From positions 1-44,395 of the IMG/VR virus record IMGVR_UViG_3300029787_004411: a DNA stretch of 44,395 nt. One strand, given 5' to 3'. The notes beneath the pieces are model-generated. The model made no database searches and was not told where the DNA came from. It saw nothing but the letters and a program-made list of their open reading frames with translations. The DNA is from a virus. A program made the position numbers and the translations under genes. This document shows positions 1-44,395 of the stretch, in pieces. How positions within the stretch are numbered: the first letter of the stretch is position 1; every line of letters starts with the position of its first letter.

Positions 1-2
1 GG

Positions 3-689
3 TCTTTATCAGCACTTGCAGGTTCAGGCCATGGTGTTCATGATTTTCATAAAAATATTACAGAAAATCAATCTTGCGAACACGCAAAACTAAAAGCAAC
101 AAAAGACTTAATAGAAAATGAATTAGGGGTTTATATTAGTGTAAACAATATCATGTCATGCATCAATGACAACTGTGAGTTTAATTCATTCAAATGGATA
201 TTTTATCCTGCACTAGTTACAAATTTAAAATTCAATACTGTGATCACAGAGTTTGATGGTGAAAGAATGTGTGAAGCATTTGTTGAAGGTGATGTTAAGG
301 ATCTAAAAGAACACTATCAATATGATCATGACTTCAGTGTCATAATGTCTCAAAGCGGAATATATCATGATAATGATTATATGGAGATAGAGATCTATGG
401 CAGGAGCAAACAGTTTTACAAAATCTTTTTGGTAAACAAAGATGCCAAAATGATTTATCCAAATGACTTTCAGGATGAAGGTAACGACTCTTTTATCACA
501 GTGCCTAATTCACTTTACACATTAAGAGTACAAAAGGAACAGAATCCTAATTCTTTGATTGTGGTTGTAAGCAGTCAAGAACCTTTTGGTATGGGTAAAG
601 CATATAACTTTGAAGATTTCACAGAAACACTCATGTATTTAAAAAGTGAAGGTTATCGTTTACGAATGTATAATTTTGTAGTAAAATAA
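3..689 (+). CDS. Exported LPP20/FlgT-like protein with DUF4384-like C-terminus (5' partial)
   Basis: The reading frame is open from base 3, so the gene begins left of the window; an internal ATG at 153 is not needed as the start. The first visible residues (SLSALAGSG) resemble the end of a signal peptide. Next comes a helix with a Cys and regularly spaced Ala/Lys (ENQSCEHAKLKATKDLIE) ending in Glu-Leu-Gly, typical of LPP20 or FlgT N-terminal domains. The last ~90 residues (from FYKIFLVNKDAKMIYPND) look like a DUF4384 domain, with its phe-leu-val core and the Pro-Asn after the hydrophobic strand. These families are envelope or secretion-associated in bacteria. Inferred role: a periplasmic or cell-surface protein made during infection. 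Family match is by eye. Confidence 0.55.
   Translation, partial: SLSALAGSGHGVHDFHKNITENQSCEHAKLKATKDLIENELGVYISVNNIMSCINDNCEFNSFKWIFYPALVTNLKFNTVITEFDGERMCEAFVEGDVKDLKEHYQYDHDFSVIMSQSGIYHDNDYMEIEIYGRSKQFYKIFLVNKDAKMIYPNDFQDEGNDSFITVPNSLYTLRVQKEQNPNSLIVVVSSQEPFGMGKAYNFEDFTETLMYLKSEGYRLRMYNFVVK
682..688 (+). promoter_or_regulatory. Possible late-type -10 box (TAAAATA) before the DoxX gene
   Basis: AAAATA ends at 688, five bases before a GTG at 694, the same spacing as the TAAATA boxes elsewhere in the window. One mismatch to TAAATA, so weaker evidence. Confidence 0.35.
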
Positions 690-693
690 CATT

Positions 694-1107
694 GTGATGA
701 CACTAGAACAGTATTTGAAAAAGATTCCAGACTTCAAAGGTGCCAATTGGTTGATCAGAGTGCCAATAGGCGTTGTGTTTATTTTACAAGGTTTACAGAA
801 ACTGCCTGTTGATGTTGCAGATGCTGAAGCATTTGGATTACCAATGTCAGTATGGTTCTTTGTTGCTTGGGGAGAATTGTTTGCCGGTATAGGTTTGCTT
901 GTAGGCGGATTAACCATCGCTCTCAAAGACGGAGTAGGCGATATGCTAACAAGGTTTAGTGGCATAGTCATCTGCGGAATAATGACAGGTGTAATATTGA
1001 TCAGTGAACCGGAAAGTATTATGTATGTAATCTTGTATGAACACTTTCATTTAATGTTGTATACTGGAGGTTTGTTTTTTGCACTGAGAGGCAACAGGGT
1101 AAAATGA
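694..1107 (+). CDS. DoxX-family integral membrane protein
   Basis: About 137 residues with four hydrophobic segments. The first reads RVPIGVVFILQGLQKLP and is followed by a small-residue stretch, AWGELFAGIGLLVGG, both typical of DoxX/DoxD-like inner-membrane proteins. Members are linked to quinone, thiosulfate or oxidative-stress functions, but the reaction cannot be read here. Start: GTG at 694 fits the leaderless-box spacing; ATG at 697 would remove one residue. There is no clear Shine-Dalgarno site. The stop overlaps the next start (ATGA), so the genes at 694-2955 form a coupled run. Confidence 0.7.
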   Translation: MMTLEQYLKKIPDFKGANWLIRVPIGVVFILQGLQKLPVDVADAEAFGLPMSVWFFVAWGELFAGIGLLVGGLTIALKDGVGDMLTRFSGIVICGIMTGVILISEPESIMYVILYEHFHLMLYTGGLFFALRGNRVK

Positions 1108-1331
1108 AAGAATATAAACTTTCCATTAAGATAGGCGACAAGATAGAAGTAGGTCGTTTCAGAAATGTTTCAACCACAATAAAAGGAATAGAACTTGACG
1201 AGCATAATCAACCTGTTATAATAACAAGTAAGGGCAGTAAAAAATTATTAACCTGCAGAATAAACAAGTTGGCCAAAACAGGAAAACAAATACTGAAAGA
1301 AGCCAAAAAGAAAAAGAAAGCAAAAAAATAA
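1104..1331 (+). CDS. Small basic protein, unknown function
   Basis: 75 residues: a likely beta-rich body (EYKLSIKIGDKIEVGRF) and a very lysine-rich tail (KEAKKKKKAKK). No family recognised. The start overlaps the DoxX stop (ATGA) and the stop overlaps the next start (TAATG), so it is probably translated by coupling. The basic tail suggests nucleic-acid or acidic-protein binding, as inference only. Confidence 0.65.
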   Translation: MKEYKLSIKIGDKIEVGRFRNVSTTIKGIELDEHNQPVIITSKGSKKLLTCRINKLAKTGKQILKEAKKKKKAKK

Positions 1332-1813
1332 TGCCACATTACAGTACAAAAACATATGGACACAACATAGGACTTGCTTGTGTGTTTAGACAACCAAATG
1401 CAGATCATTCACATTGTCATCTACTGCATGGATACAGTCTTGCATTTACATTCAAGTTTGGTTGTAAAGAATTAGATAATAAAAATTGGGCAGTCGACTT
1501 TGGTGGATTAAAGCCTTTGAAGAAGTGGTTGGAAGATCATTTTGATCATAAAACTGCACTAGACATCAATGATCCACACATGGATAAGTTCAGAGAACTT
1601 GAAGAATTGGATCTTGTGGATATTGTAACATTTGATGGTGTGGGTGCAGAAAAGTTTGCCGAACACGCCTTTAACTTTGCAGATGATCTGATTAAAAAAG
1701 CAACAGATGGTAGATGCTATTGTGTGTCAGTCGAATGTGCCGAACATGGTGCAAATTCGGCCATATATACTTTATCACATGGTACAACTATTACAGGTGC
1801 TTTTAATGAATGA
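1331..1813 (+). CDS. queD: 6-carboxytetrahydropterin synthase / 6-pyruvoyl-tetrahydropterin synthase-like (QueD family)
   Basis: 160 residues. The family core is visible: Cys29 followed by LLHGYS (residues 31-36), the central VDFGGLKPLKKWLEDHFDH stretch (about 55-73) and a C-terminal CVSVECAEHGANSAIY strand. QueD makes 6-carboxytetrahydropterin for 7-deazaguanine (queuosine, preQ0) synthesis; some phages use this route to modify their DNA. The usual CxxxHGH zinc motif reads CxxxHGY here, so one expected His ligand is Tyr. Other deazaguanine genes (FolE, QueE, QueC, DpdA) are not seen in this window. Start and stop overlap the neighbours (TAATG, ATGA). Confidence 0.8.
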   Translation: MPHYSTKTYGHNIGLACVFRQPNADHSHCHLLHGYSLAFTFKFGCKELDNKNWAVDFGGLKPLKKWLEDHFDHKTALDINDPHMDKFRELEELDLVDIVTFDGVGAEKFAEHAFNFADDLIKKATDGRCYCVSVECAEHGANSAIYTLSHGTTITGAFNE

Positions 1814-2955
1814 TCATAACTTATAGAAATCCACTAGACCTTAACGACACTTTAGAAGTCCACTTTGCCACTTACAGAAATCAGTTTTTTGAAAGATGGA
1901 AGACTGAACTGATCAAACTAATCAAAGAAGATTACCATTTAGAAAAAAATTACTGCTTTATGGGTTTTGCAGATTCGCCACGTAATATTGATTATTTGTG
2001 TGAACAAATAAATGAGTCTATAGGGGTGATTAATCGCTTTAATAGGTCTCATACTTGGGGTAATGCAGGACTTGAACCATATGCCATACAAGATCATTTT
2101 GACTGCGATACTGTGATGTATTCTGCGGATTTACCTACAGGATCTTGCCCAGATGGTAATGAATCGAGCAAACCTGGTCTGCGTATCAAACATGACGCAA
2201 TGAATAGATTACATAGATATTTTGAAGATCTGCAGGGTGAAGCATGGAATCTTAGTCCTTACTACAAGACAGCAGATCACGAAACCAAATATGCAATCAG
2301 GCAGTTGAATGATCTTTGTCATGAACTTGAAAATTACATTCTCAGTTATAGGAAAAAAATTGTAGATCCTGCATGGCAACGACCCAGTCAAATAAACACT
2401 TGGTTACAGGCCCCTCGAGTAGATCTACATGAAGAAGATTACAAATTATTTCAACAAAATAAATTTGATAGACAGTGCGGGGGAATATATCTGCATTGGT
2501 CACAAGTAGGGAAGACACACATAGAAGTATTCAGAGATGAGGACGGCAAGGATATAGATCAAGCAACTTGTTCAACTATCAATGCTTTACGTTATTACTC
2601 AGGATGTTTCGATGTAGAATGGGGTAAAGATGTACAAGAAAGTGATGAGTATGCCACTTGGCATATGGAAGAACAAAAACAATTTCATACATGGCTGAGA
2701 CGAAATGGATTCGATCCAGATGATCCTAAACTGTCTTTAGGCTTCATCAAATTGGCACAATGTAATCTTAAAAGATCTTTTGGCTCTGATGATCCACAAG
2801 TTGTGTGGAGCATTCTATCAAACTATCAGGATGTCTATAAAATAGAAATAGATGATGTTGTTGGCACCTTTGATTACACCTGGAGTCAGCCTGGTTACAA
2901 ACAGATGCAAATAAACAAAATGATACCAGGCTACATACACTCATCCAAATCATAG
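1810..2955 (+). CDS. Hypothetical protein, 381 residues
   Basis: No family recognised. The protein is soluble with no signal peptide or membrane segment, rich in Trp, His, Tyr and Asp. A notable stretch is GGIYLHWSQVGKTHIEVF (about residues 224-241), which looks like a beta hairpin. It is the last gene of the coupled run starting with DoxX and overlaps QueD by four bases. A link to QueD chemistry is possible only from position. Confidence 0.75.
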   Translation: MIITYRNPLDLNDTLEVHFATYRNQFFERWKTELIKLIKEDYHLEKNYCFMGFADSPRNIDYLCEQINESIGVINRFNRSHTWGNAGLEPYAIQDHFDCDTVMYSADLPTGSCPDGNESSKPGLRIKHDAMNRLHRYFEDLQGEAWNLSPYYKTADHETKYAIRQLNDLCHELENYILSYRKKIVDPAWQRPSQINTWLQAPRVDLHEEDYKLFQQNKFDRQCGGIYLHWSQVGKTHIEVFRDEDGKDIDQATCSTINALRYYSGCFDVEWGKDVQESDEYATWHMEEQKQFHTWLRRNGFDPDDPKLSLGFIKLAQCNLKRSFGSDDPQVVWSILSNYQDVYKIEIDDVVGTFDYTWSQPGYKQMQINKMIPGYIHSSKS

Positions 2956-3091
2956 ATAAATAACCATAGTAACGCCATTTAGATGACGTCGGCAAAACAA
3001 CTGACCTTCAAGTACGATTACAAGGAAAGAAAGTGGGCCAGGCCGTGTGCAAGTTCCTTGCTAACAATAACAAAAATGTTTATAATAAGAT
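2956..3091 (+). other. 136-base spacer with a possible structured RNA
   Basis: The longest gene-free stretch of the window. It holds a TAAATA box (2957-2962) not followed by a start codon at the usual distance, then ~90 bases that are richer in G+C (about 47% by hand count) than the flanks. A perfect 7-base inverted repeat CAAGGAA (3021-3027) / TTCCTTG (3054-3060) encloses a 26-base loop. The end of the spacer is the tctA promoter. No convincing protein-coding frame with a start codon. Confidence 0.35.
3058..3086 (+). promoter_or_regulatory. Sigma70-type promoter placing +1 at the tctA start codon
   Basis: -35 TTGCTA (3058-3063), 17-base spacer, -10 TATAAT (3081-3086), then five bases to ATG 3092. 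There is no Shine-Dalgarno site, so the mRNA is predicted to be leaderless. Confidence 0.7.
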
Positions 3092-4414
3092 ATGGAAGAA
3101 CTGTTTGCAGTTTCAATGGGTATCATAGCAGGAATTATCACAGGTGTCGTGCCTGGAGCAGGAGTAACTGTGGCTATGGTAATTGCTACTCCTTTATTAT
3201 TTGATTTCACTGTGCTTCAATTGTTATTGTTTTATATGGCATTGGCCAGCATGGTGCAATTTACAGGCACTATTCCTGCTGTACTGTTAGGTGTGCCCGG
3301 CGAAACAAACAGTTTACCGGCTGTGATAGAAGGTACTAAATTTACGAAGCACGGATATTCACAACTTGCGGTAGGTGTGTCAGCATTGGGAAGTGTATTG
3401 GGGAGCATTGTTTCAGTGTGTCTCACCTTTGCATTGATATCGTTGTTGATATCTCATGTGTCAATGTTTTTTGGAAACAACACAAAATTCTATCTTTATA
3501 TTTTTGTCATTATATTTTGTATAATGGTGTATAATAAAAACAATATTCTACTGAATATTTTCTTGTGTGCTTTAGGATTTGCATTGAGCCTTCCGGGTGA
3601 AAGTGATATCAGTCCAGATATCAGATATACATTTGGCGTGACTGATCTTGAATATGGAGTCCCTTTGATCAGTGTGTTAATTGGATTCTTGGTTGTGCCT
3701 ACTCTGTATAATCTTTATAGCAATACTCACACAACATCTTTGTTTCCAAATAGGCCTATTAAGTTTTCAAAGGTAGTAGTTTTGTTTGTTAGACATTTTC
3801 CTAGTTCAATTAGAGGTAGTGTGATTGGTTACCTATGTGGATTTGTGCCAGGAGTCAGCACAGTGCTATCAACCAATGTAAGTTATTCTGTAGAAAAAAA
3901 ATTGCACCCATACAATCCAGGCAAACAATTAGTTGCGAGTGAAACAGCAAACAACTCAGGACAATTTGCAAGTATGCTTCCGCTGTTGCTCATTGGGATC
4001 CCAATCACAGGATCAGAAGTTGTGCTGTACAGTCTACTGATTGACGCAGGTTGGTCGCCCTTCCAGTTTAACAATACAGAACAGAATGCTGACTTAATTT
4101 TCCAACAATTAGTCCCATGGTTCGTGTTTGTAAATGTGTGTGGACTTTGTGTTGCTTGGCCTTTTGCAAAAAAGATTGTACAATTATTAACTGTTAAAAA
4201 AAATTATGTGATCTTCTTGCTGTTGTTGGGGATGATTTTGCTCAATACCTATATGGGCATACAGGATTATAGATTAGGTTTATACACTTGTTGTTTGTTT
4301 GTGTTTGGGTGTGTAGGACTATTATTAAGAAAACATGAACCAGTGCCTTTGATATTCTTATTCATACTAGGTAATGATATAGAAGGTGTGTTTATAAGAC
4401 AAATGTTAATTTAG
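3092..4414 (+). CDS. tctA: Tripartite tricarboxylate transporter large membrane subunit (TctA family)
   Basis: 440 residues with many hydrophobic segments. The two inverted halves of TctA are visible: an N-terminal GVVPGAG motif near residues 18-24 followed by AVLLGVPGETNSLPAVIEG, and a second one with CGFVPGVSTVLS, SETANNSGQFASMLPLL and LIGIPITGSE. TctA forms the transport channel that works with a periplasmic TctC protein to import carboxylates. It is somewhat shorter than typical bacterial TctA (about 500). The small TctB subunit is absent; tctC follows 11 bases downstream. Bacterial-type cargo, apparently intact, with its own sigma70-like promoter. Confidence 0.85.
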   Translation: MEELFAVSMGIIAGIITGVVPGAGVTVAMVIATPLLFDFTVLQLLLFYMALASMVQFTGTIPAVLLGVPGETNSLPAVIEGTKFTKHGYSQLAVGVSALGSVLGSIVSVCLTFALISLLISHVSMFFGNNTKFYLYIFVIIFCIMVYNKNNILLNIFLCALGFALSLPGESDISPDIRYTFGVTDLEYGVPLISVLIGFLVVPTLYNLYSNTHTTSLFPNRPIKFSKVVVLFVRHFPSSIRGSVIGYLCGFVPGVSTVLSTNVSYSVEKKLHPYNPGKQLVASETANNSGQFASMLPLLLIGIPITGSEVVLYSLLIDAGWSPFQFNNTEQNADLIFQQLVPWFVFVNVCGLCVAWPFAKKIVQLLTVKKNYVIFLLLLGMILLNTYMGIQDYRLGLYTCCLFVFGCVGLLLRKHEPVPLIFLFILGNDIEGVFIRQMLI

Positions 4415-4425
4415 GAGGAACAAAT

Positions 4426-5184
4426 ATGAAATTAACAATATTAATTTTGAGTTTATTGTTTGTGAATACATCATTCGCAGACCATATAGACTCTATCACA
4501 ATAATCAATAATGGCAAACCAGGAGGATCGTTCAATGCAAGAACTCAGTTGTACAAACAAGGATTGGAAGACAACGGATATCATGTGGATTATTTAGATG
4601 TTGGAAAAATTTCACAGGCAGTGAAAATGTTTAAAGAATCTACCGATCCAACTATAATGGTTTATGCTAACAATCAAGTCTTCAGACAAGACCTGTTTCA
4701 CACAGATCAAAATTTTGTTTTGTTAGAATATCAACAACCTTTGTATATTTGCAGTGCAAACAAATCCTTTAGTGATCCAGTTACTGTCGCTCATGGCAAA
4801 GGTTATGATCCTGATCTCATTAGATCTTTATTAGGTGAAGACATTGTACTTGTGCCTTACAAAAACAGCGGAGCCATGTTGAAAGGAATGTTGGGCGGCG
4901 ATGTTGACATGATGATTAACAATCAAGGCAAAAGTTTAACCTATATGGAATCAGGAGAAGGCAAGTGCGAAGCATCAGACAAACTGCCTACCATGCAAGC
5001 CACAGTGATAGCAAGGAACGTACACATACAAGAAATCAGAGAACTGTTGTTGCACATTACCCTTACTGATGATTTTGTCGATTATCATGGGTCAAGAAAA
5101 CTACAAAGACCTTACACAACATTCAACAATCGTGAAACTGAATTAGATTATGTGAAAGAACTTGAAAGTCAATGGAAGTACTAA
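4426..5184 (+). CDS. tctC: Periplasmic substrate-binding protein of the TctC family
   Basis: 252 residues with a clear Sec signal peptide (MKLTILILSLLFVNTSFA, then DHID). The mature part has NNGKPGGSFNARTQLY near the N-terminus, where TctC/BugD proteins bind the carboxylate, and VPYKNSGAMLKGMLGGDVD (about 144-162), the family's YKxxxxxxxxLxGGxVD motif. It is shorter than usual TctC (about 320). A strong Shine-Dalgarno AGGAGG precedes ATG 4426, consistent with an internal operon gene. It probably captures an organic acid for the TctA partner; the ligand cannot be read. Confidence 0.8.
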   Translation: MKLTILILSLLFVNTSFADHIDSITIINNGKPGGSFNARTQLYKQGLEDNGYHVDYLDVGKISQAVKMFKESTDPTIMVYANNQVFRQDLFHTDQNFVLLEYQQPLYICSANKSFSDPVTVAHGKGYDPDLIRSLLGEDIVLVPYKNSGAMLKGMLGGDVDMMINNQGKSLTYMESGEGKCEASDKLPTMQATVIARNVHIQEIRELLLHITLTDDFVDYHGSRKLQRPYTTFNNRETELDYVKELESQWKY

Positions 5185-5804
5185 ACCTTAAAGATAACAC
5201 AATAGGCGATTATCATCGCAATCTCATGAGCTATTATGAACAGGTAAAGACTGAACAAGATAAGATGCACAACGATGTAAAACTGTTAGGAAATTTTGAT
5301 GTACCTAACTTTGATTTAGATGCTCTTAATGTGCAGGACAGGACGATCCTTAGAGACAGAGATTGGGGCAGTAAGGCAGACTGGCGTGATTACATGATGA
5401 GCCATGGATACAATAAAAGCAACACAAAATTAGAGATGGTTGAAATGCAAGACTTGCCTACAGCATTATTAGATGTGTGTAATACCTTTGACATGCAGTT
5501 GCCCAACTTCACTATGAATATACAATCTCCTGGATCTGTTGTGCCTGCACACGAAGATACTTGGTACAAATGGTGTGATCGATATCCAAATGAAATGGAA
5601 CAGCACACATTCTACGATACAAAATTTTACATTTGGTTTTTATCAGATCGTGATGTTGGTCATGCTTTTCAGTGTGGACACACTGACATCAATTGGAAAC
5701 GTGGGGATTTGATAGAAATGCCTTTCTACGCCAGACATGCCACTTCAAACGCAGGATATACAGACAAACTGTTGATACAATGTTTGGGAATTAAACAACA
5801 TTGA
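5172..5804 (+). CDS. 2OG-Fe(II) / aspartyl-asparaginyl hydroxylase-like oxygenase
   Basis: 210 residues. The C-terminal half has a double-stranded beta-helix signature: PGSVVPAHEDTW with the HxD pair H127/D129, then WKRGDLIEMPFYARHATSNAG with H189 as the third iron ligand and K199 where an Arg often binds 2-oxoglutarate. Such enzymes hydroxylate proteins, small molecules or nucleic acids; the substrate is unknown. The start lies inside the end of tctC (13-base overlap), so it belongs to that operon. Confidence 0.6.
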   Translation: MEVLNLKDNTIGDYHRNLMSYYEQVKTEQDKMHNDVKLLGNFDVPNFDLDALNVQDRTILRDRDWGSKADWRDYMMSHGYNKSNTKLEMVEMQDLPTALLDVCNTFDMQLPNFTMNIQSPGSVVPAHEDTWYKWCDRYPNEMEQHTFYDTKFYIWFLSDRDVGHAFQCGHTDINWKRGDLIEMPFYARHATSNAGYTDKLLIQCLGIKQH

Positions 5805-5828
5805 CACAATCGATATATGTGTTACAAT
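5801..5828 (+). promoter_or_regulatory. Sigma70-type promoter at the UV endonuclease start codon
   Basis: Consensus -35 TTGACA (5801-5806), 16-base spacer, -10 TACAAT (5823-5828), then five bases to ATG 5834. It overlaps the end of the previous gene. Leaderless mRNA predicted. Confidence 0.75.
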
Positions 5829-5833
5829 AAGAC

Positions 5834-6868
5834 ATGAACAAACGTATTGGTTTCTGCTGTCAATGGTTTCACTATGATCAGACACTTAAGAAAAAACAAC
5901 TAGAAGAATTCCAACGCCCTTTCAATACGAGGTCAACAACTGTCCGTTGGCTCAACGAACACAAAGAAGAAGCAGAAGACAAATTGCAATTTGTGTTTCA
6001 TCACAACATACAAGCAATTAAAAATCTTATTACGAAAGTAGGTGAACTGCCTGTAGAACGTAGAATGTGCAGAATATCATCTCCTATACTACCAGTGGCA
6101 ACACAGATAGATTGGAAATACTATTGGGACAAGCCTGATGTGATAGCATACTGCGAAAAACACTTTGCTGAATGTGGTGAACTTGCAAGAACAAAGGATG
6201 TAAAAATATCATTCCATCCTGGGCAATTTACTGTGTTGGCTTCAGAAACTCCTGACATTGTAGAACGTAGCATAGAAGAATTTGAATATCATGCGTCAAT
6301 GGCTCGCATGATGGGTTTTGGTAAATCATTTCAAGATGGTTGCAAAATTAATGTACATATATCAGGTAGACAAGGCCCAGAAGGCATTCGTAAAGCATTG
6401 CCTCGACTGTCACCTGAAGCAAGAAATCTTATCACCATCGAGAATGATGAAATGGGTTGGGGCCTTGACGCTTCCTTGGAACTTGAAAAAGATCTTGCCC
6501 TTGTAATGGATATTCATCATCATTGGATCAGAGACGAAGAATACATAGATTCAAATGATGATAGAGTAAAACGTGTGAGAGATTCGTGGCGTGGTGTTAG
6601 ACCTACCATGCATTACTCTTATTCACGTGACGAACATCTAGCAGTTGCCGAACTAGGTGATCGAACACACACTGAGATGCACAACATCCAGGACTTATTG
6701 GCACGCGGTTGTAAAAAACAGAAACTTAGAGCACATTCTGACTATTTGCCCAATGCAAAAGTTAATGACTGGGCACTGAGTTTCTTAGACATGTTCGATA
6801 TACAAGTAGAAGCAAAGGCCAAAAACCTTGCTTCCGAACAGTTATACAACCAGTATTTGGCGTTATAA
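5834..6868 (+). CDS. uvsE: UV damage endonuclease (UVDE/UvsE family)
   Basis: 344 residues, full length for the family. The TIM-barrel motifs are visible in order: IGFCCQW at the N-terminus, CRISSPILPV, SFHPGQFTVL, KINVHISG, ITIENDEMGWGL and MDIHHHWI, followed by MHYSYSR and the C-terminal LRAHSDYLP. These hold the metal-binding His, Glu and Asp residues. UVDE nicks DNA 5' of UV photoproducts and begins a light-independent repair path, which suits a virus of sunlit water. It is monocistronic or heads the short run that follows; promoter immediately upstream. Confidence 0.92.
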   Translation: MNKRIGFCCQWFHYDQTLKKKQLEEFQRPFNTRSTTVRWLNEHKEEAEDKLQFVFHHNIQAIKNLITKVGELPVERRMCRISSPILPVATQIDWKYYWDKPDVIAYCEKHFAECGELARTKDVKISFHPGQFTVLASETPDIVERSIEEFEYHASMARMMGFGKSFQDGCKINVHISGRQGPEGIRKALPRLSPEARNLITIENDEMGWGLDASLELEKDLALVMDIHHHWIRDEEYIDSNDDRVKRVRDSWRGVRPTMHYSYSRDEHLAVAELGDRTHTEMHNIQDLLARGCKKQKLRAHSDYLPNAKVNDWALSFLDMFDIQVEAKAKNLASEQLYNQYLAL

Positions 6869-6879
6869 GTACATTTTTG

Positions 6880-6885
6880 TAAATA
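6880..6885 (+). promoter_or_regulatory. TAAATA box with leader and Shine-Dalgarno
   Basis: The box is 16 bases before ATG 6902 and a Shine-Dalgarno AAGGAG (6889-6894) lies between. If the start site is about six bases past the box, the mRNA would begin within the Shine-Dalgarno sequence itself. Confidence 0.35.
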
Positions 6886-6901
6886 AACAAGGAGAATGAT
6901 T

Positions 6902-7045
6902 ATGTCTATTTGGACTTGGCTATTAGGCGACAAAGCAGAAGCAACTACACCTGCAAAGAAAAAAGCAGTAAAAGTTACTGCTAAAAAGAAAAAGAAAAAA
7001 GTCGCTAAGAAAAAGAAAAAAGCCACAAAGAAAAAGAAAAAGTAA
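6902..7045 (+). CDS. 47-residue lysine-rich protein
   Basis: The N-terminus MSIWTWLLGDKAEATTPAKK is followed by runs of four to six Lys separated by single Val, Ala or Thr, like histone H1 tails or bacterial lysine-rich DNA-binding tails. About half the residues are Lys. A strong Shine-Dalgarno sits eight bases before the ATG. It may be a DNA-condensing or internal head protein; the Trp-rich start (WTWLL) could be an anchor. sodC begins three bases after its stop. Confidence 0.65.
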   Translation: MSIWTWLLGDKAEATTPAKKKAVKVTAKKKKKKVAKKKKKATKKKKK

Positions 7046-7048
7046 ATT

Positions 7049-7594
7049 ATGAAGATAGACCATGTGCTGTTTAAAGAATGCCCGAGAACAAAAGCCAAGG
7101 TCTGTGAATGTGATAGTGTTACCAGTTTATCAGAAGCAAATGAAACTGTAAATGCAACATCTGAACTGATACACTCAGACACTGTCAAAGGCACAATCAA
7201 GTTTACACAACAACCAGGTGGTCCAACTGTGATCACTGGAGAAATAACAGGTGTTGAACCTGGGGAGCATGGATTCCACATACATGAATTTGGAGACTTG
7301 TCCGGAGGATGTGACACTGCTGGTGCACATTACAATCCGGACAATGTTGATCATGGAGATCTAGAAGAAGGTCATGTTGGCGATCTAGGCAATGTCACTG
7401 CTAATGAAGAGGGAGTGGTAACATTGGACATATCTGCTTCTAGGGTTGACCTAAGTGGAGACCGTAGTGTGGTTGGTAGATCCATAATAATACACTCGGA
7501 CAGAGACGATCTAGGCCTGGGTGGCGATGCTGAATCAATCAAAACTGGTAACGCCGGCGAAAGATTGGCTTGTGGAGTGATTGTTCTTTCATAA
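7049..7594 (+). CDS. sodC: Cu/Zn superoxide dismutase
   Basis: 181 residues. All metal ligands are present: H77 and H79 (GFHIHEFGD), H94 (AHYNP), H102, H109 and D112 (HVGDLGN), and H149 (IIIHSDRDDLG). C88 and C175 form the expected disulfide pair and the active-site Arg is R172 (GNAGERLACG). The enzyme converts superoxide to peroxide and oxygen. Bacterial SodC is usually exported, yet no hydrophobic signal peptide is seen. Instead a ~45-residue N-terminal extension holds C11, C19 and C21 (CPRTKAKVCEC), possibly a metal-binding segment. It directly follows the lysine-rich gene and is probably co-transcribed with it. Confidence 0.93.
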   Translation: MKIDHVLFKECPRTKAKVCECDSVTSLSEANETVNATSELIHSDTVKGTIKFTQQPGGPTVITGEITGVEPGEHGFHIHEFGDLSGGCDTAGAHYNPDNVDHGDLEEGHVGDLGNVTANEEGVVTLDISASRVDLSGDRSVVGRSIIIHSDRDDLGLGGDAESIKTGNAGERLACGVIVLS

Positions 7595-7609
7595 ATTTTG
7601 TGTTATAAT
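7581..7609 (+). promoter_or_regulatory. Sigma70-type promoter at the sufT start codon
   Basis: -35 TTGTTC (7581-7586), 17-base spacer, -10 TATAAT (7604-7609), five bases to ATG 7615. The -35 lies inside the end of sodC. Leaderless mRNA predicted. Confidence 0.65.
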
Positions 7610-7614
7610 ACAGC

Positions 7615-7932
7615 ATGATAGATAGAGAACATTACGAAAAAGAATATCCTAATATAACTGAACAACTTCACAAAGTGTACGATCCAGAGATTCCTGTTGA
7701 CGTGTTTGAACTTGGATTAATTTATGATGTTCAGATCAATGAAGACAAGTCAGCTGATGTTGTAATGACATTGACCAGTCCTAACTGCCCAGTGGCGGGA
7801 GAACTACCATCATGGGTCCAAGAAGCAGTTGCTAATGCAGGATACTCTCCTGTAAGAATGCAACTTACATTTGACCCACCATGGGAAATGTCATTCATGA
7901 GCGATGATGCACGTTTATTAATGGGGATGTAA
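7615..7932 (+). CDS. sufT: MIP18/DUF59-family Fe-S assembly protein (SufT-like)
   Basis: 105 residues covering a whole DUF59 domain: VYDPEIPVDVFELGLIYDV (about 21-39), MTLTSPNCPVAGELPSWV with the conserved Cys, and the C-terminal LTFDPPWEMSFMSDDARLLMG. SufT-type proteins help to mature iron-sulfur proteins. The next gene is an IscA-like carrier, eight bases downstream, so the two probably act in cluster delivery, for example to the radical SAM enzymes encoded in this window. Confidence 0.88.
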   Translation: MIDREHYEKEYPNITEQLHKVYDPEIPVDVFELGLIYDVQINEDKSADVVMTLTSPNCPVAGELPSWVQEAVANAGYSPVRMQLTFDPPWEMSFMSDDARLLMGM

Positions 7933-7935
7933 ATA
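7930..7935 (+). promoter_or_regulatory. Late-type TAAATA box for iscA-like gene
   Basis: The TAA stop of sufT is the first half of the box. Five bases then ATG 7941; no Shine-Dalgarno close to the start. Confidence 0.6.
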
Positions 7936-7940
7936 CAGTT

Positions 7941-8261
7941 ATGATTGAATTGACTGAAAATGCTATAACACATTTGAAAACTCTTACTGAAAAAAATAAG
8001 AAAAATTATGTGCGACTATCAGTAAAAGGCGGTGGGTGTGCTGGCTTCGAATACGACTGGACATTTGAAGATGAAGAAGGTTATAAAAGAGATGATGTAC
8101 TGATTGAAGACCTTTTGTTGATTGATAGGATGTTTGAATTTTATATGTTAGGCATGACCTTAGATTACAAAGAAGAAATTTTTGGTTCTCAGTTTGTATT
8201 TGACAATCCACAAGCATCAAATAGTTGTGGTTGTGGCACATCATTTGCTGTCCAGCAGTAA
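7941..8261 (+). CDS. iscA: IscA/HesB-type Fe-S cluster carrier
   Basis: 106 residues. The three cluster-binding cysteines are present: C33 in GGGCAGFEYDW and C96/C98 in the C-terminal CGCG. The strand-rich middle and the FVFDNPQASNSCGCGTSF end are typical of A-type carriers, though the segment after GFEYDW is acidic and slightly unusual. It accepts Fe-S clusters and passes them to apoproteins. Paired with sufT, but with its own late-type box, so expression may continue or rise late. Confidence 0.88.
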   Translation: MIELTENAITHLKTLTEKNKKNYVRLSVKGGGCAGFEYDWTFEDEEGYKRDDVLIEDLLLIDRMFEFYMLGMTLDYKEEIFGSQFVFDNPQASNSCGCGTSFAVQQ

Positions 8262-8264
8262 ATA
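8259..8264 (+). promoter_or_regulatory. Late-type TAAATA box
   Basis: Starts at the TAA stop of the iscA-like gene, five bases before ATG 8270. Decides that start over an upstream in-frame ATG at 8225. Confidence 0.6.
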
Positions 8265-8269
8265 ATATT

Positions 8270-8578
8270 ATGTATGATTTAATGGGTGCAATAGTGTCGG
8301 TATGGTTAGTTACCGTGACAGTTGAATTTGTAGAAATTGATCAACACTATTCTACATACAATCAAACCTTGACTTTTAGATCAGAACAACAATGCGAAAC
8401 AGTTTTAAGTGGTGGTAGCGAATACTTTGAAAAATCTTTCAAAGATTATTGGAGCACTGACAAATCAGAATTAAGTGAATACACCATAGAAAAATTTAGT
8501 CTAAACTGCATAGAATGGTATTTGGCTACAGATGGAGAATGGTATATGGTTGGGCAAGAACCTACAATTACAATTTGA
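8270..8578 (+). CDS. Hypothetical protein, 102 residues
   Basis: Not recognised. The N-terminus MYDLMGAIVSVWLVTVTVEF is hydrophobic enough for a signal anchor or buried strand; the rest is rich in Glu, Tyr and Ser with Cys52-type and Cys84-type single cysteines that could form a disulfide if exported. The start at 8270 is chosen because the TAAATA box is five bases upstream and the longer frame would overlap iscA. Its end overlaps the convergent gene at 8568-8849 by 11 bases. Confidence 0.6.
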   Translation: MYDLMGAIVSVWLVTVTVEFVEIDQHYSTYNQTLTFRSEQQCETVLSGGSEYFEKSFKDYWSTDKSELSEYTIEKFSLNCIEWYLATDGEWYMVGQEPTITI

Positions 8579-8849
8579 TCTCTGTAGAACTTGCATCAAT
8601 GTTCCAAATTTTACGCATTTCAACACCTACTTTTTGAGCATACTTTTTTACATCACACTTCGAGCACACATGGTGAAAATTGTTTGAAGCTCTAGCCGGA
8701 GTCACCTTGCTTTTGTCACGCACAAACTCTGTGCCACATGCATCACACTTAAAATGATAAGCAGAACGTCTACGTTTGAAATTGTGTACTTTACCCAGTT
8801 TACTTTCTCGTTGATGTAGGTGTATCTGTGTGGTTTGTTTGATGAACAT
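8568..8849 (-). CDS. Small zinc-ribbon protein
   Basis: 93 residues, basic. Two knuckles, CDACG (about 35-39) and CSKCD (about 62-66), 27 residues apart, suggest a four-Cys zinc ribbon, with HHVCSKC resembling an HNH-like or transcription-factor ribbon. The HNH catalytic pattern is not complete. Lone minus-strand gene between plus-strand blocks; no clear promoter found. May bind DNA or RNA. Confidence 0.6.
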   Translation of the reverse strand: MFIKQTTQIHLHQRESKLGKVHNFKRRRSAYHFKCDACGTEFVRDKSKVTPARASNNFHHVCSKCDVKKYAQKVGVEMRKIWNIDASSTEIKL

Positions 8850-8877
8850 CTTACATTAGGTTTATAGAAATATTTAT

Positions 8878-8883
8878 TAAATA
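8878..8883 (+). promoter_or_regulatory. TAAATA late box with a conventional leader
   Basis: Lies 31 bases before ATG 8915 with an AAGGAG Shine-Dalgarno in between. It shows that the same box is also used with a normal leader. Confidence 0.5.
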
Positions 8884-8914
8884 CATTTCGTCAACACCAA
8901 AGGAGAACACAATA

Positions 8915-10420
8915 ATGGCAAAACAAACAATAGGGATAGGATCAGCGGCCAATGACGGTACTGGTGATCCATTAAGAACGGCATTTGATAAGATCAATGA
9001 CAACTTTGATGAAATATACACAGAACTAGGTGGCTCATCGCTATCAAGTTTATCACTTTCAGGCAACGCACTTATATCAGATGTAACAAACGAAAATATT
9101 AATATTACACCAAATGGCACAGGCATGGTGATAATCAATTCTAATCTAGAAGTAAAAGGCACAACCACAGAAATAAATGCTACAACATTAGAAATAGGCG
9201 ACAACTTAATTGAATTAAACAAAGACAACTCCGGCGGTGCTGACGAAGATGCTGGAATATACATACAACGTGGATCTGCAGGAAACAATGCGGCGTTATA
9301 TTGGAACGAGGGTGATGACAAATTCAAAGCAGTATTGACAACATCCGTTGGTACTGCAACAGCAATAGTAGATTCTTCTACAGCAACTATTGTAGCCAAT
9401 GTCGAGGGCGACCTTACTGGTGACACTGTAGACATAAACATTATCAAATCAACTGACTCTTCAAATATAAGAATACAAGAAGCAGTTGAAATCAGTGGTG
9501 CAGTTGTAGGCGGAAGCACAGCCAACTTCACAGGTGCTGTTACATCAGGTGGTACTTTGACTGGTACTTCACTGACTTGCGGTGATGCTGTATTGACTGA
9601 AGCAGAACTTGAGACTATAGACACAATCACAGCAGGAACAGTGGCAGCTTCTAAAGCAGTGGTTGTTGATGCTTCAAAAGATGTTACTGGATTTAACGAT
9701 ATTACAGCAACAGGAACTGTAACAGGCAAAATTGGTGACTTTGAATCAATACAATCAACTGACTCAACTGGTGTTACAATCAATGATAACCTGGTTCTCA
9801 ACGGCACAATCAAAGCAGAAGGTTCAGACCGTGTGAACATAGCAGATGGATTGAATGTAAATGGTACTATCAGTGGAGACGTCTTAGATATCACAGAGAT
9901 ACAGTCAGCCGATTCAACAGCTATACAATTCACAGACAGTATCAATATTGCAGGTTCAGTATCAGCAATATCACTAGATGTAGACTTAATCAAAAACGGA
10001 GATTCATCAGCAGTTAAAATTGATGATGGTCTTGAACTTGTTGGTGTTGCAAACGTCACAGGCGATATTGTGCATACAACAGGAATAACACAACTTAGTG
10101 TAGAAACAGTGTCAGGTGACTCTGCTGGTACAGATGCGATTGCTGTGACCACTGATATTACTTTCTTGGATATGAGTTCAGGTGGTATGACACTATCGAT
10201 AGCAGACGGTGTAGATGGTCAAATCAAATACATTATTTGTAACCAAATAGGTACAGTTGCAGGTGGTGGTAATGCTACACCAGCTATTCTTGGCAATACC
10301 AACGGAAACTGGACAACACAAATTAGATGGGATGCTGTGGGCGAAGCGGCAACTTTGATATTTGATGCACAAACAGGCAAATGGAACATTGTTGGTTCGC
10401 AGGGTGTTACAATAACTTAA
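8915..10420 (+). CDS. Tail-fibre-like virion protein with repeated strands
   Basis: 501 residues. The N-terminus (GSAANDGTGDPLRTAFDKIN then DNFDEIYTEL) is a segment common in tail-fibre or structural proteins of marine T4-like phages. The centre is a low-complexity Gly/Thr/Asp/Ile beta-rich region with four copies of a motif like DxxxIxSxDSSxxxIxDxxxxxG starting near residues 173, 275, 325 and 355. The C-terminus is a compact domain rich in Gly and Ile. Likely forms a trimeric fibre for host contact. Strong Shine-Dalgarno before the ATG. Confidence 0.75.
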   Translation: MAKQTIGIGSAANDGTGDPLRTAFDKINDNFDEIYTELGGSSLSSLSLSGNALISDVTNENINITPNGTGMVIINSNLEVKGTTTEINATTLEIGDNLIELNKDNSGGADEDAGIYIQRGSAGNNAALYWNEGDDKFKAVLTTSVGTATAIVDSSTATIVANVEGDLTGDTVDINIIKSTDSSNIRIQEAVEISGAVVGGSTANFTGAVTSGGTLTGTSLTCGDAVLTEAELETIDTITAGTVAASKAVVVDASKDVTGFNDITATGTVTGKIGDFESIQSTDSTGVTINDNLVLNGTIKAEGSDRVNIADGLNVNGTISGDVLDITEIQSADSTAIQFTDSINIAGSVSAISLDVDLIKNGDSSAVKIDDGLELVGVANVTGDIVHTTGITQLSVETVSGDSAGTDAIAVTTDITFLDMSSGGMTLSIADGVDGQIKYIICNQIGTVAGGGNATPAILGNTNGNWTTQIRWDAVGEAATLIFDAQTGKWNIVGSQGVTIT

Positions 10421-10436
10421 TTTTGCATTAAAACAC

Positions 10437-10511
10437 ATGCAAGAGATAAAACTGTATTTCCTAGTGTTTATATTGGTCATTTTGTACATGTGGTCTAATT
10501 CCCTACATTAA
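10437..10511 (+). CDS. Candidate 24-residue membrane peptide
   Basis: MQEIKLYFLVFILVILYMWS plus four residues: a single hydrophobic span after a short charged start. It fills the gap between two fibre genes. There is no good Shine-Dalgarno or box, so translation is uncertain. Confidence 0.3.
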   Translation: MQEIKLYFLVFILVILYMWSNSLH

Positions 10512-10517
10512 TTTACT

Positions 10518-10523
10518 TAAATA
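10518..10523 (+). promoter_or_regulatory. Late-type TAAATA box
   Basis: Six bases before ATG 10530 of the next fibre gene; no Shine-Dalgarno. Confidence 0.6.
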
Positions 10524-10529
10524 CTACAA

Positions 10530-11630
10530 ATGGCAAAACCCACATGGATAACAGATGCCGGTTCTCTGGGCAGTATTAGTGAAGGCGTATTCTATTCGCA
10601 GGCAATCGAAGCCACTGATGCGGATGGTGATACTGTAAAATACACATTCCATTCTGGTAAATTACCTGCGGGCATACAGATAAAGTCAACAGGATTTATA
10701 GAAGGCATACCAACAGAGGTTGCTGAAAGAACAGAATCAACCTTTGTGGTGAGAGCCACAGCAGGTAATGATGTAGCTGATAGAACTTTTACTCTGTTTG
10801 TAGATGGTGATGATGCTCCTACATGGATCACTGGGGCTGGACAAATAGCAAACTTGTTCGATGGTACTTTCTTAAACTTGCAGTTACAAGCTGTAGACAC
10901 AGACAACGATATCAAAAGTTACAGAGTCATAGATGGACAACTGCCACCAGGAATTGACCTACTTGAAGAGTCCGGAGTCTTGAGAGGCGTTAGTCAACCT
11001 GTACCTGCATCATTGTTTGATTCTACACAGGTAGGTTGGGACGGAGTAGAATGGGACGAAACCCAACTTTGGGATTTCACTTTAAGTTTGTCATCCATCA
11101 ATAAACTTTACGAATTTACAGTGAGAGTTTCAGACGGTGTGTCCTTTGCTGATAGAAAATTCTCAATAGCAGTCACCGGCGCGGGACAAAAAACTGATAG
11201 TGATTTGTTACGGGCAGACACTACCATACACAGTGCTGATGCATCAGACGGCATTAGACCATTACACTTTATTACTGAACCTGACTTGGGAGACTTCTAT
11301 CATGAGGACTATTATATCATTACAATAGACACAGTTGATCCAGATGGTAATCTAGGGACTGCTGGAGATATCAATATCTACTATGCAAAGACTAGTGGAA
11401 CACTGCCTCCAGGATTAGAAATCGATTATTTTAGTGGTGAAATATTTGGATTAATACCTAGACAGACTACCCTAGAAGAAACTTATACTTTCACAATCGG
11501 CGCAACTAAAAGATCAGATTCAAGTTCTTTTATAGAACAAGTGTTTACTAGAGAATTTACCATGAGAGTACGAGGAGTAGGATGGGATGTAATATCGTTC
11601 AATGAAGTAGACAGGGAGGTGAATTTATAA
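10530..11630 (+). CDS. Virion protein with Ig/cadherin-like (He_PIG-type) repeats
   Basis: 366 residues in at least three beta-sandwich repeats. Two begin PTWITxAG (residues 4 and ~96) and each carries the He_PIG pattern of DxDGD or DTDND followed by LPxGI and a G(I/V)xxGxP-like end (KLPAGIQIKSTGFIEGIP; QLPPGIDLLEESGVLRGV). A third, near 280-320, has TLPPGLEIDYFSGEIFGLIP. Such repeats are used in adhesive fibres and structural proteins. It overlaps the next gene by one base (TAATG), so the two are co-expressed. Confidence 0.7.
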   Translation: MAKPTWITDAGSLGSISEGVFYSQAIEATDADGDTVKYTFHSGKLPAGIQIKSTGFIEGIPTEVAERTESTFVVRATAGNDVADRTFTLFVDGDDAPTWITGAGQIANLFDGTFLNLQLQAVDTDNDIKSYRVIDGQLPPGIDLLEESGVLRGVSQPVPASLFDSTQVGWDGVEWDETQLWDFTLSLSSINKLYEFTVRVSDGVSFADRKFSIAVTGAGQKTDSDLLRADTTIHSADASDGIRPLHFITEPDLGDFYHEDYYIITIDTVDPDGNLGTAGDINIYYAKTSGTLPPGLEIDYFSGEIFGLIPRQTTLEETYTFTIGATKRSDSSSFIEQVFTREFTMRVRGVGWDVISFNEVDREVNL

Positions 11631-13090
11631 TGGCAAATATTAAATTAGGATCTATTTCACCTTACAAAGTATCAGTGTTCTCGGTTGGTGCAAGTACATC
11701 AAATAATCTGCCTATCAACTATTCTTACAGAACAGGTAGATTACCTCCGGGTCTAAGACTGGAGCCAGATGGCGAAATCACAGGCAAACTTAAAAATCAG
11801 TTGTTTAGTTTTGATAATCTTGATACAACTTTTGATGATAATCTAACAACAGTCGATAAAGATTTTAATTTTGTTGTTAGAGCATCTGCCCAATCAGGTC
11901 AACTAGTAAGAGATCAAACTTACACCATATCGGCCCAAAGAAGAACCAAAGATGAAGTTGCCAACATGTACGGAAATTTATATGTGCCGGATGTATCTCG
12001 CACAGATTTTTTAAACTTCATTACCACAAACAAATTGTTTATTAACGATGGTCGATACAGAGATCAAGACAGGAACTTCAACACACATACTTACAACTTC
12101 AGTGTGTTATTCCTTGCTGGTGTACATCTTAAATCACTAGGAACAATTTTAAATTTTATGGTCAAAAACAATTATACCGTAAAATTAATTCCTGGAGAAT
12201 TTAAGTTTGCAAAAGCAAAAGGTCCTGCAGGTAATACAATTTATGAAGTTGTGTATGCAGAATTATATGATGCCAACACCGGTGCTGATAATTCTATTAC
12301 ATTCACTAATCAATATCTTCCAAATATTACTATACGTTTCAATGCTTCTACAATGCAATTAACTGCTGACGATCCATTACCACTTCCAGGCACAGAAGAA
12401 AATGAAATATTCACAAACTCAATAAGGAATATGCAAAACGAACTGAAGTCAGGATTGACTGTTGAGAACTTTGAATATCTTCCGTTGTGGATGAAATCTG
12501 CACAAGATGACGGGTTGGTGCTAGGTCATAAAAATGTATTGCCTATTAGATATTGTAAATCTGGAGAAGCTGAAAAAATATTATATAGAATTAAAAATGA
12601 ATCTGAATATGATATCAGATCTTTGCCTATTGAATTTGACAGATGGGTAATAGATAATAATATTGGTACATCCTTTGATGATACAAATAATAGTGTTACA
12701 GCAGTTGGCGATGGTTCCACAGTTTTATTTGATGGTCCTAAATCTGTAGCAACTAATAACGCATTAATTGTAACGGTCAACGGACAAAGATTAACAAACA
12801 CTGAATTTACAGCTACAGGACAGAGCGTAGAAGTAAACACTGCACCTTTGGATGGAGCATCTGTTGTGATTGCACTTAAACCTACAACATTTACAGGTGG
12901 TGCTGAATGCACATTAGATGCAAGTGCAACTGTAACAACTTTTGACGGAGATGGCACAAGATTTTTGAATTTGGGAGTAACATTTGATAGAGGATCTGTT
13001 CTAGATAAACAATTATTGATGCAAAGAAGGTCCGTTACAGATAGAATTACGCATGTATCAGATCAACCAGAATTAGTTAGAACAAGGTAA
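11630..13090 (+). CDS. Virion structural protein with one He_PIG-like domain
   Basis: 486 residues. The N-terminus continues the pattern of the previous gene (NYSYRTGRLPPGLRLEPDG then EITGKL, about 28-50), then a long unrecognised middle with many aromatic and Asn residues, and a C-terminal Thr/Val-rich beta region. The start codon overlaps the previous stop, with AGGGAGG as a Shine-Dalgarno about 10 bases upstream. Probably forms a complex with its neighbour in a fibre or baseplate appendage. Confidence 0.7.
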   Translation: MANIKLGSISPYKVSVFSVGASTSNNLPINYSYRTGRLPPGLRLEPDGEITGKLKNQLFSFDNLDTTFDDNLTTVDKDFNFVVRASAQSGQLVRDQTYTISAQRRTKDEVANMYGNLYVPDVSRTDFLNFITTNKLFINDGRYRDQDRNFNTHTYNFSVLFLAGVHLKSLGTILNFMVKNNYTVKLIPGEFKFAKAKGPAGNTIYEVVYAELYDANTGADNSITFTNQYLPNITIRFNASTMQLTADDPLPLPGTEENEIFTNSIRNMQNELKSGLTVENFEYLPLWMKSAQDDGLVLGHKNVLPIRYCKSGEAEKILYRIKNESEYDIRSLPIEFDRWVIDNNIGTSFDDTNNSVTAVGDGSTVLFDGPKSVATNNALIVTVNGQRLTNTEFTATGQSVEVNTAPLDGASVVIALKPTTFTGGAECTLDASATVTTFDGDGTRFLNLGVTFDRGSVLDKQLLMQRRSVTDRITHVSDQPELVRTR

Positions 13091-13096
13091 TAAATA
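13091..13096 (+). promoter_or_regulatory. Late-type TAAATA box
   Basis: Follows the TAA stop directly (TAATAAATA) and ends five bases before ATG 13102. Confidence 0.65.
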
Positions 13097-13101
13097 ACAA
13101 T

Positions 13102-13689
13102 ATGGCAACAGCAATCACAGTAGCAAACATTGACGGAGCATTTCCAGTAGCAGGTCAGGATAATGATTCACAAGGCTTTAGAGATAATTTTTCTCAAATT
13201 AAAACCCAACTTACAACAGCGGGTACAGAAATTACTGCATTACAAACAAATAGTGCTGTAACTAACGCAGACACTGACTTCAACGGACATGATCAATCAG
13301 AACTAGTATTAAAAGATTGGGGTCAAAAAGTTGTAGCTAAAGGTGCAGTATCTGGCTCTGTTGCTTGTTCATTTGCAGATGGCAATGTTACAACGGCAAC
13401 AACATCAGGAAACTTAACATTAACATTTACAAACTTCCCAACTGATGATTCAGGCACAAATGTTTACGCAACAATGAAGATGTTAGTTACTAAAGCAAAT
13501 TCAACACATACAATTACATTAACTGGCGTGACATTTCCAAATGATGAAGATCAAGATGTTGGCGATTCATCATCTGTATCAACAGATTTTCCAGAAAGAA
13601 AAGGTGTTTATGTGTTTGATATATTTTCAGTCGATGGCGGCACAACCAAATACATTTCCAAAATACTAGAATACACTTCAGCTACGTAA
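13102..13689 (+). CDS. Virion structural protein
   Basis: 195 residues. The N-terminal DNDSQGFRDNFSQIKTQL segment is like that at the start of the 8915 fibre gene and is frequent in fibre-type proteins of marine T4-like phages. The rest is a beta-rich domain full of Thr, Ser and Asp (TLTFTNFPTDDSGTNVYATM). Probably a fibre or decoration protein. Leaderless start predicted. Confidence 0.65.
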   Translation: MATAITVANIDGAFPVAGQDNDSQGFRDNFSQIKTQLTTAGTEITALQTNSAVTNADTDFNGHDQSELVLKDWGQKVVAKGAVSGSVACSFADGNVTTATTSGNLTLTFTNFPTDDSGTNVYATMKMLVTKANSTHTITLTGVTFPNDEDQDVGDSSSVSTDFPERKGVYVFDIFSVDGGTTKYISKILEYTSAT

Positions 13690-13690
13690 T

Positions 13691-13696
13691 TAAATA
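13691..13696 (+). promoter_or_regulatory. Late-type TAAATA box
   Basis: Two bases after the upstream stop region; six bases before ATG 13703. Confidence 0.6.
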
Positions 13697-13702
13697 TCTA
13701 TT

Positions 13703-13942
13703 ATGTTTAATCCACACATGGAACCAAAGTCTCTCACAGATGACCAGTTGGAAACACGCCTTAAAGATGTTACAATAAAGTTGAATCAAGCGGCAAGAAT
13801 GAACAATCAAAATATGTATCAACAATTGATTGCAATTCAAAACACACTACAACTTGAAGAACAAGAAAGAAAAATGCGTAAAGCCAAACAAGACAAAGAC
13901 GATGATAATTCGCAATTCGATGGATTAATTAATGTTAAATGA
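13703..13942 (+). CDS. Small coiled-coil protein, unknown
   Basis: 79 residues, almost entirely helical: a central heptad-like region (LTDDQLETRLKDVTIKLNQA to NTLQLEEQERKMRKAKQ) followed by an acidic tail. Looks like a chaperone or scaffolding-type helper among the tail genes. Overlaps the next gene by 11 bases. Confidence 0.65.
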   Translation: MFNPHMEPKSLTDDQLETRLKDVTIKLNQAARMNNQNMYQQLIAIQNTLQLEEQERKMRKAKQDKDDDNSQFDGLINVK

Positions 13943-14489
13943 TGATGGCATAAGTTGGAAAACTAGATTTACCAACACCATGTATTTGCAAAACAAGTTA
14001 TGGCCTAATGATGTGTCGATCAATATACACATGTTGCCAATCACAAATGGTCCTCAATCACAGCATGTGACGTTTCAAAAAATAAAGTATGTGTTTGGTA
14101 AAACATTACAAAATTCATTGTTTGTACAGAATGATGTTAATCTTTATAAATCATTCAGTGTGTTTGAAAATGACGTGATAGACTTCTTTGACACACCAGT
14201 TGATCAAGTGATTGGAGTTACTCTGTTAGCAAAACTAGATGCTATAGGCGGTAAAAGTATGAATGTTGATGCATTGGAAATAGAATCATGGCAAGGCGAA
14301 AATTTACGATTTATGATTACCACAGATTCGCCAGAATGGAAATTGTTACAAACTTGTGGTATTAAAGATCCATGGTGGCATGATGACACACCAAGGTTCT
14401 CTAATTTTACCAAAGAGCCGTTGACATGGGACGATATTGGCTTTACAATAAAAGAACATGAAGGATTCAAAGTTATTCAAGGAGGTTAG
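13932..14489 (+). CDS. Hypothetical protein, 185 residues
   Basis: Soluble, mixed alpha/beta, rich in Trp and Phe; no family recognised. The start overlaps the preceding gene and the stop is two bases before the next start, so it lies in a tight operon. No membrane segment or signal. Confidence 0.65.
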   Translation: MLNDDGISWKTRFTNTMYLQNKLWPNDVSINIHMLPITNGPQSQHVTFQKIKYVFGKTLQNSLFVQNDVNLYKSFSVFENDVIDFFDTPVDQVIGVTLLAKLDAIGGKSMNVDALEIESWQGENLRFMITTDSPEWKLLQTCGIKDPWWHDDTPRFSNFTKEPLTWDDIGFTIKEHEGFKVIQGG

Positions 14490-14491
14490 AT

Positions 14492-15016
14492 ATGATTACT
14501 GATGCATTTGGTAATTGTTCTTTTTCTACACGTGAAGTGATTGAATTACTGTACAGTGGCGAACCTGTTGATCAGTTGGTGTTAGGTGACTCAACAGAAG
14601 CCAGTCTACACACTACCCATGCCAAACATTTTGAAGTAGATGCATTAGCACAGCCAATGTTGATAGATATTCCTGTAGATCAATATCATGAATTACTGTC
14701 CGGCACATGGATAATGCCTGAGCAGTATAGAAGTATGGATATCGAACTGTATTTGACAGGACAAATGTCGCAACGCAAAATGATTGATGATGCATATATT
14801 GATAGGCTAGCAATTGAATTAGACGAATATACACAAAGGAACATGATGCACATACTAAAATATTTGATTTACATGATGGATGTGTGTAAACAAAACAACA
14901 TAGTTACTGGTATTGGTCGAGGTTCGAGTGTGAGCAGTTTGGTTCTCTATTTGATAGGTACCCATCACATAGACCCTATTAAATACAATTTAAGTTACAA
15001 AGAGTTTTTACGTTAG
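14492..15016 (+). CDS. DNA polymerase III alpha-like fragment
   Basis: 174 residues. The last ~70 match the start of the C-family (DnaE/PolC) palm region: LAIELDEYTQRNMMHILKYL, then NNIVTGIGRGSSVSSLVLYL, where bacterial DnaE has GPGRGSAAGSLVAY, then DPIKYNLSYKEFLR, where DnaE continues as DPLKYxLLFERFLNP. The protein stops just there, before the catalytic aspartates, and has no PHP domain. It cannot be an active polymerase on its own. It might be a partner, a decoy or a repurposed nucleotide-binding domain. A strong Shine-Dalgarno (AAGGAGG) and normal spacing argue against a decaying relic. Confidence 0.65.
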   Translation: MITDAFGNCSFSTREVIELLYSGEPVDQLVLGDSTEASLHTTHAKHFEVDALAQPMLIDIPVDQYHELLSGTWIMPEQYRSMDIELYLTGQMSQRKMIDDAYIDRLAIELDEYTQRNMMHILKYLIYMMDVCKQNNIVTGIGRGSSVSSLVLYLIGTHHIDPIKYNLSYKEFLR

Positions 15017-15028
15017 GAGTAAAACAAC

Positions 15029-15208
15029 ATGGCAAGAAGACAACAAGGAAAAACACAACATTTTACCATGCAAGGTAAACCTATTGATTTTGATGCTCTA
15101 AGAGCTAAAAATGAAAAAACAATAGCAGTAGGTAACGCAGGTGTTAATGCACGTGGCGACCAAATAGGTGCTGGTGGAAAAATAGTTAAAAAAAGAGACG
15201 AAAAATAA
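15029..15208 (+). CDS. Small basic phage protein, 59 residues
   Basis: MARRQQGKTQHFTMQGKPID, then FDALRAKNEK and a Gly-rich VGNAGVNARGDQIGAGGK section with a KKRDEK end. It resembles short proteins I recall from marine T4-like phages next to virion or GroES genes, function unknown. AGGAG Shine-Dalgarno upstream (in TTAGGAGTAAAAC). Too short for many gene callers but well formed. Confidence 0.7.
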   Translation: MARRQQGKTQHFTMQGKPIDFDALRAKNEKTIAVGNAGVNARGDQIGAGGKIVKKRDEK

Positions 15209-15210
15209 TC

Positions 15211-15239
15211 TTGACACACTGTCTATAATTTCATAATAT
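15211..15239 (+). promoter_or_regulatory. Sigma70-type promoter at the co-chaperonin start codon
   Basis: Consensus -35 TTGACA (15211-15216), 17-base spacer, -10 TAATAT (15234-15239), six bases to ATG 15246; no Shine-Dalgarno. Confidence 0.7.
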
Positions 15240-15245
15240 TATAAT

Positions 15246-15653
15246 ATGGCATTTGGAGAATCAGTATCAGTATTTCATAAAATCAAAGGCACAATCACAC
15301 CATTAAAGAAACGTGTGCTGGTGTCGGACATGCACTTTGGTATGACTAAAACTAAAGGCGGAATCATACTGCAAGATGATGACGGATCTGCAGACGGTGT
15401 ACATCCACGTTGGGCCAAAGTATATGCTATTGGAAAAGATCAAGAAGATGTCAAAGTAGGACAATGGGTATTGATAGCACATGGACGTTGGACAAGATAT
15501 ATTAAACTGGAAGATGACACAGAAGTAAGAATGATAGACGAACATGATATCTTGCTAGTGTCTGACAAAGAGCCTGATCACAACAGAGTACATGCAGGTT
15601 ATCATAATCAAGGTGGAGCAAAACAAATGACTGCCCTGCCAGGCAATGATTAA
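15246..15653 (+). CDS. groES: GroES-like co-chaperonin (gp31 role)
   Basis: 135 residues. The GroES beta-barrel is visible: ITPLKKRVLVSDMHFGMTKT, a mobile-loop region GGIILQDDDGSADGVHPRW, then WAKVYAIGKDQEDVKVGQWV and the end EVRMIDEHDILLVSD. The last ~25 residues are a phage-type extension rich in His, Gly and Asn. In T4, gp31 replaces host GroES so that GroEL can fold the capsid protein; the same role is inferred here. No GroEL is seen. Position just before the clamp loader is an early-type arrangement with its own promoter. Confidence 0.85.
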   Translation: MAFGESVSVFHKIKGTITPLKKRVLVSDMHFGMTKTKGGIILQDDDGSADGVHPRWAKVYAIGKDQEDVKVGQWVLIAHGRWTRYIKLEDDTEVRMIDEHDILLVSDKEPDHNRVHAGYHNQGGAKQMTALPGND

Positions 15654-15657
15654 TCAT

Positions 15658-15686
15658 TTGCAAATTAAAAACAAATCAAGTATAAT
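15658..15686 (+). promoter_or_regulatory. Sigma70-type promoter at the clamp-loader start codon
   Basis: -35 TTGCAA (15658-15663), 17-base spacer, -10 TATAAT (15681-15686), six bases to ATG 15693. Leaderless mRNA predicted. Confidence 0.75.
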
Positions 15687-15692
15687 AGTTTT

Positions 15693-16610
15693 ATGGACAC
15701 ACTTTGGGTAGAGAAGTATAGGCCAAACACATTAGAAGGTTATGTGTTTCGTGATCAAAATCAAAAAACACAGGTTGAACAATGGATAAAGTCTAAGACT
15801 ATTCCACATCTGTTGTTTTCAGGTGCTCCAGGCGTTGGCAAAACTACATTGGCCAAAATACTGTTGAACACACTGGATGTTATAGGCACAGACATACTTG
15901 AAATAAATGCATCACGTGAAAACTCCGTAGATGTAATTCGTGACAAGATCACAAACTTTGTACAAACAATGCCTTTTGGAGAATTCAAAGTTGTGTTGTT
16001 AGATGAAGCAGATTATATTTCACCTAATGGTCAAGCGGCCTTGCGTGGGGTGATGGAAATGTATCATCAGTCTGCAAGATTTATTTTAACTTGCAATTAT
16101 CCCAACAGAGTAATTCCTGCACTGCATTCAAGATGTCAAGGGTTTCATATTGAGAAAGTAGACAAAACAGAATTCACAGCAAGAGTGGCAGAGATATTGA
16201 TTGCTGAAGGCGTAGAACCTGACTTGGATATCTTAGACACTTATGTGAAAGCAACATATCCTGATTTGCGTAAATGCATTAATACAGTGCAAATGAATTC
16301 TGCAGAAGGACAACTACAAGCACCTAACACCGCAGATACTGGCACACAAGATTATAGAATAGAAATGGTAGACTTGTTCAAAGCAGGCAAGATCACAGAA
16401 GCAAGGAAACTGTTGTGTTCACAAGCACGTCCAGAAGAGATGGAAGATATCTACAAATGGATGTATGACAATGTTGAGATATTTGGCAACTCAGAAGACC
16501 AACAAGACGAAGCTATACTTGTAATTAAACAAGGACTGGTCGATCATTCATTTGTTGCAGAAGCAGAAATTAATTTGTCTGCTACACTGATCAAACTTGC
16601 AAGACTATAA
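15693..16610 (+). CDS. 44: Sliding-clamp loader large subunit (T4 gp44 / RFC small-subunit family)
   Basis: 305 residues. AAA+ motifs in order: WVEKYRP at the N-terminus (RFC box), Walker A GAPGVGKTT (44-52), Walker B VVLLDEAD with D104/E105, sensor-1 LTCNYPNR and the SRC arginine finger (146-148). The C-terminal collar domain follows. It loads the gp45 clamp onto DNA with gp62; in T4 the clamp also activates late transcription, which fits the late-type boxes here. It ends two bases before the convergent phoH gene; no terminator is visible between them. Confidence 0.93.
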   Translation: MDTLWVEKYRPNTLEGYVFRDQNQKTQVEQWIKSKTIPHLLFSGAPGVGKTTLAKILLNTLDVIGTDILEINASRENSVDVIRDKITNFVQTMPFGEFKVVLLDEADYISPNGQAALRGVMEMYHQSARFILTCNYPNRVIPALHSRCQGFHIEKVDKTEFTARVAEILIAEGVEPDLDILDTYVKATYPDLRKCINTVQMNSAEGQLQAPNTADTGTQDYRIEMVDLFKAGKITEARKLLCSQARPEEMEDIYKWMYDNVEIFGNSEDQQDEAILVIKQGLVDHSFVAEAEINLSATLIKLARL

Positions 16611-16611
16611 A

Positions 16612-17292
16612 TTACTCTCCATAAATCGACAAGGCTTCTGTAACTGCATGATGTCTTTGAATATCTTCCCCATACAGTTGCACATCAAAAATATATCTAG
16701 ACTCTACTGCTTTTAATTTTGTTAAAAAGTCTTTCATACCATTTTCTTTGCCTCTGTCAGTCTGACCCAAGTCACCAGTAATAACCAATTTAGATCCTTC
16801 GCCTATTCTTGTAAGGAGCATCTTGAATTGATTCACCGTTGTATTCTGCATTTCGTCTGCTATAATGTAGCAATTTTCAAAGGTTCTACCTCGCATGAAT
16901 GCCAAGGGTGCTACTTCGATTTGTTCGTCATTTACCATCCTCTTAACGCGATTAACAGTGTAATTTTTATGGAAGATATCATATAGAGGTCGAGTCCACG
17001 GTTCCATCTTTTTATTCAAAGTGCCTGGCAGAAATCCAATGTCTTCATCTGCACCTACCACAGGACGAGTAACCACAATCTTTTGAATTTTTTGTAGTTT
17101 CATTAAATCGATACCATTCTGTGTTGCCAACAGGGTTTTGCCACAGCCTGCAGGGCCATGGGCAATCACAATCGACTTAGAATCATCAGCCAGCATTTCC
17201 CAGTATTTTTTCTGGTTTGCGGTGCGTGGTCTGATTTCGTTAATGTATTCGTCTCTTAGTTCATTGAAGGATAGGACAGTCTTATGTTTCAT
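16612..17292 (-). CDS. phoH: PhoH-like ATPase
   Basis: 226 residues from ATG 17292, chosen because a Shine-Dalgarno GGAG lies about eight bases upstream; a longer frame to a GTG at 17343 would add 17 basic residues. Walker A GPAGCGKT (46-53), then RPVVGADEDIGFLPG, the PhoH signature, AFMRGRTFENCYIIADEMQN (Walker B) and GDLGQTDR. PhoH-like proteins are ATPases probably acting on RNA and are very common in marine phages. First gene at the end of a minus-strand block, convergent with gp44. Confidence 0.9.
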   Translation of the reverse strand: MKHKTVLSFNELRDEYINEIRPRTANQKKYWEMLADDSKSIVIAHGPAGCGKTLLATQNGIDLMKLQKIQKIVVTRPVVGADEDIGFLPGTLNKKMEPWTRPLYDIFHKNYTVNRVKRMVNDEQIEVAPLAFMRGRTFENCYIIADEMQNTTVNQFKMLLTRIGEGSKLVITGDLGQTDRGKENGMKDFLTKLKAVESRYIFDVQLYGEDIQRHHAVTEALSIYGE

Positions 17293-17383
17293 AGATGTTC
17301 TCCGTTTAAAATTTTGTTTGAGTTTAAGTTTTGCTGAACGCACAAAAATACTTAACGTCCTATAAACTTTGTAAAGTGCAGTG

Positions 17384-18328
17384 TTAATTGTTGAAATGAT
17401 ATACAGCCGGAGTTTTAACGCCTAGATCTAATTTTCTTATCATGCTGTGATGATATTTTATCATGTCGTAATCCTGATGTTTTACTTGTCCTGTTCGTGG
17501 TTTGAATTGCCATTTGTCAATACAGTGCCAACCATCTTTAATTTGTGTTTCTGCAGGCCAATCATGTAAATTTTCCTTACCCATTAATTGGTCAATTTGT
17601 TGTATTGTATCATAAGAAATGTGTTCGTAATGATTATGTAAATCTCTTTCAGACAGCATTTTGTTATCTCTTCTTTCCGGACTGCATGGCAATATTCGTT
17701 GATCTAAAGTGGCATGTATTCTTGGGTGTTGTATAATTGTGTCTTCATGTGTCCAACTGCCGGCTACAACTTCATGTTTGCCTGTGTAACCGCGATTATA
17801 AGTTACTACTCCACTAGAGTACTTTATCTTGTTAAAATTAAGTGATTGCTGTATTAGTAATTCTTGTGGCACATATTGTCTGTTTTGTAAGTCGCTTAAA
17901 GATATAGAAGCATCTAACCACCATTGCATCCAAATTAAATCGTGCCTTGACACAAATATTGGTTGCATGATTATATTTGTTGGCAGTGTGGCTCCATATA
18001 CATATCTTGATGTTTGCTGTTGCCCATGATCAACTTTATAAAATACGTGTGGCTCTTTAGACTCAATCCAATTTTTAGGAATAGGTTTAACAATTCTACA
18101 CTCAGGATCTAAAAAACATACACGTTCATTGTCATGATTGTTCCATGTCATGTAATCAACCATATCTTTTTGTATTTGGTGATTTATTGCACTATATGTG
18201 TGTTCACTGATGGTTACAATTTTCTCAAACTCATAACCAAATCTATTACAATCTTCAGCAAGGTCGTCAGAATAATAGTCTATAAAATCTTTAGTTCCGC
18301 AACATATAATCTTAAGTTGTTTGGTCAT
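17384..18328 (-). CDS. Possible glycosyltransferase-like protein
   Basis: 314 residues. The N-terminus (KQLKIICCGTKDF) and the segment VCFLDPECRIVKPIP, where GT-A glycosyltransferases carry their DxD (here D-P-E), suggest a nucleotide-sugar transferase fold; the Trp/His-rich C-terminal half is not recognised. It overlaps the DesII-like radical SAM gene by 17 bases (upstream on this strand), so the two are translationally coupled and probably work on the same sugar or surface glycan. Assignment is tentative; a methyltransferase or unknown fold is possible. Confidence 0.45.
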   Translation of the reverse strand: MTKQLKIICCGTKDFIDYYSDDLAEDCNRFGYEFEKIVTISEHTYSAINHQIQKDMVDYMTWNNHDNERVCFLDPECRIVKPIPKNWIESKEPHVFYKVDHGQQQTSRYVYGATLPTNIIMQPIFVSRHDLIWMQWWLDASISLSDLQNRQYVPQELLIQQSLNFNKIKYSSGVVTYNRGYTGKHEVVAGSWTHEDTIIQHPRIHATLDQRILPCSPERRDNKMLSERDLHNHYEHISYDTIQQIDQLMGKENLHDWPAETQIKDGWHCIDKWQFKPRTGQVKHQDYDMIKYHHSMIRKLDLGVKTPAVYHFNN

Positions 18329-19412
18329 ATATAAATTTTGCCATTAAGTGATTGTAGGCGTCCATGTATTGTGTGTCACCATCTTGTGGCTCAACTTCCA
18401 CTTGTTTTTTTAATTCTTGTTCAACTGAACTGCCTCTTACATTACCCAGAGAATGTCTTGCGGCCCCAGGACGATCTACAAATCCTGCCTCCATGTGAGA
18501 ATAAATGTGTCCATTTGGATCAATACATATTTTGATTTGTGGCGATTGTTTCGCAGTCAATTCTTTGTGTGTCACTTGCATTAATTTATTATCATTGCCA
18601 TTCATAGCATCTTGTAAAGCATATCCATAATCAACAGTCACACCCATGGATTTAACACTTTCATCAAATTCAAGCAGAGCGTCTCTAACTTTGTTACGTT
18701 CTTGTATTTCGTATTGGAATGTAAAATCTTCTCTGAGAGACAAATTATCTATTCCACCTATATCTCTAATGTAATCTATGATACGACCAAGTTTTTCAAA
18801 GTTTTCTGGAATCAATACATAGTTCAAAAATAATTTTGTTCTGTCTGATCGTTTATTGTAACTAGTCAGGTTATCTTTTACTACTTGCCAACCTTTCTGA
18901 TGTTTGGTTGTGGCAACATATTCTTCATGATCTAAGCCATACAATGATACTCTTATATGATGTAGTGAATTGACGTAGGGATTTTTGTTTAAAATTTTAT
19001 CATTCAACATAAATCCGTTTGTTATCATTCGTGATCTGTATCCTTTATCATGTAAATCTTTTGTTATTTCATTGATGTACGGACTAGTCAACGGTTCTAA
19101 TCCACCACTTATATTGATACGATCTAAATCTTTGCCATCGTCTTGTTGTATTATTTGACTGAAAATGTTTTGACTGCCTTTTACCACTGCATCGTAGTTT
19201 CGTCCACAAAACAGACAAGAAAACATACAACTTGTACCAGGATATATGTTAATCCTATAAGGATAACGATATTCACCACGTATGGCTGATTCCATTGCTC
19301 CACTCTGTATGACTGGTTCTAAAGTTTGCCAATAAGGAGTATTACGTAATTCTGTGCTGTAAAGATCCATTGTTTCAGTAGTTATTCGCTTGTTTACGGC
19401 TGTAAGATACAT
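18312..19412 (-). CDS. Radical SAM enzyme resembling DesII (sugar deaminase/dehydrogenase)
   Basis: 366 residues. The 4Fe-4S motif is C62-x3-C66-x2-C69 in YPGTSCMFSCLFCGRNYDAV, followed by RINISGGLEPLTSPYINEI, which binds SAM. The PGxSCxxxCxFCxR and SGGLEPLT wording resembles DesII, which removes the 4-amino group from a dTDP-4-amino-6-deoxyhexose. The C-terminal part has one Cys in QIKICIDPNGHIYSHMEAGF, like a shortened SPASM or activator site. The start faces a divergent gene only 15 bases away. The sugar role is inferred from motif wording and from the possible glycosyltransferase next to it. Confidence 0.65.
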   Translation of the reverse strand: MYLTAVNKRITTETMDLYSTELRNTPYWQTLEPVIQSGAMESAIRGEYRYPYRINIYPGTSCMFSCLFCGRNYDAVVKGSQNIFSQIIQQDDGKDLDRINISGGLEPLTSPYINEITKDLHDKGYRSRMITNGFMLNDKILNKNPYVNSLHHIRVSLYGLDHEEYVATTKHQKGWQVVKDNLTSYNKRSDRTKLFLNYVLIPENFEKLGRIIDYIRDIGGIDNLSLREDFTFQYEIQERNKVRDALLEFDESVKSMGVTVDYGYALQDAMNGNDNKLMQVTHKELTAKQSPQIKICIDPNGHIYSHMEAGFVDRPGAARHSLGNVRGSSVEQELKKQVEVEPQDGDTQYMDAYNHLMAKFIYDQTT

Positions 19413-19416
19413 TTGA

Positions 19417-19422
19417 TAAATA
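19417..19422 (+). promoter_or_regulatory. Late-type TAAATA box in a 15-base divergent spacer
   Basis: Five bases before ATG 19428. It sits within GATAAATATC (19416-19425), a near-palindrome that also gives a GATATT box on the minus strand, six bases from the minus-strand start at 19412. Confidence 0.6.
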
Positions 19423-19427
19423 TCACT

Positions 19428-19910
19428 ATGATAGATACACTAGACATCTTACGCAATATCAAAAACATTTATGCTTCAGACAATGTGATTAGTTCACTAG
19501 TCAATTTAGAAAAAGTTTTAGATGACGTCAACATATATGCATACCAAAACTGGAGTAAAGGCGAACTTGTTGAAGGCCCTGTGGTAACAAAATATGACAC
19601 CACTGCAACTTTTATGTGGGACATGAAAGAAATGCCAGATCCGGATGCAGGTAAACGTATTACCAATGTGGGCGGCCAAGTATCTTACAAAAAAGATATT
19701 AAATTGATTCCGAGAAAGATTAAAACTTATAGTGATTATAGACCTGGCACAAGAAAAGGCAAACTAGATGAAATGCCTGTTTGGTTGGTAAAAATCACTA
19801 TTCCAAACACAGTGATAGAAGACTTCAATGCAGAAACTAAGATGACACAAACTGTGTCAGGCTCACAAGTTGATGACTTCCAATCACCACAAGACCAAGT
19901 AGAATTGTAA
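19428..19910 (+). CDS. Conserved-looking phage protein, 160 residues
   Basis: Start ATG 19428 is chosen over a TTG at 19413 because the TAAATA box lies five bases upstream. The middle (KGELVEGPVVTKYDTTATFM, then WDMKEMPDPDAGKRI and IKLIPRKIKTYSDYRPGTRKG) reads like a compact phage head or neck protein that I recall from marine T4-like phages, but the function is unknown. First of a chain of overlapping genes (TAATG junctions) that leads into the lysis cassette. Confidence 0.65.
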   Translation: MIDTLDILRNIKNIYASDNVISSLVNLEKVLDDVNIYAYQNWSKGELVEGPVVTKYDTTATFMWDMKEMPDPDAGKRITNVGGQVSYKKDIKLIPRKIKTYSDYRPGTRKGKLDEMPVWLVKITIPNTVIEDFNAETKMTQTVSGSQVDDFQSPQDQVEL

Positions 19911-20620
19911 TGAAGTCAATTAAGAATTTAGAAATGTACAACCATGTCAGTCCAGAAGTGGTAATTGATGCCTTTCAAGCAAAACTTGGTAGAGACGAAG
20001 ATGTATCTGTAATACAGTTTCAATCAGACAACAAAGATGTAGCGGCTGACCTTGTTAGTTTTGTTGAGTCTGGCCATGACTATGTGTTAGATGCAGATTT
20101 TTCAGCGGCCAAAAACACACAAAAAATGTACAATATTTTTGTAGAACTTGAAAGATGCGATAGCCTTCCAAATAATATTATGGAACTAGTTCGTGACATG
20201 GAAAACGTAACAGGTATATTGCCATGGAAATTTAGATTTTACAAAAATGAAGAATTTTATAGTATGAATGAAGCAAACTTACTAAGCCTTGTTCCTACAA
20301 GTTCAGAGCAATACAAATTTTTAACTGACGACACAACAGACGAAGATATCAACACACTGTTCAAAGAATCAAAAGTCACAGTGAGACGATCAGGCAAAAA
20401 TTTGACTATGAGTAAAATTTACAACAAACACAAATTTGTTTTAGAAGCAGTAAATGTACCAACTAAAAATGGAGTTTACAGAATAGACGAATCGTCTACA
20501 GCACAAACACAATATCTTAACAATTGGTTGGGTGGTGGATGGCACATTGTTAAAGTAGATGACCTTTTCAAAATATCTAAAGAAGACAAAAACATTATAA
20601 TAAAAGCGGAGGACTTGTAA
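19910..20620 (+). CDS. Hypothetical protein, 236 residues
   Basis: Soluble and acidic, no recognised domain. Coupled to both neighbours by TAATG overlaps. It lies directly before the endolysin, yet has no membrane segment, so it is more likely a virion-assembly protein than part of lysis. Confidence 0.65.
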   Translation: MKSIKNLEMYNHVSPEVVIDAFQAKLGRDEDVSVIQFQSDNKDVAADLVSFVESGHDYVLDADFSAAKNTQKMYNIFVELERCDSLPNNIMELVRDMENVTGILPWKFRFYKNEEFYSMNEANLLSLVPTSSEQYKFLTDDTTDEDINTLFKESKVTVRRSGKNLTMSKIYNKHKFVLEAVNVPTKNGVYRIDESSTAQTQYLNNWLGGGWHIVKVDDLFKISKEDKNIIIKAEDL

Positions 20621-21129
20621 TGCAGGCCAATTATGAAAAATGTTTGGAGGCAATACTTCATCACGAAGGAGGATATGTCAATCATCCTAAAGATCCAGGT
20701 GGTGAAACCAATCTTGGAGTTACCAAGAGAGTGTATCAAGAATGGGGCGGCACAAAGGACATGAAAGATTTATTAGTGGAAGATGTTGCACCAATCTATA
20801 AAAAAAATTACTGGCACAAGATTAAAGGCGATTCATTACCAGGCGGACTTGATCTATGTGTGTTTGATTTTGGAGTGAATGCTGGTCCAGGCAGGGCGGC
20901 AAAATATTTACAGGGACAAATAGGCACTATGGCTGACGGAGGTATTGGTCCTAATACTTTAGCAAAATTGGAAGAATATCTAAAATTTACTCCTGTTGAA
21001 CAAGCAATTAAAACTTATCAAGAGTCTAGATTAGACTACTACAAACAACTATCAACATTTGAAACATTTGGCAGAGGATGGACACGCAGAGTAGAAGAAA
21101 CTACTCAGATGGCGTTGAAACTTATCTAA
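20620..21129 (+). CDS. Endolysin, glycoside hydrolase 108 type (N-acetylmuramidase)
   Basis: 169 residues. The N-terminal catalytic signature HHEGGYVNHPKDPGGETNLG carries the catalytic Glu (E16) typical of GH108 and is followed by YWHKIKGDSLPGGLDLCVFD. The second half (NAGPGRAAKYLQGQIG to PVEQAIKTYQESRLDYYKQL) is the peptidoglycan-binding PG_binding_3 domain. It cuts the glycan strands of peptidoglycan. No signal peptide, so it needs a holin. The i-spanin start overlaps its stop. Confidence 0.93.
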   Translation: MQANYEKCLEAILHHEGGYVNHPKDPGGETNLGVTKRVYQEWGGTKDMKDLLVEDVAPIYKKNYWHKIKGDSLPGGLDLCVFDFGVNAGPGRAAKYLQGQIGTMADGGIGPNTLAKLEEYLKFTPVEQAIKTYQESRLDYYKQLSTFETFGRGWTRRVEETTQMALKLI

Positions 21130-21611
21130 TGTTTGGCGGATTAAAAATTGCAATAATACTTGTTATACTTTCTGCCGCTGGAGGCGGATTTGTATATGTG
21201 AAAGGATTGCAGGCTGATCTTAAAGTATCAGAAGCAAACAATCAAAAACTACTTGATATCAAAGACGAACAAGATGCTGTGATTAAACAGATGAAAGCAG
21301 ACTTTGAAGCCATAAACAAAGCAAAAGCAGATTTAGAAATTGCACTTGAAAATGCTGAGAAAGACAACAAAGAACTTGCAAGTAAATTTGCCAAATATGA
21401 TATTGCACTATGGGGAATGGAAGATCCTGTTGCAACAGAAAAAACTATTAACAGAGCAGTGCGGCATGTAAACAGATGTATAGAACTTGCTAGTGGTTCA
21501 AAAGTAGTTGCTGACGATTTTTATAATAGGCAATGTAGAGAGTTAGTTAAAGACAAAATGAATCAAGCAGGAATTCCTTATGAAGCACCAGCAGAGGAAA
21601 CAGTAGAATGA
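21129..21611 (+). CDS. Inner-membrane spanin subunit (i-spanin, Rz-like)
   Basis: 160 residues from the ATG that overlaps the endolysin stop (TAATG); a longer in-frame start at 21078 inside the endolysin is less likely. An N-terminal membrane helix (LKIAIILVILSAAGGGFVYV, residues 5-24) is followed by a long coiled coil rich in Ala, Lys, Glu and Asp (about 27-95) and a C-terminal domain with two Cys. Topology, size and place match Rz-like i-spanins, which join the o-spanin lipoprotein to fuse inner and outer membranes. Implies a Gram-negative host. Confidence 0.75.
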   Translation: MFGGLKIAIILVILSAAGGGFVYVKGLQADLKVSEANNQKLLDIKDEQDAVIKQMKADFEAINKAKADLEIALENAEKDNKELASKFAKYDIALWGMEDPVATEKTINRAVRHVNRCIELASGSKVVADDFYNRQCRELVKDKMNQAGIPYEAPAEETVE

Positions 21612-21970
21612 AAATATTATTAATAGGATTAATATCACTTGCCCTTGCATCATGCGGTTCTTTGCGTGGAGTAGACAGAATAGAAAGTGTTAAAGTGGCA
21701 GTTGCAAAAACACCATTAAATTTATCATCACCATCACCAATTGAAACAATGGATGTTGAATGGATTGTGATTAATGAAAACAATTACAAAGAAGTGTTCG
21801 ATAAACTTACAGCAGACGGCAAAAAGCCTGTGTTGTTTGCCTTGACAGACAAAGGCTATCAAGCATTATCAATTAACTATGCTGATCTACGAAAACATAT
21901 CCTTGCACAAGATCAAATCATAATACAATATAAAAACTACTACGAGCCAGAGAAAGATCAAGATAAGTAA
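21608..21970 (+). CDS. Outer-membrane lipoprotein, probable o-spanin (Rz1-like)
   Basis: 120 residues with a lipoprotein signal: MKILLIGLISLALASC, lipobox LALASC with Cys16 as the lipidated residue. The next residue is Gly, which fits outer-membrane sorting. The start overlaps the i-spanin stop (ATGA). At 105 mature residues it is longer than lambda Rz1 and less Pro-rich, so it could be another lipoprotein, but its place after the i-spanin makes the o-spanin role the best guess. Confidence 0.65.
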   Translation: MKILLIGLISLALASCGSLRGVDRIESVKVAVAKTPLNLSSPSPIETMDVEWIVINENNYKEVFDKLTADGKKPVLFALTDKGYQALSINYADLRKHILAQDQIIIQYKNYYEPEKDQDK

Positions 21971-21996
21971 CATAGTATAATAAAAAGGAGCAAACT

Positions 21997-22275
21997 ATGT
22001 GGGAAATGATATCAGAAATGGCAACTAACCGGTTGTGGATTTACACAGCATTAGTTGGTTCGTTATTTGGTTTAGCATTTTCAACCTACTTTAAAAGTAC
22101 GAGAATAGGCCTTTGGATGTATGCTAAGTTCGATATGATTCTAGACTATCTTGTAGAACGTTGGGGACTAACATGGTTAGAACAACCTACGGACGCATGG
22201 AGAAAAAAATATCCTTACGTCACTAAGAAAATCGACGAATTAGAAAAACGAATCAAAAAATTGGAGAAAAAATAA
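21997..22275 (+). CDS. Small membrane protein with C-terminal coiled coil
   Basis: 92 residues: one hydrophobic segment (LWIYTALVGSLFGLAFSTYF, about 13-32), a Trp-rich middle and a charged helix at the end (KKIDELEKRIKKLEKK). Good Shine-Dalgarno (AAGGAG) before the ATG. Placement between the spanins and two further membrane proteins makes it a lysis-related or holin-regulating candidate; no family recognised. Confidence 0.65.
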   Translation: MWEMISEMATNRLWIYTALVGSLFGLAFSTYFKSTRIGLWMYAKFDMILDYLVERWGLTWLEQPTDAWRKKYPYVTKKIDELEKRIKKLEKK

Positions 22276-22276
22276 C

Positions 22277-22441
22277 ATGATGGATTATATCAAAGCAAGA
22301 ATGAAAGAATCATCTTCACTGGATGGTGCTGGTATTCTTATCGCTTGTGTATTAATAATTTTATTTGCCCCGTTCGCAAAAATTATTGCATACGCAGGTT
22401 TAGTGTATTCTGTTTGGAAGATACTAAAAAAAGACTCTTAA
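22277..22441 (+). CDS. 54-residue membrane protein, holin candidate
   Basis: MMDYIKARMKESSSLDGAGI, then two close hydrophobic segments (LIACVLIILFAPFAK and IIAYAGLVYSVWKIL) with a basic end. Such two-span small proteins next to spanins are often holins. ATG 22277 is one base after the upstream stop; ATG 22280 is an alternative, five bases after an AAAATA. Similar small proteins occur in marine T4-like phages as far as I recall. Confidence 0.6.
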   Translation: MMDYIKARMKESSSLDGAGILIACVLIILFAPFAKIIAYAGLVYSVWKILKKDS

Positions 22442-22444
22442 AAA

Positions 22445-22981
22445 ATGAAGTTTGACACTATTGGCATCACTACAGAACACAAACTGGATGTTATAGTGTC
22501 AGACATCCCTCATTACGAAGCAAACAAATCAAAAATTATCGAACTCATAAACAAAGAGGTCGATCCACACAATAAAAGGACTAATCTTAAATGTCACATG
22601 ACAAAATGGGACATGACTCTACATTCATCGTTTTCGATGATCAGTGACAAAGCCTGTGAATTAGCCACCAGTTACACCTTATTAAAGAAAGATCATAAGA
22701 GAGCATTTTCTGTAGGTGCGTTGTGGGGGGCAAGATACACTGACGATGAATATGCAAAAGAACATGATCATTATCCAGCACTATGGAGTGGCGTTGCTTT
22801 CATAGATTGCCCGGAAGGTTCTGGAGCATTGGTATTTCCAACCTGTGATTATACGCACAAACCAAAGAACGGACAAATGATATTAGTACCCAGTTATCTT
22901 AGACATTATGTAGAACCGTCTGCACTAGGTGTCCGCAGGTATATAGTAGCATATAACATTGTTCCAACTAAATATCTATAA
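22445..22981 (+). CDS. 2OG-Fe(II) oxygenase
   Basis: 178 residues. The beta-helix signature is AKEHDHYPALWSGVAFIDCP with H107/H109, then KNGQMILVPSYLRHYVEPS with H154, and R164/R165 in GVRRYIVAYNI for 2-oxoglutarate. This pattern (HxHxxxxWSGVxY, then a PSxLxH) is that of the phage oxygenase family TIGR02466-like. Substrate unknown; marine T4-like phages often carry several such enzymes. Second oxygenase of the window, unrelated in detail to the one at 5172. The next start overlaps its stop by one base. Confidence 0.7.
   Translation: MKFDTIGITTEHKLDVIVSDIPHYEANKSKIIELINKEVDPHNKRTNLKCHMTKWDMTLHSSFSMISDKACELATSYTLLKKDHKRAFSVGALWGARYTDDEYAKEHDHYPALWSGVAFIDCPEGSGALVFPTCDYTHKPKNGQMILVPSYLRHYVEPSALGVRRYIVAYNIVPTKYL
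22969..22974 (+). promoter_or_regulatory. Late-type TAAATA box
   Basis: Within the last codons of the oxygenase gene, six bases before ATG 22981. Confidence 0.55.
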
Positions 22982-23328
22982 TGGCATACGAAGAACCAAC
23001 AGCACCTAAACCAGACGCAGAAGTTGTAGTACCAGCTAGTGAGCAAGGCACAACAAAAAAAGTAAAATTGGATTTAGAAGTAGACACAAGTGTAAAAGAT
23101 CTAGGCCCCAATCCATATGCAAGGATTATACACATGGCCAAGGCTGTTGACGCATGGCGTATTTTTCCAAGATTATTTTTGACTGTGTACATTATTCTAT
23201 TATATAAAACTGTAATATGGTATATGGGACTCCCAGATCCAAGCATGGAACAATCAGGACTTATCAGTGTTGTGGTTGGAGCAGGTGCGGCATGGTTTGG
23301 ATTGTACACCGGCACCAGCAAAAAATAA
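22981..23328 (+). CDS. Two-span membrane protein, holin candidate
   Basis: 115 residues: a soluble Pro/Glu/Lys-rich N-terminal ~55 residues, then a hydrophobic segment (LFLTVYIILLYKTVIWYMGL, about 67-86) and a second small-residue one (GLISVVVGAGAAWFGLYTG). Short loops, N-terminal cytoplasmic tail and the Gly/Ala-rich second span are holin-like. With a late-type box it would be made late, as a holin should be. The 22277 gene is the alternative holin. Confidence 0.6.
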   Translation: MAYEEPTAPKPDAEVVVPASEQGTTKKVKLDLEVDTSVKDLGPNPYARIIHMAKAVDAWRIFPRLFLTVYIILLYKTVIWYMGLPDPSMEQSGLISVVVGAGAAWFGLYTGTSKK

Positions 23329-23343
23329 TCCCCACTTGCAACA

Positions 23344-23371
23344 TTGACAGATCATCATTATATAGTATACT
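23344..23371 (+). promoter_or_regulatory. Sigma70-type promoter of the chaperone-protease operon
   Basis: Consensus -35 TTGACA (23344-23349), 16-base spacer, -10 TATACT (23366-23371), six bases to ATG 23378. It fixes that start, since the earlier ATG at 23372 touches the -10 box. Confidence 0.75.
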
Positions 23372-23377
23372 ATGAGC

Positions 23378-24187
23378 ATGGATCCTTACAGCACTCTAGG
23401 TGTAGATAGAAATGCGTCTGACAAAGAAATAAAGACAGCATTCAAAAACTTAGCCAAACAGTACCATCCAGATCGTGGTGGGGATGAATCTAAGTTTAAG
23501 GATATAAACACTGCTTATAGTCAAATAAAAAATCAAGAAGCAAGACAACAGTATGAACAAGAACAAGTGTTCGGCGAGGGCGGGATGCAATTTGATTTTG
23601 GTGGTAGTGGTTTTGAAGGAATCTTTGAGCAATTTTTTGGCGGTAATCCTGGATTCAGAAGAAGAACTGTGCAAAAGAATCGGAACATACAAATAGCACT
23701 TGAAGTATCATTAGAAGAAGTATTCACTGGTACTAAAAAAGATATCAATATAGACCAACTAGGCAAAACTATTAAGATTGATATTCCAAGAAGTATATCA
23801 TCAGGACAAACTGTGAGATACAGAGGTTTAGGTATGCAGGAATTTAAAAATTCTCAGCCTGGCGATTTGTTATGCAAAATATATGTTCAAGATCATCCAT
23901 ATTTTCAACGTGACGGGTTTAATCTGTATGCAGAACATTCGATCACCTGCTGGGACGCAATACAAGGAACATCTGTGAAAGTACAAACAATAGACGGAGG
24001 AAAAATTAGTTTAAAAGTGCCTGCTGGCACGCAACCAGGAACTGTAATGAAAATTGCCCAACATGGTCTTATGTCACCGTCAACAAGAATGGGCGATTTT
24101 TTTGTAAAGATAAATGTTAGTATACCATCCAATTTAATAGAGGAGGATTTAAATGTCATCAGAGACATCTCAAGAAAGTATTCTTAA
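23378..24187 (+). CDS. J-domain protein (DnaJ/CbpA type, no zinc finger)
   Basis: 269 residues. J domain at the N-terminus with HPD at 30-32 (KQYHPDRGGDESKFKDINTA), a short Gly/Phe linker (FGEGGMQFDFGGSGF), then the two C-terminal substrate domains (IALEVSLEEVFTGTKKDINI to LKVPAGTQPGTVMKIAQHG). The Cys-rich zinc finger of DnaJ is absent, as in CbpA. It would stimulate host DnaK to bind chosen proteins. The end overlaps the deformylase gene by 35 bases, so this operon is tightly coupled. Confidence 0.92.
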   Translation: MDPYSTLGVDRNASDKEIKTAFKNLAKQYHPDRGGDESKFKDINTAYSQIKNQEARQQYEQEQVFGEGGMQFDFGGSGFEGIFEQFFGGNPGFRRRTVQKNRNIQIALEVSLEEVFTGTKKDINIDQLGKTIKIDIPRSISSGQTVRYRGLGMQEFKNSQPGDLLCKIYVQDHPYFQRDGFNLYAEHSITCWDAIQGTSVKVQTIDGGKISLKVPAGTQPGTVMKIAQHGLMSPSTRMGDFFVKINVSIPSNLIEEDLNVIRDISRKYS

Positions 24188-24668
24188 GATAAATTTAGAA
24201 GGGCATGAAGCACTAAGACAAGTCATTCCTGAAACTGACCTGTCACAAGATTTAGAATATGATAAAATATCTGACCTCATGTACAGAACAATGAAAAAAG
24301 GTGACGGTCTGGGCCTAGCGGCTAACCAAGTTAGTGTTGGAATACGAATGTTTGTGATGTATGGAGATCTTACATTTATTAATCCAAAAATTATAGAAAC
24401 ATCAACTACCATGCAACTGGTCGAAGAAGGGTGTTTGTCGTTTCCTAATTTGTTTATGAAATTGCAACGTCCTGAATGGGCAGTGATGGAATATTATGAT
24501 AAAAATTTACAAAAACAAGTTGACAGATTCGAACATATATGGGCACAATGTATACAACACGAAATAGAACATTTAGATGGAATATGTTTTGTTGATAAAG
24601 TCAGCAAAATGAAATTAGATTATTACAGAAAGAAACAAAGGAAGTTAAATGATCCAAGCAGACGATAA
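24153..24668 (+). CDS. def: Peptide deformylase
   Basis: 171 residues with all three motifs: GLGLAANQ (52-59), EEGCLSFP with the metal-binding C94, and QHEIEHLDG with H136, E137 and H140. It removes the formyl group from new proteins, and phage deformylases are known in marine phages. Here it sits between a J-protein and ClpA. Strong Shine-Dalgarno (GAGGAGG) within the J-protein gene; its end overlaps clpA by 20 bases. Confidence 0.93.
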   Translation: MSSETSQESILKINLEGHEALRQVIPETDLSQDLEYDKISDLMYRTMKKGDGLGLAANQVSVGIRMFVMYGDLTFINPKIIETSTTMQLVEEGCLSFPNLFMKLQRPEWAVMEYYDKNLQKQVDRFEHIWAQCIQHEIEHLDGICFVDKVSKMKLDYYRKKQRKLNDPSRR

Positions 24669-26856
24669 ATTGAAACACATATTTGACGAAGCAGTTAAAA
24701 TTGCTAGATCTCATTCGCACGAATATATCACACTGGAACATTTGCTATTTGTTCTATTGATACAACCAGATCTTGATGAACTGTTACACAGTAACAAAGA
24801 TATTAATGTTGACCAAATGATGAACGATCTACAGGATCATATTGAAAATGGATTGAATGAAATTAAAAGCAAGGAAGAAGTGTATCCAAAAAGGACACAA
24901 TCTACAGAGCGTACAGTAAACAGAGCATTCACATCTGCAATATTTTCAGGTAAAGAATATGTGGATTGCTTTCAACTTGTATTGAGCATATTCGGAGAAA
25001 AAAATTCACATGCATTGTTTTTTATGTTAAAAAATGGACTTACTAAAAAAACTGTTGTTGACCACATGACAGAAGTTGGTACTGATGTACCTGATGAAAC
25101 ACAGGTGAATCAAAAACAAGCGGCCAAAATACTAAAAAATTACACAGTTGATTTAAACGAACAAGCAAAACAAAATAAAACATTTCATTGTATTGGTCGA
25201 CAAGATGTAGTAGATGAAATTGTGTTAGTGTTAGGAAGAAAAACAAAGAACAATGTTATCATGATAGGAGATCCAGGAGTAGGTAAAACTGCTATCGCAG
25301 AAGGATTAGCACACATGATAGTTGAAAACAAAGTGCCAGATGTTATTAAAGATCATACTATATTTTCTGTTGATGTTGGTTCATTAATTGCTGGATCAAA
25401 GTACAGAGGAGACTTTGAAGAACGTTTGAAAATATTATTATCAGTATTAGAAAAGAATGACAAAGCAATTATGTTTATTGATGAAGCACACATGATGCAT
25501 GGTGCAGGAGCAGGCGGCCAAGGTGGTGTTGATCTTGCAAACTTATTGAAACCAGCACTTGCAAGAGGAGATTTAAAAGTTATTGCTTCAACCACGTGGG
25601 AAGAATACAGAAAGCATTTTGAAAAAGACAGGGCATTAATGCGTAGATTTGGCAAAGTGAATATTGAAGAACCTAGTGTTGAACACGCAAAACAAATAAT
25701 GTCAGGACTCAAAGAACAATTTGAAGATTATCATAAAGTAGAAATCACATCAGATGCAATAGATGCCACAGTAGATCTATCGGTCAAACATATTACAGAC
25801 AGACAACTGCCTGACAAATCAATTGACGTATTAGACCGTGCTTGTTCTAAAGCAAAAATATTTGATGCTTTTAAAGATGTAGATATTAAAGATGTGCAGA
25901 AACAAGTTGCACAAATTTCAGGTGTGAAGTTTGAATCGATTGAACAAACAAAAACAGCCAGTATAGAAAATTTAGGTGAAACAGTCAAAACACAAGTGTT
26001 CGGACAAGACACTGTGATAGACAAATTGGTTGATACTGTGATTGTTGCTCAAGCAGGACTAAAGCAGGAAAACAAACCTATAGGATCTTTCCTTGCTGTT
26101 GGACCAACTGGTTGTGGAAAAACAGAAACTGCAAGGCAACTTGCTGATGGATTACACCTAACATTAGTCAAGTTTGATATGAGTGAATATCAAGAAAAAC
26201 ATTCTGTTGCTAAATTAATAGGATCGCCTCCAGGTTATGTAGGCTATGATGATGGCAACGCAGGACAACTTGTTAATGAATTAGAAAAACATCCTAACGC
26301 AGTCATACTGTTTGATGAGGTTGAGAAAGCACATAAAGATGTAATGACAATATTATTGCAGGCAATGGATGACGCTGTGATTACAGCATCTAATGGCAAG
26401 AAAGTGAGACTCAATAACTCAATCATAATAATGACTTCGAACTTGGGTGCTCAGGATATGCAGGCCAACACATTAGGATTCACTGAGAACAATGTGCATG
26501 ACGGAGAGATTGATATTAAAAATTATTTTGCACCAGAATTTAGAAATAGGTTGGACGCTGTGCTGAGATTTAAGCCATTAGAAAAAAAGGTAATGGCCAG
26601 TATTGTAGACAAATTTATTGCACAATTAAATGATCAGATGACAGATAAAAATATTAGTGTTAAACTATCCAAACAAGCAAAACAACAACTGCAAGAAGAA
26701 GGATTTGATGCTAAAATGGGTGCAAGACCACTGCAAAGAGTAATAAGCACAAGAATAAAACTACCTTTAAGTAAGAAGATACTTTTTGACAGTATTGCAA
26801 ACCAAAAACTTACAGTTGATTACAGTAAAGACTCAGACGAGTTTACAATAAACTAG
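24649..26856 (+). CDS. clpA: ClpA-type AAA+ unfoldase
   Basis: 735 residues. N-domain (FDEAVKIARSHSHEYITLEH), then two AAA+ modules: Walker A GDPGVGKT (207-214) with Walker B IMFIDEAH (D278/E279), and Walker A GPTGCGKT (485-492) with VILFDEVEKAH (D556/E557). No ClpB/ClpC middle domain is seen, so it is ClpA-like. LGF at 609-611, just before IDIKNYFAPEFRNRLD, is where ClpA has its ClpP-docking IGL loop, so it should dock on host ClpP. It would unfold chosen host or phage proteins for degradation. No ClpP in the window. Confidence 0.93.
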   Translation: MIQADDKLKHIFDEAVKIARSHSHEYITLEHLLFVLLIQPDLDELLHSNKDINVDQMMNDLQDHIENGLNEIKSKEEVYPKRTQSTERTVNRAFTSAIFSGKEYVDCFQLVLSIFGEKNSHALFFMLKNGLTKKTVVDHMTEVGTDVPDETQVNQKQAAKILKNYTVDLNEQAKQNKTFHCIGRQDVVDEIVLVLGRKTKNNVIMIGDPGVGKTAIAEGLAHMIVENKVPDVIKDHTIFSVDVGSLIAGSKYRGDFEERLKILLSVLEKNDKAIMFIDEAHMMHGAGAGGQGGVDLANLLKPALARGDLKVIASTTWEEYRKHFEKDRALMRRFGKVNIEEPSVEHAKQIMSGLKEQFEDYHKVEITSDAIDATVDLSVKHITDRQLPDKSIDVLDRACSKAKIFDAFKDVDIKDVQKQVAQISGVKFESIEQTKTASIENLGETVKTQVFGQDTVIDKLVDTVIVAQAGLKQENKPIGSFLAVGPTGCGKTETARQLADGLHLTLVKFDMSEYQEKHSVAKLIGSPPGYVGYDDGNAGQLVNELEKHPNAVILFDEVEKAHKDVMTILLQAMDDAVITASNGKKVRLNNSIIIMTSNLGAQDMQANTLGFTENNVHDGEIDIKNYFAPEFRNRLDAVLRFKPLEKKVMASIVDKFIAQLNDQMTDKNISVKLSKQAKQQLQEEGFDAKMGARPLQRVISTRIKLPLSKKILFDSIANQKLTVDYSKDSDEFTIN

Positions 26857-26863
26857 GAGATAC

Positions 26864-27145
26864 ATGAAAACAAATATTGTGAAATACATGATAGAGCACA
26901 ACTATCTAAAAAAGAATGCCATGCTTAATGCCACAATAGGTGTGCATGGACTAGGAGCACAACCATTAGATCTTGCAAAAGATTTATTGTTCGAAGCATG
27001 TGAAATTAAAGGACAAAAAATTGTTATCAAAGGATGCGATCCTGAAAATCTGCGTGAATATTTGGTTACTCCACAAAAAATACATGAGATCAACGGAATG
27101 GATGAAATCACTATCGAAAGACTGTTCCCTGAAATCTCTCAATAA
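26864..27145 (+). CDS. 93-residue protein downstream of clpA, possible adaptor
   Basis: Not recognised. Two parts: an N-terminal helix region (VKYMIEHNYLKKNAMLNATI) and GVHGLGAQPLDLAKDLLFEA, then a short alpha/beta end. It lacks the ClpS signature. It starts seven bases after the clpA stop with an AGGAG Shine-Dalgarno, exactly where bacterial clpA operons hold an adaptor gene (clpS lies upstream in bacteria). Adaptor or anti-adaptor is inference from place and size. Confidence 0.65.
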   Translation: MKTNIVKYMIEHNYLKKNAMLNATIGVHGLGAQPLDLAKDLLFEACEIKGQKIVIKGCDPENLREYLVTPQKIHEINGMDEITIERLFPEISQ

Positions 27146-27148
27146 ATA
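27143..27148 (+). promoter_or_regulatory. Late-type TAAATA box
   Basis: Begins with the TAA stop of the previous gene; five bases to ATG 27154. Confidence 0.65.
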
Positions 27149-27153
27149 ACTGT

Positions 27154-27504
27154 ATGCCAAGCACATCGATCACTGTACAATCACAAATAGCTGCCGCTGA
27201 CTCAACTGCGGCCACAGTATCAGAAGCCGTCAAAGCAGATGGATATTATGGCAATGCAGACGGATTACACACAGTGGCATACATTTGCTCTTCAGATTTT
27301 GTTGGCACAATAAAAATGCAAGGATCACTTGCCACTGATCCAGACAATGCAACAGACTGGTTTGATATAGATGGAACAACAGCCGGTGATGATTCAACTG
27401 TGACAGCCACACAATATATAAATTTTACAGGAAATTTTGTGTGGGTTAGAGCATCAACCAATGTTGTTACTGGATCAGTAACCAAAATACTACTCAACTT
27501 TTAG
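27154..27504 (+). CDS. Small virion-type beta protein
   Basis: 116 residues, beta-rich and full of Thr, Asp, Ala and Gly. IKMQGSLATDPDNATDWFDI and NFVWVRASTNVVTGSVTKIL look like a jelly-roll or fibre-tip domain of the kind found in marine T4-like phage structural proteins. Leaderless start predicted, consistent with late expression. Confidence 0.6.
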   Translation: MPSTSITVQSQIAAADSTAATVSEAVKADGYYGNADGLHTVAYICSSDFVGTIKMQGSLATDPDNATDWFDIDGTTAGDDSTVTATQYINFTGNFVWVRASTNVVTGSVTKILLNF

Positions 27505-27513
27505 TTTAAGTAC

Positions 27514-28452
27514 ATGATGGAAGACATCACATGGCTTCATATCGAACCTACTACAAGATGTAATGCTTGGTGTCCTTTCTGTCCACGTAACGATCATGGT
27601 GTTAAACTTGCCGAAGGGTTAGTTCTACAAGATCTACCTGTAGAATGTTTAGAGGAAAGAATAAAACAATTTCCTAATCTTAAAGCAATACAATTTTGTG
27701 GAACATTTGGTGATCCATGTGCGGCAAAAAATATTGATGAACTATTAGATTGTGCATTTAGTTTTGATAATATCAAAACAGTACAAATACAAACAAACGG
27801 CAGTTTAAGAAAAGCAGAATGGTACGCAGAATTGCCCCAAAGAAGCAAAAATTTAGATTTATTACAAATATGGTTTGCAATAGACGGGACAAAAGAAACC
27901 AATCATATCTATAGACAAGGTACATCATGGGATAAAATTATGGAAAATGCCACAGCTTTCATACAAGCTGGAGGAGATGCATTATGGCAATTTATTCCTT
28001 TCAAACACAATAAACACGAAATTTTAGATGCATTTGGAATCAGTCAACGTATGGGATTTTCGCAATTTAGATTATTTGAAAATGACAGACCAAAACGTGG
28101 AGGCAAACATTATCGAACTGGAGAACCTTTGAATATAAGACCTTGGTATCGCGACGGAAAAGAACCACCTGAACACTTATTCGTTGATCAACTTTCATCA
28201 TGGGGCAACACCTACAACGAACGTGGCGAAAAATTTGTTAACACTGGCACAACTAACACTCATGTTAAAGATTCTAATTGTCAACATTTGAGAGAACGCA
28301 GTGTTTATCTTGATGCAAAAAATAATCTGTATCCTTGTTGTTTTTTATGGTGGGCAAATTGCAGTTACGAAAATACACACATCAATATTAAACAAGAATT
28401 CGAACAAAAAAGTTATAGGAATTATTGTTTGTCATTTTGCGGATCCCAATAA
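27514..28452 (+). CDS. Radical SAM enzyme with C-terminal SPASM-like cysteines
   Basis: 312 residues. CxxxCxxC in TRCNAWCPFCPRN (C16, C20, C23), then QFCGTFGDPCAA in place of the usual GGEP, and a C-terminal set of cysteines (NLYPCCFLWWANC, then CLSFCG) that can hold auxiliary clusters, as in SPASM enzymes that modify peptides. Substrate unknown. ATG 27517 is an alternative start; TAAGTA (27507-27512) precedes it. A cupin gene follows closely. Confidence 0.8.
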   Translation: MMEDITWLHIEPTTRCNAWCPFCPRNDHGVKLAEGLVLQDLPVECLEERIKQFPNLKAIQFCGTFGDPCAAKNIDELLDCAFSFDNIKTVQIQTNGSLRKAEWYAELPQRSKNLDLLQIWFAIDGTKETNHIYRQGTSWDKIMENATAFIQAGGDALWQFIPFKHNKHEILDAFGISQRMGFSQFRLFENDRPKRGGKHYRTGEPLNIRPWYRDGKEPPEHLFVDQLSSWGNTYNERGEKFVNTGTTNTHVKDSNCQHLRERSVYLDAKNNLYPCCFLWWANCSYENTHINIKQEFEQKSYRNYCLSFCGSQ

Positions 28453-28463
28453 CCAATCAACCA

Positions 28464-28469
28464 TAATTA
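28464..28469 (+). promoter_or_regulatory. Possible TAATTA variant of the late box
   Basis: Five bases before ATG 28475. One substitution from TAAATA, same spacing. Confidence 0.35.
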
Positions 28470-28474
28470 CTTGC

Positions 28475-28825
28475 ATGGGAAACAAAGCAGGAAAGATTTG
28501 GGGGAACACAGAATTAGTGCATGCCAATGGTGTGCATGAGTTTCATCGAATAGAATACAAAAAAGGTGGCGTTTGTTCTAAACACAAACATGAATTCAAA
28601 TGGAATGGTTTCTTTGTTGAGTCAGGAGAAATGATCATAAGAGTTTGGCAAAATGACTATGACCTTGTAGACGAAACTGTCCTTAAACCAGGTGATTTTT
28701 GTCAAGTCAAACCAGGTGTATATCATCAATTTGAAGGAGTGAAAGATGGTGTGGCATTTGAATTGTATTGGGCAGAATTCAATCACAGCGATATCAAACG
28801 TGAAACTGTTGGTTTCAACAAATAA
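28475..28825 (+). CDS. Cupin-domain protein
   Basis: 116 residues from ATG 28475; a longer frame back to 28301 lies inside the radical SAM gene and does not look like protein. Cupin motif 1 is CSKHKHEFKWNGFFVESGEM (H37, H39) and motif 2 is LKPGDFCQVKPGVYHQFEG (H84), enough for a metal site. Cupins bind sugars, small acids or act as isomerases or dioxygenases. It may act with the radical SAM gene just upstream (22-base gap). Confidence 0.75.
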   Translation: MGNKAGKIWGNTELVHANGVHEFHRIEYKKGGVCSKHKHEFKWNGFFVESGEMIIRVWQNDYDLVDETVLKPGDFCQVKPGVYHQFEGVKDGVAFELYWAEFNHSDIKRETVGFNK

Positions 28826-28826
28826 T

Positions 28827-28854
28827 TTGACATTTATCTCTAATCCTATATAAT
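28827..28854 (+). promoter_or_regulatory. Sigma70-type promoter
   Basis: Consensus -35 TTGACA (28827-28832), 16-base spacer, -10 TATAAT (28849-28854), six bases to ATG 28861. Leaderless mRNA predicted. Confidence 0.75.
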
Positions 28855-28860
28855 AATGGT

Positions 28861-29055
28861 ATGGAACAAATATCTTTATATTGCACAGACAAAGACAAGT
28901 ATGTGACCGCTGGCATAGTTGTAGAATCACAAAATAAAATTGTTACAGTAGTAAAGCCTGGAGATATCAGAATAGAGTTAAAATTGCTCAAACCTGGTGT
29001 GTTTGTAGGAAATTTGCACGGCATGGAATTTGTATATGATAAAAATAGGGGTTAA
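28861..29055 (+). CDS. Hypothetical protein, 64 residues
   Basis: Small beta-rich protein (ITVVESQ-like strands, KPGDIRIELKLLKPGVFVGN). No family recognised. Overlaps the next gene by 20 bases. Its promoter is of the -35/-10 type, unlike the surrounding virion genes, so it may be made early. Confidence 0.6.
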   Translation: MEQISLYCTDKDKYVTAGIVVESQNKIVTVVKPGDIRIELKLLKPGVFVGNLHGMEFVYDKNRG

Positions 29056-29458
29056 AGCCAAACATGTTTGGCATGATCATCCTTTAACTGTTTCTGTTTT
29101 CATTGGTGATAATCAAATATTTTCAGACGATTCAGGCAAAGACATTGATTTTACCAGCGACATTGAACTAGAAGATGGCCAGCACGAGTTCAAATTTATA
29201 GTTTCTAATAAAACATTTGCCAATGTTGTACAAGAAGATAATGTTACAATAAAGGATTCCTACATTGTTATTGATAAAATTAAGTTAGATGACGTTGATT
29301 TGACCCAGATATTGAATTATGAGGCCAAATTTTACCCAGATCATCCTTCACCCAAAGCACCTGTATTAGAAAAAATAAAGGAATTGGGTTATAACGGTGA
29401 GTATCGATTCACATTTACTGCTCCTGTGTACGAATGGTTGATTGAAAAATTATTCTAA
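29036..29458 (+). CDS. Beta-sandwich virion-type protein
   Basis: 140 residues from ATG 29036. The pattern VSVFIGDNQIFSDDS, then EDGQHEFKFIVSNK and IVIDKIKLDDVDLTQIL resembles carbohydrate-binding-like beta sandwiches in phage structural proteins. The gene at 38077 has the same order (a DGxxxF-type middle, then LILWNILIDGKPYGHF). Both may be surface or fibre-tip proteins. The 64-residue gene overlaps its start. Confidence 0.6.
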   Translation: MIKIGVKAKHVWHDHPLTVSVFIGDNQIFSDDSGKDIDFTSDIELEDGQHEFKFIVSNKTFANVVQEDNVTIKDSYIVIDKIKLDDVDLTQILNYEAKFYPDHPSPKAPVLEKIKELGYNGEYRFTFTAPVYEWLIEKLF

Positions 29459-29464
29459 TAAATA
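29459..29464 (+). promoter_or_regulatory. Late-type TAAATA box
   Basis: Directly follows the stop (TAATAAATA); five bases to ATG 29470. Confidence 0.65.
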
Positions 29465-29469
29465 TCTGT

Positions 29470-29751
29470 ATGCACGATGAATCATTAGGTTTAGCAATTA
29501 CACAGTCTATTTTCGACAACGAAGACATGTACAGGCGAATGTATGTGCCATCATTTTATTATATGCGTAAAAATCCAAACGATCATGGCAGAGTCATGGA
29601 ATTGGTGGATCATGCCTGCAAGAAATTTAGCGAAACAAACAACATTCCATACGAAGTAATCAGTCCAGACGTAAAGAAGATGATTGCTGTTGAAATGTAC
29701 AAAGAAATGATGAGTGATGAGATTACTAGAAATCCTAGAAAAGGACAATAA
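29470..29751 (+). CDS. Hypothetical protein, 93 residues
   Basis: Helical, with a conserved-looking MYRRMYVPSFYYMRKNPNDH segment and an acidic C-terminal helix (KKMIAVEMYKEMMSDEI). No family recognised; size and place suggest a small assembly or baseplate-type protein. The next gene starts inside it. Confidence 0.65.
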   Translation: MHDESLGLAITQSIFDNEDMYRRMYVPSFYYMRKNPNDHGRVMELVDHACKKFSETNNIPYEVISPDVKKMIAVEMYKEMMSDEITRNPRKGQ

Positions 29752-30385
29752 TCCTGCTGTATTCACGTTTGGTCGGTTTAATCCGCCCACAATAGGTCAC
29801 GGCAAACTGCTAGACAAAGTTGCATCTATAGGACTGCCATACTATGTGTTTGTGTCACACACTACAGACAAAAAAAAGAATCCATTAGATTATGATACAA
29901 AAATTTCTTTCATGAAAAGAGGGTTCGGTCAACACACAAACGAAATTGTGCAGGATGAAGGTGTAAGAACAATCATACAAGTGATGCAATACTTAGAACA
30001 ACGTGGCCACAACGCAGTCACAATGGTTGCAGGTTCAGACAGAGTGAATTCATTTAATGACCTATTGCAAAAATACAATGGACAAGAATATAATTTTGAA
30101 GAAATAAAAGTTGTATCAGCAGGAGACAGAGATCCTGATTCAGATGGAGCCACAGGAGCATCAGCATCAAAGGCACGTGAAGCGGCTGCCAAAGGTGATG
30201 CTGGAGCATTTGCACAGATTGTTAAAGGTGATTCAGGACTTGTTGATGACATGTACAATGCTGTGAGACTGGGCATGGGTGTGAAAGAAACAGCAGGTGT
30301 GGGAATTGTCACAAAACAAAACACCACCAAAGATGTTGGACCAGGCACACTTAAAAAAATGATGAAGAAGTTGAAACTAGCATAA
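29717..30385 (+). CDS. Cytidylyltransferase-like nucleotidyltransferase
   Basis: 222 residues from ATG 29717 (a GTG at 29714 is possible). FTFGRFNPPTIGHGKLLDKV is the N-terminal nucleotide-binding loop, with TIGH (25-28) as the (H/T)xGH motif. A later GASASKAREAAAKGD (about 155-169) fits the family's second motif, ISGTxxR. It transfers a nucleotidyl group, as in NadM, CoaD or TagD; the acceptor is not known. Overlaps both neighbours and is followed by a nucleotidase. Confidence 0.75.
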   Translation: MRLLEILEKDNNPAVFTFGRFNPPTIGHGKLLDKVASIGLPYYVFVSHTTDKKKNPLDYDTKISFMKRGFGQHTNEIVQDEGVRTIIQVMQYLEQRGHNAVTMVAGSDRVNSFNDLLQKYNGQEYNFEEIKVVSAGDRDPDSDGATGASASKAREAAAKGDAGAFAQIVKGDSGLVDDMYNAVRLGMGVKETAGVGIVTKQNTTKDVGPGTLKKMMKKLKLA

Positions 30386-30915
30386 TGTTGTTGTTTGAAA
30401 TCGACAGCACTAAACCTATTCTATATGTAGACCTTGACGGTGTACTAGCAGACTTCTTTACCCCATTCAATAAAATGGCAGGTGTTGCCAAATGGAATCA
30501 AGCAGACAAAGACACACTACAAAGGACATTGAAACAAATTGCACAGGTTGATGACTTTTGGCCCAACTTGGGTGTGCTACCAGATGCAAACAAACTGTTA
30601 TCAGGCATACAAAACATTGTAGGTGAATTTGTAGTGCTATCAAAAGCACTGTCAGGAGATCCTAGAGCAGAAAAACAAAAGAGGGCATGGGTACAAGCAA
30701 ACCTATCCATACAACCTGTAGACACAATCATAATGTCTCCCACAGCAAACAAAGGCATATATGCCAAACAATCAGATGGCACTCCTAATGTGCTCATCGA
30801 TGATTTTGGTGTAAATATAAAAAATTGGATGGCTGCCGGTGGTACTGCTATCAAACACAAAGACGGCAGAGCAGATGCAACTTTGGAACAATTGAGAGAC
30901 ATATATGAGAATTAA
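30385..30915 (+). CDS. 5'(3')-deoxyribonucleotidase-like HAD phosphatase
   Basis: 176 residues. The HAD motif 1 is DLDGVLADF (D16 and D18), motif 3 sits in the KNWMAAGGTAIKH area after VLIDDFGVNIKNW, and EFVVLSKALSGDPRAEKQK matches the capping region of deoxyribonucleotidases. It removes phosphate from (deoxy)nucleoside monophosphates, possibly managing nucleotide pools. Start overlaps the upstream stop (TAATG), and the next gene starts inside its end. Confidence 0.75.
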   Translation: MLLFEIDSTKPILYVDLDGVLADFFTPFNKMAGVAKWNQADKDTLQRTLKQIAQVDDFWPNLGVLPDANKLLSGIQNIVGEFVVLSKALSGDPRAEKQKRAWVQANLSIQPVDTIIMSPTANKGIYAKQSDGTPNVLIDDFGVNIKNWMAAGGTAIKHKDGRADATLEQLRDIYEN

Positions 30916-31948
30916 TGAAATAAACTTATTTGAGAAGCCTGTTGATGTCCAGCAGTTGGCTAAATCTGTTTCTGCGTTAGATCCAAAAACACAAAAAAAA
31001 GTTATTGCTAGAGTAGCTAATGCATTAGAACTTGCCCAAGAAGAAAATCCAACTAGATCAGCATTGAACACACTTAAAAAAGTAGATGATCCTGACATGT
31101 TAAAAGGATATTACAAGGCGGCGGCAAAAATGCTTGTTGGAAATAGTGTTCCACCAGAAGAAATTAATAAACTTGTTCAAGCAATTAATAAAGATCAATG
31201 TATTTTGTTAGGTGAACTCAAGAAGCCATTTAATACATTAGACAAAATTATTCCATTGTATGCTAGAGGTTCAATGGAACTTAAAAAGTATTTTACAGAT
31301 ATGATTATGTATCAACCAGGACAAGGTCTTGGCCCTGGAGAGATACTTTTTGCTATACACAGCAGAGAATTATCTAAAAAAGGTAAAGGTGACTTGACTA
31401 TTGTGCCTGATGGCGATTTAATTGAAGTAAAAGGTGGAGCTTCTGCTGGAAGATTTACTGACAGAGATTTCGGAGTATCTCCTGAAACTATCAACATAGC
31501 AAGAGATTTTGAAAAGAAATTTGGAAAAATTATTCCATATCAAGGTTCAACAGGTTCAAATTATGCTGAGATTATAAAAGCACTACAGGACCCAGCAAAT
31601 GAAAAATTTTCAGCAGATATACTTGGCTTCCTTCAAAGATCCTTGCAAAGTTACTTTGGTGACTCCAAGTACATACCAAAGATAATGGCACAAGTTCAGA
31701 GAGGAAATGAAAAAGCTACAAGGCAACTTCATGCATATGCTAACATGGAAGCATACTTTGGTACTAAAGGCGGTGCAAAAGAAGGTATATTGTTTATACA
31801 AACAAGAAGTCAACCTCCAGTTACTGCTTATGCAGACTCAGTAGAAAGTCTGAAAAAAGGTGCGGATCTTACTGTAAGCACCATTTATCCTATATCACAC
31901 GCGGCGGCAGGGCCATTCCCTAAAATTGGTGCAGTGCCAAACTCGTAA
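30905..31948 (+). CDS. PD-(D/E)XK nuclease-like protein in the virion block
   Basis: 347 residues. The middle has E146 (GPGEILFAIHSRELSKKGKG), D163 (GDLTIVP) and E174-x-K176 (DLIEVKGG), the spacing of a PD-(D/E)XK active site. The rest is helical with a Lys-rich N-terminal third. It could be a nuclease for host DNA, a Holliday-junction or packaging-linked enzyme, or an inactive structural relative. Overlaps the nucleotidase gene by 11 bases. Confidence 0.55.
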   Translation: MRINEINLFEKPVDVQQLAKSVSALDPKTQKKVIARVANALELAQEENPTRSALNTLKKVDDPDMLKGYYKAAAKMLVGNSVPPEEINKLVQAINKDQCILLGELKKPFNTLDKIIPLYARGSMELKKYFTDMIMYQPGQGLGPGEILFAIHSRELSKKGKGDLTIVPDGDLIEVKGGASAGRFTDRDFGVSPETINIARDFEKKFGKIIPYQGSTGSNYAEIIKALQDPANEKFSADILGFLQRSLQSYFGDSKYIPKIMAQVQRGNEKATRQLHAYANMEAYFGTKGGAKEGILFIQTRSQPPVTAYADSVESLKKGADLTVSTIYPISHAAAGPFPKIGAVPNS

Positions 31949-31954
31949 TAAATA
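31949..31954 (+). promoter_or_regulatory. Late-type TAAATA box
   Basis: Directly follows the stop (TAATAAATA); five bases to ATG 31960. Confidence 0.65.
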
Positions 31955-31959
31955 AACAT

Positions 31960-33549
31960 ATGTCAAAAGAGCAATACATATCCATGATGCGTAAGTCTTT
32001 AAACGCAGTAAATGTGTTATCACAGCCTCAAACTTACGAAGACAAGATTCAACAAGAGATTGAAGAAGGTAAAGTAAAAGCAATGATGATGGACATGGAA
32101 GACGATGCGGCAGACATGAGCAAAGAAGAATTTATCAAAAAACACGGTGAATCTAACGTTTCTATTTGGTTTAAAGTTCAAAAAGAAAAAGCCGAACTAG
32201 GAATAGAATCAGCACAACAAGGAGAATCCACAATGAGTGAGAGCAAAAGAATAGATCAAATTGCTGGACTGGAAGCACAGTTGGCTGATCTAAAAGTACA
32301 AGAAAGACAAGATGCAATGATGGACGATGAGTCATTCAGAAAAGCATTTATAGAAGGAATGTCAGCATGGGCGGCAGAAGCAGATGCTTCTACACTAGTT
32401 GACGTTTACAACAAATTTTCAAATGAATCTAAAGTACAAATGGAAGATGATCAATTCCTTTTGATCACAAAAGAGAACGCACAAGTAATTCAAGATGCCA
32501 ACGACCAAGCACCAGAAGGTGATGAAGAAGTTGTTGCTGATGACGAAGAACTTCAAGATGACATGCACAAGAAAATGAAAAAGAAAAAGAAAATGGAAGA
32601 CGACGATGAGTCTGAAGAAGTTGAAGAGTCAAGAAAAGAAAGAATTAGCGAAGGTATTTCAATTCAAACTGATTCTTTAGAAGATCAAATCGCACTAATG
32701 ACAATATTAAAAAATGCAGGTATTGATCCTGCAATGATGAAACCAATGGGACAACCATCAATGGATATGCCTACACCAGGTATGGATGCACCAGAAGGGC
32801 CAATGCCTGATATGGATCAAGAGCCAGAAGCAGAAGCATATTCAAATGAGCCTGATGAAAAATTTCATGATCAATCAGATTTTGAATTAAAAAGAAATAC
32901 AGTGAGCAACAAAGACATGGGTCCATCAGCGGCTACAAGAGGTGACAATCCACTTCCAGAAGCAAAAGCAAAACCAGACTATATTGATTTAGATGGTGAT
33001 GGTGACAAAAAAGAACCAATGAAAAAAGCGGCCAAAGACAAAAAAACAAAAGGCATGAAAAAAGAAGATGCTGACACTGATGAACTAATTGCGGAATTAA
33101 ACAAGCAATATGAATTAATGTTAATTGGTGGTGTACAAGAATCACTAGGTTTAACTGCTTCAGCAAAAATTATCGCTGACGAAACATTATACGATGGCAC
33201 AAGATTTGTTGTTGCTAATGTGATCGAAAAAGGCGACGATGGATTAGTTGCAGAAGATGGTTCATGGGAAGGCACACCAACAGCATACTCAGTTGCTTAT
33301 CATGTAGTAGAAGGCAAAATTACAGGACAACTTGGTGCTGGAGAAGTTCCTTATCTATCAAAAGACGGCAACGGAACATATCCACTCAAACACAAATTAA
33401 ATTCTTTGAATCTAGATCAACCAAACTTTTTTGAAGATCAAGTAACAGCAATTGATTCAATCAAGGCTATGTACGAAGAACTAGGCGCTGATATGTTTGG
33501 TTCAGTATCAAATGAATTTGGAAATTGTGAGGTAGTACGCAGTGAGTAA
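31960..33549 (+). CDS. Large low-complexity head/scaffold-type protein
   Basis: 529 residues. Acidic and Met/Asp/Glu/Lys-rich, with a Lys block (KKMKKKKKMEDDDES), a Met/Pro section (about 255-290) and YIDLDGDGDKKEPMKKAAKD, an EF-hand-like Ca-binding stretch that I recall from several marine T4-like phage proteins. The C-terminal ~180 residues look folded. May be a prohead scaffold or internal protein. The GTG-start gene overlaps its end by eight bases. Confidence 0.55.
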   Translation: MSKEQYISMMRKSLNAVNVLSQPQTYEDKIQQEIEEGKVKAMMMDMEDDAADMSKEEFIKKHGESNVSIWFKVQKEKAELGIESAQQGESTMSESKRIDQIAGLEAQLADLKVQERQDAMMDDESFRKAFIEGMSAWAAEADASTLVDVYNKFSNESKVQMEDDQFLLITKENAQVIQDANDQAPEGDEEVVADDEELQDDMHKKMKKKKKMEDDDESEEVEESRKERISEGISIQTDSLEDQIALMTILKNAGIDPAMMKPMGQPSMDMPTPGMDAPEGPMPDMDQEPEAEAYSNEPDEKFHDQSDFELKRNTVSNKDMGPSAATRGDNPLPEAKAKPDYIDLDGDGDKKEPMKKAAKDKKTKGMKKEDADTDELIAELNKQYELMLIGGVQESLGLTASAKIIADETLYDGTRFVVANVIEKGDDGLVAEDGSWEGTPTAYSVAYHVVEGKITGQLGAGEVPYLSKDGNGTYPLKHKLNSLNLDQPNFFEDQVTAIDSIKAMYEELGADMFGSVSNEFGNCEVVRSE

Positions 33550-33811
33550 AGAAGGAACTTTTTTAAAAGACTTGGCAAACAAACTTGATGGTTTAGGAGC
33601 ATCCACAACTGATGCACAAGCGGGCAGAATAATGAATGCTATTCAAGACAAAGAAGAAGTGTTTGTAAAAATTGAAGAAGAAATTGACACTGTTAAGAAC
33701 CATATTGAAGAGTCATTAAAAACAATGGGTGCAGAATTTGATCCTGCAGATGATTCATTCACGTTCAACGGCAAGCGATACACAATATCTTTATCACAAA
33801 CAGGAGAATAA
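33542..33811 (+). CDS. Small helical protein, unknown
   Basis: 89 residues starting with a GTG inside the end of the previous gene. LANKLDGLGASTTDAQAGRI, then a long coil (EEVFVKIEEEIDTVKNHIEE) and a small beta end (FDPADDSFTFNGKRYTISL). No family recognised; likely a head-assembly helper. Confidence 0.55.
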   Translation: MSKEGTFLKDLANKLDGLGASTTDAQAGRIMNAIQDKEEVFVKIEEEIDTVKNHIEESLKTMGAEFDPADDSFTFNGKRYTISLSQTGE

Positions 33812-33812
33812 T

Positions 33813-34004
33813 ATGTCAGACAAATGGCACGAGATGTTAGATCATCTAGTTAATAAAAATGAAGACAAAGCCAAAGAGGCTTTCCAAGACATAATCAATG
33901 TTGAAAAAGACACATTCATGGCTCAGGACGCAGTAGAGCCTGAAGTTGTTGAAGCACCGGAAACTACTGCTGAAACTCCTGTTGAAGAAGTTCCAGCGGA
34001 ATAA
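33813..34004 (+). CDS. 63-residue prohead-core-like protein
   Basis: Start ATG 33813 chosen because AGGAG lies nine bases upstream. Short amphipathic helix region (WHEMLDHLVNKNEDKAKEAF) followed by an acidic Glu/Val/Pro tail (EVVEAPETTAETPVEEVP). This layout resembles small prohead-core proteins (gp67/gp68-like) in T4-type phages; by eye only. Its stop abuts the stop of the convergent minus-strand gene. Confidence 0.5.
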   Translation: MSDKWHEMLDHLVNKNEDKAKEAFQDIINVEKDTFMAQDAVEPEVVEAPETTAETPVEEVPAE

Positions 34005-34256
34005 TTATTTTTTAAGAAAATCTTCTATACTGATTCTGCCACTGGCATATTGCCATGTGCCATCTGTATTGTAATGATCTGGAAACTTACCAGTCTTTTT
34101 ATATTCTCTAAGTGTTTTTTGTAGTTCTGTACCTTCAAAATTGTCCATGCCTAAAAACTTATTCAGCACAGCATTTTTAGGATCAAGTTTGTATAGTTCT
34201 ATTGCTAGATAGTCTATTACTTTCTCGTCCATTGATGTTTTTAAATGTTTACCCAT
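34005..34256 (-). CDS. Hypothetical protein, 83 residues
   Basis: Not recognised. Helical with a C-terminal SGRISIEDFLKK. It has its own sigma70-type promoter at a leaderless spacing. Its stop codon abuts that of the plus-strand gene with no base between, so there is no room for a terminator. Confidence 0.65.
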   Translation of the reverse strand: MGKHLKTSMDEKVIDYLAIELYKLDPKNAVLNKFLGMDNFEGTELQKTLREYKKTGKFPDHYNTDGTWQYASGRISIEDFLKK

Positions 34257-34262
34257 ACCACT

Positions 34263-34290
34263 ATTATACTATATTTTGGTAAAGTGTCAA
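34263..34290 (-). promoter_or_regulatory. Sigma70-type promoter on the minus strand
   Basis: On the minus strand TTGACA (34285-34290), 16-base spacer, TATAAT (34263-34268), six bases to the ATG at 34256. Shows that the leaderless geometry is strand-independent. Confidence 0.75.
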
Positions 34291-35502
34291 CTACAGACCT
34301 AATATCATTTTTGCAATAATATTCCGCTGTATTTCGTTAGATCCACCATATATAGATGCTTTTCTAAAGTTAAAATATTGTCCTGATCTGTCAATTGAAT
34401 GCTCCGGGCCTACAAAAAAGTTTGACCCTGATCTTTCTTGTACCCATGGATTGGCATAATAACCTACGGCTTCCATGGCCAGTTCTGTACATGCTTGTTG
34501 TATATCTGTGCCTTTAATTTTGAGTAGTGATGATTCAGCACCCGGGCCTTTTCCGGCCGCTTCTTTAGATAATGATCGTAGTTCAGTATATTCAAGTGCT
34601 TTCAATTCAAGTTCAACTTCAGCAATCTTCCTAGCAAAAGCAGGATCTTGTATTAATGGTTCACCATAATTTTTTTCATATGCGGCAATCTCTTTGATTC
34701 GTTGTACTGCTTTTTGCGATCTTGCCACTCCTGCTATACCGGATCTTTCATTTGCAAGTAAAAACTTAGCATAGTTCCAACCCATGTTTTCTTCGCCTAT
34801 TCTATTTTCAACAGGGACTTTGACATTGTCAAACCACGTTTCGTTTACTTCGTGTGTGCCATCCATTAGATAGATAGGACGTACTTCAATACCTGGAGTC
34901 TTCATATCAATTAATAAAAACGAAATTCCCTTCTGTGGTTTGTCAGCATCTTTGTTTGTACGCACTAAGCAAAAAATCCAATCGGCATGTTGTGCCAATG
35001 TGGTCCAAGTCTTTTGTCCGTTAACAATATAATGTGTGCCATCTTCCGAAAGGTCTGCTGTGGTTTTCAAACTTGCAAGGTCTGACCCAGCTCCAGGTTC
35101 TGAATAACCTTGACACCAAAAGTCTTCTCCTGAAAGAATTCCTGGAAGGAATCTGTCTTTTTGTTCCTGAGTGCCGAAGGTGTAAATTACAGGTGCACAC
35201 ATTACAGGGCCAAACGGCATTACAAATTGGCATTCGGCTCTAGCCATTTCTTGTTCAAAGATGTATTTTTGTGTCGCAGTAAATCCTGCTCCGCCATACT
35301 GTGTTGGCCATCCTGGTGCTGACCATCCTTTGTGAGCACCTAATATTTTGTGCCAAGCCATAAGTTCTTCTTTGGTTGGCTCTTGACCTATTTTTTTCTT
35401 CTCTGCAATTGAATCTTGTAACTCTTGTGGATAGTTGTCTTTAATAAATGATCTTACTTCTTGTTGGAAGTCGAGGTCTTCTTTTGAATATGTTGTGTCC
35501 AT
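34291..35502 (-). CDS. Acyl-CoA dehydrogenase
   Basis: 403 residues, full length. The family signature GYSEPGAGSDLASLKT (about 132-147), the FAD/acyl region WTTLAQHADWIFCLVRTNKD and the C-terminal GGSNEIQRNIIAKMILGL are all present. It oxidises acyl-CoA to enoyl-CoA with FAD. Where many family members have the base Glu (YEGTxxIQR), this protein reads IYGGSNEIQR, as in members with another base or acting in mixed complexes. Shine-Dalgarno AAGGAA precedes the ATG. Bacterial-type cargo, very unusual for a phage, on the minus strand beside a diiron protein. Confidence 0.9.
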   Translation of the reverse strand: MDTTYSKEDLDFQQEVRSFIKDNYPQELQDSIAEKKKIGQEPTKEELMAWHKILGAHKGWSAPGWPTQYGGAGFTATQKYIFEQEMARAECQFVMPFGPVMCAPVIYTFGTQEQKDRFLPGILSGEDFWCQGYSEPGAGSDLASLKTTADLSEDGTHYIVNGQKTWTTLAQHADWIFCLVRTNKDADKPQKGISFLLIDMKTPGIEVRPIYLMDGTHEVNETWFDNVKVPVENRIGEENMGWNYAKFLLANERSGIAGVARSQKAVQRIKEIAAYEKNYGEPLIQDPAFARKIAEVELELKALEYTELRSLSKEAAGKGPGAESSLLKIKGTDIQQACTELAMEAVGYYANPWVQERSGSNFFVGPEHSIDRSGQYFNFRKASIYGGSNEIQRNIIAKMILGL

Positions 35503-35599
35503 TTTTTGTTTCCTTTTTTTTCTAATGCTAGTATCCTGTGTATAGGAGCATTTTTGTATGTGCTTGTAATCATCATTCCTCCAACACGCACAGGTTTGA

Positions 35600-36778
35600 T
35601 CATGTGTTTATTTTCTGTAATATTTTTATGCCTTTATTTGCTATGTCAGTGCCTGCTACTTCATCATCTTCTTGGTGAAGTTCTTCCATATCAACATACT
35701 CTGCATAGGTTGACTTTGTTCTGTCGGTTATAATGTGTGCTTTTAATAATGTTTTTACCAGCACACGGAATATATTATTTTGCTGTCTCATTTCAGTTTT
35801 GGCAACTTCATCTCTATCTAATCCTGCTATAAATTCTTGTGCTACCCATTTATGATTCAATCCTACACTTTCGTATATTTCTTTCTTTTCCCATGGATTG
35901 ACAAGATTAAACAATAAGTTAGTAAACAGTGATTCTGACCAATCTTCTACTTTATGATGTTCTGACTCGGATAGTTTTGGAATAGTTCTATCTGCCCAAA
36001 TTTTGCCAAACTTATGATGAAATGCCTCATCACTCATTGTGTATTTTAAAAGTGTTTTGAGCAAAGGATCATTTGTATCTTCATGGGCCATTGCAAACGC
36101 ACCCATGGCTAATCCTTCAATCAGCATCTGCATACCAACAATTTTTTTGTACACCTGATCCGATGAGACAATGCTGTTTAATACCCTTCCAAGTGTTGGT
36201 CCAACTCTGTATGGTTTACCCCAACGTGCTTCTATGTATTTTGTAAACCCAAGGACATGTCTTGCTTCTTCTCTAGTTTGATTAGCCGCATATTCCTGTG
36301 CTCCTGGATCTTTTAATACATGACAAAGACTAGCACTTAAACTTAATGCTCCTTGTTCTCCATGTAATATCTGTGACAGCACCCATCTAAAACTTTCATT
36401 ACTAAGTTTAATTTTTTGTTTTTCATTCAGCTTGTCTGCTATGCTTGGAATACGTAGTTCCATGCAAAATACTCTGGGATCGCATATGTGATTATTTTCG
36501 GAATCAAATGGAATATCAAAATCTATATATTTTTTATCATTTGGATCCCAAAAATGTTTATGTGTAGCACTAATAATTTTATCAAATGCATCTGAACGTT
36601 CTCCATATCTGTCTTCGTCCATCATTGGTATAAAATGTTTAGGATTTGCGGCGTTGTATGCTGGATCTTTTGTCATAGAGTTTTTACCACTCAGTGACAT
36701 TTGGTAAGTTTTGTTCACTTTGAATGCTTGGTCTTTTACTACAATTTTTGCAAACTCTACTTTTTCTTTTACTGCCAT
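35600..36778 (-). CDS. Ferritin-like diiron oxygenase-type protein
   Basis: 392 residues from the ATG at 36778 (a TTG at 36808 would add ten). It carries the full four-helix diiron pattern: E141, E171-x-x-H174 (EEARHV), E221 and E251-x-x-H254 (DEAFHHKF). This matches ferritin-like oxygenases such as AurF-type N-oxygenases or fatty-acid or aldehyde-acting enzymes; the exact reaction is unknown. It precedes the acyl-CoA dehydrogenase on the same strand (97-base gap), so the two may act on the same acyl substrate. Confidence 0.7.
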   Translation of the reverse strand: MAVKEKVEFAKIVVKDQAFKVNKTYQMSLSGKNSMTKDPAYNAANPKHFIPMMDEDRYGERSDAFDKIISATHKHFWDPNDKKYIDFDIPFDSENNHICDPRVFCMELRIPSIADKLNEKQKIKLSNESFRWVLSQILHGEQGALSLSASLCHVLKDPGAQEYAANQTREEARHVLGFTKYIEARWGKPYRVGPTLGRVLNSIVSSDQVYKKIVGMQMLIEGLAMGAFAMAHEDTNDPLLKTLLKYTMSDEAFHHKFGKIWADRTIPKLSESEHHKVEDWSESLFTNLLFNLVNPWEKKEIYESVGLNHKWVAQEFIAGLDRDEVAKTEMRQQNNIFRVLVKTLLKAHIITDRTKSTYAEYVDMEELHQEDDEVAGTDIANKGIKILQKINT

Positions 36779-36786
36779 AGTAACTT

Positions 36787-36792
36787 TATTTA
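36787..36792 (-). promoter_or_regulatory. Minus-strand TAAATA box of the diiron gene
   Basis: Eight bases from the ATG at 36778, slightly longer than the five or six seen elsewhere. Lies four bases from the plus-strand box. Confidence 0.4.
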
Positions 36793-36796
36793 CTTT

Positions 36797-36802
36797 TAAA
36801 TA
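36797..36802 (+). promoter_or_regulatory. Late-type TAAATA box
   Basis: Five bases before ATG 36808; divergent from the minus-strand box four bases away. Confidence 0.6.
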
Positions 36803-36807
36803 TAACA

Positions 36808-37467
36808 ATGCAAAACCTTTTTGTCAATGGATGTTCTTTTAACGGCCCACGTAAAAAATGGGGTAAAGAGTGTAAAACATGGGCAGGGAAAGAAATAGCA
36901 GATCATTATGGAGCAACCTTGTACAATTTTGCACGTGGAGGTAGAGGCAACAGACGGATTTGTGATACAACCAAGTTGTTTTTTGAATCCAATCCAGAAC
37001 GCAAAAAAGATACATTTGCTTTAATACAATGGTCATCTCCTGGACGAAGAGACTATCCTACTGATGATGGATACAAACCAATGCAGGGATATTCAACCAC
37101 TTGGCGTACATGGAGCACACATGAGCAACCCAAGTTTGTGTCAGCACAGCAAGGATGGGATGTAGAGCAAGATCACTCGTTGCTACAACTTACACAGATG
37201 TTAGACACACAGAACTATCTAAAAATTAATGATATTCCATATGTGATGTACTTTGGATTGATATCACAAATAAACATAAAATATCCAGATCATCATACAC
37301 TGTTTAATGCATTAGATCACAGGATGATATTCAATCCGGCAACTAGTCATTACGAATTCTGTCAGTTCTGTAACTTGCAATTGAGTGATCAAGACGAACA
37401 TCCTTCAGCAGAAGGACACAAACAATGGGCCGAACAATTAATTAAATACATAGATGAAATTATTTGA
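36808..37467 (+). CDS. SGNH/GDSL-type hydrolase
   Basis: 219 residues with the SGNH blocks: NGCSFNGP (nucleophile Ser10, block I), FARGGRGNRRI (block II Gly/Asn), and DEHPSAEGHKQWAEQLI with the Asp-x-His pair (block V). These esterases often remove acyl or acetyl groups from surface sugars; on a phage they may act in the tail. Late-type box suggests a virion-related role. Confidence 0.7.
   Translation: MQNLFVNGCSFNGPRKKWGKECKTWAGKEIADHYGATLYNFARGGRGNRRICDTTKLFFESNPERKKDTFALIQWSSPGRRDYPTDDGYKPMQGYSTTWRTWSTHEQPKFVSAQQGWDVEQDHSLLQLTQMLDTQNYLKINDIPYVMYFGLISQINIKYPDHHTLFNALDHRMIFNPATSHYEFCQFCNLQLSDQDEHPSAEGHKQWAEQLIKYIDEII
37443..37448 (+). promoter_or_regulatory. Late-type TAAATA box inside the hydrolase gene
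   Basis: Five bases before ATG 37454, within the last codons of the preceding gene. Confidence 0.5.
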
Positions 37468-38068
37468 ACTTATAGGCAAGCCAATGCCACACACTGCCAA
37501 ACCTTTAGGACTTAAAAAAGTTCGTAAGGATGGAAAAATTTACTATCAACCTATCAACAAAGATCCACGCAGAGGAGAAGGCAATCAAGTGAGCAAAATT
37601 TTTACACGGGAACAATTACCACAATGGACTGCAAAAAAACTTGCAGTCAGTGATCATAATTTTACAAAAAAAATTGTTAAATTAGACTGGATAAAACCAG
37701 TGCAACAAGAAAGAATAGAGTCTTTCAAAGAAGAGCAAACTAACAATATTTTGAATGGTACCTACATGCCTATAGTGGTAGATCGAAAAGGATACATTGT
37801 AAATGGTCATCATAGATATGATGCTTTTAAAGAACTAGGCATAAATGAAGTGAAAGTTATAATTGTAGATGAAAACATAGACACATTGGTGGACAATTTT
37901 GCTGATGGCAAAAAGAAAGGACGTAAAGGACTTTCAAAAAGAGTTGGCGTGAGTCAAAAAATGAGCATTGCAAAACTTAAAAAGATTGCCAAAACAGCAT
38001 CAGGTGAACGTAAACGTATGGCTCAGTGGAATCTCAACATGAAGCGAGGCCGTGCTCGTAAAAAATAA
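37454..38068 (+). CDS. ParB/sulfiredoxin-fold protein with basic tail
   Basis: 204 residues. MPIVVDRKGYIVNGHHRYDAF (about 105-125) is the ParB-like nuclease motif, with NGHHR at 117-121. The last ~60 residues are strongly basic (KKGRKGLSKRVGVSQKM, SGERKRMAQWNLNMKRGRAR), a tail I recall from marine T4-like virion proteins. It may be a DNA-binding or nuclease protein packaged in the head. Overlaps the hydrolase gene by 14 bases. Confidence 0.65.
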   Translation: MKLFELIGKPMPHTAKPLGLKKVRKDGKIYYQPINKDPRRGEGNQVSKIFTREQLPQWTAKKLAVSDHNFTKKIVKLDWIKPVQQERIESFKEEQTNNILNGTYMPIVVDRKGYIVNGHHRYDAFKELGINEVKVIIVDENIDTLVDNFADGKKKGRKGLSKRVGVSQKMSIAKLKKIAKTASGERKRMAQWNLNMKRGRARKK

Positions 38069-38071
38069 TTA
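38066..38071 (+). promoter_or_regulatory. Possible TAATTA variant of the late box
   Basis: Five bases before ATG 38077; overlaps the upstream TAA stop. Confidence 0.4.
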
Positions 38072-38076
38072 CTAAC

Positions 38077-38868
38077 ATGCAAACACAGTTTTTAATATGG
38101 GTCGGTGGACAAGAGAATGTTAACCTTAGAATATCCTGTAATGATGTCCTTATAGACGAGATTCCAATAGAGCAAGATGATGATATTATATTATCCAAAG
38201 CAGTAGAACATGAAGCTGGAAACTACATGTACACTTTTGCTATGGATTATCAAAATGTCGATGACGAGAACAATAGCACTGATGCATTAATCCTATGGAA
38301 TATCCTAATAGATGGAAAACCATATGGACACTTTGTTGATAGCTTAGCAACCCCAGACTTAGGTTGGATGAAAAATAACCTTTGGAAAAATGATAAAGGA
38401 TTGATATTTGCCAGTCAGCCACAAAGTTTACTGTTAACACTGCGAGGTGAACACGTGCTGTTAGATAATCAAACTCCACTTAGATGCGTAAAAGGCTTAG
38501 ACAAAATTATTTTAGATCCTATGGCAGATCCTATGGCAACGCCTGACGTATCACAAATTAAAAGAACAGGACATGTGTATCAAGATTATGTATTGTGTGC
38601 TTTAGTGATTGATAGGAACTTAATAATTAAAGAAATGTCAGAATTAAATGATGATGAGACAAAAAAAATTATGTCGCAACGCATTATCACATCAAAATCA
38701 GAATACCTACAGTTTGTAGATGAAGCAATGATGACATATCAAACAAGACAAAGTCTACCTGAATATTATTGGCCATACACACAGAAAGTACAACCTCCGA
38801 TGCCTGGATCAACTAAAACTGCTGACGTCAGAGCCGGCAAACGTGATATTCCAGAACAATATAAGTAA
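38077..38868 (+). CDS. Virion-type beta protein, 263 residues
   Basis: The N-terminal ~110 residues look like the beta sandwich at 29036 (strand, DxLIDE, then HEAGNYMYTFAM, then ALILWNILIDGKPYGHFVD). The C-terminal half is helical with an acidic region and is not recognised. Probably a surface or fibre protein. Confidence 0.55.
   Translation: MQTQFLIWVGGQENVNLRISCNDVLIDEIPIEQDDDIILSKAVEHEAGNYMYTFAMDYQNVDDENNSTDALILWNILIDGKPYGHFVDSLATPDLGWMKNNLWKNDKGLIFASQPQSLLLTLRGEHVLLDNQTPLRCVKGLDKIILDPMADPMATPDVSQIKRTGHVYQDYVLCALVIDRNLIIKEMSELNDDETKKIMSQRIITSKSEYLQFVDEAMMTYQTRQSLPEYYWPYTQKVQPPMPGSTKTADVRAGKRDIPEQYK
38862..38867 (+). promoter_or_regulatory. Possible TAAGTA variant of the late box
   Basis: Five bases before ATG 38873; overlaps the upstream stop codon. 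Confidence 0.4.
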
Positions 38869-38872
38869 TTGT

Positions 38873-39130
38873 ATGCGAATACATGAAATACTTGAAAACG
38901 CTACTGCAGGAGCAACTTCTTCAGGAAACATTGCAACTGTAACCAGTCCACATATAGCTGTAGGCCCTGATAGATTCAAAAAAAGTTATACAGGATCACC
39001 AGGTAAGTCAGGAAAAAAAGCACCACGTCTTCCTAAAATTACACAAAAGAAAAAGAAAGATGGTACATTTGTACCAGCACATGAACTGACGGGCAAGTCA
39101 TTGTTTGGTGGTAATCTAGTCAAAAGATGA
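38873..39130 (+). CDS. Small basic protein, unknown
   Basis: 85 residues from ATG 38873, preferred over an upstream in-frame start because of the box. MRIHEILENATAGATSSGN, then a Lys/Pro-rich end (KKAPRLPKITQKKKKDG). No family recognised. Its stop overlaps the next start (ATGA). Confidence 0.6.
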   Translation: MRIHEILENATAGATSSGNIATVTSPHIAVGPDRFKKSYTGSPGKSGKKAPRLPKITQKKKKDGTFVPAHELTGKSLFGGNLVKR

Positions 39131-39372
39131 TAACAATCAAGTCCGCTGTGCCAGCAACACTTAGAATATATCTGGATGATGAACTTTTTATTGATCAAAC
39201 TCTCCCATGGAGCACAACCAAGTTGACCACTGACACAGAACAGCGTCCAAAAAGAATGCGTATACAAAACATGGGCGATTATGCGTTAAATGCAATGGTG
39301 GGTGACAAAAATTTGAACTTTAAGTTCGGAGATTACTCAATCGAGCCTGGTCAATCTGTTAATATAACATAA
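39127..39372 (+). CDS. Small beta-rich virion protein
   Basis: 81 residues; short strands (TIKSAVPATLRIYLDDELFI and FGDYSIEPGQSVNIT) like a decoration or fibre-tip domain. No family recognised. Coupled to the previous gene by ATGA. Confidence 0.55.
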   Translation: MITIKSAVPATLRIYLDDELFIDQTLPWSTTKLTTDTEQRPKRMRIQNMGDYALNAMVGDKNLNFKFGDYSIEPGQSVNIT

Positions 39373-39378
39373 TAAATA
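39373..39378 (+). promoter_or_regulatory. Late-type TAAATA box
   Basis: Directly follows the stop (TAATAAATA); five bases to ATG 39384. Confidence 0.65.
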
Positions 39379-39383
39379 CTCAC

Positions 39384-41099
39384 ATGAGCAGTAGTTTCTT
39401 GACACAGTTATTCGATTCCATAGATAAAGCAAAACAGCCTGAGTCTCCCAAGGACAAACTGCTTAATTTCGAAAAAATGATCAGAGATGATGCCAAAGCC
39501 AAAGGCTATCAACCACGTACACATCTGGAAAATTTATGCAAACAAAGTGAAACATTTGCAAATTCACCATTGGTGAAAATGTTGCTGGGCGAATATGACA
39601 AAACTAAGCCATTGCCAAGACAGCTTAAGGATCCAAAAACTGAAGTGCTTGTGGTTAAAAATGACAAAGTTATTACAATAGATAAAAAAGATCTTGCAAA
39701 ATACAAAGCGGATGGTTATGAACTTGCTGAAGTGCATGGTGGCACACACACAACCACAGGTAGATCAATGACCAAAGGCGAAGAAAAAGAAAAAGAACGT
39801 TTGGTCAAAGGCATGAAGAAAAACAAGTCAGACTTCAAAAAAAGATATGGTAAAGATGCTGATGCTGTTATGTATGCGACTGCCACAAAGAAAGCAATGG
39901 AAGGAGCACTTAATGTAGATAGAGATACAATGTCTAACTCAATAGGAGACATGGTTGAAACATATGTAAAACGTGCACCAATAGAAGAGATAAACAAAAT
40001 ACTGCAATTCATTAAAGCAAACAAAAAAGTTTCACCAAGCAAAGATGGTGACAGAGTCATAATGACCACAGAAGACGGACACACAGACACAGATTCAATG
40101 CAGGCCAAAACAGCACAGATTGCCAAAGACGCAATTGAATTGTATCAAATGTTTAAAAACAATCCAGGTGATGAAGAAATAATGACTTGGATCACAAACA
40201 AGTTAGCCGTTGCGGCAGAAAAAATTTCTTCAGTTAAAGACTATTTGCAAAATCCAACGCAAGACGAAATGACTGAATTCAAGAAAGTTGAAATTAAAGA
40301 CAAAGAAGATTACATGGCCAAAAAGAAAGAACTGCAAAGATTACAGATGAATCCTGACACAAACAAAAACGAAAAGTTAAAAAAGGAAATTATCAAACGT
40401 AAAGCAGACTTGGAAGACGAAGCAAAGAAAATGGGTATGAAAGAAGATGCAAATACACTTAAAAGATTGAAAGACGAAGTTGAAGACTTCATGGGTCAAA
40501 TTAATAACATGGAATTTGGCGACTTGAATCCAACAAGGCTTGCAGATGAATTGAATGAAATATTGAATGGCACATATGATCCCAGCACTGATCCTGTAAA
40601 CAATCCTGAAGACAACGATGAAGATTATATCAGAGAGCAAGTTGCCATGGCAATAGAACTTTTGGAAAAAGGTGGGATCATGCCAGCCATGCAGTTGTTG
40701 AACAGAGCCATAGGCGATACTCACGGCGTAGAATTTGGCAAAGACTTTCCAAAAGAAGACGAACTAACATTAAGAGACGATGCAGACTTTCATGAAACAT
40801 TTGGTGTGCTGGCTTATCCAACTGATGAAATATGGGAAGCAGAATACAGAGGACGCAAGGTAAAACTAAACAAGCCAACACGTGGTGATGTTAAAAAATT
40901 TAAAGTTTACGTGAAAGATCCTAAGACTGGTAACATAAAAAAAGTAAACTTTGGCCATGGCGGTACATCTGCCAAAAGAAAAACGATGCGTATAAGAAAA
41001 TCAGATCCTGCAAGACGCAGATCTTTTAGAGCACGGCACAACTGCGACAATCCAGGACCAAAAACAAAAGCAAGATATTGGAGTTGTAGAAATTGGTAA
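39384..41099 (+). CDS. Large basic virion-type protein with Cys-containing C-terminus
   Basis: 571 residues. Long helical, Lys/Glu-rich body with MTKGEEKEKERLVKGMKKNK and FKKRYGKDADAVMYATATKK, a segment I recall from several marine T4-like phage proteins. The C-terminus (KVYVKDPKTGNIKKVNFGHG, then MRIRKSDPARRRSFRARHNC and GPKTKARYWSCRNW) is a small Cys-containing basic domain. May be an internal head or DNA-binding protein. The next gene starts inside its end. Confidence 0.6.
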   Translation: MSSSFLTQLFDSIDKAKQPESPKDKLLNFEKMIRDDAKAKGYQPRTHLENLCKQSETFANSPLVKMLLGEYDKTKPLPRQLKDPKTEVLVVKNDKVITIDKKDLAKYKADGYELAEVHGGTHTTTGRSMTKGEEKEKERLVKGMKKNKSDFKKRYGKDADAVMYATATKKAMEGALNVDRDTMSNSIGDMVETYVKRAPIEEINKILQFIKANKKVSPSKDGDRVIMTTEDGHTDTDSMQAKTAQIAKDAIELYQMFKNNPGDEEIMTWITNKLAVAAEKISSVKDYLQNPTQDEMTEFKKVEIKDKEDYMAKKKELQRLQMNPDTNKNEKLKKEIIKRKADLEDEAKKMGMKEDANTLKRLKDEVEDFMGQINNMEFGDLNPTRLADELNEILNGTYDPSTDPVNNPEDNDEDYIREQVAMAIELLEKGGIMPAMQLLNRAIGDTHGVEFGKDFPKEDELTLRDDADFHETFGVLAYPTDEIWEAEYRGRKVKLNKPTRGDVKKFKVYVKDPKTGNIKKVNFGHGGTSAKRKTMRIRKSDPARRRSFRARHNCDNPGPKTKARYWSCRNW

Positions 41100-41281
41100 A
41101 ATTTAACGACATAGCAATCACAGAAGATGAATTCGAAAAGTTGGCAGAAAAGAAAGATGCCTGCTATCACAAAGTAAAATCCAGATACAAAGTTTGGCCT
41201 TCAGCATATGCATCAGGAGCATTGGTTAGATGCAGAAAAGTTGGTGCAAAGAACTGGGGCAACAAGACTAAGAAAAAATGA
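41093..41281 (+). CDS. Small basic protein with Cys-pair domain
   Basis: 62 residues from a TTG start overlapping the previous gene; no ATG is available. KDACYHKVKSRYKVWPSAYA, then SGALVRCRKVGAKNWGNKTK: a Tyr/Trp/Arg-rich domain with two Cys that is frequent near T4-like marine head genes. Same kind of domain as parts of the neighbours on both sides. Confidence 0.55.
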   Translation: MVKFNDIAITEDEFEKLAEKKDACYHKVKSRYKVWPSAYASGALVRCRKVGAKNWGNKTKKK

Positions 41282-41811
41282 GGTTAGTAGAACTCCAAGA
41301 AGGCACTAGATGTTGGAAAGGGTATGAACGCAAAGGTTTCAAAACAATGTTTGGAAAACGTGTGCCGAACTGTGTCAAACGTGAAGACAGATATCTTGTA
41401 ATAGACAAATTTAATCAAGCAGTTAAACTTTTTGACAACGAAGAAGAAGCTGTGTCATACTTTCATGAAAATTATGATGATCTTAATTCATGCAATTATC
41501 ATGATGCAATGCATGAAAGCAGTCATTCAGGATTAAGAGCATGGTTTGGCAAAGGCAAAAAAGGTGGAGCAGGTGGTGGTGGATGGGATCGCTACAATAC
41601 TAAAGGCGAACGTATAGGCAAATGTGGTGACCGAAAAAAAGGCGAAGGCAAACCAAAATGTTTATCCAAAGCAAGAGCGGCATCATTACGAGCATCAGGT
41701 GGTAAGAAAGCAATAGCTGCCGCTGTGAGAAGAAAAAGATCAAAAGACAAAAATCCTAACAGAAAAGGCAAAGCAATCAACGTTGCCAACAAGCCTCGAA
41801 AAAAGAAATAA
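41278..41811 (+). CDS. Basic Gly/Lys-rich protein (DUF5872-like C-terminus)
   Basis: 177 residues. N-terminus RCWKGYERKGFKTMFGKRVP with CVKRED, an acidic linker, then a Gly/Lys/Arg-rich C-terminal ~90 residues (LRAWFGKGKKGGAGGGGWDR, KCGDRKKGEGKPKCLSKARA). Resembles DUF5872-type domains in phage and giant-virus proteins. Likely binds DNA inside the head. Start overlaps the upstream stop (ATGA). Confidence 0.55.
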   Translation: MRLVELQEGTRCWKGYERKGFKTMFGKRVPNCVKREDRYLVIDKFNQAVKLFDNEEEAVSYFHENYDDLNSCNYHDAMHESSHSGLRAWFGKGKKGGAGGGGWDRYNTKGERIGKCGDRKKGEGKPKCLSKARAASLRASGGKKAIAAAVRRKRSKDKNPNRKGKAINVANKPRKKK

Positions 41812-41821
41812 TTAACAGTGT

Positions 41822-42745
41822 ATGATAAAAGTAAGGTCGATGACCCACTACATCACCCACCATTGCACTTTGAATTGCATTCATTGTAATACTTTTAACA
41901 ATTTTAATTTTAAAGGATCGGTTGACTGGTTAGCTGAAAGAGACAACTATAAAAAATGGTCTGAAAAAGTGACAACAGATAATATAGGTGTATTGGGCGG
42001 AGAACCATTGTTGCATCCAAATTTAGAGCAAATTTTAAGAGATATACATGATTGGCATCGTCCCATTGAGGGCATCTGTCTATCCACAAACGGTACACTG
42101 TTAGATAAATTAGTTGCATTAAAAGATGTATTCATCGAAACAAATACCACTTTAAGTATTTCTTTACACTCATTAAGGTGGATGCGTAAATGGCTTACAC
42201 AATTCAAAAAACATTTTCCAAAATTAAAATTGTCTGTATGTAATGATGATGATTTAGATCTCGAAAGGTATACATTCACAGACCCAAGTGGATTAAAAGG
42301 AGAGATAGTTGTTTGGACATTTTTTCATGAAGCGACAGTTATGGAAGACAATGGCAGATTTACTGTGCATGACTCAGATATGAACAAAGCTCACGAAGCT
42401 TGTGATTCAAAGGAATGTCATTCCATATACAAAAACAAATTATATAAATGCAGAATCGCGGCACTTATAAAAGAATTTGTTACCCAAAATGAGTCTAACT
42501 TTACTCTAACAACAAAACAAAGGCAACTAATAGATCAAGAATATGGAATTGCATTGGATGAAATGGATTCGAATACAAATGAAAAAATAAAGGAACCTTT
42601 ATCTTTGTGTGCTATTTGTCCAGAAAACTTCGACAAATATGCTAATCTGTCGACTTTTTTCGATGCAAAAATTAGAAAGCAAAAAAATAAAGTTGTCCCT
42701 CGGTATGGCACAGGACATTCAAAGCCAATCCCTATACGCAGTTAA
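41822..42745 (+). CDS. Radical SAM enzyme
   Basis: 307 residues. C15-x3-C19-x2-C22 in HHCTLNCIHCNTF and a clear GGEPLLHPNLEQIL SAM motif. The C-terminal half has more cysteines (ACDSKECHSIYKNKLYKCRI and LCAICPENF) that may bind an auxiliary cluster, as in SPASM-type enzymes. Substrate unknown. Third radical SAM gene of the window and not closely similar to the other two. Confidence 0.8.
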   Translation: MIKVRSMTHYITHHCTLNCIHCNTFNNFNFKGSVDWLAERDNYKKWSEKVTTDNIGVLGGEPLLHPNLEQILRDIHDWHRPIEGICLSTNGTLLDKLVALKDVFIETNTTLSISLHSLRWMRKWLTQFKKHFPKLKLSVCNDDDLDLERYTFTDPSGLKGEIVVWTFFHEATVMEDNGRFTVHDSDMNKAHEACDSKECHSIYKNKLYKCRIAALIKEFVTQNESNFTLTTKQRQLIDQEYGIALDEMDSNTNEKIKEPLSLCAICPENFDKYANLSTFFDAKIRKQKNKVVPRYGTGHSKPIPIRS

Positions 42746-42749
42746 AAAA

Positions 42750-42755
42750 TAAGTA
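42750..42755 (+). promoter_or_regulatory. Possible TAAGTA variant of the late box
   Basis: Six bases before ATG 42762. Confidence 0.35.
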
Positions 42756-42761
42756 CGTATA

Positions 42762-43436
42762 ATGGCTTACTTGAATCACAATCTTCCACCCTTTACATGT
42801 TTAATTAGAGATGAATACATGTATGATCACAAAAAAGGTCATGGTAATTTTTCTGTTGCGGAAGTTCACTCTGTGGCGTCAATGGAACATAAAGTTCCTT
42901 TGTTCGAAGCATTAATGGAAAATGGAGTCAACTGGACACGCAGACCTATCATGGCATTCTGTTGGAAAGAAGATGCTCCTGTGCATCCAATTGAGATGCA
43001 TCATTATTGGAACTGCTTTTCTCCCTACATCGACGTTAATGTAAGGCATAGACTTACAAAACGTAGAGCAGAACTTATTGATTTAAATGGTGGCAGACAT
43101 TGGGGCGAATATATGTTTACGTTAGATTGGTCATGGGAAAATCATGCTGGCAATTTGGATTGTAACTTCGCTGAAGATCCAGAACACAAATGCGGGCATA
43201 CATTTAAGATGGATGATGGAAACTTTTTCATTTATCCAAACAACAGAATTGTATGGACTGATGACGCTTACATCACAAAAAGATTAACACGTAATCCAGG
43301 GTACAAAATTGATCAGAGTGTTTACACAGTTGAAAACAAACGCACAGGTGGAACATCAGATGATTACATGACAGAGTTTGGTGCTCAAGGTTCTAGTTAC
43401 AGAGATACAAGTAAATACAAAGATGAAGATAAGTGA
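42762..43436 (+). CDS. Conserved-looking phage protein, 224 residues
   Basis: Trp/His/Tyr-rich soluble protein (LPPFTCLIRDEYMYDHKKGH; HWGEYMFTLDWSWENHAGN; FFIYPNNRIVWTDDAYI). I recall related proteins from T4-like marine phages next to late genes, but do not know a function. The next small gene starts inside its 3' end. Confidence 0.65.
   Translation: MAYLNHNLPPFTCLIRDEYMYDHKKGHGNFSVAEVHSVASMEHKVPLFEALMENGVNWTRRPIMAFCWKEDAPVHPIEMHHYWNCFSPYIDVNVRHRLTKRRAELIDLNGGRHWGEYMFTLDWSWENHAGNLDCNFAEDPEHKCGHTFKMDDGNFFIYPNNRIVWTDDAYITKRLTRNPGYKIDQSVYTVENKRTGGTSDDYMTEFGAQGSSYRDTSKYKDEDK
43412..43417 (+). promoter_or_regulatory. Late-type TAAATA box within the upstream gene
   Basis: Five bases before ATG 43423 and inside the end of the previous gene; it supports that short gene as real. 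Confidence 0.55.
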
Positions 43437-43566
43437 ACTAGTAAATTATCCCAAGCAAATCGAAAAGCCACAATCTCCTGGTAGTAGAGGCATGCGACAA
43501 CATAAAAAGTCTCCTAACCGGAGATATTTTGACCTTAAAAACCAAAAGAAAACATTAGACAAATAA
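43423..43566 (+). CDS. Small basic protein, 47 residues
   Basis: MKISELVNYPKQIEKPQSPG, then SRGMRQHKKSPNRRYFDL and a basic end. No family recognised. The start at 43423 is set by the TAAATA box; a longer frame from 43378 is not supported. Confidence 0.55.
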   Translation: MKISELVNYPKQIEKPQSPGSRGMRQHKKSPNRRYFDLKNQKKTLDK

Positions 43567-43584
43567 ATTTTGTAATTGTATAAT
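43555..43584 (+). promoter_or_regulatory. Sigma70-like promoter with a normal leader before dsbA
   Basis: -35 TTAGAC (43555-43560), 18-base spacer, -10 TATAAT (43579-43584); the start site would be ~17 bases before ATG 43608, leaving room for an AAGGAG Shine-Dalgarno. A conventional contrast to the leaderless promoters. Confidence 0.5.
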
Positions 43585-43607
43585 AAACTTTTCAAAAGGA
43601 GATTATT

Positions 43608-43859
43608 ATGGCGATAGCTAACTTTAGTTCTGATGATCAAGTAAAGATCAAGCAGATTATACAACAAGGCACAAATGTAAAACAAGAAGTGCAAGATCTG
43701 AATGAAGGTTTGCGTGACACAGTGAAATCAGTTGCACTAGAACTTAACATTAAACCAGCTGTGCTGATGAAAGCAATCAATGTAAGATTCAAAGACAGTG
43801 CGGCCGCTGAACGTGAAGATTTTGAGGACCTAGAGGTATTACTAGATATAGCAAAATGA
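43608..43859 (+). CDS. dsbA: DsbA-like late-transcription DNA-binding protein
   Basis: 83 residues, helical. GLRDTVKSVALELNIKPAVL, then MKAINVRFKDSAAAEREDFE and LEVLLDIAK align with the second half of T4 DsbA (RIRAKDELGVDGKMFNRLLALY pattern). T4 DsbA binds double-stranded DNA near late promoters. Its presence supports a T4-type late system acting on the TAAATA boxes. Strong Shine-Dalgarno (AAAAGGAG). Its stop overlaps the next start (ATGA). Confidence 0.65.
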   Translation: MAIANFSSDDQVKIKQIIQQGTNVKQEVQDLNEGLRDTVKSVALELNIKPAVLMKAINVRFKDSAAAEREDFEDLEVLLDIAK

Positions 43860-44080
43860 AGTTAGACACTTTTCTTAAGTGGACTGCTACCACAGTATTA
43901 ATTGTAGGCACAGGCATTAATGCTTTTGGTATCTACCCATTAGGTGCTATCATACTGGCATTAGGAGGTCTTATATGGCTGGCAGTTTCCTGCATGTGGC
44001 GTGAACCATCCTTAATTGTTACTAATGGTGTTTTATTCCTTGTAGGCACAGGAGGGATTGTGTTAAACTACATTACATGA
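43856..44080 (+). CDS. Small membrane protein, 74 residues
   Basis: Three hydrophobic segments (TATTVLIVGTGINAFGI; GAIILALGGLIWLAVSCMW; TNGVLFLVGTGGIVLNYI) with short loops. Similar small proteins occur next to gp43 in marine T4-like phages as far as I recall; function unknown. Coupled to dsbA and to the polymerase by ATGA overlaps. Confidence 0.65.
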   Translation: MKLDTFLKWTATTVLIVGTGINAFGIYPLGAIILALGGLIWLAVSCMWREPSLIVTNGVLFLVGTGGIVLNYIT

Positions 44081-44395
44081 GTTACGTAGACGCACTATTT
44101 GATAGAGATGCAGACAAAATATCAGTTGTAGAACGTATTGATGGTGTGCGGCATTTCAAAGAGTATCCAGCACGTTGGGTGGCATATTATGACGATCCAA
44201 AAGGCAAATACAAAAGCATATATGGTAATCCTGTCAGTAGAATTGCAACCAAACAAGGCAAAGAATTCAAACGTGAACTTGCATATCACAATGGCAAAAA
44301 ATTGTATGAGTCTGATATTAATCCAATATTTCGTTGTTTAGAAGAAAACTATCTTGGCAAAGAGACGCCAAAGTTACAGTGTGCATTTTTTGATA
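44077..44395 (+). CDS. 43: Family-B DNA polymerase gp43, N-terminal part (3' partial)
   Basis: 106 residues visible before the right edge. MSYVDALFDRDADKISVVER, then RWVAYYDDPKGKYKSIYGNP and KKLYESDINPIFRCLEENYL match the N-terminal domain of T4 gp43 closely, up to LQCAFFD just before the first exonuclease aspartate. It is the replicative polymerase of the phage. Start overlaps the upstream stop (ATGA). Confidence 0.9.
   Translation, partial: MSYVDALFDRDADKISVVERIDGVRHFKEYPARWVAYYDDPKGKYKSIYGNPVSRIATKQGKEFKRELAYHNGKKLYESDINPIFRCLEENYLGKETPKLQCAFFD

Follow-up and report, generated by a model that had tools for sequence, protein, structure and literature searches.

The window, the whole stretch of 44,395 nucleotides of viral DNA that was analysed, carries four genes arranged head to tail on the plus strand, encoding a J-protein, a peptide deformylase (PDF), a ClpA-type unfoldase and a small protein referred to here as X93. 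The first three called ORFs overlap, J with PDF by 35 bases and PDF with ClpA by 20; ClpA and X93 are separated by a 7-base gap. The features of the locus and of its neighbourhood are the following:

15246..15653, + strand: GroES/gp31-like co-chaperonin (PF00166, phrog_931), a conserved neighbour upstream in the same genome
23344..23371, + strand: sigma-70-type promoter, TTGACA (23344-23349) - N16 - TATACT (23366-23371)
23378..24187, + strand: J-protein, 269 aa from the revised start (ORF 23372-24187 in the sequence-only reading)
24140..24146, + strand: Shine-Dalgarno site GAGGAGG of PDF, within the J gene
24153..24668, + strand: PDF, 171 aa
24649..26856, + strand: ClpA-type Hsp100 unfoldase, 735 aa
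26473..26481, + strand: LGF codons (residues 609-611), the candidate ClpP-docking tripeptide
26864..27145, + strand: X93, a 93-aa ORF

A single promoter-like site, matching the consensus at 11 of 12 positions, heads the operon directly upstream of J and is kept there in all relatives from the clade of the window. PDF, ClpA and X93 are each preceded by a strong Shine-Dalgarno site, and the 35- and 20-base overlaps are seen again in relatives. The ORF calls and the promoter scan thus bear out an earlier, sequence-only reading of four genes served by one promoter, with these overlaps and this gap; the gene layout stands, but the J start has to be moved from 23372. Because the -10 element abuts the first ATG (23372), because in relative L012 the only ATG is the second one, six bases downstream, and because distant J proteins start at the residue of that second ATG, J most likely begins at 23378, six bases past the promoter. 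The predicted transcription start then coincides with the A of the start codon or adjoins it, and the J mRNA would be leaderless. Phage transcripts are often leaderless according to a remark cited in PMC5312081; our literature search on leaderless T4-late promoters found none.

Protein families encoded at the locus

The J-protein matches PF00226 (DnaJ) and PF01556 (DnaJ_C) above the Pfam gathering scores and has the HPD motif. A motif search of J found no CxxCxGxG zinc finger, and its score against TIGR02349 (211 bits) is under the cut-off of 377, which together rule out a class A DnaJ. Judged by its domains, J is a class B, CbpA-like J-protein, made of a J domain and a C-terminal domain. The PDF matches PF01327 (1.5e-34), exceeds the TIGR00079 cut-off (116.9 against 103.95 bits) and keeps the three catalytic motifs as GLGLAANQ, EEGCLSFP and QHEIEHLDG, agreeing in both family score and family pattern (GxGLAAxQ, EGCLS, QHExxHLxG) with peptide deformylases. 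It also carries a basic C-terminal extension, of the kind that attaches E. coli PDF to the ribosome. The GroES-like gene noticed earlier at 15246 is real: it matches PF00166 with 34.4 bits (gathering score 21.1), as a member of the Cpn10 fold family, scores higher with phrog_931 ('head morphogenesis') than with PF00166, and does not reach the NCBIfam GroES cut-offs. It is also present in relatives, and in PA5oct it appears as a 'chaperonin' adjoining the clamp loader.

ClpA consists of an N-domain and two AAA+ modules, and its Pfam matches (AAA, AAA_lid_9, AAA_2 and ClpB_D2-small, all over the gathering scores) are of ClpA type. It scores 797 bits against phrog_4871 and 811.6 bits against TIGR02639, below the NCBIfam equivalog cut-off of 993.15, which is also missed by all 12 complete ClpA-bearing phages; we therefore label it 'ClpA-type' rather than NCBI's ClpA equivalog. 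Both modules have intact Walker A/B (207-214/274-281 and 485-492/552-560), sensor and arginine-finger motifs. Aligned with E. coli ClpA (1KSF/1R6B; ClpAPS 6W1Z series, PMC9663308), the protein is colinear over residues 13-733 with no domain-sized insertion at the D1-D2 junction, and, unlike ClpB and ClpC, it has no middle domain. The two proteins share domain order, ATPase motifs, the absence of a middle domain and the position of the IGL/LGF loop, and differ in that the window's ClpA has LGF for IGL and is the product of a phage gene that shares an operon with J and PDF. Motif positions and alignment thus agree with the earlier placing of LGF 609-611, a D2 tripeptide of the [ILV]G[FL] type, at the site of ClpP docking and with its two Walker A/B sets. 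All 64 distinct phage ClpA sequences have a docking tripeptide of the form [LIV]G[FVY], with the G invariant and F in 62, while the surrounding positions vary. This retention of the tripeptide within a variable loop makes the predicted ClpP competence of ClpA well supported.

X93 has no Pfam match and no tblastn match in the wider phage collection, and a profile search of 25 phage records gave no match at E<=1 outside its own clade, in which it is found at 13 of 13 loci. In direct profile comparison, the genes that directly follow ClpA in the phages Phosso and Atu_ph07 are, in that order, the top two of 1,111 ORFs, and we accept them, by score plus position, as putative remote homologues. X93, called an unknown partner in the sequence-only reading, is no isolated case: it is a conserved follower of ClpA, including in Phosso and Atu_ph07. 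Its AlphaFold2 model (pLDDT 92) has no significant PDB match in Foldseek and matches two uncharacterised viral proteins in BFVD; VIA-align gives Z scores of 7-8.8 to Tudor/SAWADEE domains, the matches being Tudor/SH3-like barrels only, folds that indicate no function. The model thus suggests that X93 folds as a small SH3/Tudor-like barrel protein. X93 is excluded as a ClpS by its lack of a PF02617 profile match, and PF02617 is absent from the X93-carrying contigs of relatives except G040, where it lies at another locus.

Gene order and Clp partners in related phages

Of 80 related viral contigs, 66 have the order J-PDF-ClpA and another 10 have J-ClpA without PDF; in the remaining four the contig begins partway through the operon, and ClpA without an adjoining J or PDF occurs in none of the 80. 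The closest known system is that of the cultured Sinorhizobium jumbo phage Phosso (PV764938, XYS97351-XYS97354), where a DnaJ-like protein, PDF, a Clp ATPase and the X93 homologue follow each other in the same order and strand as in the window, with the ClpP and ClpS genes at other sites of its genome. In contrast to the window, its ClpA is only ~41% identical, short gaps replace the overlaps, and the stretches tested have no leaderless promoter signature. Atu_ph07 (Agrobacterium) and PA5oct (Pseudomonas), whose hosts have their own ClpA, likewise have J adjacent to ClpA, and ClpP and ClpS in the genome, but no PDF between J and ClpA. PA5oct also resembles the window in having chaperonin, clamp loader and PhoH upstream of the ClpA locus, and the two clamp loaders are 56% identical. 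The Clp set of Atu_ph07 has been described (PMC6102473). The cassette is therefore conserved across very distant giant phages and is not unique to the window. Since the gene order survives deep divergence, the proposal of a single protein-quality-control operon, for which this order was to be sought in other marine phages, is well supported.

ClpP and ClpS are both present in 11 of 12 complete ClpA-bearing phage genomes, as compared to none (ClpS) and three (ClpP) of eight control phages lacking ClpA; the association of ClpS with ClpA is significant by Fisher's test (p = 7e-5; 0.003 with lineages collapsed). ClpP is encoded by all cultured relatives, and G002, which shares 87-92% DNA identity with the window, has a full ClpP, Ser-His-Asp triad included, at a position some 5 kb outside the window on its left side. 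A member of the window's own clade, G040, carries ClpA-X93, ClpP, and a ClpS adjoining Hsp20. Marine-phage ClpS keeps the pocket residues ND[DE]...H; pocket residues have been lost in the ClpS of Rak2-like phages. Neither ClpP nor ClpS lies inside the window, and in phage genomes both stand far from the ClpA operon; we infer that the window's own phage carries them outside this fragment. Against this, several long ClpA contigs, all of them fragments, are missing ClpP, ClpS or both, among them the 236 kb G026 and the 330 kb G028, the latter with ClpS and no ClpP; in the uncultured 735-kb phage LR756501, neither gene accompanies ClpA.

The host is likely SAR11, as suggested by a single gene, that for acyl-CoA dehydrogenase; the matches of the TctA gene are only 23-29% identical and none is in SAR11. 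Across 53 SAR11 genomes, ClpP is present (full-length in about 39), and no ClpA, ClpB, ClpC or ClpS was found.

A putative phage-encoded Clp protease

We favour, with moderate confidence, a reading in which a marine jumbo myovirus, a relative of PA5oct, encodes its own ClpS-ClpA-ClpP system and the operon supplies the unfoldase module. A single promoter would serve all four genes, J being translated from a leaderless mRNA and PDF, ClpA and X93 by translational coupling. The J-protein would bring host DnaK to phage proteins that are nascent or aggregated, and PDF would deformylate newly made ones, opening their N-termini to processing and N-end recognition. ClpA would unfold substrates, and its LGF loop would dock on a ClpP that is most likely phage-encoded, with host ClpP probably serving too, while ClpS, encoded elsewhere in these genomes, would hand ClpA N-degron substrates; the barrel protein X93 may act on ClpA as an adaptor or regulator. 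The analysis establishes which genes are present, their order, motifs, conservation and co-occurrence; complex formation and substrate choice are inferred. Since ClpP and ClpS nearly always accompany ClpA in complete phage genomes, the phage is likely to supply an almost complete protein-degrading machine, half of which is missing from the likely SAR11 host.

In the sequence-only reading, ClpA could redirect host ClpP to new substrates, such as host defence or regulatory proteins, targets that are pure conjecture; that reading depended on hosts having ClpP, as SAR11, if it is the host, does. The conserved docking loop fits, and in SAR11, which has ClpP and no ClpA, ClpB, ClpC or ClpS, phage ClpA would therefore be an entirely new partner for it. 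However, the 91%-identical G002 and all cultured relatives carry their own ClpP, so that ClpA could do without host ClpP as its partner; the ClpP-competent ClpA holds, but host ClpP becomes one possibility only, and its exclusive use is unlikely. Somewhat less likely again is a protease-free ClpA acting with J and host DnaK as a disaggregase or assembly unfoldase for virion assembly, like the ClpB-DnaK bi-chaperone. A J-protein is always beside ClpA, the missing ClpB would leave SAR11 with no such disaggregase, jumbo-phage ClpA has been proposed to help virion assembly (PMC7824862), and LC-MS/MS found ClpA in a preparation of fENko-Kae01 particles purified by filter (PMC11218385); yet ClpA has no middle domain of the kind that ClpB uses to dock DnaK, the docking tripeptide is kept in every phage sequence compared, and ClpP and ClpS co-occur with ClpA. 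A loose moron cluster of unrelated roles under a shared promoter, with PDF for instance serving phage translation only, as proposed for cyanophage PDF, would suit a PDF that stands alone in many phages, is core in pelagimyophages within a DNA-metabolism operon (PMC7029224) and is missing from 10 of 80 loci, but is highly improbable given order and overlaps kept in 66 contigs, an order shared even with Phosso, and X93 homologues after ClpA in distant phages. Cyanophage and pelagiphage PDFs (Frank et al. 2013, as cited in PMC7029224) share the catalytic motifs and phage encoding, and the window's PDF differs from them in its J-ClpA operon and basic C-terminal extension.

Returning to a phage-encoded Clp system, ClpA, ClpP, ClpS and DnaJ of jumbo phages were listed singly in earlier work, and some phages have been proposed to encode ClpS instead, steering host ClpAP (PMC7824862). 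What is new here is that almost every complete ClpA-bearing genome tested has the three Clp parts together, and that the unfoldase is placed in a conserved J-PDF-ClpA(-X93) operon; a phage-owned, regulated protease therefore becomes directly testable. More tentatively, an abundant lineage of marine jumbo phages may install in SAR11 a complete N-degron protease, ClpS-ClpA-ClpP, fed by its own PDF and J, tuned by X93 and expressed from an operon with a leaderless mRNA. If so, infected SAR11 cells would gain a wholly new pathway for destroying proteins, and, if the host assignment holds, the phage would add an unfoldase class missing from one of Earth's most abundant bacterial groups.

Gene arrangement of the operon and its conservation

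The sequence-only reading had described four genes with overlaps of 35 and 20 bases and a 7-base gap, and all of these are present in the window, a viral record's fragment of 44,395 bases:

23372-24187 (+), J-protein (J)
24153-24668 (+), peptide deformylase (PDF)
24649-26856 (+), ClpA-type unfoldase, 735 aa
26864-27145 (+), X93, a 93-aa ORF

J has a J domain and C-terminal domains and lacks a zinc finger (family profiles, motif check), PDF carries all three catalytic motifs, both AAA+ modules of ClpA are intact, and X93 had no match in family profile searches. A TTGACA-N16-TATACT site abuts with its 3' end the first ATG of J. Relatives have the same promoter and, after it, two ATGs in one frame with a spacing of six bases; one locus (L012) is the exception, with the second ATG alone. 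Because of this exception, and because distant J orthologues begin at the residue of the second ATG, J likely starts at 23378. As this start lies at the expected beginning of the transcript, a leaderless J mRNA is predicted. Strong Shine-Dalgarno sites precede PDF, ClpA and X93. Directly after the operon region lies a radical SAM gene (27514-28452), missing from the otherwise collinear contigs G001 and G002, whose alignments show a gap at 27503-28462.

The sequence-only reading had proposed a search for the gene order in other marine phages. An IMG/VR scan yielded 80 loci with ClpA 48-97% identical, of which 66 have intact J-PDF-ClpA, 10 have J-ClpA without PDF, and four start at a contig edge within the operon; ClpA stood alone in none of the 80. 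Overlaps in relatives are mostly 35, 26 or 14 bases for J/PDF, and 20, 17, 14 or 8 bases for PDF/ClpA. The cultured Sinorhizobium phage Phosso matches the window exactly in its DnaJ-PDF-ClpA order. In two other cultured phages, Agrobacterium phage Atu_ph07 and Pseudomonas phage PA5oct, the arrangement is DnaJ-ClpA, and PA5oct shares with the window an upstream chaperonin, clamp loader and PhoH. Since the clamp loaders of the window and of PA5oct-like phages share 56% identity, we infer that the fragment is part of a PA5oct-related jumbo myovirus. A 174-aa protein (14492-15016) matches the DNA polymerase III alpha domain over a short stretch only, and may be the product of one part of a split gene.

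X93 directly follows ClpA in 13/13 loci of the window's clade. With the X93 clade profile, the genes immediately 3' of ClpA in Phosso and Atu_ph07 took the top two ranks out of 1,111 control ORFs (E-values 0.003 and 0.005; profile-profile probability 94.5%), these E-values being modest and the main support for homology being that both matches lie directly after ClpA. The structure model is confident (pLDDT 92) and shows a barrel of the SH3/Tudor-like type, with VIA-align Z scores of 7-8.8, values that a widespread arrangement can also give. In a distant marine clade (L015-L083), a conserved gene of ~220 aa, with a motif of roughly ETxKLxYxxYLYK, follows ClpA instead of X93.

A signature of possible leaderless mRNAs across the window

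At 19 of 55 curated gene starts, a TATAAT-like or T4-late-like TAA[AG]TA element ends 4-7 bases upstream of the start codon (0.6 expected); Shine-Dalgarno sites are missing from all 19 genes. Of the 35 TAARTA sites in the window, 13 are placed in this way.

Examples of start codons carrying the signature, at a distance of 5-6 bases from the element (window positions)
3092, 7615, 10530, 13102, 13703, 15693, 22981, 23378
27154, 28861, 29470, 31960, 36808, 37454, 39384, 42762

The same element peak occurs in related contigs, and was not seen in the tested stretches of T4, P-SSM2, PA5oct and Phosso. Element position together with the missing Shine-Dalgarno sites predicts systematic leaderless mRNAs, which suggests systematic leaderless expression in the window's lineage. 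Signature ATGs at 8270, 19428 and 38873 also suggest themselves as true starts over the listed TTG 8225, TTG 19413 and GTG 38843.

ClpP, ClpS and the docking loop

ClpP (PF00574) and ClpS (PF02617) were sought in the same records as ClpA. Both occur in 11 of 12 ClpA-bearing genomes counted complete (Atu_ph07, Phosso, PA5oct, SCTP-2, Vibrio 2.275.O, whose record is titled partial genome, GAP32, CBB, 121Q, RaK2, Munch, fENko-Kae01 and one uncultured 735-kb phage). Eight ClpA-less controls, hand-picked rather than random (phiKZ, T4, KVP40, G, P-SSM2, Lak-A1, S-SSM7, SPN3US), had ClpS in 0/8 and ClpP in 3/8; against these hand-picked controls, ClpS co-occurrence gave a Fisher p of 7e-5, or 0.003 once related phages were collapsed. 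The nearest relative, G002 (87-92% identical in DNA along window 1-30933, short gaps aside), encodes a full ClpP ~5 kb past the window's left end that matches solved bacterial ClpPs along its entire length, and Ser-His-Asp is kept in 17/17 aligned phage ClpPs, this one included. Contig G040, of the window's clade, encodes ClpA-X93, ClpP and ClpS. Beside these phage-borne proteases, the earlier proposal that ClpA could redirect host ClpP to new substrates, if taken as a hijack of host ClpP alone, seems less likely.

Marine-phage ClpS proteins keep the N-degron pocket residues ND[DE]...H, whereas Rak2-like phage ClpS do not. The Rak2-like, ClpS-like proteins (L215, L217, L219, L221, L223) are ~185 aa, carry an N-terminal extension and lack pocket residues, unlike the marine ones. 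The G040 ClpS gene (G040:C1:66083-66937, L224) lies immediately beside an Hsp20-like gene.

In an alignment to E. coli ClpA, the counterpart of LGF (residues 609-611 of the window's ClpA) is indeed the IGL loop, the place that the sequence-only reading had given to ClpP docking. Across 64 distinct phage ClpAs the tripeptide's Gly is invariant, position one is I/L/V and position three is F in 62, while flanking loop residues vary, the pattern expected if ClpP docking were under selection. Set against it, a protease-independent unfoldase working with J-DnaK seems unlikely.

Individual parts are already published: for Atu_ph07, Clp proteins including ClpA, ClpP and ClpS, plus DnaJ (PMC6102473); for jumbo phages, ClpA, ClpX and DnaJ along with either ClpP or, 'instead', ClpS (PMC7824862); for moraphages, ClpA among the core genes (PMC12619734); and for pelagimyophages, PDF as a core gene (PMC7029224). 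A 2026 jumbo-phage review leaves Clp unmentioned (PMC13282480). Neither the J-PDF-ClpA-X93 operon nor a near-universal ClpA+ClpP+ClpS set was found reported in the literature searched.

Candidate host and possible role

An acyl-CoA dehydrogenase (34291-35502, -) shares 75-77% identity with Pelagibacteraceae proteins and no more than 63% with any other of its 80 best matches from 84,980 species genomes; because of this closeness, this one gene points to a SAR11 host. Beside it is a weak AurF-like diiron protein, the two genes together spanning 34291-36808 (-). Such genes are unusual in phages, and they give the main clue to the host. A TctA transporter gene, whose comparison was uninformative on host, clusters at 3092-8261 with UvdE endonuclease, Cu/Zn superoxide dismutase and two Fe-S assembly proteins. 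Most of 53 Pelagibacteraceae genomes encode ClpP, so a SAR11 host would not be one lacking the protease, the case named by the sequence-only reading as fatal to its proposal. In the same 53 genomes, ClpS was found in none, and the ClpA model reached at best 31 bits, in partial matches to other AAA+ proteins.

One operon, a kept gene order, intact motifs and the co-occurrence of ClpP and ClpS in relatives form the basis for a proposed joint role. In the likeliest reading, J would recruit host DnaK, PDF would mature N-termini of phage proteins, and ClpA would feed ClpP, with ClpS serving N-degrons for ClpA-ClpP and X93 a possible adaptor; the substrates might be phage by-products, regulators of the host, or defence proteins. 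In a SAR11 host, should the assignment hold, the phage would supply an Hsp100 unfoldase and an adaptor that are wholly missing there.
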